64,000 bases of DNA from Cymbidium sinense (Eukaryota; Streptophyta; Magnoliopsida; Asparagales; Orchidaceae). Both the position numbers and the translations under genes were made by a program. The notes beneath the pieces are model-generated. The model saw nothing but the letters and a program-made list of their open reading frames with translations. It was not told the origin of the DNA and ran no database searches. Below, piece after piece: positions 1 through 64,000 of this stretch. Location of the stretch: NCBI GenBank assembly GCA_021442155.1, contig CM038228.1, positions 14,797,179 to 14,861,178 of the forward strand, given 5' to 3'. Positions within the stretch are counted from its first letter, which is position 1, and each line of letters opens with the position of its first letter.

Positions 1-1755
1 GTTTTCATTGAATTGTTGAGGAGTTCAGTGTACCAATCATATAGCCTACTAAACTGCTGACAAAAAGATAGAAAAATAGTTCATCGCTACCACTAGCATT
101 GCAACAACTGGCCTTGAAGTGCACCATGTGCTGGCGTGGGTTCCCATCTAAAACTCTTGAAAGAAGGAGGCAGAAAACCCTTAGGATATTGGATATCATC
201 AAATTCCTTTAGGTAGTGTCTACCCTTTGGAACCGATGAACCACCTCGGGCTTGAACCATTGATTCTCTCACTTGTTGCTCAACCATGAGTTTAATATAT
301 TTTTCTTGTATAGAGGTACTGTCCACTACCTTCCTATACAAGCTAGTGCTGCCATACTCTACCAAAGGTGAACTCTTAGGTTGATCCAAGACATGCAGTA
401 ACTCAGACTGACTAGTCTCCGCAATAGTAGGATGTGTTGCTAGAGCTTAATTCTGAGGTGCCAGACTGCCGCTAGTAAATCATCAAGCCTATTTCCCATC
501 TTGTCAATTTATTCATCTTTTTATTTAAGTTGTTGAAGGAGGTGTTGGGTCAAATGGGCTGTATCATCCTGTTCGGTTGCAACACCTTCCAAACTATGCT
601 GATCTCAAAGGAGGGAACCCCTGGTGTCAACCATATGCACTTCTGCTAAGTTTTCCAATAAATCATCTTCATTGGGATCAAAACTAATATTTTCTTCCTC
701 TAGGTCAGACCAGTCATACCCTAAGATTTCCTTCTTCTCAATAAGATACTATGCTATAATATCGTCTAGGGAGCGGTCCTACTATGTAGGCACAAAAGCT
801 CGTGGCTGACCAGTGGTAAGATCATGCTCATGAATAGAGATACATTTGACCTCCCATTATACTAGAGAGCTAACCCTGTGAGGGCTATGCTCGCTAGAAG
901 AAATGTGCTCATGGCTGTCATCTGCTCTAGGTGGAGTGCTTCTCCTGGGAGGATCTATCATCATCAGTGCAATTGAACTGTCTCCTTTCACTCTGCTAAT
1001 GTTATGTATATGATCTGCTGAGGTGGTGGTGGTGATGGCACAACTACAATGCTACGAGGTCGCCACTCCTTCTTCACCACAACTGAAGTAAGAGGTCGAG
1101 CATGAGAGCTCTACCTCGCCTCAGTCAGTGGTGTAGATAAAATGGGATCTCTAGGCCATAGTCGGATCATCAATGGGGCCCTCTTTTCTCCTGATGCTGC
1201 CTTCATGACTTTTGATGGAACTGTGGAAGATAGAACTTGTACTGATGATGGTGGACGTAGAGTGGAGCAGTGTGATGGAGACACCACAGACTCTCTATGT
1301 TCAGGAGCTCCCCTCCTGTGATGGGTAGTGTCGGTCAATACAATAATATTAATATGATCGGCATGGGTAGCATGTCGATCAGGGAGATCCATGAGGGCGG
1401 AGGCAGTTAACTATCTAGCATACCTTCACCTCTCTATGCTAGAAACATGCACTGATACGAGGGCCTCCCTGGCCCTTTCCTGCCAGATATGCTCACCTAC
1501 GCTACAAGGAATGATTGATCATAGACCAAATTGGGCTTTGGACTTTGATTGTCTAAAAGCCCTGCCAACTTGGCGTAGAACTGTCCTAAGGCTAGCATAG
1601 GAACTCCTCCTATCTCTGATAGGTGCCTCATAGTGAACTGCAGGTGAAGGTGACACTATAAACCTCCTAACATCTTCCTCTCCCTCAGATCTGGAAAGAA
1701 GATGGAACTTGTTCTATGTGATTAGAGGAGAAACTATCTTGGGTGGCTCCTCTAC
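1..1755 (-). pseudogene. Decayed gag region of element 1 (partial)
   Basis: This is gag coding sequence broken by many stops and frame changes. The segment at 93-389 reads with the same spacing as element 2 at 63,043-63,294; both share KVVDS/VVDST, ARGGSSV, EEFD/KEFDD, IQYPK and VPPS/LPPS, the block just before the capsid-like core of Tat-type gag. The segment around 700-830 reads GQPRAFVP, DRSLDDII and EKKEILGY and matches element 2 at 63,570-63,690, but here stops interrupt it. A proline-rich stretch near 1,040-1,080 (EWRP, VPSPPPP) has its partner at 63,890-63,950. Short open frames inside (for example 1,111-1,392) are remnants, not separate genes. Translation into a working protein is not possible from this copy. 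The rest of gag and all of pol lie left of the window. Confidence 0.8.
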
Positions 1756-2268
1756 TCAAACCTGAGAAACTTCCTCCATCTCCTCGGCTATGCGCACATG
1801 ATACCGCTTGATCTTGCAACATCTATTGCAGTGCTGAGTTTTATTAGGAGGAGCAGTACGGGAACTAGACCCTATCTCAAAGGTAGGGGAGACTATCCCT
1901 AAAGCCAGGGCAGCCTTCCCCTTGGAAGAAGCCAGTGAGTGGGTATTAGCCTGTGCTGGGGTAGTGATGGGAAAAATTGACTGAATGAACAGTGGAGCTC
2001 CAACTTCTACGGGAACGTCCACTATCTTCTTCTTCAGTGAGAGAAATTTAGAATCTGATGGCATTTCAACATGGATGATTAGCTTCTGCCTAGTCACCAC
2101 ACTCCTACTAATAGTTGTGTGGGTTGCCCCCTCACAAGTGATCCTGGCCCGCTCAAATCCTCGGCCAAATAAAATCAGATGGGCAAAGTTAGTCTGTGAG
2201 AGGCTGGCCTGATCCAAGGCCAAATCCATCTCAAAGGGGAAAGTGAAGACATACTTCTGAGCATCCAT
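1756..2268 (-). pseudogene. ORF1-like / gag N-terminal open frame, 170 codons
   Basis: This is the first open frame downstream of the leader and the longest frame in the window. It starts MDAQKYVFTFPFEMDLALDQ and ends in TGA; in-frame sequence continues past the stop (VEEPPKIVSPLIT) to a second stop, so the original protein was longer. No domain is recognised. There is a small Cys/His cluster near residues 144-155 (HCNRCCKIKRYH). I see no signal peptide or membrane segment. Its place, between leader and gag, is where Ogre-type elements carry an extra ORF1 of unknown function; that is family knowledge and the assignment is inference. It could equally be the N-terminus of gag. The ATG is chosen because the frame upstream turns into low-complexity leader. 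Confidence 0.5.
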
Positions 2269-5200
2269 TAGTACTGAACTGAACTTAAGAAAAACTGACT
2301 GAAACTGAGTTAAAATTTTACAATTTTTGAAAATAAACTCAAATCAGATTTTCTATTTTAATTTACTTTTAGAATTTGAACCCACACTTAATAATTTGAA
2401 TATGTTAAGTGGGGTTCAACGATTTAGGAGAGATTTTGAGTTTAGAATTGGAGAAGAGATTTTTAAATTTAGAATCCATTTTCAACAAATTTGTGTATGT
2501 TGGAAATGGGTTCAAATATTTTGAAGAGATTTTTATGCTTCCATTGGTTCATATTTGAATTTAATTTTTATGTTTGGGAACCCTTTATTTAACAAATTTG
2601 AGTATATTAAAATAAAGGGTCAATTGATTTTATTTGGAACTTACTCACTTAGCAAATTTGGGTATGCTAAATGAGTTGTTTGAAATTAATTTTCTTCTTT
2701 TGCTTGTTTTCCCATGATGTGAATCATGTGTGAGTTTAGAAACAAAATATTTACTTAGGAAATTTATGTATGCTAAATAAAGTCCATATGTTTTTGAATC
2801 TTTATTTTGATTTTTTAAAATGAGGTCTTTACTTTGCAAATTTGGGTATGCTAAATAAAGACCAAATGTGTGTAATTTTTTTATTTTTATTTTTGAAAAA
2901 TAAAACCTTTACTTAGCAAATTTGGCTATGATAAGTAAAGAATCCAAATGTGTTTGATTTTATGATTTTGAAAAGTGGGTCTTTACTTAACAAATCTGAG
3001 TATGCTAAATAAAGAATCCAAATGTGTTTGATTTTTATGATTTTGAAAATAGGATGTTTACTTAACAAATTTGGGTATGCTAAAGAAAGAATCCAAATGT
3101 GTTTGATTTTTATAATTTTGAAAAGAGGATCTTTACTTAGCAAATTTAGGTATGCTATCCAACTTTGTTTGATTTTTGTGATTTTGAAAAGAGGATCTTT
3201 ACTTAGCAAATTTAGGTATGCTAAATAAAGGATCTAACTATTTAATTTTTATGATTTTGAAAAGAGGATCTTCACTTAGCAAATTTGGGTATGCTAAATC
3301 AAGAATCCAAAGGTGTTTAATTTTTATTGAAAAATGAAACCTTTACTCAACAAATTTGGGCATGCTAAATAAAGGATTCCAAATGTGTTTGATTTTTATG
3401 ATTTTGAAAAGAGGATCTTTACTTAGCAAATTTGGGTATGCTAAATAAAGGATCCAAATGTGTTTTGGGTTTTTGTGATTTTGAAAAGAAGATCTTTACT
3501 TAACAAATCTAGGTATGCTAAATAAATTCCAAATGTGTTTGATTTTTATGATTTTGAAAAGATGATCTTTACTTAACAAATTTGGGTATGCTAAATAATG
3601 AATCTAAATGTGTTTTTGGTTTTGAAAATGAGAACTTTACTTAGCAAATTTGTGTATGCTAAATAAAATTCAAAGGTGTTTGATTTTGATGTTTTGATTT
3701 TTGAAAATGAGAACTTTACTTAGCAAATTTGTGTATGCTAAATAAAATTCAAATGTGTTTTTGGTTTTGATCTTTTTGATTTTTGAAAATGAGAATTTTA
3801 CTTAGCAAATTTGTGTATGCTAAATAAAGTTTAAATGTGTTTGATTTTGATGTTTTGATTTTTTTGAAAAGAGGGAACTTTGCTTAGCAAATTTGGGTAT
3901 GCTAAATAAGAGATCCAAATTTATTTTGATAATTGAAACTCTCATTTAACAAATTTGGGTGTCACATGGGAGTCAATCATGTTTTATTTTTCAAAGATGA
4001 ATTTTGTTTTTGTGTGTGATTATTGCCTTTTGAAAAGAATGAAATTTTAACTTAACACATGTGGGATGTGTTGAGTGGAATTTCAAATGGTGTTGTTTTA
4101 TTTGAAAATAAAACCTCCATACAACATGTTTGGATATATTGAATGAAGAGGCTTATTTTCAAATTTGTACTTTTTAAAAAGAAAGAAATTTCAATTCTAA
4201 CATATGCGAGATATGTCAAAATGGAATTTGAATGTCATGATATGAATCTATTTGAAAATGAAATCTTCATTCAATAAACTTGGGTATATTGAATGAGGGT
4301 GTTCATTTTTAAATATGTGCTTTGAAAAGAAGATCTTGATTTTATTTGGAAATGAAATCTTCATTGAATAAATTTGGGTGTATTGAACGAGGGTATTCAT
4401 TTTCAAATATGTGCTTTTTGAAAAGATGATTTTTGGATTTTGTTTAGAAATGAAATTTTCATTCAATAAATTTGGGTATATTGAATGAAGATGTTCATTT
4501 GTGATTTTTGAAAGATGATTTTGATTTTATTTGGAAATGAATTCTTCATTCAATAAATTTGGGTATAATGAATGAGGATGTTCATATGTGCTTTTGAAAG
4601 ATGATTTTGGTTTTGTTTAGAAATGAAGTCTTCATTCAATAAATTTGGGTATATTGAATGAAGATGTTCATTTATGATGTTTGAAAGATGATTTTGATTT
4701 TATTTGGAAATAAAATCTTCATTCAATAAATTTGGGTATATTGAGTGAGGATGTTTATATGTGTTTTTTGAAAGATATTTTGGTTTGTTTAGAAATCAAA
4801 TCTTCATTCAATAAATTTGGGTATATTGAATGAAGATGTTCATATGTGCTTTTCCAAAAGATGATTTTTATTTTGTTTAGAAATGAAATCTTCATTCAAT
4901 AAATTTGGATATATTGAATGAGCATATTCATATGTGCTTTTTGAAAAGATGATTTTTTACTTTTGATTTTTGAAAAGATCCTACATGTAACAATCTTGAA
5001 GATTGTTAGATGAGGTTGAGTTATGAAAATTTTTGTGTAAGTATTGAACTTTTTGGAAAGTGTTTTTTTTATAAAAAAAAGTGAAATTTTTTATGAAGGA
5101 TTTATTTTTTCTTATTTGTAGAATGAACCTTACCATACCATAGAAATGGTATGGGAAGTTCAAGCAAAACTTTTAGTTAATTCTTTTGTTTAAATTTTAT

Positions 5201-5408
5201 TTTCATCTATTGGGGGACCCAATAGGGGTTTTAAGACCTACATGGAGTGAGGTCCTAAAACCTAAAGGATGTTGGCTAGCTTAGCTTAAGAATAAAATAA
5301 ACTAAGTGCCAACAAAAAAGAAGAATAGTGTCAAACTCATATAAGATACAAATCCACTATTGATACTTGAAGACAACGATCATTTACAAAAGAAGGAGAG
5401 AGGAACCT
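2269..5408 (-). other. Long 5' leader of element 1 (PBS to ORF1)
   Basis: About 3.1 kb lie between the primer-binding site and the first open frame. In sense order (minus strand) they hold about 250 bp of unique sequence next to the PBS, a few single foldbacks, then the tandem hairpin array, then the start of ORF1. Single foldbacks include 5,128-5,152 (arms ACCATACCAT and ATGGTATGG) and 4,987-5,008 (arms TAACAATCT and AGATTGTTA). Near 5,228-5,264 there is a pair GGTTTTAAGACCT and AGGTCCTAAAACC. No open frame of note is present. The transcript would include this whole leader. Confidence 0.7.
2379..4925 (-). repeat. Tandem hairpin array, about 30 units of 65-100 bp
   Basis: Each unit holds an inverted repeat of two 12-16 bp arms around a ten-base loop, usually AATTTGGGTA on the plus strand, followed by a spacer rich in TTTTGATTTT/TTTTGAAAA. 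Two main arm types occur. Type I (about 2,640-3,960) has CTTTACTTAGCA and TGCTAAATAAAG, for example at 3,417-3,450. Type II (about 4,260-4,925) has CTTCATTCAATA and TATTGAATGAAG, for example at 4,802-4,835, a perfect 12-bp stem. At the edges and at the switch the arms differ again but still pair: 2,473-2,512 (AATCCATTTTCAACA / TGTTGGAAATGGGTT) and 2,579-2,620 (AACCCTTTATTTAACA / TATTAAAATAAAGGGT). The array lies in the transcribed leader. A neutral tandem repeat is the alternative, but it does not easily explain paired arm changes. Confidence 0.9.
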
Positions 5409-5426
5409 TCCTGAGTGGAGTCACCA
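5409..5426 (-). other. Candidate primer-binding site of element 1
   Basis: Read on the minus strand the site is TGGTGACTCCACTCAGGA. It begins with TGG, the complement of a tRNA CCA end, seven bases after the LTR terminus CACCACA. From memory it resembles the TGGCGACTC-type sequence that follows the 5' LTR in many Tat-group elements. I cannot assign the tRNA without a search. Confidence 0.55.
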
Positions 5427-5692
5427 AAAAATCTGTGGTGTTTATTTCTCAAACTCTTAGGGAATTTGAAAAATAAATATTTTGTATATTTGGACACCAC
5501 GTAGATCCGTAGGTGTACTCATTAGGGTGACCGAGTGCGACATTGAGGAATGATGTACTATCTCGAGAGACAGAAGTCATCATCCTATAATAGACCTAAT
5601 CACCTAATGAGTACTCCTAATTCTTCGAATGTACAAGAGATGTTCCCCTACATTACATGGAAAAATAAAGTAAACTGGGTTCGTTAAGTTCC

Positions 5693-5746
5693 CTATGGAG
5701 GCAAGCCTCATAGTTAATTACATCTTAAGGAATGAGATCCCTTAAG
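5693..5746 (-). other. U5 hairpins 1 and 2 of LTR A
   Basis: Hairpin 1 (5,693-5,713) has arms CTATGGAGGC and GCCTCATAG around a two-base loop. Hairpin 2 (5,724-5,746) has arms CTTAAGG and CCTTAAG. The same two hairpins occur in LTR I (45,727-45,743; 45,756-45,778) and solo LTR C (26,407-26,430; 26,441-26,465) with different but still pairing arms; in solo LTR G hairpin 1 (38,905-38,926) is perfect, CTATGAAAGC with GCTTTCATAG. They lie 250-300 bp from the LTR 3' end, in the part expected to be at the 5' end of the RNA. Confidence 0.75.
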
Positions 5747-5887
5747 AATACTCTCAATTAACATAAATGATCATTGTCTCCAAAGATTTCAAAGATAGGA
5801 CTATCAATAAATTAGTTATTTTTGAAAAATCAAGTGGGATTGATCAAAAAGAGGGAGTTATTATTGAAACCAAAGGGAGATAAGTAA

Positions 5888-5925
5888 GGGATGCTCACGA
5901 TGCTAGGAAACCTAGCGAGCATCCC
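5888..5925 (-). other. U5 hairpin 3 of LTR A
   Basis: Arms GGGATGCTC...GCTAGG and CCTAGC...GAGCATCCC surround an AAA loop, with a five-base bulge. LTR I (45,923-45,960) has outer arms GAGATGCTC and GAGCATCTC, solo LTR C (26,605-26,642) has GGAGCAT and ATGCTCC, and solo LTR G (38,697-38,730) has GAAGCA and TGCTTC. Pairing is kept while bases change on both sides. Confidence 0.75.
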
Positions 5926-6923
5926 AAACTATCCTATGGTTGGGCTTTATATTTTTGAAATTTGAAGAGAGTTGATTATTTGAGTTGAATTTTTATTAGA
6001 AATCTAGGGCTTACAATTCCACAACACGAGATTATGGAAATGCTTAAGAAGTGAGGATTTATGCAAGTAGTCTAGAAAGGGAAACAAAGACCTCAGATCT
6101 TGAATCTAGGGAGCTTTGGCCAAGGAAAAAGTATGACCTAAATCTAAGGAGAAAATGGGTATGTGGTTTACCTCCACAAGAGAGGATAAACCACCTGACT
6201 GTTGGACTTACAACCACCTGGGGGTGGCAACTAACTCCTCCTACAATTTTAAATTCATGTAGGCAAGCCTTATACTTTGCAAGATAACTAGTGTGTTATT
6301 TATTTAGAAAGGAGACTAAGTCCTTAAACACACTCCCTAAGAGACTAGATCATGAAGGACATGAATAAATGACTTAATCTAATGCAAATTTTGTTAAATT
6401 TTATTTTCATTTTTGGAAATTTTTATTTGACACTAGCTATGGGATTTCATATGCCTAATGCATGAGAAATTATTTGTTGGCCAAAATCAACAAAAAGATG
6501 GTCTATTTTCACCATGGCTCTCAACGGTCAAGCCATTTTCTCTAGCAAAGGTGGAAGCCCTCCATTAGCAAGAGTGAAGCAAAATAATTTTATGCATGAT
6601 GGGAGACATACAACATCCAACTAAGGGGTTGCTAAATCTTTTATTATCTTGATTTATGTCTTAGGCTTTTTTAGGTGAGGTTATGAGTTGTTTAATTTAA
6701 TTTTGAGTTGATTAATTTGGTAGAAAATTTATTTTTTCCTAAGAGCCTAATCGCATCTAGGCCATTTGTCAAAATAATGATGAAACTAGGAAAATCATAC
6801 CATCTCTAATGCACAAGCTAAACAAACATCAAACAATTTTATAAAGTAATCACAAAAGAATAAGAGGTTTGGTCGAGTACCACCGTACAACCTGAAAAGA
6901 AATGTGGGTAGCCAAGCTCTACC

Positions 6924-6929
6924 CTTATA
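6924..6929 (-). promoter_or_regulatory. TATA box of LTR A
   Basis: The minus strand reads TGTATAAGGGTAGAGC. The same TATAAGG(G)YAGAGCT context is found in LTR I (46,977-46,982, minus), copy D (22,475-22,480, plus) and copy E (32,574-32,579, plus), each in the sense direction of its LTR. About 35-50 bases downstream is a second shared word, GGTAC/GGTGC followed by YCGRYC, which may mark the start of R. No other TATA-like site is shared by these copies as clearly. Confidence 0.65.
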
Positions 6930-6998
6930 CAACCCTGATTACACATGAACAATTATAATTTAAAAAGAATTCATATTATGGGGGTCTTAATTCTTCAT

Positions 6999-7068
6999 TT
7001 TTTTTTTCATTTTTTCATTTCTTTCTTTTCTTCACTTCTTTCTTTCTTTCTTTCTTTCTTCTCTCTTC
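6999..7068. repeat. TTTC/GAAA microsatellite in LTR A
   Basis: A plus-strand pyrimidine tract with about six TTTC units at 7,035-7,060 and looser T/C sequence before it. On the LTR sense strand it is a GAAA purine tract about 75-140 bp upstream of the TATA box. LTR I has a different pyrimidine tract (TTCTTCT type, 47,056-47,115) at the same place, so a tract is kept while its unit differs. Confidence 0.85.
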
Positions 7069-9836
7069 ATTTGGACTTGGAATGTAGTTTGCTCCAAGGT
7101 TTCACATGGTACATAAGACATGGTCCTATGACCAATGTTCACTTTAATTCCCCCATAACATTCATTCCAAATCTTAATTGTAAAAATTACATCAAAATGG
7201 GAAAGATAAATCTAACTAAAGCTGCAAAATAGAGATTAGCTAAACATACCACACAACCCAAGAAGTTATACGAATAATTTTTGACTTAGCACCCCACACT
7301 TGGGTAACCAAGTCCCTCTGTCCTAATTTAGATCATGCTTAGGGGTATAAGTAACCTGAACAACAAAAGCATTTATATTTTTATTACAACACCCCTTAAG
7401 CATAATCCTCTGCGAAAGACATGGTTAGACTAAGATCATTCTCTCATCTAGTCTATGCACATACACCCTAACATCTAGTATAAAAAACATTAAATCACAA
7501 AATAAAATTAGACATCAAACCATGCACCACCCTAACATAGAGCTAGAAATGGTGACTTAGCCTAATATGTGTGCCATTTAAGGCTCGTGTGGCATGTCTT
7601 AGCTAAGATTAAAGGTTGGAATTTTCTAAGTGTGAAGGATTCAACTTAGAATGAGGTTTCATTTAAGTGATTTAGTTGATTTGTTAATTTTATTTGATGA
7701 TTTGATTTGGTTTGAATGGACCTACACTTAGTTATTATATATTGTAAAGAGAAGAAAAAAAAGATAACTTCTCTTTCATCCCTACCTTAAGCAATTTCTA
7801 AGGTAGATTCATTAGTGATTTTTCTTTAGCGAATATTTTATTATGTGTTTTAATTAACCCCAAGTTTAGATTTGCTTTAAATAAACCTATTCAATAGGAA
7901 AGACATCTTAAGATAAATTAAGGTGAATTACTATCACATAACACACAACCATTTATTTCTTTCCACTATGTATATCATCCATATGAATTATCCTAAGCAT
8001 ATATATACATGCAATGCAAATCTTAGCACACCTTAATTGTGAATGCAAAGAGATGTTCTTTATGAAAATTTAGATATTTCATGAATGCATGTTTTTATTA
8101 AGTAGAAAAGAGGGACTCTTTTATTTATTAATCAAATGCACATCCATATATATAAAATAGATAGGTGAGTATGACACCATTATTTTCTACACCAGGGGTG
8201 TAAGGTACAAGACCTACTTGGGGCTACTTAAGCCTTGCAACTCTGGGATGTCCAGACTAATATACCACTTTTCTTAAATACATGTGCATGTACAAAAGAT
8301 GCAAATGGATGAAGAATCATGCAAATAATTTATGTTTGATTTTGGTTGTATAATTTACATGTGTAATGTGAGGATCCTTCTTAAGTCATAACATGGGAGT
8401 GTATAGGAATAGATTTAATCAAGTGTTATATATTTTTTTTCAAATGAACTATACACTTTGCAAATCCTATTTAAATCCATGTTAAAAGAAGAGAAAAAAA
8501 TCACATAATACCCATATGATGCTATAATCACATGCAAGCTTATAATTACTTATAAGTAGCATCACTTCATTTAAAATCTTTGATTTATAGATTTTAAAAA
8601 TAATTTCTGGTTTAATAGTGATAATAGCCACTCGTATTCTTAAATTTAGCCAACACATACAATTTGATATAAAGAGAACATTTTATTCAATTGATTTTTA
8701 AAAGTGATGAATGCATGACTTCATATAGAAAATAATATTTAACATGCTTGGAAAGAAATAAAGTGATGTAAGCATATGACTTCATTCACCCTAATTAATT
8801 CCTGAAGTAAGATAATTTAAAAGTGAATCAACATTCTTTAAAGAGATTTTTAATTTTAGATTTGGTTTAAAAATGATTTGCGAGAAAGAGTTTGCTGGTC
8901 CTAACCCATTTCCCCCATGTGTGAATCAATTTAGTTTAATTTTAGAACAATTAAGTTGGTTTTATGTTTTGTTTAGGTTAAGGTATAAATTAAGTCCATT
9001 AATTACCCAATACCTATACCACTTTAACATAATTAAATAAATAATTATGAGCCAACATATTATATGCAACCACATGGAATTTAAATCAGCAATGCACCTA
9101 AGAAATAAAGGGGCCTAATACAATTGGCTCACAATTATTGATTAATTAAGCTAAATTATTTCATTAAGTACTTTCATAACCTTCCCACACATATGAGTTG
9201 GATATGATTTTCTCAAACTTACCTTAGCTTAACACCTAAGGATCTACCCAGCAAGATATTGATTAACTCTAGATCTATTTTGAAAGTTTGATTAGACTAA
9301 TTAAGTAGATCATTAGTGGATTAATCCTTAATTATATTTGGATTAAGGAAGAAAGAGGATTTAGGAAATAACTTAGAGAAATTATCCCAAACCCATTTCA
9401 TAAACCTCATCGTTACTTAAATAATATTTAATTATCTCAATTAAGGGATTAAATCACTATTCGTATGCTTAAGTACTCTTAATTATATCAAGGGGGTGAT
9501 TAGGGGTTCATTAATTAAATTTCTTAGTTAACTCATTAATAAATTACAAGAAAATTAAGGGAGGCAAAAGTCATCCCACTAAACATGTTTCAGAAATTTG
9601 AAATTAATTAATTAAGTAATTAAGGTGATTAAATTTTTAATTAAACCCTAATTAAGGAAAATTCACTATTTAAAATCAATTAGAAATAATTTTATTAGAT
9701 TCCCCTCTAAAATATCTTTAAAATGTGCCCTCATTTATATTTTTGGATTTTTCTACATTTAATTATGATTTTCTAAAGTTTCTATGATTATTAAATAATT
9801 AAATAGCCTAATTAATTAACTAATCCCATAGGCCTG

Positions 9837-10110
9837 ATGTGGAAAGCTGATGCGACATGCTTTCCATATGGCGCATTGGGATTGGATATTTATGTTATCA
9901 CATCATGTGGCATGGGTAATGCGCTTTCCCGGGCGTCGATCAAGGATCGATGGCGGTAAATCTTGTTGTTCCAAAGGATTTAAATCAATGGATCTAATCG
10001 ATTTAATCAGGGTCGTCCATCCAAAAATAGAGGATGTATGACTCATGATTCATCCTTGCCTAAGCTGCGGGAGACGGAGGCAATCCATCCTCCACGGCTT
10101 GATCTGAGCT
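9837..10110 (-). promoter_or_regulatory. CpG-richer U3 block with foldback, LTR A
   Basis: A GC-richer island in the AT-rich LTR. It opens with a foldback, ATGTGGAAAGC and GCTTTCCATAT (9,837-9,869). Equivalent foldbacks stand at the same place in B (15,740-15,778, GCCATGTGG / CCACATGGC), C (28,646-28,678) and G (38,321-38,359, GCCACGTGGA / TCCACATGGC). After it come CpG-containing words (GTCGATC, GATCGATGG, GGTCGTCCATCC). Several copies contain a G-box-like core (CACGTG in G). A regulatory role is inference. Confidence 0.5.
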
Positions 10111-11159
10111 CACCTAAGCTTGAATTAGGCTAGGATTTACCCCAAACCATCAAGAGGTGTAGGGAAGAACATCTAATGGCTAGAATCTAGTTGGATTAAA
10201 ATTCCTTCACAAATGACCAAGAAATTTTTAAAGGAGGATTGATTATGAGAAATATCTCACCGGAGGCTATCACCAATGCTTCCAATAGAGAAGGTAGCTT
10301 CGTTTAGTGGAGATGAAGCCCTGTTGAAAGTATCAAGCCTTGATTTGAAATGGATGTCTTGGTTGATCAAGCTCCCCTTCAATGGACATAGGGTTCGATC
10401 GAGATCCCCCTTCCTGTGGCTTGGAGACTTGGGAAACACCTTGGGTGAGCTTAACTAAGTCCTTTGATGGTTCTTGCAAAGTGAATTTAGGTTTGGTGGA
10501 GAATTGAGTAAGTTGGAATTTTCTTAGGCCTCCCTAATTTTCTCTTTGAAGAAAATCGAGAAGGAGAAATTTAGAAGGCTTGGAAATTACCTTGCCAAGG
10601 TCAGAGAAGCTTGGTTTTGGTTCCTAGGGATCAATCAAATTCAGTGTGTGTGGTTTGAGTTGGAATGAGGGGGAGTATATCTGACCTTACTTGGATCGGA
10701 CGGTCGAGGCTAGCTTTGCCATTTTTGATCAATTGCTCTAATTGATTAGTTTGTTTAGGCTGTTAGGCACTCCATGTGGTTCATTTTAGGTAGAGGAGTG
10801 GAAGAGAGAGAGAGAGTGCCCATGTGCTAGGTGAGTGTATGAGGTGATTCAAGTTTCTAATTTGCATTAGATGGATCGATTTGGCCTTGGGTTGGGCCAT
10901 GGCTAACCAAAACCCACTGGGTCATGTTCACCACCTCCCTTAGTGTCCAAATGGACCACTAGGAAGATGTCAGTGGCCATGAGAAAGCTTTGGCCAAATT
11001 CCAAGTGAATATGGCCCTAGGGTACCCTTTGTCCTAAAGGTAAAATAGTCATTTGGCCTTAATTTTGATTTGGGTAGATTTAAAATGATTTAAAAGTGGG
11101 TTGAGCCAAATTTTAAGTGATTTAGAGTTCATTTGGTTTGAATTGGTTCAATTTTACCC

Positions 11160-11960
11160 ATTTAGGTCAAAATGAGTCAATTTAGGTTAGGATTGACAAT
11201 TGAATTAAGTGGTCAAACCATAGGTTGGAGTCAAGTTCAAATGATCATTTGGAGCCTATGGGTATCATTGGTTTAATTTAATTTTGTTTATATTTAATTT
11301 TGGTTCATTTAGGTCAAATAGGTCAAGTTGACCAATTTGGCCCCTTTGACCCAAATGAGTTAAGTCAAGGGTTGGTTTAGGCTTGGTTGATCATTTGAAA
11401 TGTATTACAAGCTTTGGTTTCAATCAATTTTGGTTTGGTTGGATTTCAAGTTGATTTGACCTTTTAGGTCAAGTTGGGTTCATGGTTAATTGGGCTAGGT
11501 TGGGTCTAGTTGGCCAATTGAAGCTTCGGTCAAGTTCAACAAGTGATTTGGAATGAATTTGACCCATTGGTTGCAATCTATTTGGCTTAGATCAAGATTT
11601 GACCCATTTTACTTTTTAAGTCAAGTTGGGTCAACTTAGATCAAGTGGACAATTGGGCTTGGTTTGGCTGATTTGGTCAAGTTCAATCATTGATTATGAG
11701 CTAGTTTAGATCAATGGTTTCAATCAATTTTGCATATGATGAATTTTGTCTAGTTTGGGTTTCATTTGGGCTAAGTGTTGACTTGGTCAAAGGCTAGGTT
11801 TGACTTTGTTTGACCAAATTTGAGTGATTAATCATCCTAGGATGATTGTTGCTCACAATGTGATGCTTAGATAAGCTTAGTCAATCTAATTTGGGTTGGA
11901 TTAGAATTTGGCTCAAAAAGGTGCTTTAGGTTACTTTGGGTCAGGAGAGCCTAAGTGGGT
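11160..11960 (-). promoter_or_regulatory. W-box word array in U3 of LTR A
   Basis: A degenerate minisatellite built from GGTCAA and TTGACC words, often as the palindrome GGTCAAGTTGACC. I count about 15 six-base W-box cores (TTGACC on either strand) in about 0.8 kb, where fewer than one is expected. TTGAC[C/T] is the known target of plant WRKY factors; whether these words bind is inference. The array recurs in every LTR copy that keeps this part. Confidence 0.7.
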
Positions 11961-12309
11961 CAATTGACTTGATCAAGGCTTGATTTAGGTTTGGTTGAAC
12001 TCACATATAAACTTATGATTGAAATATAAATCCAAATTGCAAGTGATTTAGAGTCAAATGGGTTTTGATTTATTTGACAATTTTAAGTTCAAAGGATGAA
12101 CATGGGCTTGATTTGGGTTAGTTTGATTTTGGTTTGATGATTAAAGTTTATGTTTATATTTGGTTTGTGATTGAAGGAATGATTGTTTGAAGAGAAAATT
12201 CAAAGATTTGGATTGATTTGAGAATGATTTGACTAAGTTTCAAGGATTTGACTTGAAAGTGTATAAGTTGGATTTAAGTTGGATTTTGATTTGAGTTTTT
12301 TTTTTAATT

Positions 12310-12560
12310 TTGGTTTGGTTATTTGAATTTATATTCCATTTATATTTGTGAATATAAATGAGAATATAAATGAGTTGTGAGAAAAATCTTTTGAGTTTGG
12401 AGTGATTTGGATTTGATTTGAGCTAAGTCCATAAGATGAAATCAAAATGGCTTAGGAAAGATTATGAATTTGGAATTGAGTTTTGGATTTAGTTTTGGTT
12501 ATTTGAATTTATATTTCATTTATATTTGTGAATATAAATGAGAATATAAATGGGTTATGA
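12310..12560 (-). repeat. Two tandem foldback modules (about 180 bp) near the 5' end of LTR A
   Basis: Each module holds CATTTATATT, a short TGTG loop and AATATAAATG, followed by a second AGAATATAAATG. LTR A has two modules, B has three (about 18,050, 18,210, 18,385, arms decayed) and I has four (52,390-53,010). The count difference accounts for most of the length difference between A and I. Confidence 0.75.
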
Positions 12561-12589
12561 TCAAATCTTTTGAGTTTGGTGTGATTTGG

Positions 12590-12720
12590 AATTGATTTGA
12601 ATTTGAAGTTGATTTGAATTTGAAGTTAGTTTGAATTTGAAGTTGGTTTGAATTTGAAGTTGGTTTGAATTTGAAGTTGGTTTGAATTTGAAGTTGATTT
12701 GAATTTGAAGTTGATTTGAA
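12590..12720 (-). repeat. 18-bp tandem repeat, about 7 copies
   Basis: Repeats of TTGAATTTGAAGTTGGTT, with G/A changes in some units. It is present only in LTR A among the copies here, so it is a local expansion. Confidence 0.85.
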
Positions 12721-12944
12721 AGAAGGAATTAAAGATTTGGTTCAAGCTATAGGGTAGGCAAGTTTTCCTAATACCCCGAAGGCATAACCTATTCCTATAT
12801 CTAACTATTCTAAGTCTCTAGGGTTAGGTTAAGTGTTCACCTAATCACTAGAAGTGTCTTAAGACTAAGGAACTCTTAGTGACTAGATGAGTCCTATGTC
12901 TAAGATGAAGAAGTTGAAAGCTCAGTCCAAAAGTGAGGTCAACA

Positions 12945-12976
12945 TTAACTTAATAGAATTTAATTATATAACAAAA

Positions 12977-13033
<57 letters not shown>

Positions 13034-13089
13034 ATCTAAAAAATAAATGAATGAAAATATTAAATCAAATAAAGATTTGTAAAATCAAA
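12945..13089. repeat. Spacer between LTR A and LTR B with a (TA) microsatellite
   Basis: A pure TA tract of about 25 units lies at about 12,979-13,031. The rest is A/T-rich sequence without genes. It separates the 5' end of LTR A from the truncated start of LTR B. Confidence 0.85.
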
Positions 13090-16000
13090 TAATAATGAAA
13101 TTAGTTCAAACAATTTGAACCACCCAAGTTAACTAAAAGGGTGTGGTTAGGGGTTTGAGCAACTTACAAAGAGAGCATTTTTATTTATTTTGAGCATCCC
13201 CTTAAACACAATCTCCTACAAAAAATATAATTAGGCTAAGAACGACCTACTATCCAGTCTATGAAGCATACACCCTAACATCCAGTCTAAAATATTTCAT
13301 CACAAAATAAAACATACATCACACCATGCACTGTCCTAACATAGAGCTAGAAGTGGTGACTTAATTCTAATGTGTGTGTTAAGGCTTATGTGGTGCGTCT
13401 TAACTAAGCATTAAGGTTGCAATTTTCTAAGTGTAGAAGGATTCAATTTAACATAAAGGGTTGATTTTACTTGAAGATATTTAATTGATTTGAGAATTTT
13501 AATTTGTGTTTTCTTTTGTTCCATATGATTACACTTAGCAACAAAGTGTTATAAAGAGAAGGAAGAGGATTACCCTCTTCCATCTCTACCTTAAGCCCTT
13601 TCTAAAGCATATTAAGTTGATTTAATTCTCTTTAATGAATGGCTTATTAAATGATTTAATTAATCCTAAGTTTAAGTTCACTTTAAGTAATTCCATTTAA
13701 TATGAAAGGCTTCTTAAGATTAATCTAATTGAATTGAATTACAACCACATGACTTATGTGCAATTCTTCCTTTCCATCACATATAACATGCATATGATCT
13801 TAATCCTAAGTATACATATACATGCAACATATCTTAGCACACTTAAATGATGGATGTAGATGTGTATTTGAAGTTTATATATTCCATTTGATTAAATTAT
13901 TTAATCATATTAATTTAAAGTTTTATCTAAATTCTTATGCAAAAATATATAGGGATAAAATTAAATAGGTATGTGCCATTGTTAACAAGAAGTGAGGTAA
14001 TCAAATGACCTCCTTGGGGCTAGCTAAAGCCTCGTATTCCCGGGATGTCTAGACTATATACCCATTTGCATTCAGACATATGTAAATTTATATACATGAA
14101 TATAAGAAAGAAAGATCCAAATCACATGACTAATTAATTCAATCACTTAGTCAATCATGGATGCATGTATTTTTAGTAGGAAAGTGGAATTTTATTCTCT
14201 AATTACATATACATACACATATATGAAGAAATAAGCAAATACGTGCCTTTGTTAACTAAGGAAGTGAGGTAATCAAATGACCTCCTTGGTGTTAGCTAAA
14301 GCCTCGTATTTCTGGGATGTCCAGACTATATATTTATTAACATTCAAATACATGTAAAACTACATATGAATGAAGGATAAGAAAGCTTTAACTTATATAA
14401 CTAAGCTATAAGCACATGAAAAGTCTATATGTGTTCATAACTACTGTCACTCTAATCAATGTACTTGATTTATAAACTTTAAGAAGTAATTTAAATTTAT
14501 TAGTGATAATAGCCACACATATTATAAATTAATCTAACACATGCAAGCTTACATAAAGAAAAATCATTTGATTTAAATAGTTTTGAAAAGATGAATGCAT
14601 GACTTCAAATGAAATATACAATCTAACATGATTGGAAAAATATAAATAAACATAAACACATAATTTCATTAAAAAATTAATTCTTAAGGACAATCATATT
14701 AAATAAAGCTATTTAAAGTAAACCAAAGCTTCTTTATGCTATTTTTAACTTTATGTTTTGATTTGATTTAAGGAGTTCTGCTGATTTTAAACCATTCCCA
14801 TGTTTATTAATTAATTTGGTTTAATGAAATGTAATTAAGTTGATTTTATGAGTTAATTAGGTTATAGTATGCATTAAATACATTAATTAACCCTTTCTTA
14901 TGTTACTTTAATATGATTATCTAAATAATTATGAGCCAACATGATATGCACATGAATTGAAAATTAAATTAGCAATGATCCTAAGAAATAAAAGGGGCCT
15001 AATACAATTGGCTCACAATTAATGGTTAATTAGATTAAGGAACTTAATTAAGTACTCTTATGGTTTCACCACACATGTGGGTTAACCATAATTTCCTTGA
15101 ATATCTTTAGGTTATTAAACACCTAAAGATCTAGCCATAAATTAATTAATTAAGTTCTTATGTGATTATGATTTTAATTTAGTTAATTAAATCTTAATTA
15201 GTCAAAGTATTTGATTAATCTTTAAAACTAATTAAATTCCTTCCAAGTGAAATGATGTTAGGGAAAATGATTAGAAGGGAGGCCTAACCATTTCCTTTTG
15301 TTCATTCACTGTTGGTCAATGATATTTGACTTTTCAAATTGATTAATTTATTATTCAATGGATTAATTGATTAATTAATTACATTCAAAGGCAATTAAGC
15401 TAATTAAAGTTGATTTCCCTAATTACTTAAGCAACAATTCTCAAAAAAATTATGGGAGGTAGAGGTCATCCCCTTTAATGAACTCACAAAGTTTGGGGTT
15501 AATTGCATAAGTAATTAATGAGTAATTAAGCTAATTAAATTTTGAATTTAATCTTAATTAAGCTTTATTTATAGTTCAAAATTACTTTAAAATATTTTTA
15601 ATAAATTTTTCTCTAAAATACCTTTAAAATAAATATTTATATGCATTTTTTGAAATTTTCTACAATTTTTTATAAATTTTTAAAGATTCAGCCACTAAAA
15701 TTAATTAATTAGCCTTAATTAAAGCCTAATCCTATTGGCGCCATGTGGCATATTGATGCGGCGCGCTTTCCACATGGCACCACTAGAATGGATTATTTAA
15801 AGCAACTCAACGTGGCTTCTGCGCGGAGACGACGGACGTGCTTTCTAGTCCACCGTCTGATCTTAGTCAGACGAGTATGATTAATCTCACAGTTTTGTAA
15901 AGATTTAATCAGATCAATCTAGCAGATCTAATCACGACCATTCATTCTGATCATGCGGAATGGACAGTGCACGATCCATCGTCTCCCAAGTGATGAGAGA

Positions 16001-16578
16001 TGGACATCATCCATAGTTCATCGATAGATTAGAGCACACTTGAGCTCGGATAGACTCAAAAATAATCCCACACCAACCACAAAGCAAGGCGAGGAGATCC
16101 AAAGGCTAAGATTGCACGACATTCAATTTTCTTTCATAAAAGATCAACCATTTTTTAAAAAATCATAGTTTTGAGAAATTACCTTGCCAGAGCTTAAGAT
16201 CGATGGTGCAATCGATTGAGGAAGCTTCATCTAGTAGATATGAAGCTCTATTAAGCAGCACATAAGCAAATTTCCCCTCGTTCACTCGCTAGACCAAGAT
16301 CCATCAATTTGGAGGTCGAATTTGATCAATCTTGAACTTTCGGTGGTCAGAGGGCTCGGGAAGTGATTCATTCTCGATGAGGTGTGGGGAAGGTGTGTGT
16401 GAAATTAATTTGAGTTTGGTGAAGAAATGAGACAGTTGGATCGAAGGAATAGATGCCCGATTTTGGCTCAACGGAATCTAATGTCGGGAATGCTTAGGGT
16501 ACTTAGAAAAGTCATAGGGGAACTCAAAAAGGTCTCTCAAAGTTCTCTAAGAGTGTGTGTGATGAATTCAAATTTAAT

Positions 16579-16589
16579 CCCCCCCCCCC
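16579..16589. repeat. Poly-C run of 11 in LTR B
   Basis: A single homopolymer of 11 C; no other copy has it. It may be a length-variable or sequencing-error-prone site. Confidence 0.8.
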
Positions 16590-17029
16590 AAGGGATTGGA
16601 TTACACACTTGATTTTGGCCAGCCAGCCGTCCTCCGGCCATCAGAGTGGTCAGGGTTAAGTCCATGTGGCTCGATTGGGTTGGTGGAGTGCATGGCTGGT
16701 GTCTCAAGGAAATAGCCCTCAAGTTAGGATCCATTTGGTCAGCCATGGTGGGGAGGCGAGTTAACTCACCTCCCTTTGGTTCAAGGCTGACCTAAGCCAC
16801 TTGGGCTAGGTTAGGTGAGTAGATTAGGCTCTATTCTTAGGTGTTTTAGGCTACCACATGGAAAGGTAGACTTTGCCAATTTTGGCTAAAACCCATGTGG
16901 GGAGGAGAATCCATGGGAGATTTGCTTTGGGTTGAACCCAATTCAGGTTGGACTGGTTTGGGGCTGACCCAAGGTGGGTTTAAGATGGGTTGGGTTAGGT
17001 TTTAATGGGTCATGGCTTGGTGTTTGGCT

Positions 17030-17860
17030 CAATTTGACCCTTATAGGTCAAATTGGGCTAGGTTAGGTTAGGTTGACCAATTGGTCAAATTGGGTCAAGT
17101 TCAAATGATGATTTGAAGTGTTTTGGTTCAATTGGTTTGAATTAATTTGGCTTAGGTTTGATTTTGGCTCATTTGGATTCATATAGGTCAAATGGGTCAA
17201 GTTGACCAATTTGATCAAATTGGCTAAATTGGCTTGGGTTATGTATTGGTTTGGGTTTGATTGATCGATTAGAGATGATTGCAAGCTTTGAGTTCAATCA
17301 TTTTGGATCTGGTTTTGATTGAGGCCAAATTGATCCTTCAGGTTAATTTGGGCTAAATGGGTCAATTGGGTACAATTGGTCAAATTGGGTTCAATTGGGG
17401 ATTTGGTCAAGTTCAATAATCAATTTGGAATAAACTTGAGCCATTAGTTGCAATCAATTTGGGTTAGATCATGATTTGACCCAATTTAATTTTTTAGGTC
17501 AAATTGGGTCAACTTGGGTCAAAGGGCCAACTAGATTAGGTTTGACTCACTTGATGGTCAAGTCATGTCAAAATATTGATTTTAGGTTGGTATGAGTCAT
17601 TATCTTGAATTGATTTAGTGTAGGATGAATTTTGGCTAGTTTGGGTTCATATGGGTTAAGAGGGTTGACTTGGTCAAATGACCAAGTTGATTTGGTTTGA
17701 CCCAATTTATGATAATTGATCATCTTAGCATGATCAACAATCATCATAGGAGGTATTGGTTAAGTTATTTAATTTAATTTGGGTTAGATTGAAACTTGGT
17801 TCAAATAGGTCAAATTGGTCACTTTGGGTCAAGTGGACCAATTGGGCTTAGTTAAGTTGA
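17030..17860 (-). promoter_or_regulatory. W-box word array in LTR B
   Basis: Same array of GGTCAA/TTGACC words as in LTR A, at the equivalent U3 place. Composition and spacing differ from A, so the units have turned over since the copies split. Confidence 0.65.
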
Positions 17861-18824
17861 TTTTGGGTTGAGTTGAGTTTAGTTGAGTTTACATATGAGT
17901 TTATATATGAGTTTTGGACTGGTTTATAAATTAAATAGCAATAGGTTTGGATTTAAATGTGTTTTGGTTCATTTGAATATTTCAAGTCAAAGGGGTTAGG
18001 TTAGGTTTGACTTGGGTTGATTTTGGTTTTGCCTAATGATTATATGTTTTATTTATATTTGTAAACATGTTTGAAGGTATGATTGATTCATGAAAACATC
18101 AATTGAATTTGATGTTTAGATTTGGAGAATTTGGCTAAATCCATAGGATAGGGTCATAGGACTTTGAGAAGAGTTTGATTTAGTTTAATTTACTTTTGAT
18201 GATGTGAATGTATATTTCATTTATATTTGTGAAGATGATTGAAGATATGATTGATTCATGAGAAAATCAGTTGAAGCTGAAGTAATTTTAAGACCAATTG
18301 GCTAAGTCCATGGAGTAGGGTCATAGGATTTAGAGAATAGTTTGATTTAGTTTGACTTAGTTTTGATGATTTGAATGTATATTTCATTTATATTTGTGAA
18401 GATGATTGAAGATATGATTGATTCATAAGAAAATCAATTGAGTTGGGTATGAATTTTGTGGATATTTGGCTAAGTCTATGGAATGAAATTATAGGGCTTA
18501 GGTTAGATTGGTTTTGATTTGATCATAAGTTTTAATCATTTGGTTTGGATTTGGACTTGATATTGATGCTTGGCATGATGAGTTGAATTTAAGGTTTGGT
18601 TATGGCTTGAGAAGGTGAACATAGGCTGGGTTTAGGCTAGAGGATCATCCTAATCCTTAAGGCATAACCTAATTCTATGGTTAACCCTTCTAAGTCTCTA
18701 GGCTTAGGTTAAGTATTCACGTAATTGCTAGAAGTGTCTTATGACTAAGGAAGTCTTAGTGTCTAGAAGTCTCTTAACTCTAAGATGGGAAAATTGAGTC
18801 CTCACTCCAAAAGTGAGTTCAACA

Positions 18825-21440
18825 AAGGGAAGAATACAATGTCAAATTGATTAGATATTAATAAAAGATAAGACTAAGTATATGATTTTTAAAGTAGAAT
18901 GGGTTAAATGGAATTAAAATATAACTATAATCTAATGTGAAATAAAATTTAACTTAATCGAATTATAAGTTAGTTAATTATGTAAATCCATATAAAGAAT
19001 TTGATAAACCCCTAAAGTGAAAACCCAAGTAAATGAATCAAATAAAATGAATAATTGAATTGTAGATGAAATAAAGTAATTATTAGCATTTAAACAACTT
19101 AGAAACTTCAAATGGCATAGCTTAGGTTTAATACTTTAAGTATTTCATCTCTTTAATTTCCTTATGTTGAGATCAATATCCAAATATAAATAAATAAATA
19201 AAACCATACCATAAATGACTTAATCGAATAAATCAACTAAGCTAAACACCTATTTAATCATAGTAGATTAAATTTATAAAAATTTTAATCAATCATTAGT
19301 CAAGACTAAAGAATCATTAACTCAGTCTTAATTAAGCTAATCATTTAATTAATCAATAATGACTAACTTAATCTTCAACTAAGTTTGGGTTATGTTAATT
19401 AGTTAGGCTAATAAATGATCATTTAATTATAGTTGATTTAATCAATGATAATTTAATTATGGTTGATTTAATTGATCATTAAATAAATCAACCTCCTTAA
19501 TAAAACTTTTAATCAAATTAATCATTTAATAAAGGTTAGTTAATCATCAATCTTATGTTAACTAAGTTAATCATCTAAATTAACTGACCTTATGATAAAG
19601 TGAATGAACTTTAAACAAACTAAAACAATCAAACATTGGTTTAGCTTAATCAAGTCATGGCAAGTCAAATTAAATAAACCTTAACTATATCAATCAATCA
19701 AATTAAACATAAATATTCAAATAATTAGTCAACAAATTAAACTCATGTTAGATAAAATTAAGAAATCAAATTAAATCATAACTAGTTTAATCAAGTATAA
19801 TCAAATTCAAATAAAGTTAAATAAATATAATATAAACTCAGACAAAATAAATCTCATGCCATCATAAGAATTATATAATAAATCCCAAAATTACTAAAAT
19901 ACCTTTTAAATAACCTAAAATAGATGAATCAGATATCAAATCAATTGGATTTAAATCAAAACCAAAAATAAAATAATACTTAATCCAAATCAAACCTTAA
20001 CCCAATCAAACATAAACTTGAACCTAATTAAATTATTAAAATTCAATTAAGTATCAATTAAATCCTAATTAAACTTAACCTAGTAAACTTAAATGATCAA
20101 ATCATTAACTACATCATTAATCTAAACAAACATGAAATCAAAGTAAAAACTTCAACAACCAAATATCCTAAAGCAAATCAAACTCTAATCAACTTGATAA
20201 AAAGACAACGATCAACCCTTTGTTAAACCTTAATTAAGCCAATCAAATAAAGTAAGTTAGTCAAATCAATTAAGTAAAGATTAAATTAAATCAAATTAAA
20301 ATGATCATTATACAAATTAAATATACTTTAAACAAAATAAACATAATTGATCAAATCAAATCAAATCATAATTGATTCAATTATGCAATTAAATTAAAAT
20401 TCATTTAAGGAAACTTAATTCAAATAAATAAGTCAATCAAATGCTTAAACAAGTGACACCTAAGTTACAATGAATCAATTTAGATAGAGTAATCACTAAT
20501 AAAGCTTATACTAACTAATCAAATCAGTTATGAACATTCAATCATATTCACTAAACAATTAATCAAAACAAACACTCCATTTGATTAATCAAAATGACAA
20601 AGAGTTATAACTAAACTTTAATTTGATTAATCACCTAAACCAAATTGTAAACAAATAAATAAAGTAAACAAGCTAATCTTAAATTATACGATCAACTTAA
20701 CTAATTATATGAAGAAAACAACATAATTAAATTTTAATTAAGCATTGAACCTCAACCATATGAAATCACTTAAATTCAATAAACAAAAAAACTAAATTGA
20801 GTCCTAATTAATCATAAAACTTTAAATCAAATAGCTCACGAATCATAATCAAATTAAATCAAATTAAACTAATGTAAACCTTAATCAATTCAATATATAA
20901 TCAAATTAGGTTCAATTCAATCTATTCGAATTAGATGAATTAATTAATCATTAAACATACAAGTTTAATAATCAAATTAAATATGAACTACCATTCAAAG
21001 ACATTAACCAAATTCTAATAAATGAATTAAATTAATAAAAAAATTAAATGAGAACAATCAAATTTAATTGAACTTAAATTAAACATTTAATTCACTTAAC
21101 ATAAGCAAATCCATAAACTAAAAAACTTAATAAATCAAATCAATTAAGTCAAATCAAAAGAATAAATTAAATAAAAAGAATCTTCAAACTAAAACCAATA
21201 TATAAATCAAATCACCAAATTCAATAAACCAAATGATCAAACTCTAATTAGAATTTAAATAAGAAGTTACTTCGAACCTTAATCAAATAAAAGTTAATTA
21301 AACTAAAATATTTTAATTAAATCCTATCAAACTTAAATAAAAAGTTGAAATCATTAAAATTAAATAACATTGAAATAATCTAATCAGTATTAACCATATG
21401 AATTAAAATCTTAAATTGAAACCCAAGAGAAAAAAAAGTA
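18825..21440. repeat. 2.6 kb A-rich, G-poor low-complexity tract
   Basis: The plus strand is mostly A, with T and C and very little G; words such as AATCAAATTAAAT and TTAATCAAAT recur without a fixed period. It has no gene and no open frame of note. The end of the tract (after about 21,440) merges into LTR copy D. It could be a decayed and expanded AT-rich middle of LTR D or independent simple sequence; only the last part has a visible counterpart, at 31,356-31,500. Confidence 0.6.
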
Positions 21441-23970
21441 ATTATTAATTCAAATGATATTGAATTATCAAAATTTAATTAAATCAAACATCTAATCCAA
21501 AATTAATCAATCTAAATATACAAAGTTAAACATATTGAAACTTTAAACAAACATTAATCAAATCAAATCAATTTAATTAAATTATTAAAATAAATTCAAA
21601 TGGGCTAATTAAGATATTTAGGTTCTTAGTTTGACCCTTAGAATAAATTTTCACCTCAACGTGAAAATTTCATTATATCAAGATTAGGATACTGAATAGA
21701 TTTGGTTCTGTTCATAACAAAATTTAATCTATTCATCATTCTTTAAAATCTAAACTCAACTTTAACACAATAATAAACCTAAAATTTGAATAAAATCTAA
21801 AATCAATTTAATTATTTAAATTGAAACCATCTAATGGTAAAATTAAACAAACTATGAATTCAAATAAAACTTAAAATGAAACAAAACCTAGAAAAGACTT
21901 TCCACACTCTTTTTTTCACATACTAGAATACTAGGTCATTGACCTTAGAATTATGTTAGGTCAATGTGTTGATGTGATGTGATAATATTTCTTATTTAGT
22001 GGTGCACTATTTTAGACTGGATGGCTAGGATTGTTTGCTTGTTAGTCTAGATGTTAGAGCATTCTTTTAGGCTAATATTATTTTTTGTAGGGGGGTTGTG
22101 CTTAAAGGGACCTATGTAATAAATATAAAATAAAAGCTATTTGTTTGTAGGTTTAAGTCCCTAAGCATATCCCAATATGACAAGTGGGCTTGGCAATCAC
22201 TAATACTGAGCCCATATTTTTGAAATATAAATTGCTGGTTTGCTGTATGTTCTTCCTAACATCTATTTTGTAAAATTTAGGAATTTAATTTAGAATTTTA
22301 AAATGTAATTTGAGCATAGAAATAAGTTAGGATCTATGGGGTTTAATATTAATAGGAGCTGATTGTACCTATTTGATAGTCTCCAATGGAGCCTAAAGAG
22401 GTCCCTAAAGATAGTGACAATCCCAAAGTTAATAAAGATCCCATAGATCAAACTTTTAGTTCTAGGCTGGGTCATATAAGGGCAGAGCTCAGTTGCCCAC
22501 TTTTTCTTTTTATAAGATGTATAGTGGTACTCGGTCACACTAGCATGTTTTATTTATTTAAATTTAGCTTGATTTACTTTGGGATGAGCAATATAACAAC
22601 ATGCTTTTCATAAATTTCTTTATGTATTTGATATGTGTTGTGATAAAGCTTGGATGAATTAGGCTCTTAAGAAAACTAAATTTTATATTCTAATTAATAA
22701 TTCTAATTTAAATTTTAATTAACTCATAAGCTCATTTTAAAGCCAATGATCTTAATTAAGAAATAAAAAAAGTTAGTAACCCTTAGCTAAATGATTGTAT
22801 GTTTCAATAGCATACATCCATATTATTTCACTCTTGTAAATAGGGAGTCTCCATTCTTACATGATAAGGGACATGCTTGACCTGTGAGAGTAGTCTTGTA
22901 GTGAAAAACACCTCTTCTCTTTGATTTGGCTTATAAATAATTTTCATCATGCATTTAGGCATAAATCATCCCAAGCCTAAGTCCAAAAATTGATGAGTCA
23001 AAATGGAATAAAAATTTATAAATTTTATTGCATTAGTCTAAGCCATGAAATGCATACCATACATGATCTAGTTTCTTAGGGAATGAGTTTAGGCTCTTAG
23101 TTTTCTTTCCTAAATATAACATCCTAGCAATGTTGCACTTGCATAAGACGGGAAATAAGTCCAAAATTGAGAGTATTCTTAGGTGGTGTTAGTTGGTAAC
23201 CCCTTAAAGACGGGAAATAAGTCCAAAATTGCCACGATAGGTTTTTTTTTTCTCTCAAATGACAGAAAGAACTAATAATTCATAAATTCATAAAATTTGA
23301 TTAGGCCATGTTTCTGACTTATGTTAAAAGCATTTTTAGACTTAGGTTCTAAAATATTTTCTGGAATAAGTCTTCAACCACTAGGCATTTCTATAATCTT
23401 GTTTTGTTAGAATCTAAGCCCTATATTTCTATTAAAATGCCAACTCAAAACTTCAATAATCTCAATATCAAAAATATAAAGCTCAATAATAGGATAGTTG
23501 AACTATTTATTGGGTTTCTCAGTGTCCAAAAGCATTTCCTACCAATCCCATTTTTCTTCTACAAGAACTCTTTCCCCTTGAAGCATTCCCACTTGAATTT
23601 CTAAATTAGCCATCCTTATAATACAAACTTTGAAATCCATAGAAATAAAAGTAAATTTTTTTAATCGAGAGTATTCTTAGGAGAAGTTCTTTTTCTTCTA
23701 AGATGTAATTAGCTATTGGGGTTTTCCCTTATAGGAAACTATGAACCTTGTAATAAAATAAACTTTGATCTACCTCTCCATGTAATTCAGGGGAAGAATC
23801 ACTGGTACATCGAAGAACCATCAGCCTTAGGAGTCCTTATTAAGTAACTAAATCCATTAATCATAATATTATTATCTTTTGAGATAATATATTTATCCCT
23901 TAATGATGTATTTGATTATTTAAATAAGTACCCCCAAGATTTGTGTGGTGTTCCAAATAAAATTCCTACA
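21441..23970 (+). repeat. LTR copy D, 3' half, plus orientation
   Basis: The reverse complement of LTR A from about A 8,500 to A 5,434. It matches copy E (31,356-33,610) segment by segment: the ACTAGGTCATT block, the TGATGTGATGTGA block, the AGGGGGGTTGTGC block, the TATA region at 22,475, and the ATCGAGAGTATTCTTAGG block at 23,664. It ends near ...TTCCTACA at 23,970, where sequence of a different LTR part begins. Its U3 is missing or unrecognisable. Frames at 22,386-22,613 and 23,404-23,604 are accidental. Confidence 0.75.
22475..22480 (+). promoter_or_regulatory. TATA box of LTR D
   Basis: TATAAGGGCAGAGCTC on the plus strand, the same context as in copies A, E and I, followed by GGTACTCGGTC about 50 bases later. 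Confidence 0.6.
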
Positions 23971-26161
23971 ATCTCTCTAGGTTAAGAAGGAAAAAGAGAG
24001 GAAATGACTTCCTCCCCTTAAACCCTTCATCCAAATACACTCACAAGGCGAAGAGGGACTCAACTCACCCTCTGACGAAGCCCCCTGCTGCCAGTGGCTG
24101 GATTCTAGCCATCCAAGAGCTTACATACATGGCTTTTGGCCATGTATGGAAAGAGCTGAGAGAGGCCCTCACCTCTCCATCTTTTCATCCCAAAACATTC
24201 ACAAGGTGAAGAGAAGGAGAAAAAGGAGCATTCCCTCGACCTCTCTCTGCCAACAAGCAAAAATTTGGCCAAAATTGGTGACCAATCTCTTGGCCTCTAA
24301 TGGAAAAATGAGAGGGAGAGTATTTCACCTCAAATTGAATGTCCCAACACATTCTAGAGGTCAAGGCGACCTCAATCAAATTGTCACCGAGGCTTGTCGC
24401 CATCGACATGCTGGAGAACGGTCAAACCCGATGGGAAATGGCCATGAGTTGGTCTCCATGGCATTTAGTAGGAAGACAAGCCACCAAATCAAGTCTATGG
24501 CTTTGTCCCATCGAGGTGAAGGTGATTTGAGCATGATGATCATCGGGGATTGCCGCTGATGAGGTATACCTCACAACTGACCTTCTGTTCAAAATTCCAT
24601 GGTCCTTTGTGAAGGAAATTTTATCTCCAAAGGGCCAAATCATATAGATCAATCACAATTTGATCCCAGATCATTTTGCAATCCAAATCAAGTCAAATTT
24701 TGCCTCGAATCACCTAAAATTCATCAGATTTAATGGATGACATCCATCTCTTATCAGAGAAGAATTGGGAATGTCTCCATCATTCGTACTTTCTGTTTGG
24801 AATGGACGACCGAGATATAAGCACATGGTTTGATTAAATGACTGGAAAGCGTGGGAAAATTAGACGACCAATCTTTGATTGACGGATTTTGATGTTTTTG
24901 GCATGGTTTAAAATAAGTTTTTGTCATTTTAAATTATTAAAAAACATTAAAAATACCATAAACTTTAAAAACATACAATAAATAAAATATAAATCCAAAA
25001 AAATGCAAATGAGGGTTTTATGGATTCTTCTCAATGAGTAGAATCCATTAAATCCAAATTCTCCAACTAATTTGGGGTACGTTTGGCTTATTTTGACTTT
25101 GAAATTAATCAAACTCAAATTAATCAGAAGCAATTAATTTAATCGAAATGAAACTTTGGGGAACTAAAATTGAGGTCAAAATGCACTTTGGGAAAACTTT
25201 TCAAGATTTATCTCAAAGTAAATCAAAATATATTAAATTTCATACTCCAAACTTTAATTTTAATGAAATAAATTAATATTAAGTAAAATAAACCATGAAA
25301 ATTAATGAAATCACTTTAAATCACCATAATAAACCTTAATGAACTTAATCATATCAATGAAACCCACTAAAATTTTATAAATCATAAAATGACCTAATTT
25401 GATAATTAATTGAAATAATTAATTTAATTAATCAATCTGAACTTAAGAATATCATAATAAACCAACCAAAACTCCACAAATTCCAAATGAACCCTCTATG
25501 GATGCATCTTTTAGAGTGAAATCAAGAAAAAAAATAAAATCTTTAAATAATCTTTATTAAATGAAGCTTAATTTAGGTTTTAATGAAATAATCAAAACCT
25601 TAATTACTCCCTAATTATGCATCTGATTAAAATGAAATCTTAGAAAAATCAAATTGGCAAGGAACCCCACTTGCCATAAAAAAATTTCAAACTTAATTGA
25701 CCTCTGGATTGGGGATTATTGAATTTCCAAGTCCTTAAGTCAATATATATTAAATAATAAATTAACAAATTCACAATATCACAAAATTCATAAAGTTGGT
25801 GTGAAACACCTTCAGAACACGAGAACATTTAACTATAATTTTCCAACATTCTAAATCAAAGAATTAGATCACTTATAAACTTAAAATTTAATGAAAATAA
25901 TAACAAATATTAAGTTTAATTAAACCTTAAAGTAATTAAACTTATAATAACAAAATTAATAAAATCTTAATCCACAATCAATGCAAGCTAAGATTGGATT
26001 AAAATATTAACCTAATATGTTAGGTTAATATACTTCAACCACATGAATTCAATAAATATAAACATAATTCAAACTAAACATTAATGAAACAAATGTTAAA
26101 CCAATTCAATCCAAATGAAATAAATAAAAATGAAAATAAATTAAACCAAGAAGAAATACAT
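23971..26161 (+). repeat. LTR copy F (left part of the F/E LTR), plus orientation
   Basis: It begins abruptly inside U3 and matches the GC-richer and AT-rich middle parts of copy H (compare 24,900-25,260 with 43,490-43,860). It holds a CpG-richer block (about 24,050-24,880) with the foldback words CATTC and GAATGGACG near 24,780-24,810. It stops at LTR C, whose 5-bp flank TACAT (26,157-26,161) nearly matches CACAT at 31,356-31,360; so F continues as E on the other side. The 137-codon frame at 24,146-24,559 lies in the GC-richer block and has no sign of being a gene. Confidence 0.7.
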
Positions 26162-29100
26162 TGTGGTGTTTTAATTTGGAGTCATAGGACACCACACAGA
26201 TTCTATAGAGTATTTATTGAAGTGATCGTGTATGACATTTAAGAAATAATATACTATCTCGAAAGATAGAAACATCATCCTATAATAAACTTAATCACAT
26301 AATAAGAACTTCTAAGATAGATGAGTCTTCATATATAATAGAGATCTTTTCCCTACTTTATATGGACAAGTAAAGTAGGGTTTATTTTAAGCCTAGTTCT
26401 TTAGTTCTATATAGAGGTAAGCCTCCATAGTTAATTATGTCCTAAGAAATAGAAATTTTCTAAGAATACTCGCAATTAAAGTAGTTAATAAATGTTTCAA
26501 AAGATTTCAAAGCTAGACTTTCAAAGAAATGATTATTTTTGAAATCAAATGGAAAAAGTTCAAATAGGAAGACTTATTTATAGATTCTGCAGGAAGATAA
26601 GTAAGGAGCATCCAAGATATTAAAAAACCTAGTGAATGCTCCAATCTACCCTATGATGAGGCTTCATATTTTTGACGAGGAGAATTTTTTTTTTTGTTTA
26701 AATTAAAATTTTATTAGAGTGTTAGGACATATAACCCAACAACACAAGATTGTAGAGATGCCCAAGAGGTGTGTACTTATACCTATAGCAAAAGAGAAAA
26801 AAAGTTGCCTCAAAACTTAATAAATTGCTTTAACTTTAATAGATCATTCATAAATTTTATTTAGTCTAAGTTTAGATTAGTCTTAATGAATCTTATCCAA
26901 AGATGAAAGGTATCTTAAGACTTATTAAATGAGTCACCATCACATGAATAATGCTCCACTACTTTCTTTCATTATCAATAACATCCACTTTTTTTCCCAT
27001 TTTTAGTTTCTTCAATGTTTTATTTAGTATATATATACATGCAATATATTTATATTTTTGCACACTTAATGATGCTTGATGCATGAATTTGATAAAAAAT
27101 GTATTTCCTCTCATATTTAAGCATATGTAAACATGTATAAGAAATTTAAGCAAGTACATGTCATTGTTAAACTAGAGAAGTGAGATTATCTAAGACCTCC
27201 TTGAGGCTACTTTAAATCTCATATTCTCGGGATGTCCATACTATAGACTTGCCAATTCAAATACATAAATATATAAGTATGAACATAGTAATAAAACAAT
27301 CAATTGCCATATTTTGATTACATGTAGATGAACATTTTATTTTCATATATTTAATTATTTATAATAATCATTGATTTAAACTAAAAATTATTTAATTCAT
27401 AATTAACATATAGTTTCAAAATAGTTTGAGATTTACTAATGATAATAGCCACACCATGTAATAATATTGATCCAACTCATGCAATTTCAATGTAATCATA
27501 TTCTTTTAACTTTAAAACATGAATACATGAGGCACATGGTATGTACATTTATGATAATTGAAAAAAAATAATCGAATATCACCACACAACATACATGATT
27601 TCATTAGGACCTAAGGACACTTATGTTAGATAAACATCCCTTAAGTCTAGTCAAAGTTCCTTTAACATTTAATCTTAATATTTCAAGTTGTTAAAACCTA
27701 AAGAGGAGAAAGCTACTTAGAATCCACCCCATCCCAAGTTAGTTATTTAATATGTTAAAGGTAGGAAATTAAATGTATTTTATGGATTGATTAAGTTCAA
27801 TATATTAATTATATCAATTTAATCACCCTTCTAAGCTTCTTTAATTTAATTAATCACCTAAACATGCGCTTTCAATGATATGCTTTGGAAAAATAACATT
27901 TACAAAGCACCTAAAGCGATCTAATGCAATTAGGTCATGCTTAAGAATTAACTAAATTAAAGTAGAAAAAGATTTATGATAAGTACTCTTAGGATTTTCC
28001 CACACCCATAAGAAAATCATAATTTCTTTAACAACTTTATGTTATTAAACACATAAAGGGATTAATGGATTGCACTTAAGTTACTTAAATTAATTTCATT
28101 TACATTTCATTATTAAATATTCTTAATTTACCCTTAATTATTCAACATATTAATTAAACTCTTTAAGAGAATATATTTGGAATTAATTAGGAGGGGGTCG
28201 TAATTAATTTTTCCATGTCATCCTCACTATTTACATTAATAACTTAATTTTATTGGTCATTAAATTTAATAATTATTAAATCATTTAAAGGGGCTAATTA
28301 AGATTGAAAATTTGAAATTCCCCAAACCACATGACAAATAATTCCAAGAAAATTATGGGAGGCATGAGACATCCCCTAGAATCAACATGTCAAATTTGGA
28401 ATTAATTAGCAAAGTAATTTGACCTTAATTAAGATAATTAACCTAAGCTTCAAATCTTAATTAAGCATTGTTCATTAAATATTAATTAGAAAATTTATTT
28501 TTATTAAATTCTCCTCTATCTAAGCTTTCCAAAATGAGTTTATTTGCATTTTTTAGATTTTTTATAATTAAGTATACTTTTTTGAAGTTCTTGCTATTTA
28601 ATTACATTTTAAAACCTAATTAAATCATTTTAAACCATCCGTGCTACATGGAAAGTAATGTGGCAACGCTTTTCATGTGGTGTTGCAATATTGGTTATTT
28701 AAAATGTCAGACATAGCTATCGAGTCAACGGCGGCTGACGTAATTTCATCTCGACCGTCTAATCTTAGATCGGATGGTCAAGATCAATACCATGATTATG
28801 AAAGGATTAAATCAAGATTTCTAGTGCAATTAATCCCGACCATCTATTCTAATCACTTAGAATAGACGACCAGTGATCCGTCATCCCGTGAGCGATGAAA
28901 AATGGACACCGCCCACCATCTGCCACTAGATTCAAACTCATTGGAGCTGGATCGGTGGAAAAATGAAATCTAAAATGATTAGGGAAGAGATATAAGGAGA
29001 TCCTATGAAGAAAATAACATAAAACCATATTTCATTTTGAAAAATACCAACACCTAATGGCCAAATCTACAGTTGCTTAATTTTTTTACCTCGCTAGAGC

Positions 29101-31355
29101 TAGAGACTGGTGGTCTGTCAATAGAGGTAGCTTCCTCTTGAAGAGATCAATACCTGTTGAGAAGATCTTGAGTTGCCTCCTCACTAATCGATCTGTGGAC
29201 CAAGCTCTACTATGAAAGTCATCAAAGTTGGTCTGGGGATGCCTTCCGATGATCACTTCAATTATGAATCGATTCATTTTCATTCCTCGAGGTTTGGGGA
29301 ACATGGTGAAGAGTTAATTTGAATTTTGTGGAGTTTTGATGAGATTGGATGAACATGGCTCTCAAGTTTTGGTGGAGTTTGGTCTCGCTGGTGATGGGGT
29401 GCATGGGGAGCTCATGGAATGCTTGGGGATCCCTCAAAATTCGCTAGGAAAGGTCTCTGGTTAGTTTGAATGAATGGGGAGGAGTATACTCTTCTCCCCA
29501 ATTGAACCAATGGTTGAAATTGGCTCAACCTTTGGTAGTCGTCTGGCCGAAGTAGGTAGCCAAAAGTGGTAGGGAATGACTGAGGTGGATGTGTGTGAGA
29601 GGGTTGAGAGTGTGTGGACCAATGATTTCCTGAACTCACCCTCTCTTGGAAAAAGGTTGAACCCAATAGCTTTATGTTAACTTGGGTCAGTGGTCCTTTA
29701 TCTTAGAAGGGCCAAGGAGTGGGGAGGTAGAGAACCCTTCTAAATGAGGGTTTTATCCCATTTGGAGGGCTTGGTTTAACCCGGTTTCACCATGGGTTGA
29801 GTCCACTTGGGGAAGCCCTCGGTGACCAAAGGATGAGTCATGCCAAGTTTGGTTGGATTTGGCTCAATTTGATTCATTTAGGTCAAATGGGTTCAATTGG
29901 GCTAAGTTGACTATTTTGACCAAATTGGGTCAAAGTGGGAGTTTTTTTAAGTTAAATTGGTCATTTGAAATGAGTTAGTGCAATTGGTTCGACTCAAAAT
30001 GGATTATATTTGGATTTGATTCATATGGTTCAATTTGGGTCAAATGGCTCATGTTGACCAATTTGACCAAGTTGGACAAATTTGCATGAGCATGGGCTAG
30101 GTCCATATTCAATTGATCATTAGTGATTGATTGGAAGAGTTGATTTGAATTGATTTAGATTAGGGAGTGATTTGATTCAATTTGAACTTTTAGGTCAAAT
30201 TGGGCTAAGTTGGTCAATTGGATTAGGCTGACTAAATTAGGTTCAATTGAAGGTTGGATCATGTCAAATATTCAATTGGTATATTGATTAGAAGCATTGG
30301 TTTCAACCAATTTAGTTTAGGATTTTATTTGACCCAATTTGGCCTTTTAGGTCAAATCAGGTCAACTTGGGTTAATAGAACAAATTGGCTTGGTTAGGTT
30401 TAATTGACTTTAATTGATCATTGAGTCATGTTCAATATTTAATTTATGGTTGATGTGAGTCATTGGTTGCAATTAATTTATCTTAAAACATGATTTGACC
30501 TAATTTGGCATTTAGGTTACTTTGGGTCAACTTGGGTTAAGGGGCCAAATTGGTTTGGTTAGGTCCAATTGGTTGTAGTGCAGTGTTAAGTAGTGACCTA
30601 TAGTCATCAATGAAGAGATTGGATAATTTGGTTTGATCAAATGAGAGTTTGATTGAAGTTTGGTCTAATTGGATCTTTTAGGTCACTTTGGGTTACATGG
30701 CTTGATAAAGTCAATTTGGGCTAATTAAGGCTATGGATGGTTGAAATATATTCAATGATGAACTTAGAGTTGATTGGTGGCTTTGAATACAATTGATTCA
30801 GGTTCAATTGGATTTTTTCTCATTTGAACCTTTTAGGTCAAATGGGCTAACTTGGGTTACTTAAGTCTAATTGATTTAATTGGCTTGATTGCAAGTGTTG
30901 TAATAGTTTGAAATGATCCATTAGATAATTAGAATGATTGAGAGGATTAGATTGAGTTTGGTTACTTGAATTGGTTTGAATGGAGTTATAAGATTAAAGT
31001 GGGTTAACTTTGGTTAAGATTCACGTTAGTTTGGCTTAGAGCTTAGATTGGAAACCAAATTCAATCAAGATCAATTGAATTCAAATGAGTTTGGGTTGGC
31101 TTAGTTTTAATCATATGAGTTGGGTTTAAATGAATTGATGTGTATGAGTATCGATTTAGGCCCTAGGCTAGGTGAAGCCCACTTGTCCAAAGGTAAGCTC
31201 TAGGCCTAGGGTCATGCCATACAAGACTCTAGACCTAGGCTCAATATTCCCTTAATTACTAAAAGTGTCCTAGCACCAAGAAAACCTATGTGTCTAAAAG
31301 AATTCTAGACATAGGACGGGAGAGATTAATTCTCACTCCAAAAGTGAGGTCAACA
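26162..31355 (-). mobile_element. LTR copy C: solo LTR with near-matching 5-bp flanks
   Basis: Both LTR tips are present (TGTGGTGTTTT at 26,162; GAGGTCAACA ending at 31,355), with flanks TACAT and CACAT, one base apart. No internal region is present, so this is a solo LTR formed by LTR-LTR recombination. It is 5,194 bp because about 1.7 kb around the promoter (A 6,060-7,750) is deleted. It keeps the three U5 hairpins, the U3 foldbacks (28,646-28,678; CTATTCTAA / TTAGAATAG at 28,844-28,865), the CpG-richer block and the W-box array. Frames inside (28,677; 29,086; 29,412) are accidental. Confidence 0.85.
29870..30860 (-). promoter_or_regulatory. W-box word array in solo LTR C
   Basis: GGTCAA/TTGACC words as in LTR A, here as TTTAGGTCAAAT-type units about 150-200 bp apart with extra words between. 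Confidence 0.65.
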
Positions 31356-33610
31356 CACATAATCAAATTAAATAGAATTAAAAGAAGAAGCAAATTTTAA
31401 AATAATTAAAATTAGAAATTTAATTCAAATTAAATTGTCTAAATGGACTTAAAAGGATTAATTAAGATTCTTAAGGATCTTAATTAAATATTTAAGATGA
31501 ATATTCACTTTAGAGTGGATACTTCATTATATTAGGACTTAGGATGTTGAATAGAATGTGTGCCACCCAAAATGGAACCTGTTGTATTCTTCATTCTTGA
31601 AAACCTAATCTAACTTTAACATAAAAATGTACCTAAAATGAAAAAGAAATTAAAAAAATCATTAAATCACTTAAAATTAAAATCACCTATGGTAAATTAA
31701 ACTAATTTGAAAATCAAAATAAATAAAATAATAATTTTCATAATCAACATCATATGGTATATTGTCTAGACACCTGAGATTGTAGGACTATTTGTCCGAA
31801 GGAGGTCTTGATACCTCGAATCTATGCTATTACCATGACACGTACCTATGATGCAAAATTATGAAAATTTAGAAACTCTAAAAATCAAATTGAATCAAAC
31901 AAACCTTAAACTTAAATTAAAATTGAAATTATAAAGGCCTAGCAATATCTTGCCAAACAAACCCCCATTCTTTACACACTAGATCATTAGGTCATATACA
32001 CTAGACTTAGGTTAAGTCATTCTGTGATACTCTGTGATATTCTGTGATGTTGTAATGATGTGATGTGAAATACCTTTTTATTATTTTGTGGTATACTATT
32101 TTGGACTGCATGTCTAGGATTATTTATTATTAGACTAGATTGTTTAATGTTCCTTTAAAACTATTGTTGTCTTCTACAGGGGGGCTATGCTAAAAGGGAC
32201 TTCCATCATAAATAAATTATATGAATGTTATTTGCTTCTAGGTGCTGAATAGTCCCTTAGCATAGACCAGTAGGACATGTGAGCTTGGCAAGCAGCTAAT
32301 GCTAAGCCCGTATGTTTGTAAAATATATCTGTTATGTGCTATTTGTATTTTTTGACATTTTTTTGTAGTCCTTATGATTTATTTTTGAATTTAAAATTTA
32401 AATTTGAGCTTAGAATTAGGTCAGGATCTATGGGGATTAAGGTTAGCAAGAGCTGATCCTGTCAACAGAAGGGTGCAGAGGTCCCCTGTGAAGCCCAATG
32501 GAGGTCCCAGAAGAAGGAGACAATCATGGAAAGAAGACCCATAGATCTAGACTTGTAGTTATAAGCTAGGTTGTATAAGGGCAGAGCTCGGCTACCTAAT
32601 TTTCCTTTCTTCTGAGGTGTACAAAGGTACCCGACCGCATTAGCCTTTCTTTAATTTAAATTGGTTTGATTTATTTTGGGTGCATAATATAATCAATCTA
32701 CTTTTCTAGGTTTCTTTTAGTGTTGTTTTTCTATGATGAATGCTTGGACGATTAGGCTCTTAGGAAAACTAAATTTTTTACCCAATATAAATCCAAATAA
32801 CTTAAACCAAAAATAAAAAAACTCAAAACTTCATATTAATTGAAGCCCAATGAAAAACTTAAAAAATCAGCTAAAAATCATTAGCACTTACAAACCATGC
32901 TAACATATTGCTCTTAAATCATGAATTGGGCACTTCACTCATTACACATAAGGGGCATTTGACCTTTGAAGATGACCACCTTCTTAAGGAAGTCTATTTA
33001 GAAGAGTCAGGGATAGGTCTGTTCCTTTAAGTGAGAGGAATGACTGATAATTCCCAAAAATTTAAGTCCTAGATTTCTAAGAAAATGTCAACTTAAGATC
33101 TAAATTAAATTCCAAAATTTAAAGCCTAATGGTCGAATAGTCAAAATGCCTACTTGGCATCCCAGTATCAACAAGCATTTCCTACATCATCCCAATTAGC
33201 TTCTAAAAAGAACTCTATCTATTTTGGATCATTCGTTATTGAAATTCCAAATATTATTCCTTTGAAAACTAGCTTAGAAATCCATAAAAATAATAACTTA
33301 TTTTTTTAATCGAGAGTATTCTTAGGAAGTGGTCCTCCAATCCTAAAATATAATTAACTATAAAGACTTGTCCTTGTAGAGAACCATAAATCCAATTTAA
33401 AATAAACCTTGTTCTACTTTTTATGTAGTTTAGAAGAAAATACTTTAATATATGAAAGACCCATTAGCCTAATCCATCTTTTATTAAATGATTGAATCCA
33501 TTATATGATAACATATTTATCTTTCGATATAATATGTTTACTCTTTAATGATGTATTTGATCATCCAAAAAAAAACCCTAAATCTTACATGGTGTGACAA
33601 ATTTTCCTCA
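31356..33610 (+). repeat. LTR copy E (right part of the F/E LTR), plus orientation
   Basis: It continues copy F after the solo LTR C insertion. It matches the reverse complement of LTR A from about A 8,500 to A 5,434 and matches copy D: GGGGGGCTATGC near 32,180, the TATA region at 32,574, AATCGAGAGTATTCTTAGG at 33,308. It ends near ...TTTTCCTCA at 33,610. With F it makes one plus-oriented LTR cut by C, which makes C younger than F/E. Confidence 0.75.
32574..32579 (+). promoter_or_regulatory. TATA box of LTR E
   Basis: TTGTATAAGGGCAGAGCTCG, with GGTACCCGACCG about 45 bases downstream, the same arrangement as in A, D and I. Confidence 0.6.
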
Positions 33611-35754
33611 TAATTAATAATATCATCAAGATGATAAGTATACCTTCTTTCCAAAGTAAGAAGAAAAGTTGTTATTATTATTTTTTATTGATGACTAGCT
33701 TGATATAGAGGTTAGTAAATGCCTGAAAAGGTTATGTTGGAATTTATGAAGTTGAATATGTTCTTATATATGATAATTATTGTTTGTATTATTTTTTTAA
33801 TGGAATTGAAGTGATTTGTAATATAAACTAAGAAGGGCATCTTATTAGATAGAATAAGAGGAATGTTAAGAAGTGATAATGAGATCGTAGTGGACATGAT
33901 AATTGCACTTAGAGATTTCAACACTAACATTGCTAACATTTAATAGAGTATGATGAGTAAAGGTTCTATTACCATTGGTATATTTATGAACAAGTGTAAC
34001 ATAATATTGATTATTAAATTAAGAAACTTAGACATGGTCAAAAACCTTAGGAGATTTTGAATGTAATAGGTTCAAGGATCATTAATCATATAATATAGTT
34101 TGGTTAATAAGAGTTACATGATGTATTTATAAAGCATGTGATAATATATATCAAAAAGAAAAAATTAGGCTTCTCTAAAAACTAGGATGGTGAACTCTTG
34201 CATACATATGTTATGTGCAATTTGATACACTATTGAGATCCCTAAGACACACGCATCAATGCTCTAAAGGATAAGAGTGGGGCTTAGTCTATTGGAGGCA
34301 AGCCTTTGGCTTCTTTAACTAAGGGGAGTGGGCATGTCAAAAGTGATATGTTCAAGTTATTCTCCTAATGACCTAATATGTTATTTTAAAGTTAGGCATG
34401 AGTGTGATGACCATGGTAAGATGTTTCATATTCTAATTCATGCTTGGGTCTAATCAGATCAACTTAAGGGGGATGAGCATTGAGCTATTCTAATATGCAA
34501 AAGCCTAAATAAATATTAATGTAATTAAAGACATATATTAAATTAAATAAATTAGCTAATAAGTTGGGTAGCACATCAAAACTGCCCACTTGAGCTACAA
34601 AGTTGAGTAAATGATTCATCAGGTTAAACAAATTATAGTAATGTGATTAGGGTAAAACTTCATTAACAAATTAAGCATGTTGAATTATCCAAAGAGTAAT
34701 TATTTGAAATTAATTAAAATAAATAATGGGATATTTAATTATACAAAAATCAATAAGAATAGTTAACAAATAATGAATATTTTGTAATATTTTAAAAAAA
34801 TACATCTTGATTTTAGAAAAATAATGCACATTTATTTATTAACATTGGATTTAAAATAAATTCATAATAAATTTAGCTTATTATGATTTTTAAGAAAATA
34901 TTTAAGCTTTTATTTAACTTATTAACATGGTTGATTGGATTGGGTTCAATTGCTTAGTAGTATGTGATTGAAAACTAGCTCCAGCTTGGAAGAGCTACAT
35001 GAGATCCTCATGTAATGAGAGAGGATAAAGAATCATGTAAATAAATTAAAACCATTGGATCTTAAAATTGAGATCCAATAGGTATTGAAGTTTCTTTTAG
35101 TTAAAGCTATGGCATTCCTAAGGAGGCACTCTAACATGCATGGTGGACAATAATGGTATTTGCTTAGATGGCAGGATTTGTCAAAATAATGTTGATGCAA
35201 ACATCAAGAGTTTAAAGTCCTTTGACTATTTTTCATGAAGTTCAGGTTTATAGAGATGTTTAGGGCTTCTCCTACTTTATTGTTTTTTTAAAGATCACAC
35301 AAAAGACTTAAACTTAGCAATTTACCATATCCTAAGGCTCTAAGAAGAAAGAATGTTATAGATAAATAAGGGATATACTTATGGGAGATTGAAGAAGGAG
35401 GAATCAAAGCAACTTAAAACTAATGAGCATGCTTTTTTGAGTCTCGAAAAGTAACTTAAGCTCCTAGGAATCTAAGCCAAAGCACTAGAATGCTCACTTC
35501 TCTTAGTTTGACCCTCTATCCTTTGATTTTGCATGGAAATGAGTTACTACTCTTAGAAGCTCCAACCAAAACCATAAGGTGGTTGGGGATGTTCTTGCTA
35601 AGTGCAAAAAGGCATCCAAGAGGTCTTACTAGTAAGAGGGGGGAAGTGTAGAGAGTTTCAAAATTTCAAAGGTTATATATGCCTTGGTTTGATCGATTCC
35701 TTATAATTATAATGTAGCCAGACCATGTGGGCCCATTGGTTTATATAACGTACT
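33611..35754. other. Unassigned 2.1 kb between LTR E and solo LTR G
   Basis: AT-rich sequence with no match that I can see to the LTR, leader, coding or 3' repeat parts of this family. The longest frame (33,712-33,939, minus) has no recognisable motif. It could be host DNA at the insertion site of G, or a badly decayed other element. Confidence 0.5.
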
Positions 35755-38700
35755 TGTTGACCTCACTTTTGAGAGTGAGAATTATTCCTCCCCATCATAG
35801 ATTTAGGAACCTTCTATACACATGGATTTCCTAAGTGCTAGGACACTTCTAGTGCTTAAGGGGACACTAAACTTAAGTTTACAGACATAGAAGACATAAC
35901 CCTAAGCTCAGAATACACCTTAGGACAAATAGGTTCCACCTATACTATGGACTAAACCAAGATTCATACCTATTCACTCATCCAAACTTAAGCTCATATA
36001 GATGGATCTAAACCAACTTCAAACCTATTCAATTAATCTTAATCAAATTCAGTTTTCTAATTCAGGCTTCAAGCCAAACTAACTTGGACCTTAATCCAAG
36101 TTAACTCCACCATGATCCTATGACTCAATCCAAACACATTCAAGCAAACTAATTCCAATTTGATTTTCTCAATCATTCTAATTATTCATTAGATCATTTC
36201 AAGCTGCTTCAATACTTGCAATCAATCCAATTGAACCAAAGGAAGGTGACCAACCCAAGTTAGCCCATTTGGTCCAAAGGGTTCAAATGAGCCAAAACCT
36301 AGTTGAGCCCAAATCAATTACAATCAAAGCCACCAATCAACCTCAAATTTATTATTGAACACACCCCAACCATCCATAACCCCAATTGGTCCAAGTTAGC
36401 TTGACCAAGTCACTTGACTCAAAGTGACATAAAAGGGGTAATTAAGTCGAACTCCAATAAAACTCTCATTAGATCAAATCAAGCCAGCCAATACCCTCAT
36501 TGATGATTATAAATCATTATTGAACACTCCACTATAATCAATTGAACCTAATCAAGTTAATTTGACTCTTTGACCCAATTTGACCTAAAGGGTCAAATTG
36601 AACCAAATCAAATCCTAGAACAAATTGGTTGAAACTAATACTTCCAACCAATCACTAATTCAATATTAAACAAAACATAACCTTCAATTGGATCCAATTT
36701 TGTCAACCTAACCAAATCAGCCCTCTTAGCCCAATTTGACCTAAAGAGTCAAATTGAACCAATTCACTCCATGATTTAAATTAATTCAAATCAACTATTC
36801 CAATCAAATATAAATGACCAATTGAACATAAACCTAACCTATGCTCAAGCCAATTTGGCCAATTTTGGTCAAATTGATCAACATGGCCCATTTAAGCCAA
36901 ATTGAACCATATGAATCAAATCCAAATCTAACCCAAATTGAATCAAACCAATTACACTCATTCACTCCAAAAGACCAATTGAAATCACCCAAGTCACCAC
37001 TTTGGCCCAATTTGATTAAAATGGTTGACTTAGCCCAACTTGACCCATTTTACCTGGGTCAAATTGAGCTAAACCCAACCAAACATGGCATGACTCATCC
37101 TTAGGTCATCATGGGCCTATTCATGTGGGCCCAACCCATGGTGAACTCAAATTGGGTCAAACCCATTGAACCAAGCCACCAAAATGGGATAGAAATCCCC
37201 ATTCGAGTGGGTTCTCCAACCCCATACCTCATGGAATCCACCTTTAGCTCTCATATATAAGAGGACCACTGACCTATTTTAACCCAAAACTATTTGTCTT
37301 AGCCTTTGACCAAGAGAGGGTGAGTTCACCCATGGAAATTCATTGGTTCACCTAAAGGAGATGGTACACCTCATGCCATCCCATTACACTCCCTCAGCCT
37401 CTCACCCTCAGCCACCTCAGTAGTCTCTTACCATCTCCAGCCACCTACCCTGACTAGACAGTAGTCAAAGGCTTAACCAATCTCAGCCCTTGGATAAGCT
37501 GGGGAAGAGAGTATACTCCTCCTCCCCATCCATTCAAACTAAACATAGGGATTCCCTAGGGCATTGCTCACAATCCCATACCTTCTCTTGAGCTCCTTGA
37601 GCACCCCACCACCATCGAGACTAGTTCTCGATCGAACCCGAGAGCCTTGTCCATCCAAACTTCCTAAACCCCCACCAAACTCAAATTAACTCTTCCCACA
37701 CCTTCTCCTCACTCAGGCGAGCCAAAATAAATCATTTCTCCAGCCATTCGACCACCATAATATATCTCAAGACTAACTTCGATGAGCTTTACGGTGACGT
37801 TTGGTCTACAAAATAATCAGCGAGGAGATAAGTTGTGATCTTCTCAATGGGGCTTCATCTCTTCAAGATGAAGCTACTTCTATTAGTAGACCACTAGTCT
37901 TCAGCTATGGCAAGGTAAAAATCTAGTAACCATAGCATTGGGCCCTAGGTGTTGGTATTTTTTGAAGTGAATTATGTTTTCTTGCAATTTCCACTTTAGG
38001 ATCCCCTTAGATTTATTCCCTGATTATTTTGGAGTCAATTTTATCATTGAACAAGCTCTGAAGAGCTCGGATCAAGTAGTGGAAGGTAAATAGTGTCCAT
38101 CTTTCGGCTCTCATGGGATGACGGATCACCAATCGTCCATTCCACATGATTAGAATGGATGGTCGTGATTAATCATGTTAGAAATTTTGATTTAATCCCA
38201 TTGAAATCACAAGATTAATCTCGACCATCTGATCTGAGATCGGATGGCCAAGATGAAACTACGTCCATCGCCGCTGAGTCAGCTACCACATCGGATGATT
38301 TAAGTAACCAATATTGCGGTGCCACGTGGAAAGTGCTGCTGCATTAGTGTCCACATGGCGTCGATGGTTTGAAGGATTAATTAGGCTTCAAAAATATAAT
38401 TAAATGGCCAGAACTTCAAAAAATCATAACTAATTGTAAAAAAATTTAAAAAGTGCAGATAAACATATTTTTGGAAAGGTTAGATAGAGAAGAATTTAAG
38501 AAAAATAAAATTCTAATTTATATCAAGTGAAGAGTGCTTGATTAAGGTTTGAATCTTAGGCTAATTATATTAATTAAGGCTTAATTACTTGACTAATTAA
38601 TTCTAAATTTGGTGGGATGATTCCTTGGGATGTCCTTTTGATTTATTAAGTGAATTTTCTCTTTCAAAAATGTAAAGCCTCATTATAGGATAGATTGAAG

Positions 38701-39173
38701 CACTTGGTTTCCTAATATCGGGAATGCTTCCTTCTCATTTTCCTTTGGAATCGGTAAATAAGTCTTTCTATTTGAACATTCCCACTTGATTTTCAAACGT
38801 ACCCACTCCTTTGATAGTTTATTTGTGAAATCTTTGGAGATACTTATTGAATACTTTAATCAAGAATATTCTTAAGAAATTCCCATTTTGTTAGATGTAA
38901 TTAACTATGAAAGCTTGCTTTCATAGAGAAAAAAAGAATTTTTCATAAAATAAACCTTACTTTACTTCTCCATGTAAAGTTGGGGAAAGATCTTTGGTAT
39001 ATACGTAGACCCATCTTCCTTAGGAGTCTTTATTAGGTGATTAGGTCCATTGTAGGGTGATATTTTTATCTCCCGAGATGGTACATCATACCTTAATATC
39101 TCACCCAATCACTTCAATAAGTATCCCATAAGATCTGCGTCGTGTCCCTACGACTCTAAATTAAAACACCACA
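35755..39173 (+). mobile_element. LTR copy G: solo LTR, plus orientation, internally deleted
   Basis: It starts TGTTGACCTCAC and ends AAACACCACA, with 5-bp flanks GTACT (35,750-35,754) and ATACT (39,174-39,178), one base apart. It is 3,419 bp because the middle, equivalent to about A 5,950-9,580 including the promoter, is deleted. It keeps the W-box array, the GC-richer block, U3 foldbacks (TCCATTC / GAATGGA at 38,136-38,159; GCCACGTGGA / TCCACATGGC at 38,321-38,359) and two clear U5 hairpins (38,697-38,730; 38,905-38,926). It confirms both LTR termini independently of A and I. Confidence 0.87.
36230..37170 (+). promoter_or_regulatory. W-box word array in solo LTR G
   Basis: The same word array, seen here as TTGACC and GGTCAA in CCAATTTGACC-like units. 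An 87-codon frame through it (36,841-37,104) is a by-product of the repeat. Confidence 0.65.
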
Positions 39174-40477
39174 ATACTGAGCATGGGTTGTATCTAGAAG
39201 TAGGTGGGGTGGGATGGAATAAAGTGTAAGTTACCATATGGGATGAGTTAACCAAAAAAGGCTTAGGCTAAAAATTAAGGTTAACAACTAGATTTGAATT
39301 AACTTAATTGGGCCCATAGAATATTTAGGCAACTATGTTGATCTATGGTACTTAAGGACTATAGGGTGTGAGCCTATGTTAAATAAATTTGGTCTAATAT
39401 GATAGGTTGACTCAAAGGACTAAGTCCACACTTGGACTTCACCAAGGAAGGCTTGGTTTTTCTCACATGAGTCTAAAGAGACCTAAGGATTAAGACAATC
39501 TTATAGCTCCTAGAAATCTAGCTAATTTAATGTGAGATTATGTTAAGCTAAGCCTGAAATCTTAGGTTTCTTGGTCGATTTGATAGAGATCTAAGTTTAA
39601 GTTTTATGGGTCTATGTTAATCTAGATGGGGTTAACCCAGCAAAGATCCAAAGTTAACTTAAGTGGTTCTATGTTAATAAAGATGTGCCCCTAGAGACAC
39701 TCATGCAAGTAGAGTAGACATGGGATATTATAAGACCAAAATAGGTTAAACGAATGCTAGTTTAGACTAAATAAGACTTGTTTAGGGCCTAGTGGGTCAA
39801 AATAAGGCAATTGAATGATTTAAGGTTAAGTGGTTGATTGACTAATGAGACTAGGATGATATGGGTGGGCTCTAATAGTGTGAGTTTAGCACTTAGGTCT
39901 TAAGAAATACATGAGGTTTACATAGTACAACCAACAAGATTGATTTAATTAATCCTCCTAATGTGCTTAGTTAACATAGGGTTTTAATGAAATTATGCTT
40001 TTTCATAGGCTTGGGAAATTATAAAAGAAATTAGTTTAATCATCTTAATTCAATTAATTATTTAAACATGAGTCTAATTGCATTAAAATCTTTAGGAAAT
40101 TGCTAATTTTATTTTAAATTGCATCATCATGTTTCATAGGCCCTTGCTTAATAGTTAATTAAATTAGGGGATTCTTTGCTAGGGTGACTAATTGACTTGC
40201 TAATGAGCTTAATAAAATTAAGTCATAAAATTCAATTTATCTCTTTTTGAATTCATTAACTAACCAACATGGGTATGGGTTAAGTAAATTGACCTTGCTT
40301 TTTCCTCTTTATGGTTAAATAATTCAAAACACAAACTTTAAATATTAAAGAAATTTTAATTAAGCTTAAGGTTTGTTTATTTAATATGATTATCATTGGG
40401 TTCTAATGAATCTAAGTATGTCATTTGATGATGTTTAATTATCTTTTGTCAATTATAAGAAGTTTTCATGCCATGTG
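39174..40477. other. Unassigned 1.3 kb between LTRs G and H
   Basis: AT-rich, with many short TTAAGTT/GGTTAA words but no clear match to the family and no open frame. It may be the target DNA into which G and H inserted. Confidence 0.45.
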
Positions 40478-41379
40478 TGTTGACCTCATTTTTGGAATAA
40501 GCTCTCAACCCCTCCATCTTAGACATAGGACTTCTCTTAGAATTTAAGAGTCACTTAGACTTAAGACACATCTAATGATTAGGTGGACACTTAACCTAAC
40601 CCTAGAGATATAGAAGAGTTAGCCATAGGAATAGGTCATGCCTTAGGGGTGTTAGGAAAACTTTCCTACCCTATAGGTTAGACCAAATTCCTCACTTCCT
40701 TCTTCCAAGTCAAAACTCCAAACTCAAGTCAATTCCAACTTGATTGATTGACTCCAAACTAATATTAACTTCAACTCTGAATCAAAACTTGAACCAATTT
40801 CAATAGATTTTCTTAAATTATGAATCAATTCTAAATAATTGAAACCCATGATTGAAATCCATAACCAAATTCAAATTCCAAAAATATTTCCTAAGCCTTT
40901 TGATTCTATCTTATGGACTTAACTCAAATTAAATACAAATCAATTCAAATTCAAGAAAATTTCTCATAACCCATTTATATTATCATTATATTCACAAATA
41001 TAAATCAAATATAAATTCAAATATCCTAAACCAAATTTAAAACTCAAACTCAAATTCAACCAAAATCCAACCTAAGCCTTTCAAGTCAAATTCTTAAACT
41101 TAGCCAAATCAAACTCAAATCAAGCCAAAACCTTGATTTTTTTTCATGATTCAATCAATCCTTCAATCATGAATCCAAATATAGGCACAAATTTCAATCA
41201 TCAAATCAAAAGCAAGCTAACCCAAGTGAAACCCATATTCACCCTTTTGAGTTGAAATTATTAAATGAATTAAAACCTATTTGACTCCAAATCACTTGCA
41301 AATGGATTTATATTTCCATCACAATTCCATATGTGAGTTCAACCAAACTTGAATCAAGCTTTGATCAAGTCAACTAAAC

Positions 41380-42080
41380 CCAATTGGCTCACTTGACCCA
41401 AAGTGGCCAATTTGACCTACATGAATTAAAATCTAATTCAATTCAAATCACAGTGAGTTAAGGCAATCCAAACTTCATGTCATGTTTGTTGATCATCATA
41501 GGTTAATCAATTGTCATGAATTAGGTCAAACCAAGTCAACCTAGCCCGTTGACCAAGTCAACCTAGCCCATTGACTAAGTCAACCCTTTAACCCATATGA
41601 ACCTAAACTAACCAAGTTGCAACCTAAATCAAATTGATTATAACCAATGGCTCAAGTTCACTCCAAATTGATTATTAAACTTGACCAAAGCCTCAATTAA
41701 ACCCAATTTGACCAATTGGCCAACTACACCCAACCTAGCCCAATTCACCATAAACCTAACTTGACATAAAAGGTCAAATCAAACCAAAATTGATTGAAAG
41801 AAAAGCTTGAAACATATTCCAAATGATCAACCAAACCCAAACCAAACCATGATTCAATCCAATTTGGTCAATTGGGTCAAATTGGTCCACTTAGCACAAA
41901 TTAACTTAAAGGATCAAATTAGCCAAAATCCAAATTTAATCCAAATTAAACCAAATTGATTGAAACCAATTGAACCAATATACTCTAAATAGTCATTTGA
42001 ACTTGACCCAACTCTTGGTTTGACCCAATTTGACCAATTGGTCAACCTAACCCATTTTAACCCAATTTGACCCAAATGGG
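41380..42080 (+). promoter_or_regulatory. W-box word array in LTR H
   Basis: TTGACC/GGTCAA words, including a local duplication around 41,540-41,585 (AGTCAACCTAGCCC repeated with small changes). Confidence 0.65.
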
Positions 42081-43069
42081 TCAAATTAACCCAAATTAAA
42101 CCAAATGAACTCCAAATGACATGAAATTTGGTTCAACTTACTTATGACTCATTTCAAATCTATTCAAATCAAATTCAATGCCAAATGATTTCTTTGCCCT
42201 TGGGTCAAGGGCATCCCATGAGAAAAGATACTTGCCCAAGTGATCATTTCTCTTCCTTGGCCACTTGACACTCATCCATTGGTCCACATAGGCACTAGGA
42301 AAACTAATTTTTTGAACCAAGGAGTGGTAGGGGCAGCCATGACTCATGGGGAGGTGAAATCACCTCACGTCTCCCATTGGAACACTTCGCATGAAGGACT
42401 CTCACCTCCCCTTGGCTAAGACACCCATTTGTCCTTCATGGCAATCACTTTTTATGCCTTAGCCAACCAAAGTGGGCCACTTAGAATAATTCTCTTCCAT
42501 TCCCAACCACCTCAAGCCAAATGACATGAGTTTGGAGCTAATAATTCAAAGTAAAGAGATATTTTCATTCACTTTTCATTCCAAGGCATTAGAGGGTCAT
42601 TCACCCATTCTTATCATTCTCCTCTCCTAGAACCCCCAAACCCATTGGAAATCACCCCCGCTTCATTTTGGAGAGAATACTCCAAAATTAAGTGGATTTT
42701 GATGAAGAAACGGTGATCATCAGTGGAAACTTCATTTTGACGTGGAGGCGAAGATCCAAGGTCATTCCAAGGCCTCTTCCCTTGCTCAACAGCATGCTCA
42801 AGTCATCACCGCCATTAGAAATCTTCCCCGGTGAGGTAACTTTCAAAAATCATAGCCGACCTTAGGATCCTTCATTTGTTACAGTTTTTCATGCGATTTT
42901 TAGGAATTTACCCTAGATAATCTCACATTTTTTTACTTTAAATCACCCCAATTAAAAAATATAATATTTTTTTGGTTCGAATCGATGCAAAAATGAGTCC
43001 ATTTGGACACGTTTTCACTTAGAATTTCTCATTTTTTTGAAAATACCCCTATTTTTACTGTTCATGGCC

Positions 43070-43460
43070 GCCGAATAGTAGCAACAATCTGATCCCGCGG
43101 TTTGTGGGATCGGACGGCTCGGATCGCACGTTGATCGCACGATATGGGCCTTCGGATCGCTTGATGCAATCTAGACCATCCGATCCCATGGTTCACGTGA
43201 TCGAACGGCTCAGATCATGTGACGATTGCGCGATCCTGACCTATGGATCACGCGATCTAATATGGACCATCCGATGAATGATCGGACGTTCTGGAGCAAA
43301 CCGCGCATCGCTCTCGCTGTGCTGGCACATTTTTCCTCTCGTCTAGGCTGACGCGACACCGCACACCAATCGCGCTGCGCCGCGTGGCACATGCATCCCA
43401 CATGGCACCGCTCATTCAATCGCCGCCACATGGTGTCAGATTGCCATCGCCGACCGCGGG
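43070..43460 (+). promoter_or_regulatory. CpG-rich, GATC-rich island in LTR H
   Basis: The most GC-rich stretch of the window. It repeats words such as GATCGGACGGCTCGGATCGC, ACCATCCGATC and CGCACGAT, several of them near-palindromic, and ends with the foldback GTGGCACATG...CCACATGGCAC (about 43,384-43,407). Other LTR copies have a shorter, CpG-poorer version. Its CpGs have not decayed to TpG/CpA as far as in the other copies. Confidence 0.6.
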
Positions 43461-45726
43461 CCGATCGCGGTAGGAAAATCAGATTTTTATGATTTAAAAA
43501 TTATTTAAATCACCTAAAATTTCAAAAATGCATAGAAAATAAAATACTTAACTAAAAATTGCAAACAAGGGCTCGCTGGATTTGTCTTTCTGAGACAAAT
43601 CTAACAAATCCAAAATCTCCAAACTTTATAAAGGATTTTGAGCTTAATTTGAGTTTTAATGAAAAATAAAATTTCATTAATAAAATCAAAAATACATGTC
43701 AGATTAAGTTGAAATATTTAGAGATTAAAATTAAAGTTAAAATAGACTTACCATAAAAAATTCAAGTCAAAAGGTCCTTTGGATTAAAAGATACTGAATT
43801 TTGAGTCTCAAAAGATTTATTTTAATAAAATAAATTAACAGATTTCATAAAAATCACTTAAATCAATTGGAACTTCCTAAATTCATAACAAATTATAGAA
43901 AAATCCAAAAAATATAAACTAAACTTTATTTTAAAGACAATTCAAAGGTGAATCTAATAAAAGTATTTCTAATTCAATTTAAATAGTAAATTTTCCTTAA
44001 TTAAGGTTTATTTGAAAACTTAATAACCCTAATTACTCCATATTAACTTCATTAATTAATTCCAAACTTCTCAGGCATGTTTAGTGGGAAGTTAATAACT
44101 CTCTTAATGTAATTAAGCTTAATTAAGCATGTGAACAATAGTTTAATTCCTTGATTAAGTTAATTAAACTTTGTTTAAGTGAAGAGGAGGTTTATGCAAT
44201 GGGTTTGGGGTATTTTCCCCAAGTCATTCCCTAAACCCCTTTCCTTCCCTAATCTAAATTTAATTAAAGGCTAATTCACTAATGACCTACTTAATTAACT
44301 TGATAAAATTCTCATAACCAAAATTAATCCAAAAACTAATCAATCTAATCTTGGGTGTTCAATAACTCAAAGTAAGAGATAATGAAATTATGGTTAGCTC
44401 ACATGTGAGAGAAAACCATAAGAGTAATTAGTTGAGCTCCTTAAGCTTAATTAATTAATCATTTATGAGCTAATTGCATTAGGCCCCTTTCATTTCTTTG
44501 GAGCATTGAAAATTCACTTTTCATGTGGTTGCATATCATGTTAGCTTATAATTGTTTAATCAATTAACTTAAGGTGATATAGGTAAGGTTTAACTAATTT
44601 ATTTAATTCATACATTAAACAAAATAAACCATAAAATCAACTTAATTACCTTCTCATTAAACCAAAATTAACTTACACATGGAGAATGGGATTAGGACTA
44701 GAAAACCTTCTCACATTTCCTAAAATTCAAATCGAACTCAAAATAAAATTAAACTTTCCTTAAATAAATTTTGATTCACTTTAAATAATCTTATTCCATA
44801 AGATTTTCTTTAGGTATTAATTAGAGTGAATGAAATTCCATGCTTTCATCCCTTTATTTCTTTCCTAGCATGCTAAATGTGTATGTCATATGAAAATCAT
44901 GCATTCATGTCTTTTGAAAAATCAATTAAAAAAATGAAATGTTTCCTTTATGTCAAATTGCATGTCTTGGATAAAGTAAGATATGAATGGTTATTATCAC
45001 TACTAAATCCAAAACTATTTTCAAAACTTATAAACTTAACATTACAAATGAAAAATATGCTATCTATAAGTACTTATGAGCGTGCATGTGAATAGTATAA
45101 AATGTGTTATGTGATTTTCCCTATCTTTCTTAACATAGGATTGAATAGGATTTTCAAAGTGTATAGTCCATTTTAAAAGAACATAATACTTGTTTGAAAT
45201 CCATTCCAATACACTCCTATGTCATGACATAAGAAGGAATTCCACATCACATATATAAAATAAAAAACCAAATCAAACAAACAAACATAAAATTTTTCTA
45301 GCATGATTCTCTTTCCACGCATTTCATTTTGTATATGCAGATGTATTTAAGAAAAGTGGTATATTAGTCTGGACAACCCCAGGGTTGTGAGGCTTTAAGT
45401 AGCCCTAAGTAGGTGTGGTGAAAAAACTTCTATTAGGGTGTTTCCTTTCAAATCTATGGAGAAAGGAAAGAAGAGACCATATAGAAATTCATCTTGGTAA
45501 GACGCCACTCAGATCTGCAGATGTACTTATTCAGGTGATCGGGTACATCATCAAGGTAGAGTGTACTATCTTGAAAGACAGAAGTCACTATCATTTAGTG
45601 GAACTGATCACATTAATAAGGACTCCAAAAGATGATGGGTCTGCATATGTACTAGAGATTCTTCCCCTATTTTACATGAAAAAGTAAAGCTGAGTTTATT
45701 TTAAATCGGGTTCGTTAAGTTTCTTA

Positions 45727-45960
45727 TAGGGGCAAGCCCCCATTATTAATTACATCCTAAGGGGCGGGATCCCTTAGGAAAACTCTTGATTAAGGTGAAT
45801 GATTGTTGTCTTTAAATATTTCAATAGGGAAGAACTATCAATTGATTGGTTTGTATTTGAAGATCAAATGGGATTGATCAAATGAGGGAGTTATTATTAA
45901 AGCCAAAATGGGAAATAAGTAGGAGATGCTCATGATGTTAAGAAACCTAGCGAGCATCTC
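45727..45960 (-). other. U5 hairpin triad of LTR I
   Basis: Hairpin 1 at 45,727-45,743 (GGGGC / GCCCC), hairpin 2 at 45,756-45,778 (CCTAAGGG / CCCTTAGG), hairpin 3 at 45,923-45,960 (GAGATGCTC / GAGCATCTC). Compared with LTR A, several base pairs differ with both sides changed, for example AGGC/GCCT against GGGC/GCCC in hairpin 1. Confidence 0.75.
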
Positions 45961-46976
45961 AAACTATCCTATAGTTGGGCTTTACATTTTAGATATTGAT
46001 TTAATTTATTTGAGTTATAATTTTATTAAAATTTTAAGACTTAAGGTTCCTTAACTTATGATTAAGGAAATGCCTAAGAGGTGAGGAATTATGCTTATGG
46101 CCCACAAAAGGGAAAAGCAACCTCAGAACATAAATCTAAGGAGCTTCGGTGAGGGCTGGAAGCATAACCTAAATCTAAGGTGAAAAATGGGTAATTGGTT
46201 TGCCTCCATAAGAGAGGACAAACTACCCAACTACTTGGACCCATAACTGCCTGCGGGTGGCCGCCAACTAACTCATCCTATGATTTTAAATACATGTAGG
46301 CAAGTTTTTATGCTTATGCAAGATAGCTAGGCTATTTTTATTTAGAAAGAGATTAAGTCCTTAAACTCACTCCCTAAAGAGACTAGATCATGTAAAGTGA
46401 CATGCTTCAAATGACCTAAATCTAATGCAATTCAAATTTCATTTTATTTTTATTTTTGGACAATCATTTTGACTCAAGATAATAGGATTTGTTTATGACT
46501 AATGCATGAGAAATCAGATTATTGGCCAAAATCAGTGAGCAGGTATGAGGTGAGTTTCCACCACGACCCTCAAAGGTCAAGCCAGGATCTCTGTCAAAGG
46601 TTGAAGCCATCCAATCAAGAGTGAAATAAGATGCATTTGTGCATGATATTATAAAAAAATGCTCATCTAGCTAAGGGGTTGCTAATTCTTTTATCTTGAT
46701 TTTAAACCTAAACTTTAGGTGAGGTTATGAGTTATTTAATTTGAATTTGAATTGTTAAGTTGGGTAAAAGATTCAATTTTCTCTAAAGAGCCTAATCCAC
46801 ATCCAGGACATACATAAAGCATGGAAGAAACTAGGAAAAGCATGCTACTTAATGCAAAAGCTAAACAAATCATCAAATAATTTACAAAGCTAATCGCAAA
46901 AAGAATAAATGGCTGTTTGTGGTCGGGCACCACCGCACAAACCCAAAAATATCAAATTGGGTGGCTGAGCTCTACC

Positions 46977-46982
46977 CTTATA
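46977..46982 (-). promoter_or_regulatory. TATA box of LTR I
   Basis: The minus strand reads TTGTATAAGGGTAGAGCTCA, the same context as in A, D and E; GGTGCCCGACC follows about 45 bases downstream. Confidence 0.65.
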
Positions 46983-47055
46983 CAACCCATATTACAAATG
47001 AATTAAATTATAATTTAAGAAAAGGAATTCATTGTTATGGGGGTCCTCAAGCTTT

Positions 47056-47115
47056 ATTCTTCTTTCTTCTTTCTTCTTCTTCTTTACTTCTTTTCTTCTT
47101 TGGTTTCTCCTTTGG
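47056..47115. repeat. TTCTTCT-type microsatellite in LTR I
   Basis: A pyrimidine tract on the plus strand, about 75-135 bp upstream of the TATA box in the LTR sense direction, at the same place as the TTTC tract of LTR A. Confidence 0.8.
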
Positions 47116-50100
47116 ATGGTTGGATGGTAGATGCTCTAAGGCTTCACATGGTGCATAAGCTAAGATCTTATGACCAATGTTCATCCTAATCCCCATAACA
47201 ATTCATTCTGAAATCCTAATTATATAAATTTTTACATGAAAAGGAAAAAGGAAATCTAGCTAACACCTACAAAATAAAGGTTAGTTAAATCACACCAAAT
47301 AAATCCCAAGCATGTATATTGGACTCATCACCCCACACATGGATGACTAAGTCCACCTAGTCTATGGATTATGCAAAGGGGTATAAGCACCTGTAAGCAA
47401 GAAGCATTTATATTTTTATTTATGATAGTGCCCCTTAAGCACAATCCCCTACAGAAAAGAATAGTTAGACTAAGCACATCCTACCATTCATTCTACGAGC
47501 ATACACCCTAACATTCAGTCTAAAATATTCACAAAATAAAACATAACATCAAACCATGAACTGACCTAACCTAAAGCTGTAAGTGGTGACTTAGGCTAAT
47601 GTGTGTGCTTTAAAGGTTTGTGTGCTTAGCTTAGGACTTTAGGTTCAAATTTTCTAAGTGTGAATGACATGTTCAACTTAGAGGAGGGTTTCATTTAAGT
47701 TGTTTAAGTGTTTTGGTTATTTTTATTTTATGTTTTAATTTTGTTTGAGTGAAACCTACAATTAATTACAAAGTTATAAAGAGAGGGAAAGAGAAGGGAA
47801 CTTCTCTTTCCTTCCCTAATCCTTAAGTAATTTCTAAGATAAGTTCACATTTTAATTTCTTTTAGCTGAATGTTTTGATTACATCTTTTAATCAATCTTA
47901 AGTTTAGATAAACTCTAAACAAACCTATTAAAAAAGAAAGACATTTTAAGATTAAATAAAATAAATCAAAATTCACATAACACACATTACTTCAATTCTT
48001 TCCCAACATATATAACATGCATATGGATGGACCCTAAGCATATCTAGACATGCAAATGAAAGTAGTTAACACACTTTATGATGAATGCTAAGTAATCCAT
48101 TTAAGAAAATTTATAAGTTGAATATGCATGATTTTTCTTAAGTAGAAAAAGTTTTTCTTATCCAAAATTTCACATACATACATGAAAGTAAGAAAGGCAT
48201 AAGTCAGTATTGAGCCATTGTTAACCAGAGGTGTAAGGTATAAGACCTACTTAAGGCTACTTAAAGCCTTGCAACCTCGAGGTTGTCCAAACTAATATAC
48301 CACTTTCCTTAAGTACAAACATATATATATAAAAGACATAAAATGGAAAAGGAATATGCAAAAGTTGCTTAATGGATTCATTTTTTTTTTGTTTATGTAA
48401 TTTATGCATGCAAGTATAGGCAACCCTTCTTAGATGAGAGCATAGGGATGAATAGGGTTTAGAATTAAGTAAGTGTGGGTTCTTTTAAAATGAACCCTAC
48501 ATCTTACTAAATCGTATTCAAAACTATGCTAACATGAGGAAGAAAGAGAACCTATGCTAAACATGCTTTTATAATCCATCTATCACATGCAAGCTTATAA
48601 TTAAGATATGGATAACACACATTCATATTTGATATTTTACTTATAAGTTTTTAAAATAATTTGGATTTAGTAGTGATAAGAGCCACTCATATTTTACTTT
48701 AGCCAACACCTGCACATTTGACATAAAGTAAACAATTTTCATTTGAAAATTTGAAACATGAAATTATGAATGCATGAATCACATGACATACAACTTAACA
48801 TGTTGGGAATGATCTAAAGCAATGAAAGCATGTAAAAAAACAAACTTTACTTAAATCATAAAAACATTCTTAAAGAATAAGAAAATTTAGAATAAATCAA
48901 AGTGAATTTCAAAATGATTTTTGTTTATTTTGAAGTTTGATTTAATTTTGAAAAGGTGAGATGAGTTTGCTATTTCTAACCCATTCCCACATTTGTTTTG
49001 TATTTTTTAAATTTTTAGAAAATTAAATCCATTTTTAAGCATTGATTAGGTTAAGGTATAAATTAAGTGGCTTAATTTACCCTTACCTACACCACCTTAG
49101 AAAAATTAACTAAATAATTATGAGTAATGAGATGACATAAAACCCACAAGGTATTTAAATTTATAATGCACCTAAGAATGAAAAGGCCTAATACAATTTC
49201 GCTCACAATTTAAAGTTAATTAAGCTATGGGGTTTAGCTTAAGTACTTTTAAAACACCCTTTCATACTTATGAAAAGGGTTTTAACTTCCTTAATTAGAC
49301 TTAGTCTATTAAACACCTAAGCATCTATCCAAGGTAGATTAATTAAGTTCTAGAACTTTTAGAATTTTTAAAAATTATTTAAAGGGGTGATTAATGAGTT
49401 AACCCTTAATTAAGAAGGTATTAAGGAGAGAAAAGGGAGTTTAGGGAATAGCTTAGGGGAAATGCCCCAAAATTATTCCATAAAACTCCTACTCACTGGA
49501 CCTGACCTTAATCAAACTTAACCATCAAGTAAATCCACTAATTACACCTTAATTATCCTTAATTATATAAATGGGGTAATTAGGGAATGAGCTAGCAATT
49601 TTCTTAATTAAGCCCTCAATAAATCTCTAGAAAATTAGGGGAGCAAGAGGTCATTCCCTAAAATGAACCCTAGAAATTTGAGATTAATTGATGACCTAAT
49701 TCGAGAATAATTAGCTAATTAAAATTCATAAAGAAACCCAAATTCAGAGAAAAGGGTAATTCAAAATCCATTAAAACCATTTTTAAAATATTATAGATGA
49801 AATTATCTACCCATGAAATTTTTCCTTTTATTTTTTTTTATTTTTTCTGAAGAGTAATGAATTCTAGAAGATCTTGGGATTAATTAGGTAAATAATGTAT
49901 CCCTGATTAATCTCAGCTCATGGCATGACGCGTGGAGGTGGCGGTCAGCGTGCTTTACACGTCGCACCGTGAGCCACCCACTTAAACATCATATCGAGAA
50001 GGCAGTTGGCGGCGCACACACTTATATCCTTGGCCGCCCGATAAAAGATTGAATGGCTAAGGATTCACCCGTGGTTTAAAATAGATGAAGGATTTTTAAA

Positions 50101-51239
50101 ATGTGCCAAATACTTTCAGCTGTCCATCTAAAATGTGCAGATGGACAACTGAGATGAGCCAAGTTCTTTCATGAGGATTAATGGAGACCGTCCATGATCC
50201 AAGAGGAGATCCGAGCCTGATCTAGCATGGAATCATACAAGACTAAACCCACACCATCTAGGCATCATTACCAACCTATCCAATGATTGATTTCTCATGA
50301 AATGAAAATTCCTTTCAAGAAGGACAAACACCTATCAAGCTAAGTGGCTAGAAAATTACATACCTCATCGGCGCTCGAGCTTGATGAGGTAGCTTCTTCT
50401 AGTGGAGACTAAGCCCTATTGAAAGTTTCAATCCTTGGGCTTGAGTGGATCTTCCGATGGACCAACACCACTTGAACTCCCTTACGGCTTTGATCCAATT
50501 AAGGCTCTCCTTGTTGTGGGAACTCAAATGGATGATTGGGCAAGTTTGACTTGGTCCTTAAATGAAGAGTGTAGAAGGAATTTGGATGGGATCAAGTGTA
50601 GAAGAAGTTTTCTAATCACTACCTCCCCTATTTTTGCATAGTGTAAAATCAAGAATGAAGAATTCTAATCCTCTCTCAAGACCTTGTGAATGCTCTCTGA
50701 TGATTGCTAAAGGTTCCTAGGCTCCAATCAAGTGTGAGTGAAGTCAATTTTTATTGAATTAGGGGGAGTATATCTCCCCCTATGGTAATTGGATGGCCGA
50801 GCATAAGCTTATCATTTTGATCTAATTGACCAGATTAGGGAGGTTGTTTAGGTTGTTCTGAGTGTGCACATGGTCGGTTTGATCCCTTTAGTGGAATGCC
50901 AACTTCCCATTTGCTGAAATTGAGCTTAGGAGGGAATTTGAAAACTCAATTTCAAGCCATAGGGTCGGGTTTGGTCCATGGGTCAAATGGGCTTACCCAA
51001 ACCCATTTGGTTGGTTGTACCACTCATCATTAAGTCCCCTTGAGCTTTTAGGAAAGCCTCAAGTTATTGTAAAGAGGGTATGACCAAAATACCCATGGGC
51101 TAGGCCAAAATTTGTTCTATGGCCTAGGGGCAAAATGGTAATCCATTTGGTAGAGTATGTCTGGTATATTGAGAAAATTGGTTTGGTATATTGAGAAAAT
51201 TGGTTTGACCAAGTTTCATTGGATTTGTAATCCATTTGA

Positions 51240-52060
51240 TAGGGTTTGGCTCATGTTGACCCATTTAGGTCAAAATGGGTCAACTTGGGTCAAGTTGACC
51301 AATTGGTCAAATTGGGTCGAACCAAGGGTTGGGTCAAGTTCATATGACCATTTGAAATGTTTTGCCTTTGGTTTGGTTCAATTTGATATATTTGGTTTTC
51401 ATATGACTTTTTAGGTCAAATGGGTCAAGTTGACCTATTTGACCCATTTGACCTTTTGAGGTAGGTCAAGGGTATTAGTTAGGTTAGTCATATGGAGTGG
51501 ATTTGTATCTTTGTTTCCAATCAATTTGGGTTAAGTTCAATTTGGCTCAATATGACCCCTTTAGTCATGTTGTCTAAGGTCAAAGCTAGGTTGGGTCTAG
51601 TTGAATTGAGGCTTTGGTCAAGTTCCACAAGTGATTTGGAATGGACTTGACCCATTGGTTTCAATCAATTTGGCTTAGATCAAGTTTTGACACATTTTGA
51701 CCCTTTAGTCAAAATGGGTCAACTTGGGCCAATTAGGTTAGGCTCAAATGTTGGCTTGGTCAAGTTCAAACATAGGTCATGAGTGAACTTAGATCAATGA
51801 TTTCAATCAATTTGGCCTATGGTGGAATTAGGCTATGTAAAGTTTTATTTTAGGTTAAGTGTTGACTTGGTCAACCCTTAGGTTTGACTTAATTTGACCC
51901 AATTTGATTGATTGATCATCCCATGATGATTGTTGATCATGATGAAAGGGATATATGAGTTTCGTTCAATCCAATTTGGTTAGGATCAAAAGTTTGCTCA
52001 TAAGGGTACTTTAGGTCACTTTGGGTCAAGTGAGCCTAAGTGGGTCAAATGGCTTGGTCA
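51240..52060 (-). promoter_or_regulatory. W-box word array in LTR I
   Basis: The densest example: I count at least 24 TTGACC/GGTCAA cores in about 0.8 kb, with a tight cluster at 51,410-51,475. Confidence 0.7.
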
Positions 52061-52389
52061 AAGCTTGATTTGAAGTTGATTGATCTTGTATATGGACTTA
52101 TGATTGAAATATAAATCCATTTACAAGTGGTTTGAAGTCAAATGGATTTTGATCTATTTGAAAATTTCATATTCAAAGGAAGAATATGAAGGACTATTGG
52201 GTTTGATTTTTGAATTGGGTTTTGATTGAATGATTGAAGTTTGGATTTATATATGAGCTCATGAGTATAGGGTTGATTGAACCATGAGAGAAAATCAAGA
52301 GTTTGGCTTGATTTGGCTAAGTTCAAGATTTTGGCTTAAAAGGCTTAGATTTAATTTTGAGTGGATTTGAGTTTGATTTTTTTGAAATT

Positions 52390-53010
52390 GGTTTTGATTG
52401 CTTGAATTTATATTTCATTTATATATGTGAATATAAATGAGAATATAAATTGATCAAGAAAATTTCTAAATTTGAGTAGGTTTAGATCATGATTTAGATT
52501 AAATCCATTAAAGGGAATTTAAATGATTTAAATAAATTTTTAATTTAAAATTTAATTTTTTGGATTGGATTTGATTGATTTATATTTATATTTCATTTAT
52601 ATATGAGAACATAAATGAGAATACAAAAAAGTTTTGAGAAAATCACATGAATTTGAATAGGTTTGATCAAAGTTTAGGTTAAATCCATTAATGAAAAATT
52701 AAGGGATTTAAGGGAATTTCAAGGATTTTAAAATTGGAATTTAATTTTTGCCTTTGATTGGATTGAGTTATATTTATATTTCGTTTATATATGAGAATAT
52801 AAATGAGAATATAAATAAGTTTTGAGAGAATCTCATGAGTTTGAATATGTTTGATCAAGGTTTTGAGTTGATCTTGGCTAAGACCTTTAATGGAAAATTA
52901 AAGGGACTTAAGAAACTTTTTCATGAATTGATTTGGAATTTTGAACTTGATTTGATAGGTTTGAATATATATTTCATTTATATATGTGAATATAAATGAG
53001 AATATAAATG
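52390..53010 (-). repeat. Four tandem foldback modules (about 190 bp) in LTR I
   Basis: Modules start near 52,400, 52,580, 52,770 and 52,965, each with CATTTATAT, a short loop and an ATAAATGAGAATATAAAT stretch. LTR A has two such modules. Confidence 0.75.
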
Positions 53011-53440
53011 GATTATGAGAAAAAAAAACAAAGATTTGAATACGTTTGAATAATGATTTTAGCTAAATTCTTAAGAAAGGGTTAAGGATTTAGCAAATTT
53101 GAACTTAGGAATTTTTGATAGATTTTGATCATGGGTTTCAATCATAGATTTTAATCATGGAATTCATTTTAGTTTGAGAAAATCAAATAGAATTTATTTG
53201 GAGTTTGACTTGAAAGAAGGAAAGTGAGGAAAGGATTAAGCTAAAGTATAAAAAATTCTCCTAACACCCCTAAGGCATGACCTATTCCTATGGCTAACTC
53301 TTCTAAGTCTTTTAGGGCTAAGTTGGAGTGTCCACCTAATCACTAGATGCATCTTAAGACTAAGGAACTTTTAAAGTCTAAGAGAAGTCCTATGCCTAAG
53401 ATGGAGGGGTTGAGAGCTCATTCTAAAAATGAGGTGAACA

Positions 53441-56280
53441 AAGGGCGCCCAATAGGTGTGGTGTGACTGATCAGGAACACCGCACGTATTGGTGTTGACC
53501 GAAATGATCAGCAACACCGAAAGATTACAAGCACTAATAGAAAAAATCTATCCTTAACCCAAGGAAAAGAAAGAATCCAGAGCTTAGTGCAATGTGGCTC
53601 TACTTATGTCCAAGACATAAGAGAGATGGAAGAAATTCACTAAGGGATAGAGTGTGAACCCTCCACTAGGAAAGTAGGTTCAAGTCATCCACAAGCGGAT
53701 GAGAGATTTGATTTGAATTGAATCTCACTAAAGAGAGATCTCCACTAGGGGAGAGGGTTGAATTTGTTTTAATTTTTTTTATGTTTGAATTTTTAGGATG
53801 AACCCTATCAATTTGCAATGGGTTGTACTGCATAAGAGCCATCGAGGCTAATACATAATTCAGATTTACTAATCCGAAGGGGTAATCTACTAAGCACATA
53901 GGGATGCCTCTTAGTATACAACAACTGTACTAGGAAGAAAGCATAGCAGACTTACATCCTCCAAGTAAGGACCAGTTGCTGGGGTAATCTATTGGCAAGG
54001 CAATAGATTGAATCCAACCTAAGGCTAACTATTGAATGAATGCCACTGGGGGACTTAGATCAACTCGAAGATAGATAAGATTGATTTCATTTTTAGTTTT
54101 GTTTATTTTGATTATGATGGATGCCATAAGTTTGTAATGAACCGCACTAAGTAGGGGCCATACAAGCTTGATTTAACTCAAATTTACCAATCCAAAGGGA
54201 CTAATCTACCAACCACAAGGTAGGACTATCCAACCAAGGAGAAATTCCTTTTGGCATAATGGTCTAGTCATAAGAAGAAAGCACGGGGACTCATATCATC
54301 TAAAAACACGGAACTATTGGGGTGATCAGTTGCTTTGGGGAACAAATCAAACCCGACCTAGGTCTGACTATTGAGTGAATGCCACTAGGGGACTCAAATT
54401 AGCTCAAGAATAGTCAAGATAGATTTCATTTTTTTTAGTTTATTTGTTGGATTTTGTTGGTTTATGATGGATCAGACTAAGAAGGAGCTTATAGAAGCTT
54501 AGACCTATCTAAATTTATTGAACCAAAAGGAGTAACTTCTCGACCGATGGGAGAGCTATCCAACCAAAGGTGTGCCTTTTGGTTTACAATGATCAATTGA
54601 AGGGAAGAAAGCTCAGGGACTCACATCTTCCACTAGAAAAGACCACTGGGGTGATCAGATGATTTGGGCAACAAATCAAACCCGACCTAGGGCTGCTCAT
54701 CAATTTGTGATAATCATGTAAGAAATAATGTGTCATAGTCTTGCATCTTTCAAAGCAAAATGATTATGGGGCCACCTGTTTGTGGCAAAATAGATTGAAC
54801 TTGACCTAAGGGCGATTATTGAGTGAGGACCAACACAGAGATTTATCTCAACTCAGGTAGTCAGGAAATTCCTATAGGGAGTTCTGCTGTCACTTCCCTA
54901 AAGATAGGATGTCTGCTGGGATAAGGGGCCCTTTGGGGCTTGAATCCTAATCCATTAGCGAATTAATTTTGTTTAGTTATTTGTTTTATCATGGACTATG
55001 TTAGTTTGTATGGGATCAAACTGAGAAGGAGCTTATATCAGCCTAGATCTATCTCAGATTTACTGAATCAAAGAGAGAATCTCTACATCCGTTGAACAAA
55101 TTTTCCAACCATAAAGGTGGTTACTAGGAAAGGGAACTGACCAATCCAAAAAGTAAACTAGGTAGTGTCTAAATGGGATCATAAAGGACTTGATCCAAAT
55201 AGAGTGCCCACAAGGGATGGGACCAGTAAGTGCTTAATCCAACACCCTCGAGAAAATGACATAGCTAGTCATATATTCAATAGAGATTCAATGTCCAACT
55301 AAAGGAGAAAGTGTGGGGACTTATATCTGCTAAGAGTGGTGTACTCACTGGGTGAGTCACTATCAGTATAACTAATATCAACCAACCTAAGGTCTAATGA
55401 TCGCCTAGAAGAAAGCTCGGGGACTCACATCCTCATAAGAAGACTGGATAGTCTATCTTCGACTGACAGGTGCTATCCAACCTAGGGTGACTACTGAGTG
55501 AATGCCACTAGGGACTTATATCAGCTCAAAAGTAGTCAAGAGGAAAGGAGCCTCTAGGAGACTTATCCTAAACCTAAAATATACTCAACTTAGTTAGAAC
55601 ATGATGGCTAAATCAAGAAGAAAGCACAGGGACTCGCATCTTCTTAAACAAAGTCAACATGAGGTAGCTTACTGGCTAGGCAGTGAAAACTACCATACTA
55701 ACAAGACACTCTTTAGTTTGCAATGATCAAGTTAAGAAGAAAGCTCGGGGAGCACATCTTCCAACCAATGACCACCGGGTGACATATAGGGTAGCATGGA
55801 CTGACAAAAGCAAGCAATGAGTGAGTGCCATAGGGGTCTTGCTCCCACATCAAAATAGTTCGAGATAAAATATTTGTGTTTGTTTTGTGCATGTGCTAAA
55901 AGGAATAGGATGCCTCTAGGAGACTCTTACACCAACCTTAAAACACACTAGGGAATTATGAAATGATGCCACGGACGACAACAAGAATTCTCACTAAGAA
56001 AGGAAGCCTCTTGGGTTCTCTCACACCTAACTTAGTTATGCTAATCAAAATAGGATGCCTCTCAGGTTCCCTTACACCTATTCTAATAGTGTTGGGGGAT
56101 TGTGTTTATGCTGTGAAAGAGGGATAGGATGCCATTATGGGACACTTACACCTACCCTAAACATGTCACGGTGGATTCACAAGACATGCAAACAACACTT
56201 CAAAAAGAAAGGAAGATTTGATGGATGGAATCAGATTTTGTTCTTTTTTATGGATGATTTGTTTTCAAATAAGTTTTTTT
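53441..56280 (-). repeat. 3' untranslated region of element 2 with about 330-bp degenerate tandem repeats
   Basis: This region lies between the integrase stop and the 3' LTR. Units starting near 53,760, 54,095, 54,435 and 54,970 share TTTATTT..TGATGGAT, a block CCAATCCAAAGGG-like, GAAGAAAGCWCGGGGACTC with ACATCTTCC, a GGGGTGATCAG block, and GAATGCCACTAGGGGACT. Between 55,260 and 56,150 the pieces are shuffled and shorter, with extra AGGATGCCTCTAGGAGACT-type units. There is no open frame of note. Repeat-bearing 3' regions are a known trait of Ogre-type elements. Confidence 0.8.
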
Positions 56281-57500
56281 TCATGGGTAATATTTCTTTA
56301 AATAGAGCTCATTAATTGGGAGCATCGGGTGTTCCCCTTTACAATCAATAAGCTGATAAGATCCTCCTTGGTAGGCCTTCTCTATGGCATAGGAGCCTTC
56401 CCAAGTGGGTTCAAACTTGCCTCCCATCTTTTGATGGGCAACAATTGGTCTCCTTAGGACTAACACAAGTTCTCCTACTTAAAAAGACCTAGGGAGAACT
56501 AGCTTATTTTGAGCTTGAAATATTTTGGCCTTGTACAACTTGAGGTTCTAGCACGCCCGTAGGTGAATTTCCTCCAAAACTTTGAGCTCTTCTAATCACA
56601 ATTTTGCATTCTGCTCTATAGTGATCTTGTTACCCATTGCTATCCTTAGTGATAGGAGTTGAACTTCTAAAGGAAGAATGACTTCAGATCCATACACTAA
56701 AGAAATAGGGGTAGACTGAGTTGGAGTTTGGTATGTGGTACGGTAGGCCCACAAGGCTTCAACCAACTGCTCGTTCTACTGTCATTTATTATCACCAAGA
56801 GTATTCTTCAGTATCTGGATGAGAGTTTTGTTAAATGCTTCTACTAAACCATTAACTCTAGGATAGTAGATGGTGGAGTATCTCCAATCTTTATTGTGTC
56901 TTCTAGTGATGTTGTTGATCTTTATGCTTTTGAATGCAGTACCATTATCAGATATAATTCATCGAGGCACCCCGAACCTATATACGATATGGTTCCTAAA
57001 AAATTGAAGCACATGGTGAGTTGTGACCTCTCTGAGTGAGATGGCTTTCGCCCACTTAGAAAAGTAGTCGGTAGCAGCTAAGTTGAATCGATGCCCCTTG
57101 GAAGAAGGAGGATCAATTCGACTTGCAATGTAGGTACCCCAATACTCAAATGGCCATGAAGCCAAAGTAGGGTGTAGAATGTTGGGTAGATGGTGGAGGA
57201 CCACACCGTGAACCTGACACTGATGGCATATCCTAGCTACATCCATGAAATCTAGGATCATAGAAAGTCAGTAGTATCTAAGTCTTTGATCTTCGACTTC
57301 ATCTTCAGACTGGACTGATGTGCTCCATATTGACCTGAATGCCTGCTTATAATGCCATGGGCTTTGTGTTTGTTTAAATAATGTAACCACATCTGGTCAA
57401 AGGACTGGCGGTACAGGGTGCCATCAACAAGAGTGGAGAGTGCTCTCAGTTTCATTTGATGGGCATAGGATTTCTCTTGAGGTAGTTTGCCGGCATTCAA
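56281..57500 (-). pseudogene. Integrase of element 2, degenerate
   Basis: The integrase inserts the element cDNA into the genome. Parts in order: zinc-binding region with RHSGQYGAH (two His) near 57,330-57,360 and ICHQCQ (two Cys) near 57,215-57,235; catalytic core with WPFEYWGTYIAS, PPSSKGHRF, AATDYFSKWAKA (56,959-57,261), then SDNGTAF (about 56,920-56,945) and NGLVEAFNKTL (about 56,825-56,860); C-terminal GPY-like region with KFEPTWEGSYAIEKAY to LYLKKYYP (56,281-56,466). The second Asp (SDN) and the Glu (VEAF) of the DDE triad are present, but the first Asp, usual in WG-x-D, is replaced by Tyr. There are stops after GVPR and where a conserved Trp is expected before the CxxC, a frame change between His and Cys pairs, and further breaks at 56,470-56,820. 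Confidence 0.88.
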
Positions 57501-57740
57501 GTAATCTATGAACAGTTTCCTCTAATCCATCTCCTTGTCAATTTTGGCAACAGAAATCTCCCCTTTAAGAGAAAGTCTCTCAATGAGTTCTGAACCAATA
57601 AGGGATAAGACTTGTCTATTTTGGACCTTTATTGAAATGAACTCATCTTTCGGACATGCCAACTCTTTGGAAAGTTTGCAAGCATATGCTTTCTACTTGG
57701 GAACCTTGTAGATGGTAACTTTAGAAATCTGGGCCAACAG

Positions 57741-58070
57741 CTTCATGGCATACTCGTAGTAATGACGAAGCTTGGGTTTGAGGACCTGGTAGGACTCGAC
57801 AATCTAGTTGATGACCAACTGAGAATCTCCAAAAATTTGATGCTCTTGACGTTGATAGTGATCGATAACTCCAAATTGGTAATCAAAGCCTCATACTCAA
57901 CTTCATTGTTGGTGTAGGGGTTGGAAAGATAGTATGATAATCTCATCACATCGCGGTTTAGAGTTAGAGAACTATTCATATCCTTGCCTTTCCTGGGAGA
58001 ATAGATTGTGGTGCTTCACCTTTAAGAAAAGAAGCAACACCATCAAAACACGTCTCCCATCGATAATTGC
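57741..58070 (-). pseudogene. Second, archaeal-type RNase H (aRNH) of element 2
   Basis: An additional RNase H between the first RNase H and integrase marks the Tat/Ogre group. Visible motifs: RWETCFDG with the first Asp (codon 58,042-58,044), NNEVEYEALI with the Glu (about 57,895-57,925), and GDSQLVIN with the second Asp (codon 57,825-57,827). All three acidic residues are therefore present, but in different frames, with stops between them. The segment to 57,500 (TIYKVPK, AYACKLSKELA, YLNAGKLPQEK) is the linker to the integrase zinc region. Its job would be to degrade the RNA strand during cDNA synthesis; in Tat elements the first RNase H is thought to be the weaker one. Confidence 0.82.
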
Positions 58071-58180
58071 TGACCTCCCCTAAGTTCATGATTTGTGTGG
58101 GTGTACTACTAAGAAGTTCACTAGTGCCTAACCTTTTATAGCACGAAGGGGTACAAATGTGATATCAAACTACAAGAGTA

Positions 58181-58642
58181 TCATGGACCAATGAGCCAAA
58201 CGTCCAAAAAGCATTGGTGTGTCATGAGGTACTCCACTGGATTGGTTCTTGAGATAAAGTTCACTTTATGAGAAAGCATGTAGTGTCGTAGCTTTTGAGA
58301 TGCAAAGATCAAAGCTAGGCAATGTTTCTCAATAGGTGGATAATTTGCTTTAGCAGGAATCAGATGATGGCTAAGGTAGTAGAGAGTACATTCCTTCCCC
58401 TCGTCGTTGGATTGGGCCAAGAAAGCACCGAGAGAGTCATCTAATGCAGCAGTGTAAAGGATCAATGACTTTCCTGGGATAGCAGCTGGGAGAACTGGCA
58501 GCTTCACCAAGTATTCTTTTATATCTTCGAATGCGTTCTGACACTTGTCATCCCATTTGAACTTGGTGTCCTTTTTGACAAGTGCTGAGAATGGCTTGCA
58601 TCTCCCTAATAAGTTTGAGATAAAACATCTTAGATATGCCAA
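58181..58642 (-). pseudogene. First RNase H and RT connection of element 2
   Basis: An open frame of 153 codons, the longest in pol. It starts within the RT thumb/connection (YLRCFISNLLGRCKPFS, FKWDDKCQNAFEDIKEYL) and runs through the classic gypsy RNase H (PGKSLILYTAALDDSLGAFL, LYYLSHHLIP, NYPPIEKHCLALIFASQKL, HYMLSHKVNFISR, NPVEYLM). The order and spacing fit Tat-type pol closely. The frame ends at a stop where SGRLAKW-like sequence is expected. The initial Met is internal to pol, not a real start. Confidence 0.88.
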
Positions 58643-59496
58643 CCATCCTTGAAAGGATCTGAGTTGAGTTAAACTCTTAGGAGGTAGAATTTTTAAGATG
58701 GCTTTGATCTTTTCAAGATCTATTTCTATTCACCAGTGTCGAACAACAAACCCAAGAAATTTTCTTGAAGCTACTCCAAATACACACTTTTGGGGATTCA
58801 TTTTGAGGTTATATTTTCTTAACTGTTCAAAAACTACTCTCAAGTCAAAGTGGTGGTCTTCTTTTTCTCTGCTCTTGACTATTATATCATCAACATAGCA
58901 CTCAATCTAATGATGGATGAGTTCATTGAAGATCTGAGTCATGGCCCTTTGGTATGTAGCACCAATATTTTTAAGGCTGAAAGGAATGACCCTATAACAT
59001 AAGATTTTGATCGGGGTTCAGAAAGCAGTGTTTCTTTCATCTTCAGGAGACATCTTAATTTGGTTATAGCCAGATAACCCATCCATGAAAGAGAAGATTG
59101 CATAAGATGAGGCAATGTCCACCATTAACTCTAGTATAGGAAGAGGAAACTCATCCTTAGGACATGCCTTGTTTAAGTCCCTAAAATCGACACAAATGTG
59201 AATTTGGCCATTCTTCTTCTTAATTGTGATGACACTAGCTAATCAAGTAGTATATTTTTCTTTCTTGATGAAACCAACATTGATCAATTTCTTGACTTTA
59301 GAAATGACATATTGTTCAATTTCAAATCGCATGCGTCTGGAGCTTGCTTAATAGGGGTAACATTAGGATCTTTTACTAGCTTGTGGACTGTAACATCAGG
59401 AGATAATCCAGGCATTTCTTCATAACTCCATGCAAAGAAATCTTTAAACTCACTCAATAGCCTAACTAAGTCATTGGTTTCTTCATCATTCAGCAA
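58643..59496 (-). pseudogene. Reverse transcriptase of element 2, degenerate
   Basis: Copies the element RNA into DNA. Motifs in order: DFFAWSYEEMPGLSPDVTVH and PIKQ (59,284-59,496), then, in another frame, ICVDFRDLNKACPKDEFPLP, FSFMDGLSGYNQIKMSPED (about 59,041-59,110), GATYQRAM, the catalytic box YVDD (58,886-58,897), LKMNPQKCVFGV and FLGFVV. The catalytic Asp residues are intact. Breaks: a frame change after PIKQ, a stop in KYTT*LAS, a TGA in place of an expected residue after VRHW, and others. An antisense frame at 58,698-58,898 is a shadow. Confidence 0.9.
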
Positions 59497-60428
59497 TGAA
59501 CTGATGTATGTTGGCGAGGATTTTCTTCTGTCCCGAGATTGATTTCTTTTAGCTTATCGATTGTTGAATGAATCTCCTCTTCAAACTCCGGTTGTGCCTC
59601 TTTGACTGGGAGATCATCTAGATCATCTAAAGTTTCTAAACATACATTTTTATAAGAGTTAGGGATGTGTGAGAAGAACCTATTAGATTCCAAATGGTTT
59701 GTAACAACTAGGTTATAATCTTCATCATCGACCAGACCCACTATACCAAATCCTAGTCCTACTCTTGATTGTGCTTCCCTGCCTGTATTATTCCATAGTT
59801 TTTCAAAATATTATGACTTGTGCTTGGACCAAGTGTTAGGAACTAAACCTTTTTGTATAAGATTTTGAACACAAGGAGAGTAAAAGTCAAAAGGTAATTA
59901 CATTAATTCTTTAAAAGTATCTTTCTCAAGTCCTAAATTGAGCTCTAAACTTGAGGATGATGAACCCAAAAAGAATCTCTTCTGCTTCATGTCATTCGAA
60001 GACTTAGGGACTTCCTTAACTACTAAACCTTCAACTTTCTGGGATGTAAGTGAGGTAAGAGCTAAGGTTCCCAACTGCTACCTAATAATTTCATATAAAC
60101 CAGATTCAAATACTTTGCTTTACTTGAAGGCCTAGTATTCATCTGTGGCTGAATCAGAAGTCACCTCCAATGGAACCCGCTGAGAGGGGTTGGCTAGTTT
60201 ACTAATCATGTTGGACTCATCCTCCAAGCTAGATTCCAAGTCTATGTGAATAGTAGGGGTACTCCTATGAACTGGAACATGACCTCTATTGGTTGGAGGC
60301 CAACTATAGAGTCTTCCACCTCTAAAAATGCCTCTATTTCTACCTCTGCCTCTGCTTGGTTGAGGGTGAGCCATCCTACCCACATGTCCATATGTTAGAA
60401 TGAACTGTGGGTGGAATGTGATATGCAT
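59490..60428 (-). pseudogene. Protease-RT linker of element 2
   Basis: A poorly conserved part of pol. It holds an acidic segment ending EINLGTEENPRQ (59,490-59,741), which in Tat-type pol stands just before the RT domain; a frame change separates it from the RT frame at 59,484-59,496. Further up is a basic, Gly/Arg-rich segment RGRGRNRGIFRGGR and DLESSLEDESNMIS (60,132-60,428). No catalytic motif is expected here. The plus-strand frame at 59,938-60,135 is a shadow. Confidence 0.7.
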
Positions 60429-60980
60429 ATCACTTCTTCTTCAATTCCCCTTTCTTGTGTACTTGGACTTTCTTTTTTCTCTTCATTTTCTTTTATCTTT
60501 TCTTTTGATTCATTTTCTTTTACTTTTGAATTTGCATTTAAATTTTGTCCAAGTTCACGAGAAAGGGTATTTTGAGAAAGATAGTAGGTCACATCTTCAT
60601 AGATCTCAACCTCTCTAACTGAGAATATCTTTTCATCCCCATTGACACGGTACTCAATTCCATCTTTTCTAAACTTGATGCACCGAAGAAGGGAGGATGG
60701 AACGATCTTATTTTGATGTACCAAGGCCTACCAAGAAAAATAGTGAATGAAGTATTCGAATCAATGATGTAGAACTTGGCTTTAGTCTTCCAGTCACCGA
60801 TCTCCAATGATAACACTATGAAACCTAAAGCCACTCTCCTTGATCATTGAATCCTCTCAACATCATTCTATCTGTTCAGAGAGTAGAGATGTCAATCTTC
60901 AAGTAGGCAAGGGTCTTTAGACTCATAATGTTTACTAATGCACTTGAATCCATGAGAACCCTGGTGAGTCTGAACCTATC
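60429..60980 (-). pseudogene. Aspartic protease of element 2, degenerate
   Basis: Would cleave the gag-pol polyprotein. It reads VLMDSSALVNIMSLKTLAYL near 60,905-60,965, at the place of the DTG/DSG active-site loop; here it is DSS, with Ser instead of the Gly. Then come LSLEIGDWKTKAKFYIIDSN, TSFTIFLGRPWYIK (60,589-60,834) with the second family motif (LLGRPW), and, after a frame change, VPSSLLRCIKFRKDGIEYRV and FSVREVEIYEDVTYYL (60,395-60,724), the usual tail. A Lys/Glu-rich low-complexity stretch follows (60,440-60,540). Confidence 0.82.
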
Positions 60981-62155
60981 CATGTCGACTGTAATGTATA
61001 GGGGATGGTTGTGCTCCAAGTCCCCAGTAGAAGGTCTTCATCTGTGAAGGTGATCCCTTGGGATTCTTTTGCATGGTGTGCTTCCTCACATATAACAGTC
61101 AGCTGAGCTAAGCATATTTCAGGATCAAGGAGGGCCTTGATTAGTGATTCCCTCATCTCTTTGGATAAGACAAGGGAATCATATATGCTTAGCTTATATG
61201 GCAACTTTCTTAGATGAGAAAGGACATTATAGTCCACCTTTGGCTAATCTTTTAGAAGCATATTCAAAGGTGGAGCATCTTGTGAAAGGGCTTCTCGATC
61301 TTCAGCACCAATGACTTATTTCTCTCTATCTAGAGGTGCTGCCCTAGGTGGTAAAACCTTGCCACTACGGAGGTTGACTTCGGTAATCTCTGGAGGCAAA
61401 GTGGTGGCAAGTTCTACACTGTGCTCACCTACAACTTCTCCTATGGGACAATAGATGATTCCAAGTCTATCTCAAGAGGTGAACCTATAGTATTCAGAGT
61501 TGGAAAGTCCAACTCTGAATCAGAAAGAGGAAGATCAAAATTATTATAGTTAATTATAATTGAAGAGTTATCTTTAGGAATAGAAGAAGATAACTCATCA
61601 GAAGAGACATAGATGCAATTCAAGTCAGGTTTATTCTTCAATTTCTTTGAAGTATTTGTGGGTACAAAGTAGAAGTCAAGTAGAGTGAGTGAAGTAAAGG
61701 ATTTGATGCCCTTATCCACTTATATAAGAGTTCTACTAGTAGAAGAAATAGAAGAGCTAGCTGAAATGGTAGAAATCACTGATGTGGAAGATGTAACTGA
61801 AGGTTGGAGTTTGGACACATTTGGTGGCTGTGCTAAGGGGCTATCCCAGTTGACACATGTTGTTGCTGCTACTGAGCTCCCACTTTCATAGAGTTGGCAC
61901 TGGCAACTTGCAAACCTTTCTTGGTGTTGGAGGTTTGAGCTAACTCAGGCACCTACAAGGAAAGCTTTTTGATCTTTTGAATTACTTTCTTAGGGGGTTT
62001 AAATAAAGAAATGTCCCAACCTTCTTTGATTTTGATAGGATCACTTGTATCCCCAAGGATTACCCTAATGGAACTAGAAGGTTGTTCCACAAAGTATTCC
62101 TTTGGGATAATGGCATCACCGATCTTGAAACTGTGTTCAAGTCAATCCTTGAATG
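60981..62155 (-). pseudogene. Gag-protease linker of element 2
   Basis: Degenerate coding sequence between the gag zinc region and the protease. Recognisable pieces are DEDLLLGTWSTTIPYTLQST (60,935-61,237) leading into the protease, and an acidic Ser/Asp-rich piece (61,441-61,719). Frames on either strand here have no family motif I can name. The frame at 61,685-61,891 (plus) is a shadow. Confidence 0.6.
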
Positions 62156-62520
62156 TAAAGTAATCCTCCAAAATATCGCCTAGCATACGGTGGTAAGGGC
62201 AAAAGTTTGAATCATGACTTTTACCTACTTCCTCCGATCTCCTAGGCTTAGGTAGCTAAAAATCAGTTTTCTTTAAGAGGTTCTTAAAGATTTTCTTGAT
62301 TACCTCCCTCTTAAAAGAATAAAGTTTGTTTAACTTATCTAATAGAGTAAGTGGACCATATCTACTTGGCGGCGGATATACATGCCACTGCTGCTGGTGG
62401 TATGGCTGAGGTGGTGACTGTTCTAGCCGTGGAGGCTACGGTGGAGGCCGGTATGGCTGCCTCGGTGGTGGCAAAGGAGGTGGAGACTACTGAGGTCATG
62501 GTCTCTCGGACTGATCTTTA
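62156..62520 (-). pseudogene. Gag C-terminal part: proline-rich segment and CPYHR zinc-like motif
   Basis: The minus strand reads a Pro/Gln-rich stretch (PPPLPPPRQPYRPPP, HQQQWHVYPPPSRYGPLTLL; about 62,345-62,485), then KLNKLYSFKREVIKKIFKNLL, then RRSEEVGKSHDSNFCPYHRM with LGDILEDYFTFKD (62,160-62,235). The CPYHR...G...ED pattern is the degenerate zinc-knuckle region of Tat-type gag. Stops are present. Confidence 0.75.
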
Positions 62521-63294
62521 GCTGGCTGCTTCCCCTTGTTAATCACTACTACTACTCCAAGTTTCTTCTCATAGACATTTTAGTATTTTTTGCTTTGACA
62601 ACTGATCTGGAAAAGGTAACTATTTGGCCTTTTCTTGTAGACTAGTCTCCTTGTTGATTAGCTTCTCAAATATCTTTATGGTGAAGCCCTTAAGCATGAA
62701 CGTGACCGAACCATGGATATTCTTCAAGAGAATCTCAATGGCATGTTGTTCAAACAATTATGGTTCACACTTCATACTCAGATTATGCCATCAAAGAATA
62801 TAATCAACAAGTGACTCACCGGAGTGCTATTGGGCTACAACGAGATAGCTTATAGTAACCCTTTGCTGAGCTCCAGAAAATCTCTTGATGAAGAGTTTCT
62901 CTAGTTCAACAAATATCTTTATTGAACCATTAGGTAGTTCAATAATCCAAATTAAAAGTGATACCCACTAGGCTACTAATAAAGAGTCTAAAGAGTAAAG
63001 CATCGCCACTGCAATAATAATGTGAGCTATATCCGCCTTTCACTACAAGCTCTTGATGGAAGGAGGCACAAAACTCTTAGGATATTGGATAACATCAAAT
63101 TCCTCTGGGTAGGGTCTACCCTTTAGAACTGATGATCCTCCCCGGGCTTGAGCTAAGGATTCCTTCACCTGTTGCTTAACCATGGATTTCTGATCTTTTT
63201 CATGTATGGAGATACTGTCCACTACTTTCATATGCAGACTAGTTCTATCTTGCTCAATAGGAGATAGAGTCTTAACTGGATCTAAAATATTCAT
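62521..63294 (-). pseudogene. Gag capsid-like core of element 2, degenerate
   Basis: Forms the particle that packages the RNA. Visible: KVVDSISIHEKDQKSMVKQQ, ARGGSSVLKGRPYPEEFDVI, QYPKSFVPPS (63,043-63,294), then two stops, then ELPNGSIKIFVELEKLFIKRF, VTISYLVVAQQHSGESLVDY, FEQHAIEILLKNIHGSV and FEKLINKETSLQEKAK (about 62,615-62,985). The spacing of the ...SIxxFxELEKxFIKRF and SLVDYI blocks matches retrotransposon gag. The part between FVPPS and ELPNGSI is out of frame. Confidence 0.85.
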
Positions 63295-63466
63295 TAGCTC
63301 AGTTCATTGAGCATTTAGGATGAAATGGGGGCTTCAAGCAGCACTGCTACCAACAAATCCTGCAATTACTTTACCATCCTATCAATTTGTTTGTCTTTAT
63401 GACTTTACCGTTGTCAGAGGTGATGGGCTGATTCTATGGTGTCTCCTTGATCAACCTCATCTCCTT

Positions 63467-64000
63467 TCATGGTTGCTCCTTAAGAAGAGAACCACTAGTT
63501 TCGACCATGCATATGCTAGTTGAATCCCCCATCAAGTCATCTTTATTAGGATCGAAGCTGAATCTTTCTTCATCAGACCATGCATATCCTAAGATCTCCT
63601 TTTTCTCCATAAAATAGTGTGCAACTATCTCATCTAAGGATCGATCTAACTCAATAGGTACAAATAGCATGGGCTGACCGGTGTGATCGGTATCATGCAT
63701 TGAGAGGCACTGAACCTCACTTGTAGATGGGGAGTCAATCATGTGTAGACTGTACTGACTAGATGAATGATAATCCTGACTGATACTAGCTGTTACAGGG
63801 GTAACAATCCTAGGATGATCCTTTACCATTGTTGCCACTGAACTGTCATCTTGAATATCTTTGATAGTCATCACCATCTCCACATCCGGCTGTATGGGTG
63901 GAGTTGGTGAAGGCACCATCACGATGGGTCGCCACTCCGCACTACCATGGTAAAGGTCGAAGGGAGAGCTTGGACCTACGATAATGGGTGGTGTAGGAGG
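63467..64000 (-). pseudogene. Gag N-terminal region of element 2 (partial)
   Basis: An open frame of 151 codons plus in-frame sequence to the right edge (PPTPPIIVGPSSP, SAEWRPIVMVPSPTPP). It matches element 1 at about 620-1,130: EWRP, VPSP.PP, GQP, VP, DRSLDEIVAHYFMEKKEILG, FDPNKDDL, TSGSLL. The region is Ser/Thr/Asp-rich with no known domain. From the spacing in element 1, the first ATG should be near position 65,200, outside the window. Confidence 0.75.

Follow-up and report, generated by a model that had tools for sequence, protein, structure and literature searches.

A tandem array of constant-loop hairpins in the RNA leader of an LTR retrotransposon of Cymbidium sinense

What could keep about 30 hairpins with one loop and changing stems in the leader of a plant retrotransposon? 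This question is raised by a 64-kb stretch of Cymbidium sinense DNA (hereafter the window, meaning the whole stretch analysed), whose minus strand carries an LTR retrotransposon with a leader filled by such an array. Plant LTR retrotransposons form much of large plant genomes and, to our knowledge, how they choose their own RNA for packaging is largely open. The array is most likely a multivalent binding array read through its loop, and packaging of the genomic RNA is our first guess for its role.

The host element and its hairpin array

The element presents the features of a Gypsy-type LTR retrotransposon, i.e., TG...CA LTR ends, a primer binding site (PBS) after the LTR, and an ORF and a reverse transcriptase (RT) on the same strand. 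The RT evidence comes from a related, same-strand copy at 56-64 kb, the array-bearing copy being cut off by the window end. This related copy encodes RNase H domains of reverse transcriptase (PF17919 and PF17917); the ORFs at 57743-58015 and 56959-57267 have no Pfam match and presumably resemble RNase H and integrase. An extra ORF ahead of gag and a second RNase H after the RT are marks of the Tat/Ogre lineage. The LTR was delimited by self-matches to several related LTRs and by end alignments.

5434..12944, minus strand: 5′ LTR of 7511 bp, sense 5′ end TGTTGACC, sense 3′ end ACACCACA
5404..5426, minus strand: candidate PBS TGGTGACTCCACTCAGGAAGGTT directly after the LTR end, partly conserved among copies
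2269..5433, minus strand: RNA leader from the LTR end to the ORF1 ATG, 3165 nt
4928..5403, minus strand: 5′ leader segment holding further conserved hairpins (5227-5262, 5129-5158 and about 4976-5010), some changed on both sides
1756..2268, minus strand: start of ORF1, start codon at 2268

These positions bear out the placement of the array between PBS and ORF1 given by the first-pass annotation. For the 5′ part of the leader, RNAalifold predicted 63 pairs from the alignment of 17 copies (A3), 10 of them with a change on both sides. The ORF1 product matches no Pfam family above the cut-off and shows no known RNA-binding family, and none of its 114 candidates in the protein collection reached E ≤ 0.01. 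A search of positions 1-14000 of the window against Rfam 15 gave no match at the gathering score to a known structured RNA family.

The array hairpins are listed below in sense order, with E values from the covariance model search.

4886..4927, minus strand: first array hairpin, class UUCAUUCAAUA/UAUUGAAUGAA, E 1.3e-8
4798..4839, minus strand: array hairpin, class UUCAUUCAAUA/UAUUGAAUGAA, E 3.9e-11
4713..4754, minus strand: array hairpin, class UUCAUUCAAUA/UAUUGAAUGAA, E 1e-9
4626..4667, minus strand: array hairpin, class UUCAUUCAAUA/UAUUGAAUGAA, E 1.9e-10
4540..4581, minus strand: array hairpin, class UUCAUUCAAUA/UAUUGAAUGAA, E 7.4e-9
4453..4494, minus strand: array hairpin, class UUCAUUCAAUA/UAUUGAAUGAA, E 2.6e-10
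4355..4396, minus strand: array hairpin, class UUCAUUCAAUA/UAUUGAAUGAA, E 6e-8
4261..4302, minus strand: array hairpin, class UUCAUUCAAUA/UAUUGAAUGAA, E 2.2e-9
4111..4152, minus strand: diverged array hairpin, E 0.51 (weak), paired in the span-80 fold
4042..4084, minus strand: diverged hairpin with another loop, AACTTAACACA class of the first-pass annotation, E 0.59 (weak), paired in the span-80 fold
3936..3975, minus strand: diverged array hairpin, E 0.051
3874..3915, minus strand: array hairpin, class CUUUAUUUAGCA/UGCUAAGUAAAG, E 5.7e-9
3792..3833, minus strand: array hairpin, class CUUUAUUUAGCA/UGCUAAGUAAAG, E 2e-10
3710..3751, minus strand: array hairpin, class CUUUAUUUAGCA/UGCUAAGUAAAG, E 9.1e-11
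3631..3672, minus strand: array hairpin, class CUUUAUUUAGCA/UGCUAAGUAAAG, E 9.1e-11
3563..3604, minus strand: array hairpin, class CUUUAUUUAGCA/UGCUAAGUAAAG, E 1.2e-9
3490..3531, minus strand: array hairpin, class CUUUAUUUAGCA/UGCUAAGUAAAG, E 9.2e-8
3413..3454, minus strand: array hairpin, class CUUUAUUUAGCA/UGCUAAGUAAAG, E 1.4e-11
3337..3378, minus strand: array hairpin, class CUUUAUUUAGCA/UGCUAAGUAAAG, E 5.4e-9
3266..3307, minus strand: array hairpin, class CUUUAUUUAGCA/UGCUAAGUAAAG, E 1e-10
3193..3234, minus strand: array hairpin, class CUUUAUUUAGCA/UGCUAAGUAAAG, E 5.2e-11
3138..3157, minus strand: broken array hairpin lacking part of one arm, E 0.0076 (partial match)
3052..3093, minus strand: array hairpin, class CUUUAUUUAGCA/UGCUAAGUAAAG, E 5.7e-9
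2977..3018, minus strand: array hairpin, class CUUUAUUUAGCA/UGCUAAGUAAAG, E 5.1e-9
2903..2944, minus strand: array hairpin, class CUUUAUUUAGCA/UGCUAAGUAAAG, E 5.6e-9
2823..2864, minus strand: array hairpin, class CUUUAUUUAGCA/UGCUAAGUAAAG, E 5.8e-10
2745..2786, minus strand: array hairpin, class CUUUAUUUAGCA/UGCUAAGUAAAG, E 3.4e-8
2639..2680, minus strand: array hairpin, class ACUCAUUUAGCA/UGCUAAGUGAGU, E 4.5e-9, position kept in other copies
2579..2621, minus strand: array hairpin, class ACCCUUUAUUUUAAUA/UGUUAAAUAAAGGGU, E 2.3e-7, position kept in other copies
2472..2513, minus strand: array hairpin, class GAACCCAUUUCCAACA/UGUUGAAAAUGGAUUC, E 2.9e-8, position kept in other copies
2378..2418, minus strand: final hairpin ahead of ORF1, class GAACCCCACUUAACA/UUAAGUGUGGGUUC, E 1.2e-4, conserved in other copies

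The covariance model, built from 57 hairpins of which 26 come from this window and match by construction, gave 31 minus-strand matches, all within 2378-4927 and 27 of them at E ≤ 1.2e-4; outside this region it had no match at E ≤ 1 in the 64 kb. Its 19 plus-strand matches fall on the same hairpins. The motif AAATTTGGGTAT, with up to two changes, has 45 matches on both strands of the window: 28 on the plus strand within 2487-4912, one on the minus strand within the array (3911) and 16 elsewhere. On the sense strand of positions 1-12944, the loop complement (up to 2 of 12 letters off) was found nowhere except at 3911. The 31 model and 28 motif matches confirm the earlier count of about 30 loop-bearing hairpins in 2379..4925. 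The stem classes described with it are likewise present and pair, but the AACTTAACACA class with its different loop is only a weak match to the model.

In the 28 loop-bearing hairpins, the inner 10 pairs comprise, on the minus strand, 236 Watson-Crick, 25 G.U (15 of them at pair 7), 4 A.C and 15 other pairs. A scan by stem alone detected 24 hairpins on the minus and 27 on the plus strand of the array; letter-shuffled sequence gave 2.2. Folding with a base-pair span of at most 80 placed the minus strand 19 sd, and the plus strand 9.5 sd, below dinucleotide shuffles. In sliding-window folds of the whole 64 kb (10 shuffles each), z-scores of the array are mostly low on the minus strand; many other segments are low as well, so that the z-score alone does not single out the array. 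Tandem Repeats Finder (TRF) reported units of about 75 bp (2750-3920) and about 87 bp (4407-4956). An origin of the hairpins as MITE-like insertions was rejected because the units are arranged head to tail in tandem.

The array in other copies of the family

The array is family-wide, which the first-pass annotation had proposed to check: it is present in all 12 leaders picked by ORF1 homology alone, these being the closest by ORF1 (61-73% identical) among 150 scored copies from 35647 first-look candidates in the genome, and not a sample of all copies. The number of hairpins varies from 3 to 27 between copies, with decay accounting for part of this range, and their spacing within classes is mostly about 73-91 nt or near-multiples of it. 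Two 3′ hairpins lie 59 nt apart in seven of the 12 leaders and 60 nt apart in this copy, and copies with leader pieces about 64-86% identical to this one retain the last hairpins in the same order.

An initial set of 40 loci had been drawn from the first 4.9 Mb of one contig by exact matches to the loop, with clusters given priority; 13 of them carry arrays of at least five hairpins and 17 a homologous 5′ segment of the leader. Loci L032-L034 and L013 look like a palindromic LTR region. Applied at E ≤ 0.01 to 39 of 52 loci, the covariance model had no match in 22 of the 39.

Constraint on loop, stems and spacers

The ten-base loop UACCCAAAUU is the most conserved part of the unit and the G-poor spacers the least. 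We counted 7 internal and 46 terminal changes in the 7 constant loop columns, 30 and 74 in the 3 variable ones (loop positions 3-5), 104 and 231 in the 20 stem columns, and 359 and 541 in the 32 spacer columns; these counts drop 80 of 395 stem-only hairpins, with a loop differing from UACCCAAAUU at more than four of ten positions, which somewhat favours loop conservation. Among the sense-strand hairpins found by stem alone in 13 leaders, 124 of 193 have a loop of exactly 10 nt, which is UACCCAAAUU in 69. The same scan, accepting G.U, found 241 hairpins on the antisense strand.

Paired changes maintain the stems. In a tree built from 350 units, changes at stem partners coincided 50.4 times against 27.1 (sd 4.6) with permuted partners (0 of 100000 permutations), and 25.8 against 10.6 times on internal branches (0 of 100000). 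The units of the tree (350 distinct) and of the wobble counts without pair 7 (161 distinct) were required to have at least 6 of 10 Watson-Crick pairs; the coincidence test was repeated with a weaker filter and with none, the latter giving 17 of 20000 overall and 1 of 20000 on internal branches. Changes off Watson-Crick keep pairing more often on internal (53:53) than on terminal branches (75:210; p 1.8e-5). In alignment A5, 12 of 14 stem pairs changed on both sides, with 111 both-side-changed cells (shuffles gave 36.7, slid partners no more than 35); the pairing figures of A5 are raised by the choice of rows, 57 hairpins selected by us that include those of L042, L008 and L004 only in part and omit the two worst-paired of the window's 28 loop-bearing hairpins (around 3142 and 3951). 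The paired changes on both arms noticed in the first-pass annotation are thus borne out by the tree and by the A5 counts. The covariation that it proposed as a check exceeds the partner-permuted control on the same tree, but single pairs mostly fail a tree simulation of the R-scape kind: one pair reached E 0.035 in the pairing-filtered set, and none was significant in the unfiltered set or in the window alone.

Over 12 pairs, own arms are 67% Watson-Crick against 54% for arms swapped within a locus; when the swap partner is the nearest unit whose 5′ arm differs, the two figures are level (67% against 66%), so the swap test alone does not establish compensation among close units. A C.A mismatch at pair 11 is common to several units, and of the 54 distinct rows of A5, 22 retain a U.G wobble at pair 7. 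Without pair 7, the wobble counts are 46 G.U and 57 A.C, and the G.U to A.C strand test gave 38:26 on internal and 67:75 on terminal branches (p 0.13). RNAalifold found only 15 pairs, 5 of them changed on both sides, in the 3′ segment alignment A4, which we think was spoiled by bulges and indels.

The spacers contain 5-9% G in the 13 leaders; in this copy G makes up 23-24% of ORF1 and 14% of the LTR. Changes to G are rarer, relative to changes to C, on internal (54:191) than on terminal branches (110:217; p 0.003), which makes the two strands distinguishable. Together, the coincident stem changes and the constraint on the loop indicate that both stem pairing and the loop sequence were maintained during the active life of the elements.

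Possible roles and comparison with known systems

We favour, tentatively, the possibility that the array acts within the element's own genomic transcript as a multivalent RNA signal, with a protein-read loop, that marks full-length RNA for packaging. Each hairpin would present the same ten-base loop on a stem of some 10-14 bp, with unstructured, G-poor linkers holding neighbouring hairpins apart. A protein, most probably the element's own Gag or ORF1 product, would read the loop sequence and require of the stem no more than that it pairs; avidity would come from the roughly 30 sites on each RNA. The array would then mark unspliced full-length RNA for co-assembly into particles, like a many-copy retroviral packaging signal. 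This reading draws on the position and strand of the array, its loop motif being on the ORF1 strand, on its presence in all 12 ORF1-defined leaders, and on its spacing, paired stem changes, loop constraint and G-poor spacers. Its layout, multiple stem-loops in a 5′ leader near the PBS, is that of such signals, a 5′-leader packaging region with several stem-loops being usual in retroviruses (PMC5454406, in part).

We counted against this reading the lack of a known RNA-binding family in ORF1, the absence of a clear wobble signal for sense-strand RNA, the antisense hairpin excess, the C.A at pair 11, the single-pair test and the nearest-unit arm pairing. Retroviral nucleocapsid zinc knuckles usually prefer exposed G, and the loop of the array has no G, which speaks against packaging. 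It is rather doubtful, though conceivable, that the array is a natural many-copy RNA tag, read by the element's own ORF1 or Gag product, that condenses and sorts genomic RNA as a eukaryotic counterpart of the engineered MS2 array, kept through deep family divergence. One defined loop makes a ready bait, since a 42-nt RNA should pull down the reader protein, and conservation of structure against sequence drift can be measured here many times within one molecule.

The first-pass annotation had also listed translational shunting among possible functions, beside packaging, dimerisation and protein binding. Its RNA-leader array with paired changes stood, and so did the array's occurrence in other copies; a shunt of the CaMV type is not supported by the placement of the uORFs. 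The leader holds 38 AUGs, which makes plain scanning to ORF1 unlikely, and it is not necessarily the 5′ UTR of a translated RNA. An unlikely alternative to packaging is translation control, in which hairpins and linkers would take ribosomes past these AUGs by shunting, internal entry or repeated reinitiation: with 38 AUGs in 3165 nt, ORF1 needs some bypass, and plant pararetroviruses shunt via structured leaders with uORFs that also hold the packaging signal (PMC5902531, in part). AUGs in the array are slightly below shuffles in 13 of 13 leaders (228 against 276.8 summed), possibly by mild selection for translation, with hardly any depletion in this copy (31 against 33.1). On the other side, six of the 38 uORFs, of 11 codons each, have their AUG immediately ahead of a CAUUCAAUA-class hairpin and their stop within its 3′ arm, and so read through the hairpin rather than ending just before it. 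The CaMV arrangement, a short uORF ending just before one large stem, was not found in folds limited to a span of 80 nt, in which a larger stem could not have shown. Moreover, hairpin number differs widely between copies, shunting needs no constant loop sequence, and hairpins would not be required to deal with the AUGs if the leader were spliced out.

Binding by a host RNA-binding protein, for nuclear export, stability, localisation or decoying of a silencing factor, would account equally for a kept loop sequence and stem structure in many copies, which fit any sequence-specific loop binder; with no Rfam match in positions 1-14000, we regard it as quite unlikely. A role of the array as DNA, i.e., binding sites or cruciforms in the integrated copy or cDNA, appears very unlikely. 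The wobble counts leave RNA unproven, the hairpins form on either strand, and numerous palindromic boxes, interpreted as promoter elements, occur in Sirevirus LTRs (PMC2829016, in part). A dimeric DNA site, however, would keep its arms and let the segment between them vary, the opposite of what is seen here; the array also lies outside the LTR, and its linkers avoid G on one strand only. Neutral tandem repeats with palindromes renewed by template switching or conversion during reverse transcription, the earlier quasi-palindrome alternative, are highly improbable: the units are tandem and vary in number, and tandem arrays in Tat-lineage 3′ UTRs are common and ascribed to replication errors (PMC7004042, in part), but double changes are mostly confined to a single pair on a given branch (16.6 of 20.4 branches), a U.G has persisted at pair 7, conservation is highest in the loop, which arm copying does not protect, and the order of the last hairpins is kept in diverged copies.

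The array can be compared with several known systems. Coat-protein or packaging hairpins of RNA phages and small RNA viruses (MS2-type) combine fixed loop letters with a stem free to vary in sequence, as in the array; natural phage sites are few or degenerate, whereas here a near-regular array with a putative binding protein lies in a retroelement leader. Retroviral and Ty1 leaders (psi, TIPIRT domain) also have structured 5′ genomic RNA near the PBS and first ORF, and several stem-loops with functional loops (PMC5454406, in part), but few and unlike ones, whereas the array, a putative packaging signal, repeats a single hairpin with a single loop about 30 times over 2.5 kb. The CaMV/RTBV leader is similarly long, with many uAUGs before the first ORF and a structure serving translation and packaging (PMC5902531, in part); it has one large stem-loop, a short uORF ending before it and a PBS downstream of the shunt landing site, in contrast to many small hairpins, uORFs running through them and a PBS upstream of the array. 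Sirevirus RM boxes, too, are short palindromes present in large number in non-coding sequence of plant LTR elements, but they lie in the LTR (and near env), keep a CGG-CCG palindrome core and are read as DNA (PMC2829016, in part); in the array the arms drift, the loop is kept and the position is in the leader. Finally, the 3′ UTR repeats of the Tat lineage (Ogre) are tandem units in large plant LTR elements too, hypervariable in sequence and monomer length (PMC7004042, in part), whereas the array lies in the 5′ leader, is constrained in loop and stem, and keeps one hairpin design across families.

The host element and its hairpin array

The array lies in the minus-strand copy of an LTR retrotransposon, whose parts follow one another in the order LTR, candidate PBS, leader (the RNA stretch between the LTR end and the ORF1 ATG) and ORF1.

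Features of the host element
5434-12944, minus strand: LTR, with sense-strand start TGTTGACC and end ACACCACA, as in related LTRs of the window
Directly 3' of LTR 5434-12944, minus strand: candidate PBS
3165 nt, minus strand: leader, most of its length taken up by the array
From 2268 downwards, minus strand: ORF1

The array of about 30 hairpins reported in the first-pass annotation was recovered by a covariance model built from 57 hairpins (26 of the window and 31 of three other loci, L042, L008 and L004), which gave 31 minus-strand matches, all within 2378-4927; the rest of the 64 kb gave none. Allowing up to 2 changed letters out of 12, the loop itself is present in 28 copies inside 2487-4912. 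Compared with 30 dinucleotide shuffles per strand, the array fold is 19 sd lower on the minus strand and 9.5 sd lower on the plus strand. Between the PBS and the array, three other hairpins (4976-5010, 5129-5158 and 5227-5262) are conserved in a 17-copy alignment, and some of them change on both arms (columns 327-340: C-G 7, U-A 7).

A related copy at 56-64 kb contains reverse-transcriptase RNase H domains, and one stretch of it matches part of the ORF1 region at 77% identity. At 26162-31355 (minus) and 35755-39173 (plus) lie probable solo LTRs of related families, which have the same ends as LTR 5434-12944 and, by eye, 4-bp direct repeats at their borders (ACAT on the plus strand; TACT). An open frame of 183 codons at 24008-24559 (plus) adjoins an LTR-like end and has no Pfam match at E <= 0.1. 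LTR-like repeats also repeatedly contain a cluster of TTGACC/GGTCAA palindromes, for example at 51413-51454; this region may be a promoter, since WRKY factors bind TTGAC, the core of the W box.

TTGACC/GGTCAA palindrome clusters
11026-11590
17023-17542
29848-30560
36545-37083
41624-42132
51208-51734

Spread through the genome and the family

In the 3.53-Gb source assembly, exact matches to the loop string number 60867 + 59961, against 13668 + 13691 for the same string read backward. An ORF1 search yielded 35647 first-look candidates, of which 150 were scored, every one with E below 1e-59. Twelve leaders were picked at intervals down this 150-entry list, blind to hairpins, and all 12 carry the array, which is thus a family trait: a strict loop-and-stem rule finds 3 to 27 hairpins in each, and the opposite strand has 0 to 3 loop motifs. 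The order and spacing of the final hairpins before ORF1 are kept in many copies. In a 40-locus sample taken around the exact loop letters, the 5' segment of the leader could be matched to its homologue in this copy at 17 loci (70-81% identity). Locus L025 contains two array fragments in opposite orientations, at 1721-1853 (minus) and 8893-9029 (plus), possibly nested or rearranged copies.

Changes in stems, loops and spacers

In A5, a hand-chosen alignment of 57 array hairpins (54 distinct rows), 85.8% of cells are paired, and both-sided changes occur in 12 of 14 stem pairs, with 111 both-side-changed cells versus 36.7 +- 9.5 in shuffled data and 10-35 when partners are slid. Because the rows share ancestry and were our own selection, a tree-based control was needed. 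For 350 units from 37 loci placed on a tree, changes of true partners coincided on branches 50.4 times versus 27.1 +- 4.6 when partners were permuted (0 of 100000). Double Watson-Crick changes occurred one at a time on 16.6 of 20.4 branches. Without the pairing filter (429 units), the values were 221.7 versus 186.7 +- 9.6 (17 of 20000), and 68.0 versus 43.1 on internal branches only (1 of 20000). Assuming that most copies are dead, we read terminal branches as decay and internal branches as changes transmitted by active elements. Internal branches retain pairing more often (53:53) than terminal ones (75:210; p 1.8e-5), although p-values of this kind ignore residual dependence among units.

The covariation suggested earlier thus stands for the stems taken together, with coincident partner changes exceeding the permuted control, but single pairs mostly fail an R-scape-like simulation: one stem pair was significant in the pairing-filtered set (E 0.035), and neither the unfiltered set nor the window by itself gave any. 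Stem pairs nevertheless lead the ranking in the filtered (6 of the first 6) and unfiltered sets (4 of the first 5); in the window alone they make up 3 of the first 4, with a non-stem pair on top. Pairing with the own arm is no better than with the arms of the nearest other unit.

When the sense strands of 13 leaders (that of this copy and the 12 defined by ORF1) were searched for hairpins by their stems only, 124 of 193 had a 10-nt loop, and loop positions 1, 2 and 6-10 carry the same letter in at least 95%. Changes per column (internal, terminal branches) were 1.0 and 6.6 at constant loop positions, 10.0 and 24.7 at loop positions 3-5, 5.2 and 11.6 in stems, and 11.2 and 16.9 in spacers. Selection on stem pairing and on the loop letters is supported.

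The spacers contain 5-9% G in the 13 leaders, and in this copy ORF1 contains 23-24% and the LTR 14%. These linkers seem to be kept G-free on the RNA strand, because changes to G, relative to those to C, are rarer on internal (54:191) than on terminal branches (110:217; p 0.003). The RNA strand is assigned from orientation, loop, linkers and fold, not from wobbles. Wobble versus A.C counts (38:26 internal, 67:75 terminal branches, p 0.13) give no clear strand preference; a separate count that excludes pair 7, a stem position with a recurrent U.G wobble, gives 46 versus 57, and the outer four A5 pairs lean to A.C (29 versus 19 wobbles). A G.U-tolerant stem scan of the 13 leaders found more hairpins on the antisense (241) than on the sense strand (193).

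Leader expression and proposed role

There are 38 AUGs upstream of ORF1, which makes plain scanning unlikely; ORF1 is therefore probably expressed through splicing of the leader or some bypass. Array AUGs are near expectation in this copy (31 versus 33.1 +- 5.1), and 13 of 13 leaders show a mild deficit (sum 228 versus 276.8). Six uORFs of 11 codons open just before CAUUCAAUA-class hairpins and close in their 3' arm (4271-4931, minus).

Starts of the 11-codon uORFs, CAUUCAAUA class
4931, 4843, 4671, 4585, 4498, 4306, minus strand

In 12 of 17 copies the sequence GGTAAAT follows the PBS (TGTAAAT in this copy, 5381-5388, minus), and an AG-rich stretch lies just 5' of the ORF1 ATG (2268-2310, minus). 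We infer that these may be splice sites and the leader an intron.

A constant loop kept in many copies on a freely drifting stem would be the trace of a sequence-specific loop binder, and the leader position would indicate genomic RNA as its carrier. Should splicing remove the leader, the array would tag unspliced RNA, where a packaging mark would be useful; for this reason our first choice, a tentative one, is a packaging signal for Gag or the ORF1 product.

Titles and abstract openings, mostly of non-subscription literature, mention no retrotransposon-leader array of this kind, which does not prove novelty. Nor do passages of four papers describe one; the systems these papers treat, with which the array can be compared, are retroviral and Ty1 leaders (PMC5454406), pararetrovirus leaders (PMC5902531), Sirevirus palindromes (PMC2829016) and the 3' UTR repeats of Tat elements (PMC7004042).
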